Below the pieces are notes generated by a model. It was not told where the DNA came from and searched no databases. It saw nothing but the letters and a program-made list of their open reading frames with translations. A stretch of 37,830 bases of DNA from Deltaproteobacteria bacterium (GTDB taxonomy: Bacteria; Desulfobacterota; BSN033; UBA1163): the NCBI GenBank assembly GCA_018333535.1, contig JAGXTA010000110.1, positions 1 through 37,830 of the forward strand, given 5' to 3'. A program made the position numbers and the translations under genes. Positions 1 through 37,830 of this stretch are shown piece by piece. Position 1 is the first letter of the stretch; each line of letters starts with the position of its first letter.

Positions 1-157
1 GCTTGCCATTGGGTTGCATCCATCCCCAGGCTTTGCATAAAGCTCTGGAGATATGGGACCTCCCTTTCCCGTAGAATTGAGAAATCGTCCTCTGGATGAA
101 GCAAATGTCTTGAGGCTCAATATCCCGGCACCGGTACCGGAAGACGACTGACTCCAT
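1..157 (-). CDS. DUF4338 / DruA-like protein, N-terminal part (runs off the left edge)
   Basis: The minus strand is open from an ATG at 157 to the window edge and gives 52 residues. The start MESVVFRYRCRDIEPQDI, followed by a helical stretch and ALCKAWGWMQPNGK, resembles the N-terminus of DUF4338 proteins, where a short helical region ends in a (L/K)C..W.W.Q.NG motif. DUF4338 members include DruA of the Druantia anti-phage system, and many others sit beside transposases or stand alone. The sequence alone cannot say which kind this is. Upstream of the ATG, GGAGCAAGGAGAGCG on the coding strand is a good ribosome site (AAGGAG, about 6 nt from ATG). Recognition is from motif memory over only 52 residues, so the family call is moderate. 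It is transcribed away from the lpxC fusion gene's 3' end, after a repeat-filled gap. Confidence 0.55.
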   Translation of the reverse strand, partial: MESVVFRYRCRDIEPQDICFIQRTISQFYGKGRSHISRALCKAWGWMQPNGK

Positions 158-240
158 AACGCTCTCCTTGCTCCTGGAGAACGTTATACAACATTGTTGA
201 ATCTGACGCCAGCTTTTTCTTTATTCGGTTGTCAAAGAGC

Positions 241-356
241 TTTTTTCAAAGAGCTAAAGTGTTACCAAAAACCAAACAATAACCAATGATCAATTTACCA
301 AACATTGTGTTGTTTGGGTTATTGGAACTTGGTGTTTGGTTATTGGGTCTGTATTA
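241..356. repeat. Degenerate inverted array of ACCAAA/TTTGGT words
   Basis: The left arm (about 266-300) repeats ACCAAA and AACCAAT words. The right arm (about 305-345) repeats the complement, with TTTGGGTTATTGG and TTGGTGTTTGG. A leading motif TTTTTTCAAAGAGCTAAAGT, continuing into GTTACC, occupies 241-266; its core CTAAAGTGTTAC (254-265) recurs at 29733-29744 and inverted at 29582-29593. The block fills the gap between the DUF4338 gene and the stop of the lpxC fusion gene. A short reading frame across it looks like a by-product of the repeat. Confidence 0.75.
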
Positions 357-1679
357 TCATTCCTTTTCCAGCATCCCCTCCTGTATCTTTCTCATCATGG
401 CAATATTTTCTGTATGGCCGGTCAGGTGGGCCGTCACTTTTCCCCGGACCGGGCGATTGAGCAGATAGAAATCACCGATCAGGTCGAGAATCTTATGCCG
501 GACAAACTCATCCAAAAATCTTAGCTCTGTGTTGACGATCTTCTCGTCGTCCACCAGGATGAAGTTGTGGAGGCGCCCTCCGCTGCCCAACCCCATCCGT
601 TCGAGCATCTCAATATCCTTCAAAAACCCGAAGGTCCTCGCAGGCGCGATCTGTTCCTTGAATTTCTCCTCATTTTCCAATACGAAATCGAGAGTCTGCT
701 GCCCGATGGGAGAGGGGTAGTCCAAAAAATAATGGATGGAAAAGGTCTCCGCCGGTTCAATGATGAGTGACTTGCCCCTATGGACGACTTCGAACCTTCG
801 ATCGATCACGATTTCGTTCGCCCTCTCCTCCTGCTCCTCGATCCCAGCCTCCTCAATGATCTTGCAGAACGCCAAGGCAGAGCCATCCATGATCGGAATC
901 TCTTCGATCATCTTCACCATTAAATTGGTGATGCGATAGGCATGGAGCACTGCCATCAAATGCTCGATCGTCTTGGCAATGGCCACTCCCTTTTTCAGAG
1001 AGGTGGCAAATTCGGTTGTCTGGACATAGTCGAGATGGGCCGGAACTACCTCGTCATATGAGATGTTCCCGAAAAGGATGCCGCTATGAGGAGGGAGAGG
1101 CTGAAGGAGGAGCCCTGTCTTCATCCCGGAATGGAGCCCCGTTCCGTAGAGGACGACGCTTTTTTTGATCGTCCGCTGAAGAGTGAGAGAGGTTGATTTT
1201 CTCTTCGGACTCTCTTTGAGAGGAACTGTCTCAGGTACGGAGGAAAGGAGAAGAGAAGGAATATCCGTTTTCCCAGAGGGGGTCTCCCGTGGTTGCTCGT
1301 CCACCGATAGTTGCATTTGGCGGTCGAGGGCCCTACGAATCGTCATGAGGAGAACATCGAGGGAAACGGGTTTTTCAATGAAGTCAAAGGCTCCCAGCTT
1401 GACGGCAGCCATCGCAGTGGAAATCGTCGCATGGCCAGAAATCATGATCACCTGGCAATCGGGAACCATTCCCTTAAACCGTTTTAAGACCTCGATGCCA
1501 TCCATCCCCGGCATCCAGATATCGAGAAGGGTGACATCCGGGTTTTCCCGTTGAAAGGCTTCAATCGCTTCCTCGCCGCTCTTGGCCGAGGAAACCCGAA
1601 AGCCTTCGTCTTCGAGGACGCCCCTGACCGACTGGACCACTCTCTCCTCATCATCCACAATGAGGATTTTTTTCTCCAT
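357..1679 (-). CDS. lpxC: Response-regulator receiver domain fused to LpxC (UDP-3-O-acyl-GlcNAc deacetylase)
   Basis: LpxC is the zinc deacetylase of the first committed step of lipid A synthesis, acting in the cytosol on UDP-3-O-acyl-GlcNAc. The ATG at 1679 follows GGGAG by 5 nt and gives 440 residues; an in-frame ATG at 1712 would add 11 residues and lacks such a site. Counting from 1712: residues about 14-130 are an NtrC-type receiver domain with acidic pair D20-D21, phospho-acceptor D64 in LLDIWMPG, S92 and K114 in EKP. A polar linker (about 131-175) follows. Residues about 178-451 are LpxC: GTGLHSG, E250-H251 in TIEHL, EIPIMDGSA, ARTFGF, H406 and D410 in RHKILD, and H433 in TGH, so all zinc and catalytic residues are present. 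The C-terminus ends GMLEKE and lacks the LAxxxxxAVLA degron through which FtsH degrades E. coli LpxC. No histidine kinase is visible nearby. Phosphorylation control is inferred. Most bacterial LpxC proteins are about 300 residues with no receiver. Confidence 0.93.
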   Translation of the reverse strand: MEKKILIVDDEERVVQSVRGVLEDEGFRVSSAKSGEEAIEAFQRENPDVTLLDIWMPGMDGIEVLKRFKGMVPDCQVIMISGHATISTAMAAVKLGAFDFIEKPVSLDVLLMTIRRALDRQMQLSVDEQPRETPSGKTDIPSLLLSSVPETVPLKESPKRKSTSLTLQRTIKKSVVLYGTGLHSGMKTGLLLQPLPPHSGILFGNISYDEVVPAHLDYVQTTEFATSLKKGVAIAKTIEHLMAVLHAYRITNLMVKMIEEIPIMDGSALAFCKIIEEAGIEEQEERANEIVIDRRFEVVHRGKSLIIEPAETFSIHYFLDYPSPIGQQTLDFVLENEEKFKEQIAPARTFGFLKDIEMLERMGLGSGGRLHNFILVDDEKIVNTELRFLDEFVRHKILDLIGDFYLLNRPVRGKVTAHLTGHTENIAMMRKIQEGMLEKE

Positions 1680-1737
1680 ACGCTCTCCCATGATCTGTAT
1701 TTCCATTACCACAACCAGGATGAAGAATCAACAACTT

Positions 1738-1866
1738 ATTGGAAGAATGGAATATTGGAATGTTGGGTTCTAACCCATTATTCCAGCCTTCCCCTCTTCC
1801 ATCGTCTTCATTGTTTTCCATCCAATATTTTTCATTGATAACTTTACATTGGCCATTTTGCATTGA
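1738..1866. repeat. Degenerate GGAAT/ATTCC word array between lpxC and the radical SAM gene
   Basis: The left arm reads GGAAGAATGGAATATTGGAA and continues in the same style. After GTTCTAACCC the complement appears as CATTATTCCAGCCTTCC, then CTTCCATC and TTTTCCATCC. Words of about 7-8 bp share GGAA or TTCC cores with variable spacers, as in other gaps of this window. The gap carries no coding signal. The longer plus-strand frame running through it is antisense to the radical SAM gene and looks like a shadow. Confidence 0.6.
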
Positions 1867-1870
1867 TGGT

Positions 1871-2899
1871 TCAATAGTTCCCCGCTCCCACCTTCTCTTT
1901 CAGAAGGTGGTGATCCTCTTCGGATGTTGCAAATATCCCCGTATTTCCCAGTCTCACATTCACCAGGCCTATGGCTTTGACCTCATTGTAAGCAGAGATC
2001 ATTTCAGAGACCTTCGGGCTTTTATATCGTTTCATCTGATGCTCCGGAAAGAAGGCAAGGATCGTAAAGGGAATCTCAGGATTGATATCAAAGAGCAACC
2101 GGGCGATCTTCTTCAACTGGGGGGTTTCCACCAGGTTGGGGATATAGAGGGAGAGAACTTCCAGAACAAAATCTCTTTTAACGATCTCTTCGGGAAGTTT
2201 AAGGATGTTTCGGTTGAAACAGCCGGTCAACCATTTGTGGTCTGTCCCATCATAGGCTTTCATATCGAGCCAGAAAGAGTCCACCCCTGCTTCCTTGAGG
2301 ATATCGAGGTTCTGGGGAGTAAGCCCATAACCATTGGTTTCGATCAGAATCCACAGATCTGTTTCCGCTTTGATCAGGCGCGCACAGTCGGTATAATATT
2401 CCGGACAACAGGTAAGGTCTCCTCCGGTAAAGGCAACGATATTCCGAGCGGGGCCCCATCCTTGAGGGCTCAAAACAATATCCTTTTTCTGGATCATTCT
2501 GGGGCAGAGGGAGGACCGTTTCCCATGCATGACACAGGCGCCACAACAGCGACAGGACTCATGGGCATGAAAGGCGGTGGCCCTCTCTCTCGGTTCCCGA
2601 ATCGTTACCCCCCTTTCATACTCTTTGCAGGCCTTCAACACATCCACAGGCGACCACCATTCTCCTTTGGCTCTTTTGGTAAACGTCCAGGAATGGCATT
2701 TCCGGCAGGAAAAGTTACATCCCGATTGATAGATGGAGAGATAGTTTTCCGGACGGGAAAGATGTGTGGCAGAGATTAAACGGAGCAATCCTCTGTCCGA
2801 CTCTTTGAGGGTTGCCTCACAGGCCAGCGATTTCCCGCCTTCTTCTTCAACGAAACAGCTTCCCTGAGGATACCCCTGCTTGATCAAATTGCACCGCAT
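1871..2899 (-). CDS. Radical SAM protein, glycyl-radical-activase-like, with an extra cysteine-rich insert
   Basis: The protein has 342 residues. The radical SAM cluster motif is C61-x3-C65-x2-C68 (SGCNFSCRKCHSW), preceded by an N-terminal region with additional cysteines. An insert at about 112-134 holds C116, C118, C119, C122 and C132, a spacing that could bind a second iron-sulfur cluster. TGGDLTCCPEYY (158-169) corresponds to the SAM-binding GGE-like strand, and LIETNGYGL (185-193) and FWLDMKAYDG (209-218) match the pyruvate formate-lyase activase-like fold. The substrate cannot be told from sequence; no glycyl-radical enzyme is visible nearby. The ATG at 2899 has a weak ribosome site. 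The gene is divergent from the sirtuin and upstream of lpxC on the same strand. The family call is firm, the function unknown. Confidence 0.82.
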   Translation of the reverse strand: MRCNLIKQGYPQGSCFVEEEGGKSLACEATLKESDRGLLRLISATHLSRPENYLSIYQSGCNFSCRKCHSWTFTKRAKGEWWSPVDVLKACKEYERGVTIREPRERATAFHAHESCRCCGACVMHGKRSSLCPRMIQKKDIVLSPQGWGPARNIVAFTGGDLTCCPEYYTDCARLIKAETDLWILIETNGYGLTPQNLDILKEAGVDSFWLDMKAYDGTDHKWLTGCFNRNILKLPEEIVKRDFVLEVLSLYIPNLVETPQLKKIARLLFDINPEIPFTILAFFPEHQMKRYKSPKVSEMISAYNEVKAIGLVNVRLGNTGIFATSEEDHHLLKEKVGAGNY

Positions 2900-3026
2900 A
2901 GTAAAAGTTTATCATATGCCATCTTTGCCTTGCAAGTTAGGAGGAACGTATGATATAGAGGATCAGAAAAAGCATCATAGGGAGATGGGGCGATTGGGAA
3001 ATGGGGTGAAGAAAAAGGAAAACGAC

Positions 3027-3797
3027 ATGGAAGAAAAAATTAGACAGGTGGCCCAATGGATTATTCATGCTAAGAGGACGGTCATTTTTGGCGGAGCGGG
3101 TCTCAGCACGGAATCAGGGATCCCTGATTTTCGCAGTCCCGGCGGGGTCTGGGATCGATACGATCCGGAGGATTTTTATTTCCAAAAATTTATCGCCAGC
3201 GAAGCCTCTCGCGAGAAGTACTGGCAGATGGCTACAGAAATGTTTGAACCAATGAAGAAGGCTCAACCTAATCCAGCCCACCTCGCCATTGCCGAATTAG
3301 AGAGGTTGGGCAAACTCGACTGCGTCATCACACAGAATATCGATGGCCTCCATCATAAGGCCGGAAACTCGGAAGAAAGAATTATCGAGCTTCATGGGAC
3401 AGCAATGCATGTCACCTGTTTAAATTGCAAAAAGAGATATGACCGCGATGAGATTCAGGAACGCCTTCGAAAAGGAACAAAGATTCCTTACTGTGACGAT
3501 TGCGGTGGTCCTCTCAAACCTGCCACCATCTCCTTCGGTCAATCCATGCCTGAAAAAGAAACCCAAGAGGCATATCACCGTTCCTCCACCTGCGATCTCT
3601 TCATCGTCATCGGATCTTCCCTGGTCGTTCAACCTGCCGCCTCCATGCCTCTGGTGGCAAAGAGAAACGGAGCGAAACTGGTGATCATCAACCGCGACCC
3701 CACCCCCTACGACGAGATGGCGGATATCGTCATCCATAGCCAGGCCGGTTCGACCATGTCCAATATTCTAAAATATGTGAAACAGGAGTTTAGATAA
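3027..3797 (+). CDS. cobB: NAD-dependent protein deacylase (sirtuin, Sir2/CobB family)
   Basis: Sirtuins remove acyl groups from lysine using NAD, giving nicotinamide and O-acyl-ADP-ribose. With the ATG at 3027 the protein has 256 residues, the usual bacterial length. AAGGA about 7 nt upstream decides this start; an open frame from 2880 would overlap the divergent radical SAM gene and add 49 residues unlike a sirtuin. Motifs (from 3027): GAGLSTESGIPDFRSPGG (23-40) for NAD binding, TQNIDGLHH (102-110), catalytic H123 in ELHGT, structural zinc cysteines C131/C134 and C156/C159, and GSSLVVQPAA (196-205). It stands as a single plus-strand gene with no strong terminator before the lipoprotein gene. 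Reversal of lysine acetylation is likely; the targets are unknown. Confidence 0.93.
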   Translation: MEEKIRQVAQWIIHAKRTVIFGGAGLSTESGIPDFRSPGGVWDRYDPEDFYFQKFIASEASREKYWQMATEMFEPMKKAQPNPAHLAIAELERLGKLDCVITQNIDGLHHKAGNSEERIIELHGTAMHVTCLNCKKRYDRDEIQERLRKGTKIPYCDDCGGPLKPATISFGQSMPEKETQEAYHRSSTCDLFIVIGSSLVVQPAASMPLVAKRNGAKLVIINRDPTPYDEMADIVIHSQAGSTMSNILKYVKQEFR

Positions 3798-3966
3798 GGA
3801 ACTGGTCATTTTTTAGCCATAAGAAGAACAAAATATTACATCTTTTCGTTCAGCATTTGAGTTCCGATTAAAATAAATTATTAAATTCAAAGGGTTAAAA
3901 ACTGTTAAAATTGGTATCAAATTTGCTGTTAACAATGAATTGAAACTCTATTAGGCTAGGGGGAAA

Positions 3967-4491
3967 ATGGAAAAAGATTGGGAGTTCAACGCCAGGGCCT
4001 TATTGCTAAAGGCATTAATCTTAGGAGTTATCCTTTCTTTTGCGTTTGGTTGCGCTGGAAGCAAACCTGAGCAGAAGTCCACTCCTCCCCCTGTTGAAGA
4101 AAAAAAAATTGAACAGCCCAAGAAGGAAGAAACCCCGGCCCCTCAACCCACTCCAGAACCTCCCGTCAAACCTGCTCCACCAACTGCTTCGCCATTTTCT
4201 TCAGAACCTTCCAAAACGCCCCCGCCATCCCAGCCATTGCCTTCCCCTCTCCCTTCCCTCCGCACAACAAAGGTCGTATGGGATACCGTCAACCTTCGGG
4301 AAGGACCGGGACTCAATTACAGAGTGATTGGAAATGCTAAAAAGGGAACTTCTCTTTCGATTCTCGAAGACAGGGGAAACTGGTTACGGGTTCGGCTGGA
4401 AGATGGAAAAGAGGCGTGGGTCAGCAAGGCCGCCACTTCCGATGCCCCCAAATCTCCTCCTGCAGCCACCCCAAAACCCAAGCCAATGTGA
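3967..4491 (+). CDS. Proline-rich lipoprotein with a bacterial SH3 (SH3b) domain
   Basis: The 174-residue protein starts with a hydrophobic signal (about 11-28) ending in the lipobox FAFGC, so C29 would be the lipidated cysteine. Residues 30-100 are a Pro/Glu/Lys-rich extended linker. Residues about 103-155 form one SH3b domain (VNLREGPGLNYRVIGNAKKG, then a GNWLRV turn and AWV). SH3b domains in periplasmic proteins usually bind peptidoglycan or act as adaptors, so a cell-wall-associated outer-membrane or periplasmic lipoprotein is likely. The start is preceded by AGGGGG (3958-3963) only 3 nt away, slightly close. It is followed 16 nt later by the zinc-ribbon gene, probably cotranscribed. Confidence 0.85.
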   Translation: MEKDWEFNARALLLKALILGVILSFAFGCAGSKPEQKSTPPPVEEKKIEQPKKEETPAPQPTPEPPVKPAPPTASPFSSEPSKTPPPSQPLPSPLPSLRTTKVVWDTVNLREGPGLNYRVIGNAKKGTSLSILEDRGNWLRVRLEDGKEAWVSKAATSDAPKSPPAATPKPKPM

Positions 4492-4507
4492 GGATCGCAA
4501 ACAAAAG

Positions 4508-5647
4508 ATGCTGTTCTGTAAAAAATGCCAGGTCGAATATGAGGATGACAAGAGGTTCTGCCCTCAATGCGGAAGCTTCCTGATTATAAAGGAAGAAGCC
4601 CTCCCGAATTTTGAAGATTCAGAAAAACCGTTTGAAGAAAAACCCAAAGAAAAATTCATCTGTCCCGATTGCAAAATCATCTATGAAAAATCAAAGACCT
4701 GTATCCGATGTGGCACAGAGGTCGTTCTTTTAACCTCCTTTCAAGAGAAAAGGCAGTCCGAAGCAGATCAGGAACCCGAGGATGAGAAAGAATCGTCTCA
4801 CGTCTTGACCACCCGGGAATGGGTGGAAACCCCGCTTGAACATCTCATCTGTCCGGTTTGTAAAAAAGAGCATCTGGGAGGTAAGTCCTGCATCAGATGT
4901 GGAGCCGCGCTGGCCTCCCCAAGTCCGCCCCCAGTGAAAGATAATACCAAACCCACTCACGCTCTTGACACCCAAAAAAAAGAGCCTAAACCACCCTACT
5001 CTTCGGACTTCGAAGAAGACCTCCTCCGGGATAAAACATCTGATCAGCCGTCCTTTAAAATGACCGTAGAGGAACAGATCAAAAAGGGAAGGTTTATAAG
5101 AAAGGTAAAAAAAGACTACCCGCGGATGGTTTTAAACTGGAGCGGCATCGGAATCATCTGCATCGCCGCAGGTTATCTCCTCTGGTCCACCTATTCTCAC
5201 GTGGTGACAAAAAAACCGGATTCCATCCTCATCCCTCCCTCTAAAGAGAAGACTTCCATTACGGCTCCTGCCCCTTCAGCGACTCCCCCTTCCACGGAGG
5301 CGGAAGAGATAGAAAAGATAAAATACCTTCTCGAAAATATCAGAAAGGCAAATCTGAGAAAGGATATCGATCTCTTTCTATCATGTTACTCGAATGGTTT
5401 TAAGGATCGGGAAGGGAAAAAGAAGTCGACGCTTGAATCCTGGGAAAATTTCAATTTCCTCGATCTCACTTATGACCTTGGAAACCTTTCGGTATCCGGA
5501 GATAACACAAGAGCAAGGGTGGAGTGGCTGGTCAGGTTTTCTCCAAATAGCGGCGGCCAACCCCAGGAAAGCAAAACCATTGTCGATGTGGTCTTTAAGA
5601 AAGAGGATGGGACCTGGAAGATAGGAGAAATTAGATCGAGCTTATAG
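4508..5647 (+). CDS. Triple zinc-ribbon protein with one membrane segment and an NTF2-like C-terminal domain
   Basis: Read from the ATG at 4508 the protein has 379 residues. An in-frame extension back to 4328 would overlap the lipoprotein gene and is rejected because the zinc ribbon begins right at MLFCKKC. Three ribbons follow: CKKC...CPQC (C4, C7, C18, C21), CPDC...CIRC (about 53-70) and CPVC...CIRC (about 115-132). A charged linker leads to one transmembrane helix (SGIGIICIAAGYLLW, about 215-235). The C-terminal 110 residues (IRKANLRKDIDLFLSCYSN to EDGTWKIGEIRSSL) have the pattern of SnoaL/NTF2-like domains. The predicted topology puts the ribbons in the cytosol and the NTF2-like domain outside. 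No specific function is recognised. The stop overlaps the 3' end of the convergent YdjM-like gene by 6 nt. Confidence 0.8.
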   Translation: MLFCKKCQVEYEDDKRFCPQCGSFLIIKEEALPNFEDSEKPFEEKPKEKFICPDCKIIYEKSKTCIRCGTEVVLLTSFQEKRQSEADQEPEDEKESSHVLTTREWVETPLEHLICPVCKKEHLGGKSCIRCGAALASPSPPPVKDNTKPTHALDTQKKEPKPPYSSDFEEDLLRDKTSDQPSFKMTVEEQIKKGRFIRKVKKDYPRMVLNWSGIGIICIAAGYLLWSTYSHVVTKKPDSILIPPSKEKTSITAPAPSATPPSTEAEEIEKIKYLLENIRKANLRKDIDLFLSCYSNGFKDREGKKKSTLESWENFNFLDLTYDLGNLSVSGDNTRARVEWLVRFSPNSGGQPQESKTIVDVVFKKEDGTWKIGEIRSSL

Positions 5648-6661
5648 CCTTTTTCGATCCTCTGCAAATCCCTCTGACCGAATCTGCCCTGAGTCGTCAA
5701 ATTCCACGAAGTAAACAAAGGGAAGGCGAATCCCGGGAAGAAAGAACCTTGCATCCATAAATTCCACCCTGTGCCTTCCTTCTTCTGAGTTGATGGACTT
5801 CACCACAGGAAACCTGGCAAACCAGTAATAGAACTTCATTCCTTTTGTCGTGAGAGCTTTTTTTACCCACGGAGAGTCCGGTAATTTTTCCATGGAATGA
5901 AAGGGAATGCTTCCGGATGGATAATAAAGGCTGGCCAATCTTTCAAAGAACGGGGCCTGGGGTGAAGCAGGTTCGGGAAGGTCTTCCCTTCTCAGATCCA
6001 CAAACCCCTGAAATATGTTGTCTTCTGTCTCTACATAAAGGGCCCAGCGGAAAGGAGAAGCGGGCTGGGGCAGAGCGGCAATCTGTATTACCTTTCCCGC
6101 CAATCCTTTTGAAAAGCCTCTGATCTCTCCGAGGGCCTGCCCGTGTTGAACCCAGCAGAAGAGGATATAGACAGTTAGTCCGATGAGAGATCCCCTGCAG
6201 ATCCATCGCGCCCCTCTCTTCAAGAAAAGGCTCGCCAATAACGGAAGAAGGATGACTCCTGAAAAGATTAAGTCGATGACGAAGATAAGGTCCCAGGCAA
6301 ACCGGTGGTCGAAGAAAGGGGAGAAAATCATTGTGCCATAGGAAGTGAGAAGGTCGAGCAGGACATGGCTCATTAGAACTGGCAGACAGACCTTATAGAA
6401 ATTCCAGAAATAGGGACGTTTCGATATCTTGACAAAGAGCCAGCTGAAAAAAAGAGAGTAGAAAGGTATCAACAGGATGGAATGGGTAAAATCGCGATGG
6501 TATTGAATAGAAAATTGGTGATTGAAGAGGCCGAGGATAAAATCGGAATCGGGAAAGAGCCCCATCGCCAGTCCAGCAACGGTCCCCCACTTTCCGATTT
6601 TCTCGTTATCGATGGCTCTGGCAATGACGGCACCGGTGAGGGCATGGGTGATACTGTCCAT
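5642..6661 (-). CDS. YdjM/DUF457-family membrane-bound metal-dependent hydrolase
   Basis: The 339-residue integral membrane protein begins MDSITHALTGAVIAR and has family motifs H6 in THALTG, D38/D40 in FPDSD, HRDFTHS (55-61) and SHVLLDLLTSYGT (about 98-110). These are the conserved His/Asp positions of the YdjM/YfhO-type family, thought to bind metal. Four to five hydrophobic helices fill residues 60-190; the C-terminal 150 residues are soluble. The E. coli relative YdjM is an SOS-regulated inner-membrane protein; the substrate is unknown, and no LexA box was recognised here. The ribosome site is weak. The gene ends convergently against the zinc-ribbon gene. Confidence 0.85.
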   Translation of the reverse strand: MDSITHALTGAVIARAIDNEKIGKWGTVAGLAMGLFPDSDFILGLFNHQFSIQYHRDFTHSILLIPFYSLFFSWLFVKISKRPYFWNFYKVCLPVLMSHVLLDLLTSYGTMIFSPFFDHRFAWDLIFVIDLIFSGVILLPLLASLFLKRGARWICRGSLIGLTVYILFCWVQHGQALGEIRGFSKGLAGKVIQIAALPQPASPFRWALYVETEDNIFQGFVDLRREDLPEPASPQAPFFERLASLYYPSGSIPFHSMEKLPDSPWVKKALTTKGMKFYYWFARFPVVKSINSEEGRHRVEFMDARFFLPGIRLPFVYFVEFDDSGQIRSEGFAEDRKRL

Positions 6662-6741
6662 ATAAAAAAATATTAACCCTTAAATACCCCATAGGCAAAC
6701 CGGAAATGTCTTCCCAAAAATCTCCCCTCCCCCATCTCCAT

Positions 6742-6779
6742 AAAAATGGGGCGAACCCAATTGGATTCGCCCCATTTTT
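6742..6779. terminator. Bidirectional intrinsic terminator (14 bp perfect stem)
   Basis: AAAAATGGGGCGAA (6742-6755) is perfectly complementary to TTCGCCCCATTTTT (6766-6779), with a 10-nt loop CCCAATTGGA. The GC core is flanked by A and T runs on both sides, so it can terminate either strand. It lies between the start of the YdjM-like gene and the 3' end of the minus-strand gene at 6818-7147; for that gene it is an ideal terminator. Confidence 0.9.
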
Positions 6780-6817
6780 ATTGTCGCTTTTTAATAGGGT
6801 CGCCCCTCAGATCTTTT

Positions 6818-7147
6818 TTATACCTTGATCCCCTGGTCCATCAGCTTAGATATCCCGAATAACTCTTCCTTGCTAAAAACACCCTTTTCCACAAGCCATC
6901 TGGTATCGCTTCTTAATTTCAACTCACTCGGAACAATGAAAACCGATTTTTTATCTTTTACCATATGGCCGAAAGTCACCTTGGCCCATCTCATTCCTGC
7001 TTCAACCTGTGTCATCCCCCTCAGGTCTTTCCTCCTCTCGATCAACATACCCATCAGCTCGCCCTTCTTCAGCTCATAATTTTTTGAAAAGACTTTATAG
7101 ATGATCATCCTACAACTTGCCTCAATCCATCCCTGTCTCTTCATCAA
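6818..7147 (-). CDS. Small hypothetical protein, family not recognised
   Basis: The frame gives 109 residues, basic and soluble, with no signal peptide or transmembrane helix. It contains EAGMRWAKVTFGHMVKDKKS and ends SKEELFGISKLMDQGIKV. ATG codons at 7147, 7144 and 7108 are possible starts; the last is preceded by GTAGG only, so the start is uncertain. Support for it being real is the strong terminator just downstream and the unbiased amino acid composition. It lies divergent to the toxin-antitoxin pair. No function can be assigned. Confidence 0.55.
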   Translation of the reverse strand: MMKRQGWIEASCRMIIYKVFSKNYELKKGELMGMLIERRKDLRGMTQVEAGMRWAKVTFGHMVKDKKSVFIVPSELKLRSDTRWLVEKGVFSKEELFGISKLMDQGIKV

Positions 7148-7285
7148 AAAATCGTGTGGTTCCAGGGATAAGGTAACGCATAAACTATTTCGATGTAACT
7201 ATAAAAATATCATGACCATTCGGCAGGATTATATAAAACGCCATAAGGAATGTCAAGGAATCAAATTGGGAATGTTTATTTCAAC

Positions 7286-7314
7286 TTGACAATCATTCAA
7301 TTATTTATTAAAAA
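7286..7314 (+). promoter_or_regulatory. Putative promoter of the toxin-antitoxin operon
   Basis: TTGACA at 7286-7291 is a perfect -35 box. The AT-rich stretch TTATTAAAAA (7305-7314) offers a -10-like hexamer at 17 nt spacing (TAAAAA). This lies 32 nt before the toxin start. The -10 match is poor, so only the -35 is convincing. Confidence 0.5.
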
Positions 7315-7345
7315 CGTATTACATTATTAACAAGTAGGGGATACC

Positions 7346-7621
7346 TTGAAAATAGAAAAAATCTCATGGGATCAGGAAGCAGTTGACCATATTTCTAACC
7401 ACATGGTTTCACCGGAAGAGGTTGAAGAGGTATTGTTTAATGATGTAGACATCCCACTTATGATGAGGGGGAAAGAAGGCAAATATCTTGCTTATGGTAA
7501 AACGTATGGAGGCCGGCTATTATTCATCGTGTGGGTCTCAAAATATAAAAAAACAAAAATTATTACTGCCAGAGACATGACCGAAAAGGAAAAGCGATTT
7601 TATAGAAGGAGAAAAGAATGA
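7346..7621 (+). CDS. brnT: BrnT-like toxin of a type II toxin-antitoxin pair (RelE-fold ribonuclease)
   Basis: The 91-residue protein has the BrnT pattern: an N-terminal ISWDQEAVDHI strand-helix, PEEVEEVLFND, a GGRLLFIVW strand and C-terminal KKTKIITARDMTEKEKRFY with the conserved Arg/Met-Thr segment. BrnT toxins are ribonucleases that stop growth unless bound by the partner antitoxin. The start is TTG at 7346, fixed by AGGGGA (7336-7341) 4 nt upstream. The stop overlaps the antitoxin start by 4 nt (ATGA), as in brnTA operons. Regulation is probably by the antitoxin binding the promoter region. Confidence 0.82.
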   Translation: MKIEKISWDQEAVDHISNHMVSPEEVEEVLFNDVDIPLMMRGKEGKYLAYGKTYGGRLLFIVWVSKYKKTKIITARDMTEKEKRFYRRRKE

Positions 7622-7872
7622 AAGTGCCAAAATTTAAAAATTTAAAAGAGGAAAGGGAATTTTGGGAAACCCACGATTCAACGGATTACCATGATGACTT
7701 CAAGATAACTAAAAATGTGGTTTTTGTTCGACCCAAGAAAGAAGTCATTTCTTTACGTCTGGAGCCTAAGTTCATAAGAAGGTTAAGAGAGCTTGCGGAT
7801 AAAGAAGGCCTGCCTCCTACTACCTATGCCAGGATGTTAATTGTTAAGAGTATTCAGGCCCATACAAAATAA
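7618..7872 (+). CDS. BrnA/CopG-type antitoxin
   Basis: The 84-residue protein starts with the CopG-antitoxin signature FKNLKEEREFWETHDSTDY (residues about 6-24). It ends with a ribbon-helix-helix-like DNA-binding segment (EVISLRLEPKFIRRLRELAD, then a helix ending ARMLIVKSI). It overlaps the toxin gene by ATGA, so the two are translationally coupled. It should neutralise the toxin and autorepress the operon. Toxin-first order is usual for BrnT systems. It could equally be annotated as a generic CopG-family antitoxin rather than BrnA proper. Confidence 0.8.
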   Translation: MKVPKFKNLKEEREFWETHDSTDYHDDFKITKNVVFVRPKKEVISLRLEPKFIRRLRELADKEGLPPTTYARMLIVKSIQAHTK

Positions 7873-7926
7873 ACCCGTCATTCGTCATCCGGAATTGATC
7901 TCTGTAAACCCCGTTAGAAATTCCAG

Positions 7927-8378
7927 GGGACATTATTAACCCCCTACGGTGTTCAGGGTCGGTGAGGCGATGTATGATGGTGTCCATACAAATAGTGTTA
8001 ATCTGTTTGCGCCCACGTAAGCAACAATCTCTCCTTCCTTTTCTAACGCTACTACATCGTCATTACGAACCCAAAGAACGTGGCAATCTCCCCTATCTTT
8101 AGCTCCCATCTTTCTTCCTGAATACCACGATTCTATCAAAACTCTTCTCCATTGCCTGACAGCCATTCTGGTAAGAGTTGTGCATCCAAATGGAGAGCTG
8201 AAGCACCAAGAAAAAACGAGACTTACCATTCCAAATAGGACAACCAATAACAACCCAATGATTATGATTTTTCTCATCTCTTTCCTCTCCTTTCATTTTT
8301 AATTCTATCTTCACCATGACCTGTCCAGTCAGATTGGAACCTTCATCCTATTGGACGGACAATCGGAAATAATGTCCC
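7927..8378. repeat. 11-bp inverted repeat pair flanking a small gene
   Basis: GGGACATTATT (7927-7937) and its exact reverse complement AATAATGTCCC (8368-8378) enclose the minus-strand gene 7936-8277; the stop codon of that gene overlaps the left copy. AATTCCAGGGGACA-like words are common in REP-type repeats of related genomes. This may be a small mobile unit or a chance match. Confidence 0.35.
7936..8277 (-). CDS. Small secreted or membrane-anchored hypothetical protein
   Basis: The 113-residue protein starts MRKIIIIGLLLVVLFGMVSL, a typical signal peptide or anchor (residues 4-23). A CFSSPFGC segment and a soluble domain follow (ESWYSGRKMGAKDRGDCHVL and GEIVAYVGANRLTLFVW), possibly a small beta-rich fold. 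The coding strand carries AGGAGAGGAAAGAG directly before the ATG, a strong ribosome site, which supports the gene and its start. Cysteines at about 25, 32 and 65 could form a disulfide. No family is recognised. It is flanked by an 11-bp inverted repeat. Confidence 0.6.
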   Translation of the reverse strand: MRKIIIIGLLLVVLFGMVSLVFSWCFSSPFGCTTLTRMAVRQWRRVLIESWYSGRKMGAKDRGDCHVLWVRNDDVVALEKEGEIVAYVGANRLTLFVWTPSYIASPTLNTVGG

Positions 8379-8634
8379 ACCATATTTTGAATGCTTCTTA
8401 ATGTTCCTGGGATATTGGAATAAAATTTTGGGGGCAGGCTTAAATAAAGAACCCCGTCTACAGGAAGGGGTTTTCAGATGCGATTTTAATAAATTTGGAA
8501 ATTGGGAGTCCTATTTTCTTAAAATCCGCATCAACGGCATAGCGACAGACCTTTCGGCAAGCCCGGGGTGCTGCCGAACGAGGTCTTTGGCAGGCGGGGG
8601 TGAACGGTGACAGCCTAACTGGACCGTTTCTGAT
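8379..8634. other. Gap with an imperfect hairpin and no credible gene
   Basis: The clearest structure is the hairpin 8548-8585: GACCT (8548-8552) and CGGCA (8555-8559) pair with TGCCG (8572-8576) and AGGTC (8581-8585). A weaker AACCCC...GGGGTTTT hairpin lies near 8452-8476. A 69-codon plus-strand frame at 8401-8610 has no ribosome site and spans the hairpin, so it is not called as a gene. Confidence 0.5.
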
Positions 8635-9345
8635 CTAAAACAGATATTTCTTGAACCAGTCTGCGGTCAGGTCGATGGCGCGCTTACGATGTTGGGGGTC
8701 GGTGAGGCGATGGTCCGCACCGCCAATCACATGGATTTCCTTTGGCAAGCTGAGGTGGCGAAAGATCCCATAGGCCTGTTCGATCGGAACGAGTTCATCT
8801 TCTTCTCCGTGAATGACCAGGCAGTTCAAGACCCCAGGTAAAATGGGCAATAGCCGATGTTTTGGGAGATCTTCGAAGAAGGCCTCCGGAGGCAACGGAT
8901 AATCTTCCACCTGCTCTTTTGAGCCGAGATCGTCGAGGTGAAGAGGGGTCGCCCACACCACCACAGCGCCAATTCCTTTATCCTTCGAACCTTTGATTAA
9001 GGAGAGAAAGCCTCCGAGACTTGACCCTACTAACCCGATCTGCCTTCCCAGATCAGGACGGGAACGCATAAAATCAAGGGCCGAACTCAGGTCTGTAAGC
9101 TTTTTACTAATCGTATTGTCCTCCTCCCCTCCCTCACTCTCTCCAATTCCCCTGAAATCAAACCGAAGCATGGCCATTCCCTCTTCTGACATTCGATGCC
9201 CAAGGGCGATATACTTTTCGCTATCCTTACTGGACAGAAGACCATGAGAGGCAATCACACAAGGAGGGCGCTCCCTATCAGGAAGATGAAGAATTCCTGA
9301 AATGTTGTGACCTTCGCTCTGGAAAGAAACTTTCTCTATTTTCAT
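8635..9345 (-). CDS. Alpha/beta hydrolase (serine esterase/acyl-transferase-like)
   Basis: The ATG at 9345 is fixed by AAGGAGAT 7 nt upstream and yields 236 residues. An open frame to 9429 only extends into repeat DNA. The catalytic triad is visible: nucleophile S109 in GSSLGG, acid D183 in EEDELVP and H212 in GADHRL. The oxyanion-side motif SHGLLSSKDS (33-42) and FDFRGIGES (62-70) are typical of the 2-hydroxymuconic-semialdehyde hydrolase/DUF-type alpha/beta hydrolases that act on small esters or peptides. It is cytosolic. The substrate is unknown. It lies downstream of the large radical SAM gene on the same strand, across a repeat array. Confidence 0.88.
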   Translation of the reverse strand: MKIEKVSFQSEGHNISGILHLPDRERPPCVIASHGLLSSKDSEKYIALGHRMSEEGMAMLRFDFRGIGESEGGEEDNTISKKLTDLSSALDFMRSRPDLGRQIGLVGSSLGGFLSLIKGSKDKGIGAVVVWATPLHLDDLGSKEQVEDYPLPPEAFFEDLPKHRLLPILPGVLNCLVIHGEEDELVPIEQAYGIFRHLSLPKEIHVIGGADHRLTDPQHRKRAIDLTADWFKKYLF

Positions 9346-9360
9346 AGGGTATCTCCTTAA

Positions 9361-9462
9361 CGGAAATTCCAATACCCAAATTCCAAGCTCCAAAGAATCA
9401 CCAATAACCAAATCCCAATTAAAAATCACAAAGTTTGGGTTTTGGGTATTGGTTATTGAATT
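9361..9462. repeat. Degenerate inverted array of ATTCCAA/ACCCAAA words
   Basis: The left arm reads GGAAATTCCAATACCCAAAT and continues with CCAAGCTCC and CCAATAACCAAATCCC. The right arm is the complement, GTTTGGGTTTTGGGTATTGG then TTATTG. The array includes the stop codon of the radical SAM gene (its last residues KIQ and TAA are repeat sequence) and reaches into the upstream region of the hydrolase. Confidence 0.75.
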
Positions 9463-11150
9463 TTCACCCCTGCTTCTTTCATCGCCGTCACATACTCTTC
9501 TTTCAACTTCTCTTTCGGGATGCCGTGGTCGATGAAGTCCCAGGGAAAGATTTCATCCAAATCCCTTCTCCGATAGACAAAAAAGTCAGGGTTGAGGCTT
9601 GTCTCACGGAGGGCCTGTTCCCAGTTCCCCTGATGGCGATGAGTGGCCATCACTACCTTTCCCACTCTCCGGTCTCCCCTCGAAAGCAGGGCCTGGATAT
9701 AACCCCACTTGGGGAGGTCATGGATCATCTCGATGTTCTTTTCTCCCCTGACCCCACTGCGGAGGATCTTCAGCTTCCTCTTCAATGCACTCACGTCCTC
9801 AAAAGGAACCCATTGAAAGGGGGTGGCAGGTTTGGGCACAAATGGATTGACGCTCAGAACCAGCTTCCACCTTCTCTTGCTGTCCAAACGGCTGGAGACG
9901 ATCTGATGCTCAATCTTTTTCGAAAGGGAGAGGATCGCCCTCACCTCTTCATCGGTTTCGGAAGGAAGTCCGATGAGAAAATAGCTCTTCATCTGGGAAA
10001 GACCGTTCTCAACCAGTGTCCGGACGGCTTTTAAAATCTCATCGTCTCCATAACCCTTCTTTAAAACCTTCCGGAGCTTCTCCGTTCCCGCTTCCGGAGC
10101 AATGGCGGCGGCTCTGACTCCGCCTCTTCTCAAGCAGTCGGCGAGGGAGGGCGTAATCGCATCGACCCTTAGCGAGGCAATCGAGACTCCCCCTCCATGG
10201 GAGAGGATACCCTCGCTTAGTGGAAGCAGAGAGGGATAGTCGGAGACGGCGGTTCCGGCAAGGCCGATCCGTTTTTCTTTTGAAATGGCTTCTCTGGAGA
10301 TCGATTCAAGCAAAGAGAGGCTTCGATTTCGAAAAGGATGATAGACAAAACAGGCCGCACAGAACCTACACCCCCTCGGGCACCCCCTGTTCACTTCCAC
10401 CACGGCCATCTCCCTGAACTCCGTATCCGGAGTAAAGAGACTCGATTGGGTCGGAAATCGATCAATCTTGGAAATCCATCTCCGCTTAACTTTCCCGGGC
10501 AGTCCTGCTTCAGGCTCTACCGTCCCGATCCTTCCGTCTTCAGCATAAGTGACATGATAAAATTCCGGGACATAGATCCCCTCCACTCCTGCCAGCTTCC
10601 TCAAGAGATCTTTCCTTCCCCTTCCTGAATGACGGTAGACCTCCAGAAATTCTCCGATGACCTCTTCTGCTTCCCCGAGGACAAAGAGATCGAAGAACTC
10701 GCTCAGGGGCTCCGGATTGAGAAAGACGGCCACGCCCCCTGCCATGATTAACGGATCTTTCTCTCCGCGAAGGTGACGCTCCAGCGGGATGCGGGCTAAA
10801 TCAAGAAGGGTGAGGATGTTGAGGAAGTCGTTTTCAAAGGAGATGGAGAAGGCTAATAGGTCGAAGCCTGAAAGGGGTTTCTGGGATTCGAGTGAAAGAA
10901 GCGGTGTCTGCGTCCTCCGGTGCTCCCCGAGGTCTTCCGGATCGGGAAGGAAAGCCCTCTCGCATACGATGTCGTCCTCTGAGTTGAGCCTCTGATAGAC
11001 AGCCTGAAACCCGAGATTGGACATCCCCACATGGTAGGAGTTCGGATAGAGGAGACATATCGAAATTCTTCCTCCCCAGGGTTTTCGGACAGCCCCCCTC
11101 TCTTTTTCGAGAAGGGTCTTCGCCTTCTGAATGAGTCTCCGGGAAATCAT
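9453..11150 (-). CDS. B12-binding-type radical SAM protein (TIGR03960-like)
   Basis: The 565-residue protein has an N-terminal Rossmann-like half (YPNSYHVGMSNLGFQAVYQ, 35-53; AGGVAVFLNPEPL, 137-149; VLGEAEEV, 157-164), like the B12-binding domain of this family. The radical SAM cluster is C257-x3-C261-x2-C264 (NRGCPRGCRFCAACF). The SAM-barrel segments IAPEAGTEKLR and SYFLIGLPSETDEE follow. The C-terminal end WDFIDHGIPKEKLKEEY matches the end of TIGR03960 proteins, whose role is unproven. It starts at ATG 11150 with only AACCT upstream. It is the first gene after ftsZ on the same strand, separated by a repeat array. Substrate unknown. Confidence 0.85.
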   Translation of the reverse strand: MISRRLIQKAKTLLEKERGAVRKPWGGRISICLLYPNSYHVGMSNLGFQAVYQRLNSEDDIVCERAFLPDPEDLGEHRRTQTPLLSLESQKPLSGFDLLAFSISFENDFLNILTLLDLARIPLERHLRGEKDPLIMAGGVAVFLNPEPLSEFFDLFVLGEAEEVIGEFLEVYRHSGRGRKDLLRKLAGVEGIYVPEFYHVTYAEDGRIGTVEPEAGLPGKVKRRWISKIDRFPTQSSLFTPDTEFREMAVVEVNRGCPRGCRFCAACFVYHPFRNRSLSLLESISREAISKEKRIGLAGTAVSDYPSLLPLSEGILSHGGGVSIASLRVDAITPSLADCLRRGGVRAAAIAPEAGTEKLRKVLKKGYGDDEILKAVRTLVENGLSQMKSYFLIGLPSETDEEVRAILSLSKKIEHQIVSSRLDSKRRWKLVLSVNPFVPKPATPFQWVPFEDVSALKRKLKILRSGVRGEKNIEMIHDLPKWGYIQALLSRGDRRVGKVVMATHRHQGNWEQALRETSLNPDFFVYRRRDLDEIFPWDFIDHGIPKEKLKEEYVTAMKEAGVKIQ

Positions 11151-11152
11151 AG

Positions 11153-11279
11153 GTTATCAGTAGTCAGTAGCAATCAGTTGTCAAAAAGAGATCTACGCCA
11201 TCAAGTATAACAAATTTTCAGTCTTCGCAAATAATTTTACCATTTACAACTGATGACTGACCACTGTCCTCTGATAACT
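11153..11279. repeat. Inverted array of CAGT/ACTG words downstream of ftsZ
   Basis: The left arm is GTTATCAGTAGTCAGTAGCA then ATCAGTTGTC. The right arm is CAACTGATGACTGACCACTG then TCCTCTGATAAC (to 11278). The outer ends GTTATCAG and CTGATAAC are exact complements. Words of 7-8 bp carry a constant CAGT/ACTG core with variable linkers. The centre (about 11185-11240) is AT-rich. Confidence 0.75.
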
Positions 11280-11286
11280 TGCTTCT

Positions 11287-12504
11287 TCAGTCCGCCTGTT
11301 TTCTTAAAAAAGTGGGGATGTCAAAACGGTCCTCATCCTCAATGGCAAAATCGGACGGAGAATCCAATTTCAACTCATCGAATCGTTCGTTGGCTTTTAC
11401 CCTTCTCATAAAAGCGGGAGTTTCCCGGTTTCCCTCCTTGACGCTGATGGAGAAGGGAGGGATCTCTTTGCTGCGGTCCTTGAAACCGGGAATATGAGAA
11501 AATCGTTTTACCCCGGAGGGAACCGGTTTATCCACCCTTTTCTCTATGGCCTTGCCGAAGCCGGTGGCAATCACGGTGATCCGGATATCCTCTTTCATGG
11601 ACGGATCGATAACCATCCCCCAGATGACATTTGCATCTTCATGGGCCTCTTTCTGGATAAGGCTTGTCGCTTCATTGATCTCGCTGAGGGTCATATTCTC
11701 TCCGCCGGTGACATTGATGAGCAGTCCCCTGGCTCCCTCGATCGAGATATCCTCCAGGAGCGGACTCGAGATCGCCTTCTGGGCGGCCTCCAATGACCGA
11801 TTCTCTCCGGAAGCAATTCCCGTTCCCATCATTGCCATTCCGGTTTCAGACATAACGGACCGCACATCGGCAAAATCGAGATTGATGATTCCATGCCCGA
11901 CAATGATATCCGAAATCCCTTTGGCCGCATGGTAGAGAATCTCATCCGCCTTTTTAAAGGTCTCCAGTAAGGTCATATTCTTGCCGCTGATGCTCAGGAG
12001 CCGTTGATTCGGAATGGTGATCAGGGCATCCGCTGTCATCTTCAGATTGGCCAAGCCTTCTTCCGCCTGTTTCATCCTCTTCTTTCCCTCAAAGTGAAAG
12101 GGTTTGGTGACGATGGCGACGGTAAGCGCGCCCATCTCACGGGCCACCTCTGCGATCACCGGAGCCCCCCCTGTGCCGGTTCCTCCGCCCAGGCCGGCGG
12201 TGATGAAGACCATGTCCGCTCCTTTCAGGATCTCGCGGATCATCTCCACGTCCTCCAGAGCCGCCTTTCTCCCGACTTCCGGATTAGCGCCGGCTCCCAG
12301 GCCTTTGGTCAAACTGGCCCCCAACTGAAACTTCATCGGAGACAGGTTTGCCGTCAATGCCTGCGCATCCGTATTGGCTGCGATAAATTCAACACCGGTG
12401 AGTTGACTCGAAATCATGGTGTTCAGAGCATTGTTCCCTCCTCCACCGACCCCGATGATCTTGACCCTGGCGGCCATGTTTCTGTTCTCGTCAAATTCGA
12501 TCAT
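11287..12504 (-). CDS. ftsZ: Cell division GTPase FtsZ
   Basis: FtsZ is the bacterial tubulin that forms the Z-ring at the division site. The 405-residue protein has IIGVGGGGNNALN (16-28), the tubulin signature GGGTGTG (106-112), the synergy T7 loop NLDFAD (208-213) and a C-terminal variable linker ending in the conserved peptide DIPTFLRKQAD. That peptide binds FtsA and other membrane tethers; here it is the extreme C-terminus. AAGGAGG lies 7-8 nt before the ATG. It is the last gene of the dcw cluster, after ftsA and an inverted repeat (12558-12642), and is followed by a repeat array. Confidence 0.98.
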   Translation of the reverse strand: MIEFDENRNMAARVKIIGVGGGGNNALNTMISSQLTGVEFIAANTDAQALTANLSPMKFQLGASLTKGLGAGANPEVGRKAALEDVEMIREILKGADMVFITAGLGGGTGTGGAPVIAEVAREMGALTVAIVTKPFHFEGKKRMKQAEEGLANLKMTADALITIPNQRLLSISGKNMTLLETFKKADEILYHAAKGISDIIVGHGIINLDFADVRSVMSETGMAMMGTGIASGENRSLEAAQKAISSPLLEDISIEGARGLLINVTGGENMTLSEINEATSLIQKEAHEDANVIWGMVIDPSMKEDIRITVIATGFGKAIEKRVDKPVPSGVKRFSHIPGFKDRSKEIPPFSISVKEGNRETPAFMRRVKANERFDELKLDSPSDFAIEDEDRFDIPTFLRKQAD

Positions 12505-12557
12505 ATCTCCCTCCTTTTTAAGAGATTAAAAGATTAAAGATGGAATCTTAAAAGGTC

Positions 12558-12642
12558 GTCATCCCCGTCTTGCGGCAGGAACGGGAATCCAGGGAATTCT
12601 AACTATATGAAAATACTGGATTCCTGCTTGCGCAGGAATGAC
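12558..12642. repeat. Nested inverted repeat between ftsA and ftsZ (GTCAT...GGAATCCAG type)
   Basis: The left arm (12558-12592) runs from GTCATCCCCG to GGGAATCCAG. The right arm (12616-12642) starts CTGGATTCCTGCTTGCG and ends CAGGAATGAC. The ends are complementary and each arm is itself a hairpin. The same family occurs at 26155-26287, where the right arm differs at only 3 positions. It may fold in the ftsA-ftsZ mRNA. Confidence 0.85.
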
Positions 12643-12664
12643 AAAAATCTCCTTTTCAGACTTT

Positions 12665-13912
12665 TTACGAGATCATCATTATTCCATTAAAAAAATCTCT
12701 TATCCATTCTTTCATTCGCCGGGTGACTTTGCTGAAGATATTCCCCTCGCCCACTTTAAACCGGCTCTGGGCCTTATTTCGGCTTCCATAAAGGACGAGG
12801 CCCACTCCGGTGGCATAGATCGGGCTGTTGACCAGGTCGACCAGGCCTCCGATCCCAATGGGCGTTCCTCTCCGGACAGGCAGGTTAAAGATCTGTTCGG
12901 CTAATTCGGGAATTCCCTCGAGGATAGCGCTCCCCCCTGTGAGAATCACTCCCGAGGCAAGAAGATTCTCATAACCCTTCTTCACCCATTCATCTCGAAC
13001 CAGAGTGAGGATCTCGTCCACTCTGGGTTCAATGATCTCCGCAAGGTTCTGTCTCGAAAGGACACGGGGCTCCCTTCCCCCTACGCTGGGAACTTTGATC
13101 GTCTCATCCTTCCGAACCAGAGAGGTAAGCGCGCATCCATAACGAATCTTAATCTTCTCGGCCTCGTCCACAGGCGTGCGAAGCCCTACGGAGATATCGT
13201 TGGTAATATGGTTTCCAGCCAGAGCAAAGACAGCCGTATATTTGATCGCTCCGTTCGAAAAGATGACCAGGTCCGTTGTCCCGCCGCCAATATCGATAAT
13301 GGCCGCTCCCAGTTCTTTCTCCTCGGGGGTCAGCACCGCTTCGCTCGAGCCCAACTGTTCAAGGACGATATCATCCACATCGAGTCCGGCGCGGTTGGCG
13401 CATTTGATGATGTTCTGGGCAGAGGTAATGGCTCCGGTGACGATATGAACCCTTCCCTCCAATCTCACCCCTGACATCCCGACCGGATCCTTGATACCGT
13501 CCTGATCATCCACGATGAACTCCTGTGGGATGATGTGGATGACTTCCCGATCCATTGGGATGGCCACCGCACTGGCTGCATCGATGACCCGCTTCACATC
13601 ATTGGGTGCGATCTCCTTGTTCTTAACAGCGATCACCCCATGGCTGTTGATCCCTTTAATATGTCCTCCTGCAATGCCGGCATAGACAGAAGTGATATGG
13701 CAATCGGCCATCAGTTCAGCTTCTTCAACCGCTTTTTTTATGGACTGGACCGTGCTTTCAATATTGATGACCACACCCTTTCGCAACCCTTTCGATGGAA
13801 AGGTGCCAAGGCCAATGATATTGACCTGGCCATCTCCCACCTCTCCCACTACCGTGCAGATTTTTGTTGTCCCGATATCCAATCCGACGACCAGCGAATC
13901 CCTCTTGCCCAT
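12665..13912 (-). CDS. ftsA: Cell division protein FtsA (actin-like Z-ring tether)
   Basis: FtsA links FtsZ to the membrane and recruits later division proteins. The 415-residue protein has the actin-like phosphate motif VVGLDIGTTKICTVVGE (8-24), DIGGGTTDLVIF (about 215-226) and GGSAILEGIPELA (about 326-338). The C-terminal segment VTRRMKEWIRDFFNG is the amphipathic membrane-targeting helix. The ATG at 13912 follows a near-perfect anti-16S ribosome site. It is 7 nt downstream of the ftsQ stop and 160 nt before ftsZ. Confidence 0.98.
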   Translation of the reverse strand: MGKRDSLVVGLDIGTTKICTVVGEVGDGQVNIIGLGTFPSKGLRKGVVINIESTVQSIKKAVEEAELMADCHITSVYAGIAGGHIKGINSHGVIAVKNKEIAPNDVKRVIDAASAVAIPMDREVIHIIPQEFIVDDQDGIKDPVGMSGVRLEGRVHIVTGAITSAQNIIKCANRAGLDVDDIVLEQLGSSEAVLTPEEKELGAAIIDIGGGTTDLVIFSNGAIKYTAVFALAGNHITNDISVGLRTPVDEAEKIKIRYGCALTSLVRKDETIKVPSVGGREPRVLSRQNLAEIIEPRVDEILTLVRDEWVKKGYENLLASGVILTGGSAILEGIPELAEQIFNLPVRRGTPIGIGGLVDLVNSPIYATGVGLVLYGSRNKAQSRFKVGEGNIFSKVTRRMKEWIRDFFNGIMMIS

Positions 13913-13917
13913 CTTCG

Positions 13918-13929
13918 GATCACCTCCTT
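13918..13929 (-). promoter_or_regulatory. Extended ribosome binding site of ftsA inside the end of ftsQ
   Basis: The coding strand reads AAGGAGGTGATC, matching 12 bases of the usual 16S rRNA 3' end. It overlaps the last codons (AGG AGG TGA) of ftsQ, coupling ftsA translation to ftsQ. It is the strongest ribosome site noticed in the cluster and may set a high FtsA level. Confidence 0.85.
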
Positions 13930-14750
13930 TCTAATTTGACCTGCGGGGAATTTTTTTTGACCACCATTCTTTTCAGATCACTGCAGTCGATCGACCCTGC
14001 CGAGACGCCCCTCTTCTGAAGGTCCGACCAGATGAGAGACAATCTCCTCAATTTTTCTCCAAAGTGATCCCACCCCATCTTCACCTCCACCCCCTCGGCC
14101 TGTGTGAAACAATGAATTCCGAAAGCCTTCTCCATCCGGATTTCCGAAACTCCATCCAGGGGACGAGCCTTTTCCTGATCCACGATCCTTAAAAATTCGA
14201 GCGCTCTTGCGATGAGATGTTTTGCCGCGGACGGATCTTTATTAAACATCTGCCGTGTCAAACCGGTAAGAAAGGGAAAATCATATTCATCCCGATCTCC
14301 CACCCTCGAAAAGATCACTCCCTTCGAATCGATATAAAAAGGCTCCTCTAATTGAAGGATGGCCATCGGCTTTCTCTCCTCAATATGAATCAACACTCTG
14401 TCCGGAAAAATTTTTCTCACCCTCACATGCTCAACCCAGGGATGAGCCTCCACACGGACGGAGATCTCCTTCAGCGGAAGGGTGAAGAGATTGGGCTTTC
14501 CTTCGATCTTTGCAAGCGAGAGAATGGTCTTCTCCGGGATTTTCTTGCAGCCTTTGATCTCTACCTCCTTCACCTGGAAAAACGAGTCCTCCAGAAGGTG
14601 GACATACAATTGATGGCCCGCGAAGAAAAGCAATATGAGAAAAAGGATATGAAAAGCCACCCGAACGGCTCCTTTTAGGATTTTCTGAAATCTCTCTCCT
14701 ATCCTTTCGTCCCCTTTCTTCTCCGGTCTGAAAAATTTTCCCTCACTCAT
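13920..14750 (-). CDS. ftsQ: Cell division protein FtsQ
   Basis: FtsQ/DivIB bridges early and late division proteins in the periplasm. The 276-residue protein has a basic cytoplasmic N-terminus, one membrane helix (FHILFLILLFFAGHQLYVHL, 33-52), a POTRA domain (FQVKEVEIKGCKKIPEKTIL, 58-77, to IHIEERKPMAIL) and the beta domain ending about residue 270. The length matches the family. The ribosome site is weak. It overlaps the ftsA ribosome site and follows ddl across a 71-nt gap containing repeat words. Confidence 0.93.
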   Translation of the reverse strand: MSEGKFFRPEKKGDERIGERFQKILKGAVRVAFHILFLILLFFAGHQLYVHLLEDSFFQVKEVEIKGCKKIPEKTILSLAKIEGKPNLFTLPLKEISVRVEAHPWVEHVRVRKIFPDRVLIHIEERKPMAILQLEEPFYIDSKGVIFSRVGDRDEYDFPFLTGLTRQMFNKDPSAAKHLIARALEFLRIVDQEKARPLDGVSEIRMEKAFGIHCFTQAEGVEVKMGWDHFGEKLRRLSLIWSDLQKRGVSAGSIDCSDLKRMVVKKNSPQVKLERR

Positions 14751-14762
14751 ATTCGCCTGTCG

Positions 14763-14842
14763 AACGTGGAAGGTGGCATGTGGTGTTTAATAAATTTTTT
14801 CAAATAACTACTTTCCACTTTCTACCCTCCACTCTCCGTCTT
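14763..14842. repeat. GTGGAAG/CTTCCAC-type word array between ddl and ftsQ
   Basis: The left arm has GTGGAAGGTGGCATGTGGTG. The right arm is ACTTTCCACTTTCTACCCTC then CACTCTCC. The array includes the last codons and stop of ddl (tail TESGG). Confidence 0.6.
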
Positions 14843-15766
14843 TAACGCCGCCCCCAACAGGATCCGCTCCGCCAGCTCTCCGAAAGAGATGCCTACAAAC
14901 TCCGCGGCTTTGGGCAGGAGGCTCGTCTCCGTCATCCCTGGCATCGTATTCACATCGATGACAAAAGGATTTCCTTCCTCATCCGTCATCAGATCGACCC
15001 TGGCGCAACCCGAGCAACCAAGCGCCTGAAAAGCCCGAAGGCTGATCTCCTGGGCATGAAGATACTTTTCTCTAAGAATCCGGGCCGGGATGATATACTC
15101 GGTCTCCCCTTTCGTATATTTCGAATGGTAATCATAGAACCCGCTCCTTGGAGCGATCTCGATGATGGGAAGGGAAATGTCATTGAGAATGCCCACGGTG
15201 ATCTCCTTCCCCTTCATAAAGGCTTCGATGAGGATTTCTTCATCGTATTTTCCTGCCTCCTTCAACGCCCGCGGAAGTTCTTCCTCCCTTCTGACAATGG
15301 AGATTCCGATTGTGGATCCTTCCCGTGCGGGCTTAACCACCAGCGGAAGAGGAAGGGAAATTTCCCCCAGCGCCTCTTTCTCAACCTCCTCCCGTTTGAG
15401 GAATTCGAAGGGGGGGGTTGGGATATTCTCATGGAGCAAGATCTTTTTGGCCATGATCTTGTGGAGGCAGAGCGCGCTCGCCAGAACACCTGATCCGGTG
15501 TAAGGAATTCCCATCAACTCCAGCATTCCTTGAATCGTCCCATCCTCTCCATACCTTCCGTGGAGAGCGATAAAAGCTATTTCAATCTTTTCTTTCATCA
15601 ACTTTTCCGCAATGTCCCGGCCCACATCGATGCAACAGGCCGTATATCCTTTTTCAACAAGAGCCTTCCGTATCGCCTTTCCTGTCCGGAGCGAAATCTC
15701 CCTCTCCCGGGAGAGGCCTCCCAGCAGGACGCCGATCTTCTTTTTCTTAAGGGGTTGATCCTTCAT
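14822..15766 (-). CDS. ddl: D-alanine--D-alanine ligase
   Basis: Ddl makes the D-Ala-D-Ala dipeptide that MurF adds to the muropeptide. The 314-residue ATP-grasp protein starts KKKIGVLLGGLSREREISLRT (8-28). It has GRYGEDGTIQGML (about 70-82), PAREGSTIGIS, the omega-loop KYTKGETEYIIPARI whose tyrosine favours D-Ala over D-lactate, and DVNTMPGMTETSLLP near the C-terminus. The ATG at 15766 has only GGCGGTAG upstream. It sits between murB and ftsQ as in many proteobacteria. Its last residues are encoded by repeat DNA. Confidence 0.97.
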   Translation of the reverse strand: MKDQPLKKKKIGVLLGGLSREREISLRTGKAIRKALVEKGYTACCIDVGRDIAEKLMKEKIEIAFIALHGRYGEDGTIQGMLELMGIPYTGSGVLASALCLHKIMAKKILLHENIPTPPFEFLKREEVEKEALGEISLPLPLVVKPAREGSTIGISIVRREEELPRALKEAGKYDEEILIEAFMKGKEITVGILNDISLPIIEIAPRSGFYDYHSKYTKGETEYIIPARILREKYLHAQEISLRAFQALGCSGCARVDLMTDEEGNPFVIDVNTMPGMTETSLLPKAAEFVGISFGELAERILLGAALKTESGG

Positions 15767-15782
15767 CTATCTACCGCCAAAA

Positions 15783-15830
15783 CTCCGCCGTCTTTATTCC
15801 GCATTCCGTATTCCGAAATCCGCATTATTG
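15783..15830. repeat. ATTCCGC/ATTCCGT direct word array between murB and ddl
   Basis: TATTCCGCATTCCGTATTCC and AAATCCGCATTATTG form about five copies of an (A)TTCCG word at 7-8 bp spacing. Part of the same word set reappears at 16842-16858 (TTCCGCATTCCGAAATC), on the other side of murB. Confidence 0.7.
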
Positions 15831-16742
15831 TTCACCCACCACCCTCACCTCCCTTTTCAGGGAGATGGACTTCTTCTCGTAGACCTTTTTCTCCACCCAT
15901 TCGATGAGATGGAGAACCTCTTCCGCGGTCGCCTTTCCCAGGTTGATGATAAAATTGGCATGGCGATCTGAAACCATCGCCTGTCCCATCCTGAACCCTT
16001 TTAACCCGATCTCATCAATCCACTTTCCTGCCGGGCCTTCCTCCGGATTTTTAAAAATGGAGCCTGCGCTCGGGTAATCGAGAGGCTGCGACCTCTTTCT
16101 CATCTCCGAAAAGGACTTCACGCGCTCAAGGATCTCCTCTTTTCTTCCCTTCTTCAGATGGAAACATCCTTTCACGATGATCCAGGATGGAGGCAACGTC
16201 AGACTCCGATAAGAGAACCGGAGCCTGGACCGGGGCCTCTCCAACATCTCTCCATCCTCTTTCATAAACGTGACGGAATGGATGACATCCTTCAACTCCG
16301 CCCCCCATGCGCCGGCATTCATGGCCAGCCCTCCGCCCACAGTGCCCGGAATGCCAAAAAAAGGCTCAAGTCCGGCAAGCCCTTTTTGAATGGAGAATTG
16401 AACGAGCTGTTGGAGCGAACAGCCGGCTTCAGCCTTCAGAAACTCTCCATCCATCCGAACCTTTTTCATCCCTTGGGTCAGGCTGACCACCCAGCCCCGA
16501 ATTCCTCTGTCTCTCACGATGAGGTTCGTTCCTTTTCCTAAAATGAAGACGGGAACCCTTTTTCTCCGAGCATGCAGGATCACCTTTCTCAGTTCCTTCA
16601 TGTTTTCCGGAAAGAGGAGACAGTCCGCAGGGCCTCCCACTTTGAGGGAGGTGTATTTTTTCATCGGCGCATCGAAAAGCGCCCTTCCCCCAATCAAACC
16701 CCTCGCTTCTTTTTTGTAATCTTTTGTCATCTGCCTTAGCAT
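15825..16742 (-). CDS. murB: UDP-N-acetylenolpyruvoylglucosamine reductase
   Basis: MurB reduces UDP-GlcNAc-enolpyruvate to UDP-MurNAc using FAD and NADPH. The 305-residue protein is the short type II form: KYTSLKVGGPADCLLFP (29-45), ILGKGTNLIVRDRGIRG (about 67-83) and FGIPGTVGGGLAMNAGAWG for FAD binding. The catalytic serine lies in YPSAGSIFKNP, and there is a C-terminal glutamate-containing EVRVVGE. The start is ATG 16742 or the in-frame ATG 16730. It lies between murC and ddl with repeat arrays on both sides. Confidence 0.97.
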   Translation of the reverse strand: MLRQMTKDYKKEARGLIGGRALFDAPMKKYTSLKVGGPADCLLFPENMKELRKVILHARRKRVPVFILGKGTNLIVRDRGIRGWVVSLTQGMKKVRMDGEFLKAEAGCSLQQLVQFSIQKGLAGLEPFFGIPGTVGGGLAMNAGAWGAELKDVIHSVTFMKEDGEMLERPRSRLRFSYRSLTLPPSWIIVKGCFHLKKGRKEEILERVKSFSEMRKRSQPLDYPSAGSIFKNPEEGPAGKWIDEIGLKGFRMGQAMVSDRHANFIINLGKATAEEVLHLIEWVEKKVYEKKSISLKREVRVVGEQ

Positions 16743-16749
16743 TTTAAGT

Positions 16750-16857
16750 TTGGATTCATTAGTCTTATAGTCGATTAGTCTGCTAGTCGAATAGTCAATA
16801 ACTATAAGACTACAAGACTATCGGACTACGGGACTATTCTTTCCGCATTCCGAAATC
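16750..16857. repeat. Two inverted arms of an 8-bp-period TAGTCnnn array
   Basis: The left arm carries five TAGTC words at 8-bp spacing (16759-16796) with linkers TTA, GAT, TGC and GAA. The right arm (16801-16837) carries five ACTA/GACTA words at 8-bp spacing with linkers TAA, CAA, TCG and CGG. The pentamers pair between arms, but the linkers do not. A tail TTCCGCATTCCGAAATC (16842-16858) joins another word family. This is not CRISPR: units are 8 bp and the arms are inverted. Confidence 0.9.
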
Positions 16858-18226
16858 ACAATCGCCTTACCATCTCCTCTGCCACCTGCCAGATGTCTCC
16901 TGCGCCCAGGGTGATCACCATATCTCCGGGAACCATGATGCGGACCAGATGGTTAACAATCTCCTTCTTGTCCGGAAGATAGGTCACATCCTTATGACCG
17001 TACTCTCTGATTCCCTCAAAGAGCGCTTTTGCTTCTACCCCATCGATCCGTTCCTCTCCGGCCGCATAGATATCCGTCAGAATGAGGACATCCGCATCGT
17101 AAAAGGCGGTCAGGAATTCCTGAAAGAGGGCGTGCGTCCGGGTATAGCGGTGGGGTTGAAAGACCGCAATGATCCTCCTCTTCCATCCTGTTTTGGCCGC
17201 CTTCAATGTGGCCATGATCTCCACGGGGTGATGGCCATAGTCATCCACGATGAGAATTCCTTTCTTCTCTCCCTTGACTTGAAACCGTCTTTGAATCCCT
17301 CCGAAATCCCTCAGGGCCTCCTGAACAACTTCAAAGGGAATGTCGAGTTCAAAGGCAGTGGCCACCGCAGCCAGCGCATTATAGACATTATGAAGGCCGG
17401 GCATTCGGATTCCTAACCTCCCGATTTCCTTTCGCTGATAGAGGACATCGAAGGTGGTGGAAAGTTCGTCGTATTCGATTTCCCTCGCCTGAAAATCAGC
17501 CTGGGTCGTCAATCCGTAGGTCGTGAACCGCTTCTTCAGTTTCGGAAGAAGGCTCTGGATATGGGGATGGTCGAGGCAGAGCACGGCCAACCCAAAGAAG
17601 GGAATCTTGTTGAGAAAATGGAGAAAGGCTTCTTTGATCTCCTCAATCCCCTGATAGTAGTCGAGATGCTCCGGATCGATGTTGGTCACCACAGCGATGG
17701 TGGGCATTAATTTAAGAAAAGAGCCGTCGCTCTCATCCGCTTCGGCGACCAGAAGCTCTCCCTGTCCCAGCTTCGCATTGCTGCCGATGCTGTTCAGCCT
17801 TCCTCCAATGACCACGGTTGGATCGAGCCCGGCCGCGCCCAAGATCGTCGCGATGAGGGAGGTTGTCGTCGTCTTGCCATGAGTCCCGGCAATGGCGATG
17901 CCCACCTTCATTCGCATCAATTCCGCTAACATCTCCGCCCTCGGAATGATGGGGATGAGCCTCTCCTCAGCCACTTCAATCTCTGGATTGTTCGGACGAA
18001 TGGCAGAGGAGACGACCACGACATCCGCCTCTTTCACATTCTCTCTCCGGTGGCCATAATGGATGTCGCAGCCCAGGGCCTGAAGCCTCCGGGTCACCTC
18101 TGTTTCCTTCGCGTCCGAACCGCTGATCCGGTAACCCAGATTGAGCAGAACCTCGGCGATTCCGCTCATCCCGATGCCGCCGATCCCGACGAAATGGATG
18201 TTTTTGATCTTCCCTTTTCGATACAT
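16856..18226 (-). CDS. murC: UDP-N-acetylmuramate--L-alanine ligase
   Basis: MurC adds L-alanine to UDP-MurNAc, the first amino acid of the stem peptide. The 456-residue protein has the N-terminal UDP-binding [20 protein letters not shown] (10-29), the ATP P-loop [10 protein letters not shown] (113-122), [13 protein letters not shown] and the C-terminal Mur ligase domain with [10 protein letters not shown] and FQPHRYTRT. The length is typical. There is no clear ribosome site before ATG 18226, where the upstream gap is repeat-derived. It lies between murG and murB. Confidence 0.98.
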
Positions 18227-18230
18227 AATA

Positions 18231-18290
18231 AGTTGAAAATTAAAAGTTCAGAGTTTAAAGTTTATTGTTTATCGTTCATCGTCATCAACA
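18231..18290. repeat. AAAGTTnA word array between murG and murC
   Basis: The stretch AAGTTGAAAATTAAAAGTTC then AGAGTTTAAAGTTTATTG and TTTATCGTTCATCG repeats GTT-containing 7-8-mers in one direction. No inverted second arm is obvious. Confidence 0.55.
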
Positions 18291-19367
18291 TGCTTTTCCC
18301 ACCAACTCATAACAATGCTCCACAATCTCTTCGGCCGCCCTCGGGCGTCCGATCCCTCTGATCGCTTCCTCCATCTTCTCCCTTTCCTCCGGATGATGGT
18401 AAAGGCTGCGGATCGCCTCGGAAAGCGACGAACCGTTCACCTCCTCATCCAGAATCATTTTGGCCGCCCCACGATCAACCAGCTTCTGCGCATTGATCAA
18501 CTGGTGTTGATGGGCCGCATAGGGATAAGGGATCAGAATCGATGCCTTTGCACAGACCGCTAATTCCGCAACCGTGCTCGCTCCGGAACGACAGATCACC
18601 AGGTCAGCCCTCCGGTAATAGCGCGCCATCTCCTCAATAAATGGGGCTACCTCCACCTCGAATCCCTTCTCCTCATAGCCTTTTGAAACGAGATCCAGAT
18701 CCTCTTTGCCGGTCTGATGGATAAATCTCAAAGAGGACCTGAGATCCTGGAGCGAGGCCAGGGCCTCCATCATGGCCGTATTGATCCGGTGTGCGCCCGC
18801 GCTCCCCCCAAAGATGAGAAGGGTGAATCGATCTCCCTTCTCCTGCGAAAGGGTAGAACCAATGATCTCTTTCCGGATTGGATTGCCCGTCACAACTGTC
18901 TTCCTCTCGGGAAAGTATTTTTTTGTCTCTTCGAAAGAAACAAATATCCGCTGGCTGAACCTCTTCAATATCCGATTGGTCATTCCTGGAATGACGTTCT
19001 GCTCATGGATGGCCCTTTTCATCCCGAGAAGAAAGGCAGCCAAAACTCCAGGCCCGGAAGCATATCCGCCCACACCTAACACGATCTGCGGTTGAAACTC
19101 TTTCAAGATGCCCATTGCCTCGGCAAGGGACTTTGGAAGGGCTAAGAGGGCTCTTAACTTTCCCATGATCGACCCTCCCTGAATGGGCATGGCATGGATC
19201 ATCTTCAACGGAAATCTCCCCCCGGCCAATACTCTCGCTTCAATCCCTCGCTCCGTCCCGATGAAAAGGACTTCATTTCCCGACTCCTTTTGGATAAAAG
19301 CTTCAGCAACCGCTATCCCTGGAAAGAGGTGGCCTCCTGTGCCTCCTCCGGCAATGACACATCTCAT
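18285..19367 (-). CDS. murG: Lipid II synthase MurG (UDP-GlcNAc transferase)
   Basis: MurG transfers GlcNAc from UDP-GlcNAc to lipid I on the inner face of the membrane. The 360-residue GT-B protein has CVIAGGGTGGHLFPGIAVAE (3-22), LGVGGYASGPG (about 96-106), LLIFGGSAGAHRIN and the donor-binding RADLVICRSGASTVAELA. All are standard MurG motifs. The ATG overlaps the ftsW stop by 4 nt (ATGA), so translation is coupled. Confidence 0.98.
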   Translation of the reverse strand: MRCVIAGGGTGGHLFPGIAVAEAFIQKESGNEVLFIGTERGIEARVLAGGRFPLKMIHAMPIQGGSIMGKLRALLALPKSLAEAMGILKEFQPQIVLGVGGYASGPGVLAAFLLGMKRAIHEQNVIPGMTNRILKRFSQRIFVSFEETKKYFPERKTVVTGNPIRKEIIGSTLSQEKGDRFTLLIFGGSAGAHRINTAMMEALASLQDLRSSLRFIHQTGKEDLDLVSKGYEEKGFEVEVAPFIEEMARYYRRADLVICRSGASTVAELAVCAKASILIPYPYAAHQHQLINAQKLVDRGAAKMILDEEVNGSSLSEAIRSLYHHPEEREKMEEAIRGIGRPRAAEEIVEHCYELVGKAC

Positions 19368-20464
19368 CGTCGTTCCGCATGGGTTGAAAGGTGAAGCAAA
19401 ATCCCCAACCCGATGAAATTGGCAATCAAGGATGTTCCTCCGTAACTCACAAAGGGAAGGGTCAACCCTTTGGTCGGAAGCAGTCCCAGGACCACTGCCA
19501 TATTGATGACCGCCTGAAGAGAGATCATTAACGTGATCCCCAGCGCCAAATAGGACCCGAACTTATCCGGAATAGAAATCCCGGTCTGGACTCCCCGGAA
19601 GGCAAGGATGAAAAAGAGAACCACCACGGCCATGGCCCCCATCAGTCCCAGTTCCTCTCCGATGATGGAAAAGATGAAGTCTGTGTGAGGAGCCGGAAGG
19701 AAGAAGAGTTTCTGTCTTCCTTCTCCCAGTCCCAGTCCAAAGAGACCACCCGAGCCAAAAGAGAGGAAGGACTGGATGATCTGAAAACTGGTTCCGGTGG
19801 GATCTTCCCAGGGCCTGATGAAACTGATCAGCCTTTTGTAACGATATTCCGCATTCATCAGAAGGACATAGGCCACCGGAGCAGCTAACAAAAAGGATCC
19901 GGCGATATAGATCACTCTGGCGCCGCTGATGAAGAGGAGGATTAAAACCATCGCTGTGAGAAAAAGGGCCGCCCCGAAATCAGGCTCCTTCAATACCAGT
20001 CCGATGACCAGGCCGGAGAGCAGAATGGTCGGGAGAAAACTGAAGGAAAAACTCCTTATCCTCTCCTCCTTCTTGGTCAGGAGGTAAGCTAAAAAGATGA
20101 TCAGGCCGAGCTTTGCAAATTCCGAGGGTTGAAAGGTAAATCCCCCGATCTTTAACCACCGCATCGCTCCACCTGCCCGATGGCCTATGCCCGGAATCAA
20201 TACGGCAATGAGCAGCAGAACAGAGAGAATAAAGATGGGATAGGCAAATCGCTTCAGTATCCCGTAAGGAAAGAACATCATCACGATCATCAATAGGAAA
20301 CCCACTCCTGCATAAAGCGCCTGCCTCTTCAAAAAGTAGTAGGGATCGCCAAACCGGTCTCCGGCGATGATCGCGCTGGTGCTATAGACCATGACGATCC
20401 CGATCCCCACCAGGGCCAGGGCCACCATTAGAAGAATGAAATCGAACCTTCCTCTTGCTTTCAC
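19364..20464 (-). CDS. ftsW: Septal peptidoglycan polymerase FtsW (SEDS family)
   Basis: FtsW polymerises lipid II at the septum together with FtsI. The 366-residue protein has about ten membrane helices, VYSTSAIIA near the N-terminus, the catalytic-loop region KEPDFGAALF, RPWEDPTGTSFQIIQS and GLGLGEGRQKLFFLPAPHTD (periplasmic loop). FVSYGGTSLIANFIGLGILL is at the C-terminus. The start is GTG at 20464, preceded by AGGA at about 7 nt. It follows murD across a long repeat-filled gap and overlaps murG by 4 nt. Confidence 0.97.
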   Translation of the reverse strand: MKARGRFDFILLMVALALVGIGIVMVYSTSAIIAGDRFGDPYYFLKRQALYAGVGFLLMIVMMFFPYGILKRFAYPIFILSVLLLIAVLIPGIGHRAGGAMRWLKIGGFTFQPSEFAKLGLIIFLAYLLTKKEERIRSFSFSFLPTILLSGLVIGLVLKEPDFGAALFLTAMVLILLFISGARVIYIAGSFLLAAPVAYVLLMNAEYRYKRLISFIRPWEDPTGTSFQIIQSFLSFGSGGLFGLGLGEGRQKLFFLPAPHTDFIFSIIGEELGLMGAMAVVVLFFILAFRGVQTGISIPDKFGSYLALGITLMISLQAVINMAVVLGLLPTKGLTLPFVSYGGTSLIANFIGLGILLHLSTHAERR

Positions 20465-20469
20465 CCTGT

Positions 20470-20690
20470 TTTCCTAACCTGGCCAAGCCAGGACCCAATA
20501 GGCTATAGAGTTGAAAAAATTCGAAGTCCGAATATCGGGCGAAGCGTCCAGTAGGACCAATCCGAAACAAATTCGAATTTCCCAAATTCAAATTTCTTAA
20601 AGTTTGTTTTAGTTTTCAACATTTGAAATTGGGTCATTCTATATTGTTTCGAATTTCGGATTTCGTGCTTCGGATTTGGTGCTTAATCTC
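20470..20690. repeat. Long composite array of TTCGAATT / TTTCGGATT words between murD and ftsW
   Basis: Plus-strand words such as AAGTCCGAATATCGGGCGAA, ATTCGAATTTCCCAAATTC and, after a TTTAG/CATTTGAAATTGGG middle, TTTCGAATTTCGGATTTCG and TTCGGATTTGG form two loosely inverted arms. The block extends into the last 12 or so codons of murD. Some words (GAAGCG, CCCGAATTTCG) recur at 29831-29855. Confidence 0.65.
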
Positions 20691-22024
20691 TGCACTGCTT
20701 CCTTAAACACCTTTCCCCTTTCTTTATAATCCCTGAACATATCAAAACTGGAACAGGCAGGCGAAAGGAGAACCACCTCTCCTCTTTTCGCCATCCGGTA
20801 AGCCAGAAGGACAGCCTCTTCGAGTGTCCCTGCCATGACTGTATCGGTCAAAGATCCCAGCTCCCGGGCCATTCTCTCCTTTGCCTCTCCGATGAGGATC
20901 ATCCGCCTGACACGGCTCTTTACCCACTCCTTGAGGGAATGAAGGTCTGTCATCTTATCCTTTCCGCCTGCGATGAGAATGACAGGCTCTTGAAAGCTCT
21001 GAAGCGATTTGATCACGGAGCCCAAATTTGTCCCCTTCGAATCGTTGTAATAGAAAACCCCTTCAATCTCCCGGACAAACTCGAGGCGATGTTCCAATCC
21101 CCTGAACCGGTTGATAACCCTCTGGATCGCCTCTTTCGAACTGCCGAAGAGCCTTGCCGCAATGATGGCCGCCATCATATTCTCCACATTGTGGATACCC
21201 TTCAACGGCGACTGGCTCAATGAATAGGTTTCTTCCCTTCCGTTCAATATGAGGACGACCTCCTCCCCATTGAAAAAGCCACCCTCTTTGACCCTCTCCT
21301 TCAGGCTGAAAAAGAATTTTTTTGCCTTCACCCTCTTCTCATGCTTCATTACAATGGGATCATCCCAATTGAGGATGGCCACATCCTCGGCCCCCTGGTT
21401 CTTAAAAATCCTGCTCTTGGCTTCAATATAATCTTCGTATTTCGAATAACGGTCGAGATGATCCTCCGTGATATTGAGCAGGACCGAACATCGGGGCCGA
21501 AACACATCGATCCCCTCTAATTGAAAACTTGAAACCTCAACCACCAGGATCTCCCATTGCTCTCCGCCCTCTGCGAAGAGGATCAAGGGATCTCCCACAT
21601 TGCCTCCGACTCCAACTTTCTTCCCTTCTTCCTTTAACATGTCGCCGATGAGAAGGGTTGTGGTCGTCTTGCCATTGGTGCCTGTGATCGCAATGATGGG
21701 GATGCGGATGAATTGGTAAGCCAGCTCCATTTCGCTGATCACCTGCACTCCCTTGTCCAGCGCCTTCCGAATGGGTTCGAGGGCTGGATCAACCCCCGGA
21801 CTCAGGATGATCAGGTCCTGCTTGAGAAACTGACTCACCGTATGCCCTCCCCACTCCAACGAGATGGACATCTCTCCTAACTCCGAAGCAACCTCCTTCA
21901 TCTCTGCTTCGAGCTTCGATTCTGAAGCGCTGACGATCGCCCCTTTCTTCTTGAGAAATTTGACCGTCGCCAGCCCTGTTCTCGCTAAACCCACCACCAA
22001 TACCTTTTTGCCGTGAAGATCCAT
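20639..22024 (-). CDS. murD: UDP-N-acetylmuramoylalanine--D-glutamate ligase
   Basis: MurD adds D-glutamate to UDP-MurNAc-L-Ala. The 461-residue protein has KKVLVVGLARTGLATVKFL (6-24), SPGVDP (75-80), the P-loop GTNGKTTTT (115-123), LNITEDHLDRY, the HN motif GIHNVEN and the C-terminal YNDSKGTNLGS and LIAGGKDK. The conserved domain ends about SSFDMFRDYKERGKVFKEAV. The final STKSEARNPKFETI is encoded by intergenic repeat DNA and has no counterpart in the family. There is no good ribosome site before ATG 22024; the upstream gap is a repeat array. Confidence 0.97.
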   Translation of the reverse strand: MDLHGKKVLVVGLARTGLATVKFLKKKGAIVSASESKLEAEMKEVASELGEMSISLEWGGHTVSQFLKQDLIILSPGVDPALEPIRKALDKGVQVISEMELAYQFIRIPIIAITGTNGKTTTTLLIGDMLKEEGKKVGVGGNVGDPLILFAEGGEQWEILVVEVSSFQLEGIDVFRPRCSVLLNITEDHLDRYSKYEDYIEAKSRIFKNQGAEDVAILNWDDPIVMKHEKRVKAKKFFFSLKERVKEGGFFNGEEVVLILNGREETYSLSQSPLKGIHNVENMMAAIIAARLFGSSKEAIQRVINRFRGLEHRLEFVREIEGVFYYNDSKGTNLGSVIKSLQSFQEPVILIAGGKDKMTDLHSLKEWVKSRVRRMILIGEAKERMARELGSLTDTVMAGTLEEAVLLAYRMAKRGEVVLLSPACSSFDMFRDYKERGKVFKEAVQRLSTKSEARNPKFETI

Positions 22025-22095
22025 AACGAGTTTTGAGTTTTGAGTTATGAGTTATGAGTTTATAATTCTTAATTCTCCACTCTTCACTCTAAATT
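22025..22095. repeat. GAGTTTT/GAGTTAT 8-mer array between mraY and murD
   Basis: GAGTTTTGAGTTTTGAGTTA is followed by TGAGTTATGAGTTTAT: about five 8-bp copies with a GAGTT core. A short opposite arm, TTCTCCACTCTTCACTC, has the ACTC complement. It directly precedes the murD ATG on its coding strand. Confidence 0.75.
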
Positions 22096-22100
22096 TCGCA

Positions 22101-23177
22101 TCATCTCAGCTTCAATGTGCCGATGGCGATCAGTCCCAGGATGATGCCGATGATCCAGAATCGGACGATGATCTTCGGCTCGGCCCACCCCTTCAATTCA
22201 AAATGGTGATGGATGGGCGCCATCCGGAACACCCTCTTCTTTCGCAACTTATACGAGATGACCTGAATGATGACCGAAAGCGTCTCGGCCACAAAAATCC
22301 CGCCCACGATCACCAAAAGAAACTCCTGTTTCGTGACCACGGCGATCGTTCCCAGGGCCGCTCCTAAAGCCAGCGAGCCGACATCTCCCATAAAGACCTG
22401 AGCGGGATAGGTATTGAACCAGAGAAACCCCAGGCCGGACCCGAGCAGGGCTCCGCATAAGATCGTCAGCTCGCCGCTCCCCTTCACAAAGGGGATCTGA
22501 AGATAACTGGCAAACTGGTAATGACCGGCTAAATAGCAGAAGAGGATGAAGGTGCCGCTGGCAATCAATACCGGTCCGATCGCCAATCCATCCAGCCCAT
22601 CGGTCAGGTTGACGGCATTGGCCGTGCCCACGATGACGAACATTCCGAAGAGAATGTACCATCTTCCGAGGTCCGGCATCACCCTCTTGAAGAAGGGAAA
22701 GATCAGTCTCGAATCGTGGTCAATGGTGTTGAACAGAACCCAGCTGGCCACAAGACCCATGGCCACCTGGATGGGAAATTTATATCGCGCCTTAATGCCC
22801 ATGCCATTCTTATCCCTGACCTTCTTGTAATCATCGAGAAATCCGAGCGCGCCGAATCCCAGAGTGGTCAACAGCACAATCCAGATATATCGATTGGTCA
22901 GGTCAGCCCAGAAAAGGGTCGGGACAAGAAGCGCCATCAGGATCAGGCTTCCTCCCATCGTGGGCGTCCCGTTCTTGGAGAGATGCCTCGATGGGACATC
23001 CTCTCTTACCACCTGTTTGATCTGAAACGTCCGCAACTTCTCGATGATCCAGGGGCCGATCACAAAACTGATGAGCAGCGCGGTCAGAATGGCGTAGACC
23101 GTCCGGATGGTGATGTAACGGAAGACATTGAAAAAGGAGATCAGCTCATGAAGCGGATAGAGCAGATGATAGAGCAT
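22101..23177 (-). CDS. mraY: Phospho-N-acetylmuramoyl-pentapeptide transferase (lipid I synthase)
   Basis: MraY joins UDP-MurNAc-pentapeptide to undecaprenyl phosphate in the inner membrane. The 358-residue protein has ten hydrophobic segments, the [13 protein letters not shown] motif (about 69-81), the aspartate-rich [25 protein letters not shown] and the C-terminal [13 protein letters not shown]. All catalytic aspartates are present. Its start lies inside murF (32-nt overlap), with AGGAGAGAGGAAAGAG as ribosome site within the murF 3' end. Confidence 0.98.
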
Positions 23178-24582
23178 CTCTTTCCTCTCTCCTTTCTTTC
23201 AAGCCCTCAACCACTTTTTCCATTGCCATCCCTCTCGAACCTTTGACCAGGACCCAATCCCCTTCCCTTGCCAACGCTCTCACGATCGAAGCGGCTTCGG
23301 AATGGCTCTCCGCCACTCTTGCCTTTTCATGATCCAAACCTTCCCGGATGGCCGACTCCACAACGACAGGGGCTTCTTCCCCTATGGCCAGCAATAGGTC
23401 GATCGAGAGCCCTGCAACCTTCTGTCCCAATTGGCAATGGGCCTCAACCGTGAATTCTCCCAACTCCAGCATATCTCCTAACACCGCAACGGCCCTGCCC
23501 TTTCCTTTTACTTCCGAAAGGGTCCGGAGGGCTTGATCCATCGAATCCGGATTGGCATTATAGGCATCGTTGATCAGGGTTATTCCGCTTCCAAGGGAGA
23601 GAATTTCCATCCTCATGGAAAAGGGCCGGAATTGTTCCAGAGCTTCTATCGCTCTCTCCAGTGCAATGCCGAAGAGGCTTGCGGTCGTAATCGCCGACAG
23701 GGCGTTGTAAACGAAATGCTTCCCAAGTAAGGGAAGATGGACCTCTGTCTCCTCCCCTTCCAGGATGACAATAAAAGAAGTTCCCTCTCTCCCTTTGATT
23801 CGTATCTCCCTCGCCATCACATCAGCAGGCTGATCGATTCCAAAAGTGATCTTCTGACCCGGAAACTCCTCTCCGAGATCAACCACCCTGGGGTCATCCT
23901 GATTGATGATGATCGACCCATCCCTTTTCATCCTCCGGAAGAGCGCCCCCTTTTCCTCCTTGATCCTCTCCAGGCTTCCTACCCCTTCGAGGTGAGCCCT
24001 CTGGATATTGGTGATCAGTCCCACATCAGGCTCTGCAATCTCCGTGAGCCTTCTGATTTCGCCCGGCACATTCATCCCCATCTCAACGACGACAACCCTC
24101 TCCTCTTCCGTCAGGTTGAGAAGGGTGAGAGGAAGTCCGATCAGATTGTTCAAATTTCCCTTCGTTTTGAGAATGGGAAAAGTGGTCTCAAGGCAAGCTG
24201 AAATCATCTCCTTCGTCGTGGTCTTTCCATTGCTTCCTGTCAGGGCAACCACCGGCACACCAAACTTGCGCCTTCGATCCCGGGCAATATCTCCAAGGGC
24301 ATACAGCGTATCCTTTACAAGGATCACCGGTCTGGTCTCGCAACCATTCCATCGGATATCTCCGGCCCTATTCTCTTCGATCACTACCCCCCCTGCTTTC
24401 TTCTCAAGGGCTTCGATGGCATAATGGTGGCCATCGAACCGATTCCCTTTCAAAGCGATGAAGAGCGCTCCCTCGGCTATACTTCTCGAATCCGTTGAGA
24501 TGGCGTGGAAAACGACATCCTCCCTTCCCTGTAGGAGTTTTCCGCCTGTGGCTTTCAAAATCTCTCCGAGATAAAACGTCAC
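23146..24582 (-). CDS. murF: UDP-MurNAc-tripeptide--D-alanyl-D-alanine ligase
   Basis: MurF adds the D-Ala-D-Ala made by Ddl, completing the cytoplasmic precursor. The 478-residue protein has the N-terminal [18 protein letters not shown] (29-46), P-loop [12 protein letters not shown] (115-126), [21 protein letters not shown] and the C-terminal [13 protein letters not shown]. The start is GTG at 24582 behind GGAGG (4 nt), overlapping the murE stop by GTGA. The 3' end overlaps mraY by 32 nt. Confidence 0.97.
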
Positions 24583-26108
24583 ACTCCCTCCAGCGCCTTT
24601 CTTGCTTCAACCCGGTCATCGAACGGGAACTTCTTCTTTCCAACGATCTGGTAATCCTCGTGGCCTTTGCCTGCGATCAAGACGATGTCTTCAGGCCGGG
24701 CCAACGCAATAGCCATCCGGATGGCTTCCCTCCGATCAGGAACCTTTAAGTAGCCCTTCTTTGATCTCCACGCCTCCATTTTGTTTTGATGCCATTCTTC
24801 GAGAGAAAGGGCCTGAAACCCTTTTTCCACTTCTTCGATGATGGAAAGAGGGTCTTCTGTCCTCGGATTGTCCGATGTGAGCACCACCAGATCGCTATAC
24901 CTCCCCGCCGCCTCTCCCATCAGTGGCCGCTTCGTCCGGTCGCGGTCGCCTCCGCAGCCAAAGACGGTGACGATCTTTCCGCAATTCTGTGATGAATAGG
25001 CCAGCGTGTCTCTCAGACCCGATAAAACCCTTTCCAGGGCATCGCGGGTATGGGCATAGTCCACAATGACATGAATGGATTTCCGGTTTGCCACCTTTTC
25101 AAACCTTCCTGAAACGCCCTCCACGTCTTCCACTCCCTCTTTCAGAATTTCCAGGGGAAAGCCCATTCCGAATCCCGTTGTGACTGCCGCCAGGATATTG
25201 TAGAGATTGATTCGTCCGATCAACTTCGAACGAAGTGAGAATCGACCTTTTGGAGTTCTGATCTGACAGGAGATGCCTTCAAAAGTGAGATTGACTTTTG
25301 TCGCTGAAAAATCGCAGGAGCTTCCCATGCCATAACGAAGGATGGGAAGATCGACTCCTCTGACGATCTCCTCTCCTCTCGGATCGTCCGCGTTGGTCAC
25401 GGCAAACCGTCCTGTCTTCCGGCTCTTCATCAACAATTCGAAGAAGAGCTTCCTTTTGCTTTCAAAATATCGTTCCAGGGTCTGATGGTAGTCTAAGTGG
25501 TCAGAGGTGAAGTTCGTAAAGATGGCTCCGTCGAACTGGCATCCGAAGACACGATCGAGGTCAAGGCCATGGGAGGAGACCTCCATGATCACATGCGAGA
25601 TCCCCTCCCCTGACATTTCTCCCAAAATTCTCTGGAGATCGAGGGATTCGGGCGTGGTGTTTAAGGCCGGAACGACCTTCTGGCCATACCGGTAATTGAT
25701 CGTTCCGATCACGCCCACTGCGTACCCCACTTTTTTCAATATCGATTCGAGGAGAAAGGTCGTGGTTGTCTTCCCATTCGTGCCGGTGATGCCGACCAGG
25801 CGCATTTTTGCCGAAGGATCGCCATAAAAGTTTGAAGCAACCCTTGCCAGGGCCTGACGGCTGTTTGGAACGAAAATGGCGGTCCTGCCACCCATCTCGG
25901 GTCCCTCTTCTAACAGGATGGCCTCCGCTCCTCTTTCCATCGCCTCATCGATGAAACGATGGCCATCCGCCTCCATCCCACGGATGGCCGCAAAGAGAAA
26001 GTTCTTGCCGACCTGCCGGGAATGGTAGGCAATCCCCTCAATCTCCTTTTGGGTCTGGCCGACGATCTTCCTGACCTCCACCCCTTCTAACAATTTCATC
26101 AGTTCCAT
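24579..26108 (-). CDS. murE: UDP-MurNAc-dipeptide--2,6-diaminopimelate ligase
   Basis: MurE adds the third stem residue. The 509-residue protein has the P-loop GTNGKTTTT (109-117), MEVSSHGLDLDRV, FTSDHLDYH and VDYAHTRDAL. The LTSDNPRTEDP motif contains DNPR, the signature for meso-diaminopimelate rather than lysine, so the organism should have Gram-negative-type cross-links. ATG 26108 has no clear ribosome site. It overlaps murF by 4 nt. It is separated from ftsI by 244 nt containing a nested repeat. Confidence 0.98.
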   Translation of the reverse strand: MELMKLLEGVEVRKIVGQTQKEIEGIAYHSRQVGKNFLFAAIRGMEADGHRFIDEAMERGAEAILLEEGPEMGGRTAIFVPNSRQALARVASNFYGDPSAKMRLVGITGTNGKTTTTFLLESILKKVGYAVGVIGTINYRYGQKVVPALNTTPESLDLQRILGEMSGEGISHVIMEVSSHGLDLDRVFGCQFDGAIFTNFTSDHLDYHQTLERYFESKRKLFFELLMKSRKTGRFAVTNADDPRGEEIVRGVDLPILRYGMGSSCDFSATKVNLTFEGISCQIRTPKGRFSLRSKLIGRINLYNILAAVTTGFGMGFPLEILKEGVEDVEGVSGRFEKVANRKSIHVIVDYAHTRDALERVLSGLRDTLAYSSQNCGKIVTVFGCGGDRDRTKRPLMGEAAGRYSDLVVLTSDNPRTEDPLSIIEEVEKGFQALSLEEWHQNKMEAWRSKKGYLKVPDRREAIRMAIALARPEDIVLIAGKGHEDYQIVGKKKFPFDDRVEARKALEGV

Positions 26109-26154
26109 ATCAAATAGATGTTAAATTTTAGCTTATTGAAAAGGTTCTTTGTCT

Positions 26155-26287
26155 GTCATTCCCGCTCAGGCGGGAATCCAGATGTCGTCTCTGCCCCTGC
26201 TTCCGCAGGGGTAAACTTGTCCCCGCGAAAGCGGGAGCAGGGAACCAGAAACATATAAAACTGGATTCCTGTTTTCACAGGAATGAC
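26155..26287. repeat. Nested inverted repeat between ftsI and murE
   Basis: GTCATTCCCGCTCAGGCGGG plus AATCCAG (26155-26181) pairs with CTGGATTCC...GGAATGAC (26261-26287). Between them lie two more hairpins, CCCCTGCTTCCGCAGGGG and CCCCGCGAAAGCGGG. The outer arms belong to the family also seen at 12558-12642. Comparable GGAATCCAG hairpins are frequent in environmental deltaproteobacterial genomes. Confidence 0.85.
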
Positions 26288-26352
26288 TCCTTTTTTTTGA
26301 TGGCATCTTCATTACATTCGCCACATTCGATGTCATTCGAATGATTCGCATA

Positions 26353-28326
26353 TTATGACGGTGACTCAAACTTCAGATAACAGATCTCTCCTTTATCGAT
26401 CACAGCCCCTGCCCGTGGAACCTGTTCCACAAGCCTTCCATTTCCGGAAACCTTGATAATCAAACCCCTTCCTTCAATGCGACTCAGCGCGCTTCGCATC
26501 GGTAATCCGGCAAGGTCCGGCATCACTACCCTTTCCGAACCCTTCCCCACCTTGACCCCGTCAATCAAAGGCAACATCCGGGACTCCTCTCTCTTCATGG
26601 AGAGCTCTGATTCGTTTTTGACGATCATTGTTCCCTTCGGAAGGATGTTGAGATGAGGAAGAACCTTTTCCACAATCGCCCTGAATACGGGCGCCGCCAC
26701 AACCCCCCCATAAGTCGATTCCTGTGGTTCATCGATCACAACCAGGACAACGATCTTCGGCTCCTCCACAGGGCCAAACCCAATAAATCCGCTGGTGAAC
26801 TTATCTTCGGAATAGCCGCCCAAAATACTGTCCACCTTCTGGGCAGTGCCTGTCTTTCCAGCCACCTCATAGCCCAGAGGAACCGCCTGTTCTCCGGTCC
26901 CGCCCTTCTCCGTGGCCGCCTTGAGTAGTCCGATCACCTTTCTGCTTGTCTCCTTCGAGATGACTCTTCGGACCGCCTCCGGTTGAAACGATTGGATCAC
27001 CTTTCCCCTCTCGTCCGTGATCCTTTCCACCACCTGAGGTTTCATCAGGACGCCTCCATTGGCAATGGCTGAAAGTGCGGCCGCCATCTGAATGCCTGTG
27101 ACCGCGATTCCGTGTCCGAATGCAATCGTGTTCAGGGTGACCGGAGGCCAGTATCTCGGATGCTGTAAAATCCCCTTTGCTTCTCCGGGAAGGCCGGCCC
27201 GCGTCTTCTCTCCGAATCCGAAGTCGCAGAGGTACCGGTAGAACCGTTCCTTCCCTATCTTTTCTGCCGCCTTCGCCGCTCCGATATTGCTCGACACCTT
27301 GATGACCTGATGGAAGGTGAGCCATCCGTGCTTCGAGTGGTCCCGAATCGTCCGGTCATATACGGTGTAGAATCCGTTTTCGCAATAGAAGGAATCCGTG
27401 GGTTGAACGACCTTTTCCTCAAGAACCGCCGCGGCTAAAAAGGCTTTAAACATGGACCCCGGCTCGAAGACATCGGAGATCGCCCTGTTTCTCCATGACC
27501 TTGGCCGGTATTGGATGAACTGATTCGGATTGAAAAAGGGATGAGAGGCCAGGGCCAGGATCTTTCCGGTCATTGGATCCATCACGATCACCATGCCTCC
27601 ATTTGCTCCCCATTTCTGAACGGAATGGCTCAACTCGGTCTCAACTACATGCTGGATCTGTTTGTCAATGGTGAGGACGATATTTCGGTAATGTTCCTCC
27701 TCCTCGTAAGGACCGCCGCCCGTCATGATCCCCCGGCCCATGGCGTCCCTCTCCGTTATGAGGATATTCTGCTTTCCGTTGAGCAGGACATCGTGTTGGA
27801 GTTCGATTCCCTCCAACCCCTTCGAATCGAGGCCGACAAACCCGATGATATGGGCGGCCAGATGGGAATTGGGATAGAATCGCTTATTCTCTCTGAGAAA
27901 ATGGATCCCGGAGAGATTGAGGGCTTTCACCGCCTCGGCCTCTTTCGGAGAGATTTTTCTCTCGATCCATTCAAAGGACTTCCGGCTTTTCAGCTTCTCT
28001 CTCAATTCCTTCTGATCGCCCTGGAAGATGGCAGAGAGCTTCTGAACCGCCTTCTCCACTTCAACGACCTTTTTCGACTCCGCATAGGCCGAATCAACCT
28101 CAATGCTGACGGCCAGCTCATTTCCATTCCGGTCATAGATTGTCCCCCGCTTTGGAACCAGCGGGATCTGGCTCGATTGTTGCCGGGCCGCCAGCTTGTA
28201 AAGCTGCTCCTTCTTGAGGACCTGGAGCTGGAACATTCTTCCCACGATGAGGACAAAGGAGAAGAAGAGAAAAAATGAGATGAGAATGACTCTGACCTTG
28301 AACCAGTTGATGGATTTTCTTTTCAT
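26353..28326 (-). CDS. ftsI: Septal transpeptidase FtsI (class B penicillin-binding protein) with one PASTA domain
   Basis: FtsI cross-links septal peptidoglycan with FtsW. The 657-residue protein has one membrane anchor (about 11-30), the PBP dimerisation domain (RGTIYDRNGNELAVSI, 60-75) and the transpeptidase motifs S291-x-x-K294 (PGSMFKAF), S345-S-N347 and K491-T-G (AGKTGTAQK). A C-terminal PASTA domain occupies about 598-655 (VMPDLAGLPMRSALSRIEGR). E. coli FtsI lacks PASTA; the feature is common in Gram-positive and deltaproteobacterial PBPs, where it binds peptidoglycan or partners. Its ATG overlaps the ftsL stop (ATGA). Confidence 0.97.
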   Translation of the reverse strand: MKRKSINWFKVRVILISFFLFFSFVLIVGRMFQLQVLKKEQLYKLAARQQSSQIPLVPKRGTIYDRNGNELAVSIEVDSAYAESKKVVEVEKAVQKLSAIFQGDQKELREKLKSRKSFEWIERKISPKEAEAVKALNLSGIHFLRENKRFYPNSHLAAHIIGFVGLDSKGLEGIELQHDVLLNGKQNILITERDAMGRGIMTGGGPYEEEEHYRNIVLTIDKQIQHVVETELSHSVQKWGANGGMVIVMDPMTGKILALASHPFFNPNQFIQYRPRSWRNRAISDVFEPGSMFKAFLAAAVLEEKVVQPTDSFYCENGFYTVYDRTIRDHSKHGWLTFHQVIKVSSNIGAAKAAEKIGKERFYRYLCDFGFGEKTRAGLPGEAKGILQHPRYWPPVTLNTIAFGHGIAVTGIQMAAALSAIANGGVLMKPQVVERITDERGKVIQSFQPEAVRRVISKETSRKVIGLLKAATEKGGTGEQAVPLGYEVAGKTGTAQKVDSILGGYSEDKFTSGFIGFGPVEEPKIVVLVVIDEPQESTYGGVVAAPVFRAIVEKVLPHLNILPKGTMIVKNESELSMKREESRMLPLIDGVKVGKGSERVVMPDLAGLPMRSALSRIEGRGLIIKVSGNGRLVEQVPRAGAVIDKGEICYLKFESPS

Positions 28327-28679
28327 CGGATCACAATCACCTGATCGGGTTTGGGTTTGACCATCTTCAGATCCTCCACGGCGATCTTCTCAATCCGTGC
28401 ATAGGATTTGAGCGTGGCCACCTCCAAACGCATTCTTTTGTTAGCCTCTGTAAGCGCTTTCCCTTCCTTCACCGCATTGGAGATTTCATATCCGAGTTGG
28501 ATGACCTGAATTCTTGTCCAGACATAGAAGAGAGAACCTCCAACGAAAAGGAACAGGAGCAAACTGAAGAAGAGGAGAAAGTGGAGATTGATCCCTTTGG
28601 CTTTTCTCTTCGGGACCTTCTCAGTCCAGAGAATCCGGTTCTCTTCTCTATTTGAACCCTTTGACACCTCTCTCCTCAT
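28323..28679 (-). CDS. ftsL: Cell division protein FtsL
   Basis: FtsL is a bitopic coiled-coil protein that works with FtsB and FtsQ. I chose ATG 28679 because it overlaps the rsmH stop as ATGA and has GGAG 5 nt upstream. An in-frame ATG at 28694 would add 5 residues and overlap rsmH by 19 nt. The 118-residue product has a basic N-terminus, one membrane helix (LHFLLFFSLLLFLFVGGSLF) and a heptad-like C-terminal region (ISNAVKEGKALTEANKRMRL). Sequence identity in this family is very low, so the call rests on size, topology and position between rsmH and ftsI. Confidence 0.88.
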   Translation of the reverse strand: MRREVSKGSNREENRILWTEKVPKRKAKGINLHFLLFFSLLLFLFVGGSLFYVWTRIQVIQLGYEISNAVKEGKALTEANKRMRLEVATLKSYARIEKIAVEDLKMVKPKPDQVIVIR

Positions 28680-29566
28680 ATCTTCTCCGCACACCGCAAT
28701 TTGGCGCTACGGGCACGCGGATTCTTCTTTTGTTCTTCTTCAGAGGGCGTTAAAGGTTTCTTCGTCAGGATGTGCATCACCCCTTCCCTCTCCAATTTCC
28801 GGAAAGCCTCTTTAACCATTCGGTCCTCGAGGGAGTGGAAAGAGAGGATGCACATCCGGCCTTCCTTTCTTAAAACCTTCCATCCCGATTCCAACATCTC
28901 CTTAAGGTTTTCCAGTTCCTCATTCACCCTGATCCGGAGGGCCTGGAAAGTTCTGGTGGCAGGATCAATCTTTCGCGATTGAAACTTTTTTGGAATGGCG
29001 CCATAAACAATCTTGCTCAGCGCCCGGGTGGTCTGAATAGGTTCTCTCTCCCGTTCTGAAACGATCGCCCTCGTAATCCTTCTGGCCCACCGCTCCTCTC
29101 CATACTCAAAGAGAATTCTCTCCAGCTCCTCAAGGGGAAGACCGTTGACCAGATCAGCGGCGGTGCAATCCCTACGCTCATCCATCCTCATATCCAACGG
29201 CCCCTCTCCTCTGAAACTGAACCCCCTTCCTTCTCTCTCCAACTGAAGGGAGGAGAGGCCGAGGTCCAGCAGAATCCCATCCACGGATTTGATTTCCATC
29301 GTCTTCAGGATCTCCGGCAGACAGATGAAGTTTTCTCTGAATATTCTTGCCCGGCCGCCGTAAGGCTTCAATCTCTTTCCGGCCTCATCGATGGCCTTCT
29401 GGTCCCACTCCATTCCGATGACCACTCCATCAGGATCGGTTCGTTTTAAAATCTCCTCCGAATGCCCGCCCCCTCCAAGGGTGCCATCCACATAGGTTCG
29501 GCCAGGCTCGCATCTCAGCAAATCCATCACTTCCTCAACCATCACTGGAATATGTTTTAATTCCAT
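28676..29566 (-). CDS. rsmH: 16S rRNA (cytosine-1402-N4) methyltransferase
   Basis: RsmH (MraW) methylates C1402 of 16S rRNA near the P-site with SAM. I place the start at ATG 29566; a TTG directly upstream (29569) is also possible. The 296-residue protein has HIPVMVEEVMDLL, the SAM-binding YVDGTLGGGGHSEEILKR, ILLDLGLSSLQLE, FSFRGEGPLDMRMD and the C-terminal FHSLEDRMVKEAF and NPRARSAKLR. It is the second gene of the dcw cluster, as in most bacteria, but here a repeat gap of about 370 bp separates it from mraZ. Confidence 0.97.
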   Translation of the reverse strand: MELKHIPVMVEEVMDLLRCEPGRTYVDGTLGGGGHSEEILKRTDPDGVVIGMEWDQKAIDEAGKRLKPYGGRARIFRENFICLPEILKTMEIKSVDGILLDLGLSSLQLEREGRGFSFRGEGPLDMRMDERRDCTAADLVNGLPLEELERILFEYGEERWARRITRAIVSEREREPIQTTRALSKIVYGAIPKKFQSRKIDPATRTFQALRIRVNEELENLKEMLESGWKVLRKEGRMCILSFHSLEDRMVKEAFRKLEREGVMHILTKKPLTPSEEEQKKNPRARSAKLRCAEKI

Positions 29567-29580
29567 CAAATTCCATAATT

Positions 29581-29745
29581 CGTAACACTTTAGTTTTTTG
29601 AAAAAGAGGTCCGATCAGGATATCGTCATATCCTAAATCCCCCTCAATCCCCCTTTTTCAAAGGGGGAAGTATTTCTCCTCCCTTTGGCAAAGGGAGGTG
29701 GGGAGGGATTTTATGAAGCCTTTTCCAAAGTGCTAAAGTGTTACC
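29581..29745. repeat. Composite inverted repeat bounded by CTAAAGTGTTAC motifs
   Basis: The outer boundaries are GTAACACTTTAG (29582-29593) and CTAAAGTGTTAC (29733-29744), exact complements. Inside, 29634-29713 is a second inverted pair: TAAATCCCCCTCAATCCCCC...GGGGGAAG against CTCCTCCCTTTGGC...AGGGAGGTGGGGAGGGATTT, each arm also a hairpin. The bounding motif has a third copy at 254-265, far away behind lpxC. Confidence 0.85.
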
Positions 29746-29934
29746 ACTTTTCCAATATCAAAATTCCAATTGTGTTTGTTTCGGTAATTTAAATTTTGGT
29801 CATTTGAGATTGTTTCGTATTGATCCCTTTGGGATGCTTCGCCCGAATTTCGCCTGCCTTCGCCGAAGTGCCTGCCCTCCGCAAGGCTTCTGGAGGCGGG
29901 GCTACGCGCAGGCAGGTGCTTCGGATTTCCAATT
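29746..29934. repeat. Second repeat block upstream of rsmH, with a long GC-rich hairpin
   Basis: CCGAAGTGCCTGCC (29863-29876) and GGCAGGTGCTTCGG (29911-29924) pair at 12 of 14 positions around a GC-rich loop. Preceding AT-rich words (AAAATTCCAATTG, AATTTAAATTTTGG) are of the same type as in other gaps. It abuts the mraZ stop and could attenuate transcription between mraZ and rsmH. Confidence 0.75.
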
Positions 29935-30378
29935 TTATATTCCCAGATTCGCCAGGGTGTCCCTGATCTGGTCAAATCCCTCCTCAGCCTGCTGCGCTAC
30001 CTCCTGCCAGTGCTCTTTAGCAAATATTTCTATGAATCGTCCCTCGCCTACCAGAACCACATCCTTTTTCAGATTTGCATAATCCCTTAAGGTCGGTGGG
30101 ATCAGAAGCCTTCCATGTGTGTCAATGGCGCAATCGATGGCGCTCGAATAGAAAAACCTCAGAAAGGAACTGGTCTCCTTCCTCAAGATTGAGAAGAATC
30201 CCACCTTTTGTTCCACCATTTGATTCCACTCTTCATAAGGGAAGGCCAGAAGACAATGGTCGAAATTAGTGATGACCAATCGATCATCATATTTTTTGTT
30301 GAGGATTTCTCTGAATTTTGAAGGAATGCTGATGCGGCCCTTCGAATCTAAGGCATGATCGTATCTTCCACGAAACAC
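29935..30378 (-). CDS. mraZ: Transcriptional regulator MraZ
   Basis: MraZ is the autorepressor of the dcw cluster. The 147-residue protein has the two AbrB-like half domains: YDHALDSKGRISIPSKFRE (6-24) and CAIDTHGRLLIPPTLRD (about 82-98), each with the DxxGRxxxP core. It starts with GTG at 30378, with GAGGGGG 7 nt upstream. Three 10-bp-spaced GTGG boxes lie 30-55 bp before the start, as expected for a target of its own ring-shaped oligomer. Confidence 0.97.
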   Translation of the reverse strand: MFRGRYDHALDSKGRISIPSKFREILNKKYDDRLVITNFDHCLLAFPYEEWNQMVEQKVGFFSILRKETSSFLRFFYSSAIDCAIDTHGRLLIPPTLRDYANLKKDVVLVGEGRFIEIFAKEHWQEVAQQAEEGFDQIRDTLANLGI

Positions 30379-30403
30379 CCTCTCACCCCCTCTTTTTTAG
30401 AAA

Positions 30404-30436
30404 ACTCTACCACCTTATCCCACTTTTTACCACTTA
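30404..30436 (-). promoter_or_regulatory. MraZ operator: three GTGG boxes at 10-bp spacing
   Basis: On the coding strand GTGG occurs at 30433-30430, 30423-30420 and 30413-30410, each in the context (A)AGTGG[TG]A or AGGTGGTA, exactly one helical turn apart. Known MraZ sites are three or four direct repeats with TGGG or GTGG cores on the same face of DNA. They lie just downstream of the predicted transcription start, a repressing position. Confidence 0.85.
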
Positions 30437-30443
30437 GCGATTA

Positions 30444-30472
30444 GAAATATCCTCAAAATTCAAATTTGTCAA
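30444..30472 (-). promoter_or_regulatory. Predicted dcw cluster promoter
   Basis: The coding strand has TTGACA (30472-30467), a 17-nt spacer and TATTTC (30449-30444). The -35 is perfect and the -10 is weak (3 of 6). Transcription would start near 30437, right before the MraZ boxes. Confidence 0.6.
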
Positions 30473-30861
30473 GTAGAATTTTATACTTAATCCATTTTTT
30501 TTCCCGATTTTTCCGGATTTCACAATATGTGCATTCCATGAGAGCCTCCCATGCCATATTTAGTAAGGATCCTGAAGGATTACCCCAAGATGATGTTAAA
30601 AAATCATTTGTACCCGAAATACCTTAAAAGGTGTGAAAAAATCCCCTTTTTAGAATCAGCATTGTTCCGGCCTTCAGGATTGGAGGGATTGTCAAAGTTT
30701 TAGGGAGAGATTTATGAAAAGTGGGGGTTTTAGTGGATTCACCCTTTTGGAGTGAGCTACAGAAGCTAACATCTATGCGAGATTAAGTTGTTTTGGGCAC
30801 AGGTTCTTCCTCTTTCTCGATATTCTCGTCCTCCCCCGGTGAGCGGAATCAAACCCTGTCA
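30473..30861. other. Gap between mraZ promoter and the DUF4143 ATPase gene
   Basis: No gene is supported here. There is a short palindrome ACCTTAAAAGGT near 30622 and T-rich or A-rich runs. Minus-strand frames just past the ATPase stop carry a few dozen codons with no start or ribosome site; a decayed gene end is possible but not demonstrable. Confidence 0.4.
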
Positions 30862-32082
30862 CTAAGGCAGTGTGGATAGCCAGCGGTCAGCGGAGATCAC
30901 CCATTGCGTTAACCCTTCGACTCTGAGCTTTTTACAGACACCAGATTGATGGACAACCTGAATGGCATTGGGGACTTTAAGCTTCTTCTGGAAATAAATC
31001 AGACTGGGACTCAAACTTAGTTCCGAGACCTTGCACTCAATGAGGAAAAGAGGTTGACCTCTTCGGGAGAAAACAAAATCAACCTCTCTTTTCTCCTTAT
31101 CCCGAATATAGTTCAGATCCAGTTGAACCTCTCCGGTCGATTTCCATAACCGTATTGCCTTAAGCAAATGGAGGGCAACAAGATTCTCAAAGCGAAATCC
31201 CTCATTTTCGATCTCCACCCAATTAGTGAGATAGATTTTCGACTCTTTCCGAAGCGTCCTCGTCAATTTTCCTGTAAATGGACCAACCCTGAAGAGATAG
31301 AAGAACTGCTCAAGCACCAATAGCCAATCCCGGATCGTTTCAAAGGCAACCCCCACATCTTCCTTCAGCGCATTTAAAGAAAGGGGGCTTCCCACTCGCT
31401 CCGGGATAAGGTGAGAGAGATGTTCCAGTAAAGAGATTTCGCGAATCGCGGTGGCGTCGCGAATATCCTCCCTGATCAAAAGCATTTTATATTCCGAAAG
31501 CCAGCGGTTATAAAAAGATGAAGTCCCTCGAACAAAAGGTTCGGGAAACCCGCTAAACCGGAAAAGGTTTTGATATCGCTCATGATCTTCTTTCGTCGAA
31601 ACAGGAGGATCATTTGATCGTTCGGTGAATTCACTGAAAGGAATCAGCCTCCCCTTGAGTTCTCCGAGGCTTAAAGGTAAAAGGGGTACGCTGAAATAGC
31701 GACCAAGCAGGCTATCACCTCCCTTTTTAAAAAGTTCCAACCTTCCGCTTCCTGTAACCAGAAACCTAAATTCCTCTTTGTAATCGTCGTATGCTCCTTT
31801 CAAATAATTCTTCCACCGTCTATACTTGTGGATTTCATCAAAGATCAATAGAAAGGGTTTCCCCGGATCCCTGTTCTCCTTTTCAAAAAAGAGCGGGTCG
31901 GTCAGAATTTTTTTCTGATGGGCGACATTGTCCCAGTTGAGATAAAGTCCCTGGCCAAACCGCTCCTTATAGTGTTTAGCGAGTGTGGTCTTTCCGACCT
32001 GCCTTGGTCCACTTACAAAAGCCATTTTATAATCTTTCTCGATGATCTCGCGGATCACCTCGATAGAGGTTCGTTCAATCAT
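30862..32082 (-). CDS. AAA ATPase with DUF4143 nuclease-like C-terminal domain
   Basis: The 406-residue protein has Walker A GPRQVGKTT (25-33), Walker B LLIFDEIHK (78-86) and sensor TGSGR (110-114), the arrangement of the AAA_14 family. The C-terminal DUF4143 domain (about 200-400) carries a PD-(D/E)xK-like trio, with E299 in FEN, E333-V-D335 and E349-C-K351. Proteins of this family are widespread in bacteria and archaea, often in many copies, with unknown function; toxin, defence or mobile-element roles have been suggested. A palindrome (32103-32128) lies in its upstream region. It is divergent from ligA and unrelated to the dcw genes. Confidence 0.88.
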   Translation of the reverse strand: MIERTSIEVIREIIEKDYKMAFVSGPRQVGKTTLAKHYKERFGQGLYLNWDNVAHQKKILTDPLFFEKENRDPGKPFLLIFDEIHKYRRWKNYLKGAYDDYKEEFRFLVTGSGRLELFKKGGDSLLGRYFSVPLLPLSLGELKGRLIPFSEFTERSNDPPVSTKEDHERYQNLFRFSGFPEPFVRGTSSFYNRWLSEYKMLLIREDIRDATAIREISLLEHLSHLIPERVGSPLSLNALKEDVGVAFETIRDWLLVLEQFFYLFRVGPFTGKLTRTLRKESKIYLTNWVEIENEGFRFENLVALHLLKAIRLWKSTGEVQLDLNYIRDKEKREVDFVFSRRGQPLFLIECKVSELSLSPSLIYFQKKLKVPNAIQVVHQSGVCKKLRVEGLTQWVISADRWLSTLP

Positions 32083-32102
32083 ACTACTATTTTAGAGCGT
32101 TA

Positions 32103-32128
32103 TCTAAAAAAGTCAAGACTTTTTTAGA
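32103..32128. repeat. Perfect 12-bp inverted repeat upstream of the ATPase gene
   Basis: TCTAAAAAAGTC (32103-32114) and GACTTTTTTAGA (32117-32128) are perfect complements around AA. It lies 21 nt before the ATPase start. The near-absence of a loop and the AT-rich arms suit an operator or a terminator-like element equally; the position favours an operator. Confidence 0.7.
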
Positions 32129-32286
32129 CTCCAATCGAAAAAAACAACTGCCTTCGGTTATCGTCATTCCGATCCCTGTTTCTTTTCGAGATCTTTTCTA
32201 ATTTTCCTCTTTCTTTTTTCCATATTACCCTTCTTTCTGGGTATTCTTTCTTTCCCCCAGGTCATATTGTCCCCATCTCATTCCAT

Positions 32287-34322
<2,036 letters not shown>

Positions 34323-34359
34323 ATCGAAAATATAATGTTAGATTGACAGAATTGATACT

Positions 34360-35682
34360 ATGAAATATCAGATTCTAATACCAAATGCCATTGTTCAACG
34401 CACTTTCGAAAGCGCTCTTCTACAAAGCTCTCATAGACGATCAACCTTGTTCAGCGATCTTAGAACAGTGTTCAAGAAAGAGTTTGAACAATTATTGTGC
34501 GAATGCGGCATAGAGGTATATGGCAACTCATTTCTGGCTGCGACAAATCTAATAGCCAGCAAATCTGTGGAATTTCAACCAATGATTATTTACGGCGAAA
34601 AGCACGGTATAGAATTTTGTTCCAAATATGGTCACGACGGTTACAGCCTTGAAGCTCTAAACTATACACATCCGGACTATTGTAAAATGCCTTCGTTACT
34701 TCCATTTGCACAAATTAACGGGTTCTCCATTGGGAACATTGCCGTTCTCGTGGCAAATCGTGACTACGAAATTGAAATTCTTACTGAAGGGGCTGTGGAG
34801 TTAGTTGGTTATTCTTATTCCATTTCATCAAAAAAGAAAAAATCATTTATAGCATTATTTGGCGTCAGATTCGCCACAGATCTGCTCACCCAAATTATTG
34901 AGAAATATCAAATAAAAAACTGTAAGTGTGTTACCTCACAGATCGATGAAGTTCAAGTAATATACCCATATGGTTATCCCGTTTTTTTCATCTGCCGTAA
35001 CTGTGGACAGTTTTTTATTTGTAGATGTTTCGAGGACTACTTTGATATGTATCATGACATTATCAGGCTTATAAATTACAAAGAAAAGTTGCTGGAGCAA
35101 ATAAAGAATTTCAAGGTCAGAGATAATCTATGTCATTTATGTACTGGCGAGGTTCCACAATACAAGTACGGTAGTTCTATGTATCATTCAACATTTCTGC
35201 AAAGATATTTACCGTATCATACACTGCTCATGAGAAAACGAGTGAAACAGCAAGCTACTGATAACCAACATTATGAGAAAGCAGAGAAGGATACAGAAAA
35301 CGAGTTAAGAGAGTCTTTGGGTTATCCAAAGATAGGAGAACAGTGGATTTCTGAAACAATGCTATACAAAATCGTCAAAACACTGTATGCACCTAAAGAA
35401 GTCATACATCACTATCGAGGAGAAGAATTAGAAGGGTTAGAACTCGACATTTGGATACCAGACCTCAAACTCGGAATAGAATACCAAGGAGAACAGCATT
35501 TTAAAGCGATGAACCAGTGGGGAGGGGAAGAAGGTTATAAAAAGCGAATTGCAAATGACATCAGAAAGAAGCAACTTTGTAAGAAATGTGGGTATCATTT
35601 GATAGAATTCATTCATGATGAAGAATTAACATCGGAATTAGTTGAAAGAAAATTATCACTTATATTGAAACAGCCAATCTAA
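34360..35682 (+). CDS. Zinc-binding protein with a PD-(D/E)xK-like nuclease domain (cassette 1)
   Basis: The 440-residue protein is not a member of a family I recognise over its full length. Residues 1-200 are a unique region. CRNC (212-215) with C221 and C223, and CHLC (258-261), suggest a zinc site. The C-terminal 80 residues look like a restriction-endonuclease fold: ELDIWIPDLKLGIEYQGEQH (361-380) supplies D363 and E374-x-Q376, followed by D400 and K403 and a CKKCGYHLIEF strand, a pattern of Vsr/DUF2726-type nucleases. Codon use is AT-rich, unlike ligA upstream. There is no ribosome site, as in many cassette genes. The stop TAA (35680-35682) lies in the R'' box of the following attC-like repeat. 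A role in defence is inferred from the fold and its neighbours. Confidence 0.75.
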   Translation: MKYQILIPNAIVQRTFESALLQSSHRRSTLFSDLRTVFKKEFEQLLCECGIEVYGNSFLAATNLIASKSVEFQPMIIYGEKHGIEFCSKYGHDGYSLEALNYTHPDYCKMPSLLPFAQINGFSIGNIAVLVANRDYEIEILTEGAVELVGYSYSISSKKKKSFIALFGVRFATDLLTQIIEKYQIKNCKCVTSQIDEVQVIYPYGYPVFFICRNCGQFFICRCFEDYFDMYHDIIRLINYKEKLLEQIKNFKVRDNLCHLCTGEVPQYKYGSSMYHSTFLQRYLPYHTLLMRKRVKQQATDNQHYEKAEKDTENELRESLGYPKIGEQWISETMLYKIVKTLYAPKEVIHHYRGEELEGLELDIWIPDLKLGIEYQGEQHFKAMNQWGGEEGYKKRIANDIRKKQLCKKCGYHLIEFIHDEELTSELVERKLSLILKQPI

Positions 35683-35767
35683 CAATCAAATCAACCCGAC
35701 AGGGAATAAGCCCGGTTTGTTTTTAGTCCGGGGTAATTGCCCCGGCGGGTTATTTAGGTCGTTCGGC
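35677..35767 (+). other. Putative attC recombination site 1 (91 bp)
   Basis: It opens with ATCTAAC (R'', fits RYYYAAC) and closes with GTTCGGC (R'). After a 9-nt spacer, AACCCG (35693-35698) pairs with CGGGTT (35746-35751). The arms then pair with few mismatches and one bulged base through ACAGGG...CCCGG (35699-35715) and CCGGGG...CCCGG (35728-35745), around loop TTTGTTTTTAGT. Overall the strand folds into one long imperfect hairpin, the form recognised by integron integrases. R' departs from the GTTRRRY consensus at one position. Confidence 0.62.
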
Positions 35768-35775
35768 AATCGAAA

Positions 35776-36834
35776 ATGAATGAATCACGAAACAAACCAA
35801 AGGTTTTCCTCTCTCATTCCAAGCGTGACATAACTTTCATGCAACGCATTTACGACGACTTCCGACATTGCCAGATTGAGCCGTGGCTCGACTCCGAGGA
35901 AATACGACACGGCCAACCTTGGCTTGATGCAATTTTTGAGGGTGGCATTCCGACATGCAACTGTGTGCTTGTCTATCTCACCCCCAATTCTATTGAATCG
36001 GCCTTGGTGAAAAAGGAAATAGATGCCTCTATCATCAGCAAATTACGCGACAACCATATTGCTTTCCTTCCGTATGTGTCGCATTCTGAACTCCGTGTGA
36101 AACTTAGACCTGACATCCAGGCACTCCAGACGCCTGAATGGAATGAGGCTAATTATCATAGTCTGCTCCCACGAGTCGTCGCAGAGGTTTGGCGGAGTTT
36201 TATGGAGCGCACGGTTCTGGCCGCGACAAGCGCGGAGAAAGTAAGGAGACTCGAAGCCGAACTTGAGGTGGGCCGCCTTAAAAGCCAACAAGCTGGACCA
36301 TTTGCTGAGGGCGAGGACCGAGACTTCCGTTACATATGGAATGCACTCGATCGTTGGGAGCCTGTCATCTTCCAAGAACTTCAGGACAAGACGGGTTATA
36401 AGATGCCTGTTCGGGAATTGACGGTGGTGGTCCGTCAAAGAAGCATTTTGCCATTCTTGGCGGGTCCTAACGATTTCGAGCACAATGAGAGATCTATCTC
36501 TCACATTCTCCGTGAACATGTCCAGCCTTCGCTCCTCATGAAGGAGAGTCCAGTTGACAACACAAGCATTCACCTTGCGCGTTGCCCTGACTTAACCCAA
36601 GAATTCCTCATGTTTGGACTCATCGAGCGGCGCGAAAGACCACAGCGCCAGGTAGGGGAAAGACGCCTTTCAACTTGGCTTTCGTTCGAACCAAAGCTTT
36701 ACACATTAGTTTACACACAGAAAATGGAGCGTTTCAAATACTGGCTCGCTTTCAATGGATTATTGCCGAAGGAAATTGAATGGTCTAAGGAAAGTGAATG
36801 GTCTGCCGAACAACCGGCTGAACCCAACAAGTGA
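35776..36834 (+). CDS. TIR-domain protein (cassette 2)
   Basis: The 352-residue protein starts with a TIR domain (about 8-140): KVFLSHSKRD (9-18), DFRHCQIEPWLDSEEIRHGQ (28-47), VLVYLTPNSIESALVKKEID (64-83) and IAFLPYV. E81 is placed where the catalytic glutamate of NAD-cleaving TIR enzymes lies; the nearby tryptophan of the usual S..WV..E motif is replaced by leucine. A coiled-coil-like segment (EKVRRLEAELEVGRLKSQ, about 154-171) leads to a C-terminal region of about 180 residues that I do not recognise, perhaps a sensor. Bacterial TIR proteins commonly serve in anti-phage systems such as Thoeris or CBASS. The ATG lies 14 nt after the cassette border; the last 10 codons are inside the attC-like repeat. 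Confidence 0.87.
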   Translation: MNESRNKPKVFLSHSKRDITFMQRIYDDFRHCQIEPWLDSEEIRHGQPWLDAIFEGGIPTCNCVLVYLTPNSIESALVKKEIDASIISKLRDNHIAFLPYVSHSELRVKLRPDIQALQTPEWNEANYHSLLPRVVAEVWRSFMERTVLAATSAEKVRRLEAELEVGRLKSQQAGPFAEGEDRDFRYIWNALDRWEPVIFQELQDKTGYKMPVRELTVVVRQRSILPFLAGPNDFEHNERSISHILREHVQPSLLMKESPVDNTSIHLARCPDLTQEFLMFGLIERRERPQRQVGERRLSTWLSFEPKLYTLVYTQKMERFKYWLAFNGLLPKEIEWSKESEWSAEQPAEPNK

Positions 36835-36877
36835 AAGGCATCGCCTTTCACTTCCGGGTTAGCCGTAGACGTTACAG
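36805..36877 (+). other. Putative attC recombination site 2 (73 bp)
   Basis: It opens with GCCGAAC (R'') and closes with GTTACAG (R', deviating from GTTRRRY). CGGCT-g-AACCC (36815-36825) pairs with GGGTTAGCCG (36856-36865), leaving a single bulged G. AAGTGAAAGGC (36829-36839) then pairs perfectly with GCCTTTCACTT (36843-36853). The AACCC/GGGTT core sits 9 nt from R'', as in site 1. The TIR gene's stop is within the hairpin, which could also end transcription, although no T-run follows. Confidence 0.58.
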
Positions 36878-37102
36878 AGGAACACATACATCCACATAGG
36901 AAGGCACACGATATGGGGTGTTCATTGAATGGTGGGCTGGCTTGGGCTGGAAAATTAGGTTTTTGGCCCCTCTCTTCGCTATTGTGACTCCTATTTTTCG
37001 GTAGTGTCTTCTGGCCATGCGGATAGGCAGGTGACAACATTGTCTTGCTTTTTAGTGGCTTGTAAGCGACTCCAAAACGGGGTATAAGGTGGTACCAACA
37101 AA
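36878..37102. other. Leader region of the third cassette-like unit
   Basis: No gene is supported. A 24-codon frame from ATG 36913 has AGGAAGG upstream, but its product is not recognisable. The near-palindrome GACAACATTGTC (37032-37043) could be an operator for the methylase gene. An AAGGTGG at 37086-37092 serves as its ribosome site. A leader over 200 nt is long for an integron cassette. Confidence 0.4.
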
Positions 37103-37830
37103 ATGAACACACCAGTCAAATTACGATCTAATGGTCCTGTGGAAAACGGTCACGAGCGCGGCAAACGGTTAGAAACAGGACATCAGTTCAACAACCGACG
37201 GCTGATCGGGCGTGCGAGCGACCGCCGTAGCAAAATGATTGCTTTTGGTTATTACGGTGGGAAGTTTTCCCACCTGGATTTCCTCTTGCCGTTACTGCCG
37301 ACTACCTTTACTCATTTCTGCGAACCTTTCGGCGGCTCCGCGGCCGTCCTGATCAACCGCCCGCCCGCGCCTGTTGAAACCTATAACGATTTAGATTCTG
37401 AAGTGGTGAATTTCTTCCACTGTTTGCGCGATCACGGCGACGAGCTTATTCGGCTCATCAGTTTGACTCCTTTCTCACGCCAAGAGCTCGTGAAAGCGTG
37501 CCGCCCTGAGCCAGATCTCTCGGCGATTGAGCGTGCGCGCCGTTTTTTCGTTCGCGCACGCCAGACACGAACTGGATTGGCACAAACGAGCTCGGAGGGC
37601 CGTTGGGCTCATTGTGTCTTGACTTCACGTGCCTGTATGGCCGGGGCTGTCTCACGTTGGTTAGGCAGCGTAGAAGGTCTACCCCAAATTGTCCAGCGGC
37701 TACAGCGCGTTCAGATCGAGAACGCCCCCGCAATCGAAGTAATTCGTCGCTATGATTCCCAATCAACGCTCTTCTACTGCGACCCGCCGTATCCTCACGA
37801 GGCCCGTGGTGACAGTAAGGCCTATAGCTA
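37103..37830 (+). CDS. DNA adenine methylase (Dam/D12 class), 3' end beyond the window
   Basis: The frame is open from ATG 37103 to the right edge (242 codons). After a basic 44-residue N-terminal extension it shows the D12-class motifs: MIAFGYYGGKFSHLDFLLPL (45-64) for SAM binding, FCEPFGGSAAVLIN (about 72-85) corresponding to FxGxG, YNDLDSEVVNFF and the catalytic DPPYP near residue 227. Such enzymes methylate adenine N6, usually at short palindromes, and act in restriction-modification, phage or solitary roles. ATG 37235 is an alternative start. Composition is GC-rich, unlike cassette 1. Whether a cognate nuclease lies beyond the edge, or is the cassette-1 protein, cannot be seen. Confidence 0.87.
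   Translation, partial: MNTPVKLRSNGPVENGHERGKRLETGHQFNNRRLIGRASDRRSKMIAFGYYGGKFSHLDFLLPLLPTTFTHFCEPFGGSAAVLINRPPAPVETYNDLDSEVVNFFHCLRDHGDELIRLISLTPFSRQELVKACRPEPDLSAIERARRFFVRARQTRTGLAQTSSEGRWAHCVLTSRACMAGAVSRWLGSVEGLPQIVQRLQRVQIENAPAIEVIRRYDSQSTLFYCDPPYPHEARGDSKAYS

Follow-up and report, generated by a model that had tools for sequence, protein, structure and literature searches.

A former NtrX receiver fused to LpxC as a probable phospho-switch driven by NtrY

The window analysed here (the whole stretch of 37,830 nucleotides) encodes an LpxC, the enzyme of the committed step of lipid A synthesis, with a response-regulator receiver joined to its N terminus. We consider it likely that this LpxC carries a former NtrX receiver as a built-in phospho-switch driven by the histidine kinase NtrY. 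The fused enzyme would probably take its orders straight from a membrane kinase and not by way of gene expression and, if this is true, it would represent a mode of LpxC control that is separate from both proteolysis and transcription. A preliminary description of this DNA had suggested a two-component switch built into LpxC; conserved phosphorylation residues, a low dN/dS in the receiver and the finding of NtrY now lend support to that idea at the level of sequence.

An intact receiver–linker–LpxC protein

The fusion is encoded by a single uninterrupted open reading frame on the reverse strand (357–1679; 440 amino acids plus stop). The ATG at 1679 is better placed than the alternative GTG start at 1712, having a plausible ribosome-binding site 5′ of it (putative GGGAGAG at 1683–1689, reverse strand, from reading the sequence) and being kept in relatives. 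As had been proposed, a receiver precedes a complete LpxC in one protein: Pfam Response_reg matches residues 5–114 (E = 5e-32) and the LpxC model PF03331 matches residues 168–433 (E = 1e-83; 281 bits against a cut-off of 27). The fusion is the sole LpxC of its source assembly (4.39 Mb, 192 contigs, 97% complete). That two genes were joined by an assembly or sequencing error, a frameshift or join that the preliminary description had named as a threat to its reading, has practically no likelihood: we exclude it because the same fusion, forming its own clade and with no stop in the linker, recurs in dozens of independent assemblies. Chromosome-level MAG records with the fusion include CP070817.1, CP070774.1 and OX638375.1. 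Relatives with two separate genes, the other threat named, do exist, but their LpxCs fall in another clade, one in which NtrX is retained. The fusion is genuine, intact and old.

The receiver (residues 1–122; 1314–1679, reverse strand) is supported by Pfam PF00072, a tree of receiver (REC) domains, NtrX-diagnostic residues and an AlphaFold model. It is complete, with the acidic pair D9 and D10, the phospho-acceptor D53 (codon at 1521–1523), the switch residue S81 and the conserved lysine K103 (1371–1373). The preliminary description had the correct residues and a different count: its D64 and K114, numbered from the GTG at 1712, are D53 and K103 when numbered from the ATG. All phosphorylation residues are kept in 39/39 aligned receiver–LpxC proteins and, in a wider set, in 59 of 60 receiver–LpxC fusions and all 19 longer ones; D53 follows the same counts, its sole exception among the 79 fusions of both lengths being one with a broken N terminus (L278), and K103 is present in all 79. 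Among close relatives, dN/dS is 0.06–0.08 for the receiver, 0.05 for LpxC and 0.41–0.48 for the linker, values that are rough because synonymous sites are near saturation, with a receiver–linker contrast that is large. Purifying selection on the receiver is almost as strong as on the LpxC domain and, given this low dN/dS and the conserved phosphorylation residues, the receiver is not vestigial.

The LpxC domain (residues 166–433; 381–1184, reverse strand) also matches the TIGR00325 lpxC equivalog (246 bits against a cut-off of 187), and its best Foldseek matches are the LpxCs of P. aeruginosa and A. aeolicus (TM 0.85–0.95 by target length). It has the catalytic E239 and zinc ligand H240 (960–965), the zinc ligands H395 and D399 in the motif HKILD (483–497) and the catalytic H422, the residues that define membership of the family, together with T349, K396 and D403; all eight are conserved in 39/39 fusions, in keeping with the complete set of zinc ligands first described. 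By these criteria of sequence and fold, the domain is a full member of the LpxC family and a predicted deacetylase. The E. coli enzyme ends in a hydrophobic degron, and comparison of tails confirmed that the window protein, which ends in EGMLEKE (360–380, reverse strand), has no degron of that type. This is weak evidence for a switch, because LpxCs other than that of E. coli also lack it (PMC12444477).

The two domains are connected by a flexible linker of about 45 amino acids (residues 123–165; 1185–1313, reverse strand; 26–63 amino acids in relatives). An AlphaFold model made with 34 fused sequences (a single model, pTM 0.63) comprises two well-folded domains and a linker disordered over residues 128–162 (pLDDT <50), and gives no confident arrangement of receiver and LpxC. 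The flexibility and fast evolution of the linker argue against a rigid receiver–LpxC contact; the signal could then act by self-association, by recruitment or by altered degradation. One candidate triple protein of kinase, receiver and LpxC, a 1067-amino-acid frame in L048, was rejected: its first 636 residues have no Pfam match and look like a shadow frame.

Descent of the receiver and spread of the fusion

The preliminary description had called the receiver NtrC-type, a label that our analysis replaces with NtrX-type. The receiver tree places the receivers of the fusions together with those of NtrX (support 91) and separates them from the remaining NtrC-type receivers encoded in these genomes; D24, W55, H83, E102 and S106 are common to fusion and NtrX receivers and mostly absent from the other NtrC-type ones. 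The fusion receiver departs from NtrX at positions 87, 109 and 116, in its C-terminal half. In the PDB, the receivers closest to it in sequence belong to the NtrC family; one of them is 4d6x, which we take to be Brucella NtrX.

Longer relatives have an AAA+ domain between receiver and LpxC. In many of these, a full-length NtrX profile covers positions 3–454 of 455, including a recognisable Fis helix-turn-helix; in most named long fusions of the Nitrospinota and Nitrospirota, the match ends near position 395. The sigma-54 contact motif GAFTGA was lost in 19/19 long fusions examined. In the window protein, Pfam detected neither an AAA+ domain with GAFTGA nor a Fis helix-turn-helix, bearing out the earlier remark that no DNA-binding output is fused to the receiver, and the NtrX model NF051870 scored 123 against a cut-off of 600. 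Judged by these profiles and the receiver tree, the window protein is NtrX-derived and not a member of the NtrX family. In unfused relatives, the recurrent gene order is lpxC, a DUF4390 gene, ntrY and ntrX. Profile coverage and motif loss together point to a series that runs from NtrX encoded beside lpxC, through a whole NtrX–LpxC protein and a receiver–AAA+–LpxC protein, to receiver–LpxC.

The architecture search and taxonomic mapping that had been recommended located the fusion not only in the window's genus and family but also in further families and in other phyla. Across 297 genomes sampled from the phylum of the window genome, most of them metagenome assemblies, 65 have the receiver–LpxC architecture; the fused type scored at least 351 bits, with every open frame at least 418 amino acids long, and ordinary LpxCs scored below 290 bits, leaving a clear gap. 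Fused-type LpxC is present in about 64 of 77 Nitrospinota genomes, mostly in open frames of 660–800 amino acids, a count that includes one match cut by a contig end and one in a 363-amino-acid frame. In the LpxC tree, fused proteins form one clade (100/100) and stand-alone proteins the other (100/100). Long and short fusions are interleaved within the fused clade, a pattern that probably reflects repeated loss of the AAA+ domain with retention of the receiver.

Several genomes carry more than one LpxC. Both types occur in G067, possibly owing to contamination. A single-contig chromosome (G020) has two diverged receiver–LpxC fusions about 130 kb apart (L128 and L129), the first identical to the fusion of CP070774.1. 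In G265 (L261:4516-5832) and G223 (L262:9262-10578), an extra, fast-evolving receiver–LpxC that stands beside an ordinary lpxC has GLMSG and TSH where others have GLHSG and TGH, and is possibly a paralogue with a changed function.

Loss of NtrX and retention of NtrY

The fusion has replaced NtrX, and NtrY has been kept. Profile searches found a strong NtrX match (E ≤1e-175, a cut placed after the bimodal distribution had been seen) in 1 of 65 fused genomes versus 189 of 206 unfused ones (Fisher P = 6e-45, which ignores shared ancestry and so overstates the association). NtrY was found in 63 of 65 fused genomes, the other two having no detectable copy, versus 191 of 206 unfused ones. Families f11, f29 and f51 contain both fused and unfused members, and the switch between them follows the expected direction. 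The exceptions are G296, a fused genome that keeps the full NtrYX pair, and G223 and G265, in which the divergent extra fusion accompanies an ordinary lpxC and ntrY.

It is improbable that the receiver is now a folding, dimerisation or membrane-recruitment module for which phosphorylation no longer matters. Some receivers do function unphosphorylated, and the departures from NtrX at 87, 109 and 116 could be read in that way; yet D9, D10, D53, S81 and K103 hardly vary even among fusions that are very diverged, where such a role would be expected to let them drift, and the loss of NtrX without the loss of its kinase also speaks against it.

A check for an orphan histidine kinase co-occurring with the fusion, as advised in the preliminary description, identified a single orphan NtrY. 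Many lineages, some with the short fusion and others with the long one, have ntrY immediately upstream in the same orientation, and the fusion takes the place of ntrX. The window genome encodes one full-length NtrY (C124:8130-10292; E = 2e-303), and the next kinase, at 5e-74, matches over the core only. This NtrY scores above the PF19312 cut-off and matches the NtrY alignment over its full length; the domain order in relatives is N-terminal region, HAMP, PAS, HisKA and HATPase, and the NtrY phosphotransfer helix (AWREVARRIAHEIKNPLTPIQLSAQRLRKRY) agrees with the family consensus. No response-regulator gene was found beside NtrY in the window genome or in 19 NtrY regions of relatives. On the basis of these matches, we regard it as the candidate cognate kinase of the fusion receiver. 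Because the window genome has NtrY on one contig and the fusion on another, their pairing in this lineage rests on descent and exclusion. The separate contigs, and the dozens of kinases in the genome, would also suit a reading in which another kinase or acetyl phosphate supplies the phosphate, or the receiver acts as a phosphate sink, with NtrY serving a different partner. We think this unlikely, given that many other lineages have NtrY and the fusion in one operon and that the NtrX-like receiver it would otherwise serve is gone from all but that one fused genome with a strong NtrX.

Other fused genera have a DUF4390 gene upstream of ntrY. In the genus of the window it is absent from that place (L190:10295-11117), and NtrY there may be without its former periplasmic partner. 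PlrP, the DUF4390 protein of Bordetella, appears to keep the kinase out of phosphatase mode (PMC13001219).

From a transcriptional circuit to a proposed enzyme switch

The link between this regulator and lpxC is older than the fusion. In Desulfovibrio vulgaris, lpxC is the single target of the regulator DVU2934, and in Syntrophobacter fumaroxidans the operon orthologous to that of DVU2934 is immediately preceded by lpxC (PMC3333781). By analogy of gene order, we infer that DVU2934 is NtrX, because a Desulfovibrio locus has the same succession of NtrY-like kinase, HD-GYP regulator and NtrX. In that locus (L104:3-7598), an 884-amino-acid receiver/HD-GYP-like protein lies between kinase and NtrX, as in the DVU2931/2933/2934 operon, which suggests a c-di-GMP link to lipid A control. 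In R. sphaeroides, deletion of NtrYX raised lpxC mRNA 8.8-fold and LPS about twofold, and lpxC has no NtrX site (PMC7240162); a 2025 review concludes that NtrYX controls many genes in this species and is not a specific modulator of LpxC (PMC12444477). With NtrX orthologues tied to lpxC expression in these papers, it seems that a regulator and its target have here become one protein.

We propose that the ancestor had the order seen in unfused relatives and that its NtrYX acted on lpxC transcription. In one LpxC lineage, a whole NtrX would have become joined to the N terminus of LpxC, after which the sigma-54 motif, the DNA-binding domain and the AAA+ domain would have been lost, leaving receiver, linker and LpxC. 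NtrY is a membrane histidine kinase whose sensor region lies in the periplasm; it would phosphorylate or dephosphorylate D53, and the phosphorylated receiver would alter LpxC output through its flexible tether. The most likely route would be changed self-association or enzyme access, affecting activity or stability, and not a rigid docked contact. The phosphotransfer from NtrY to D53, its consequence for LpxC and the direction of that consequence are all deduced; by analogy with Rhodobacter, in which NtrYX lowers lpxC expression, phosphorylation would lower LpxC output.

A possible but doubtful alternative is that the receiver is a phospho-gated stability tag, by which NtrY would set the degradation of LpxC by FtsH, Lon or ClpXP, in the manner of RssB or CpdR, with catalysis untouched. 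E. coli LpxC is controlled mainly by proteolysis, the absence of an E. coli-type degron could mean that the degradation signal has moved to the N terminus, and a delivery tag would benefit more from a flexible linker than an allosteric contact would. However, the locus has no linked protease or adaptor, and many unfused LpxCs also have no degron. A search with the LapB zinc ribbon model PF18073 was not specific, matching Gram-positive bacteria and proteins of about 460 amino acids that are probably RadA.

If NtrY does drive the fused receiver as a switch, control of LpxC by a kinase would be direct, fast and reversible, and the NtrY family would have an enzyme as a defined output. It would also make the poorly defined NtrY signal testable by enzyme assay. 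The surviving intermediates would document the collapse of a transcriptional circuit into direct control of its target, a course usually argued only in principle.

The closest known system is NtrYX itself (PlrSR in Bordetella), in which NtrX is a sigma-54-type regulator of envelope genes. The fusion shares with it the kinase family, the DUF4390 gene in many relatives, an NtrX-derived receiver and lpxC or LPS as the biological target (PMC7240162, PMC12444477, PMC13001219; DVU2934, PMC3333781), but its regulator, which has lost the transcriptional output, now forms one polypeptide with the target enzyme. Enzyme outputs are already known among response regulators, and an LpxC output is unusual. 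Like the methylesterase CheB, the diguanylate cyclase PleD and the zinc enzyme PorX, the fusion consists of receiver, linker and catalytic domain, and phospho-gating is to be expected; unlike theirs, its output is an essential, normally single-copy biosynthetic enzyme and not a signalling enzyme. We found no receiver–LpxC protein or LpxC output described in the open-access PMC literature, the scope of our search. Compared with control by FtsH, LapB and YejM in E. coli, the fusion has no C-terminal degron of that type, and the proposed signal is phosphorylation of the receiver by a kinase. LpxC–FabZ of the Bacteroidota likewise places LpxC within a fusion protein, but FabZ is a second enzyme, C-terminal and with no signalling role; the window protein falls below the cut-off for that family (NF009667, 204 against 465).

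In the window, the fusion is immediately preceded, on the same strand, by a radical SAM gene (1871–2899). Most of the family has a gene of the same length (about 342 amino acids) at this place, which ntrY occupies in other lineages. A dcw cluster on the strand of the fusion (11287–29569; ftsZ, ftsA, ftsQ, ddl, murB, murC, murG, ftsW, murD, an ftsI-type PBP gene and mraW) ends about 9.6 kb upstream of it. Imperfect inverted repeats on either side of the fusion gene (261–349 and 1740–1801) are possible terminators or dispersed intergenic repeats. At 34360–36834, a TIR-domain protein (35776–36834) is encoded beside a 440-amino-acid protein that has no Pfam match, and the two could be a defence gene pair.
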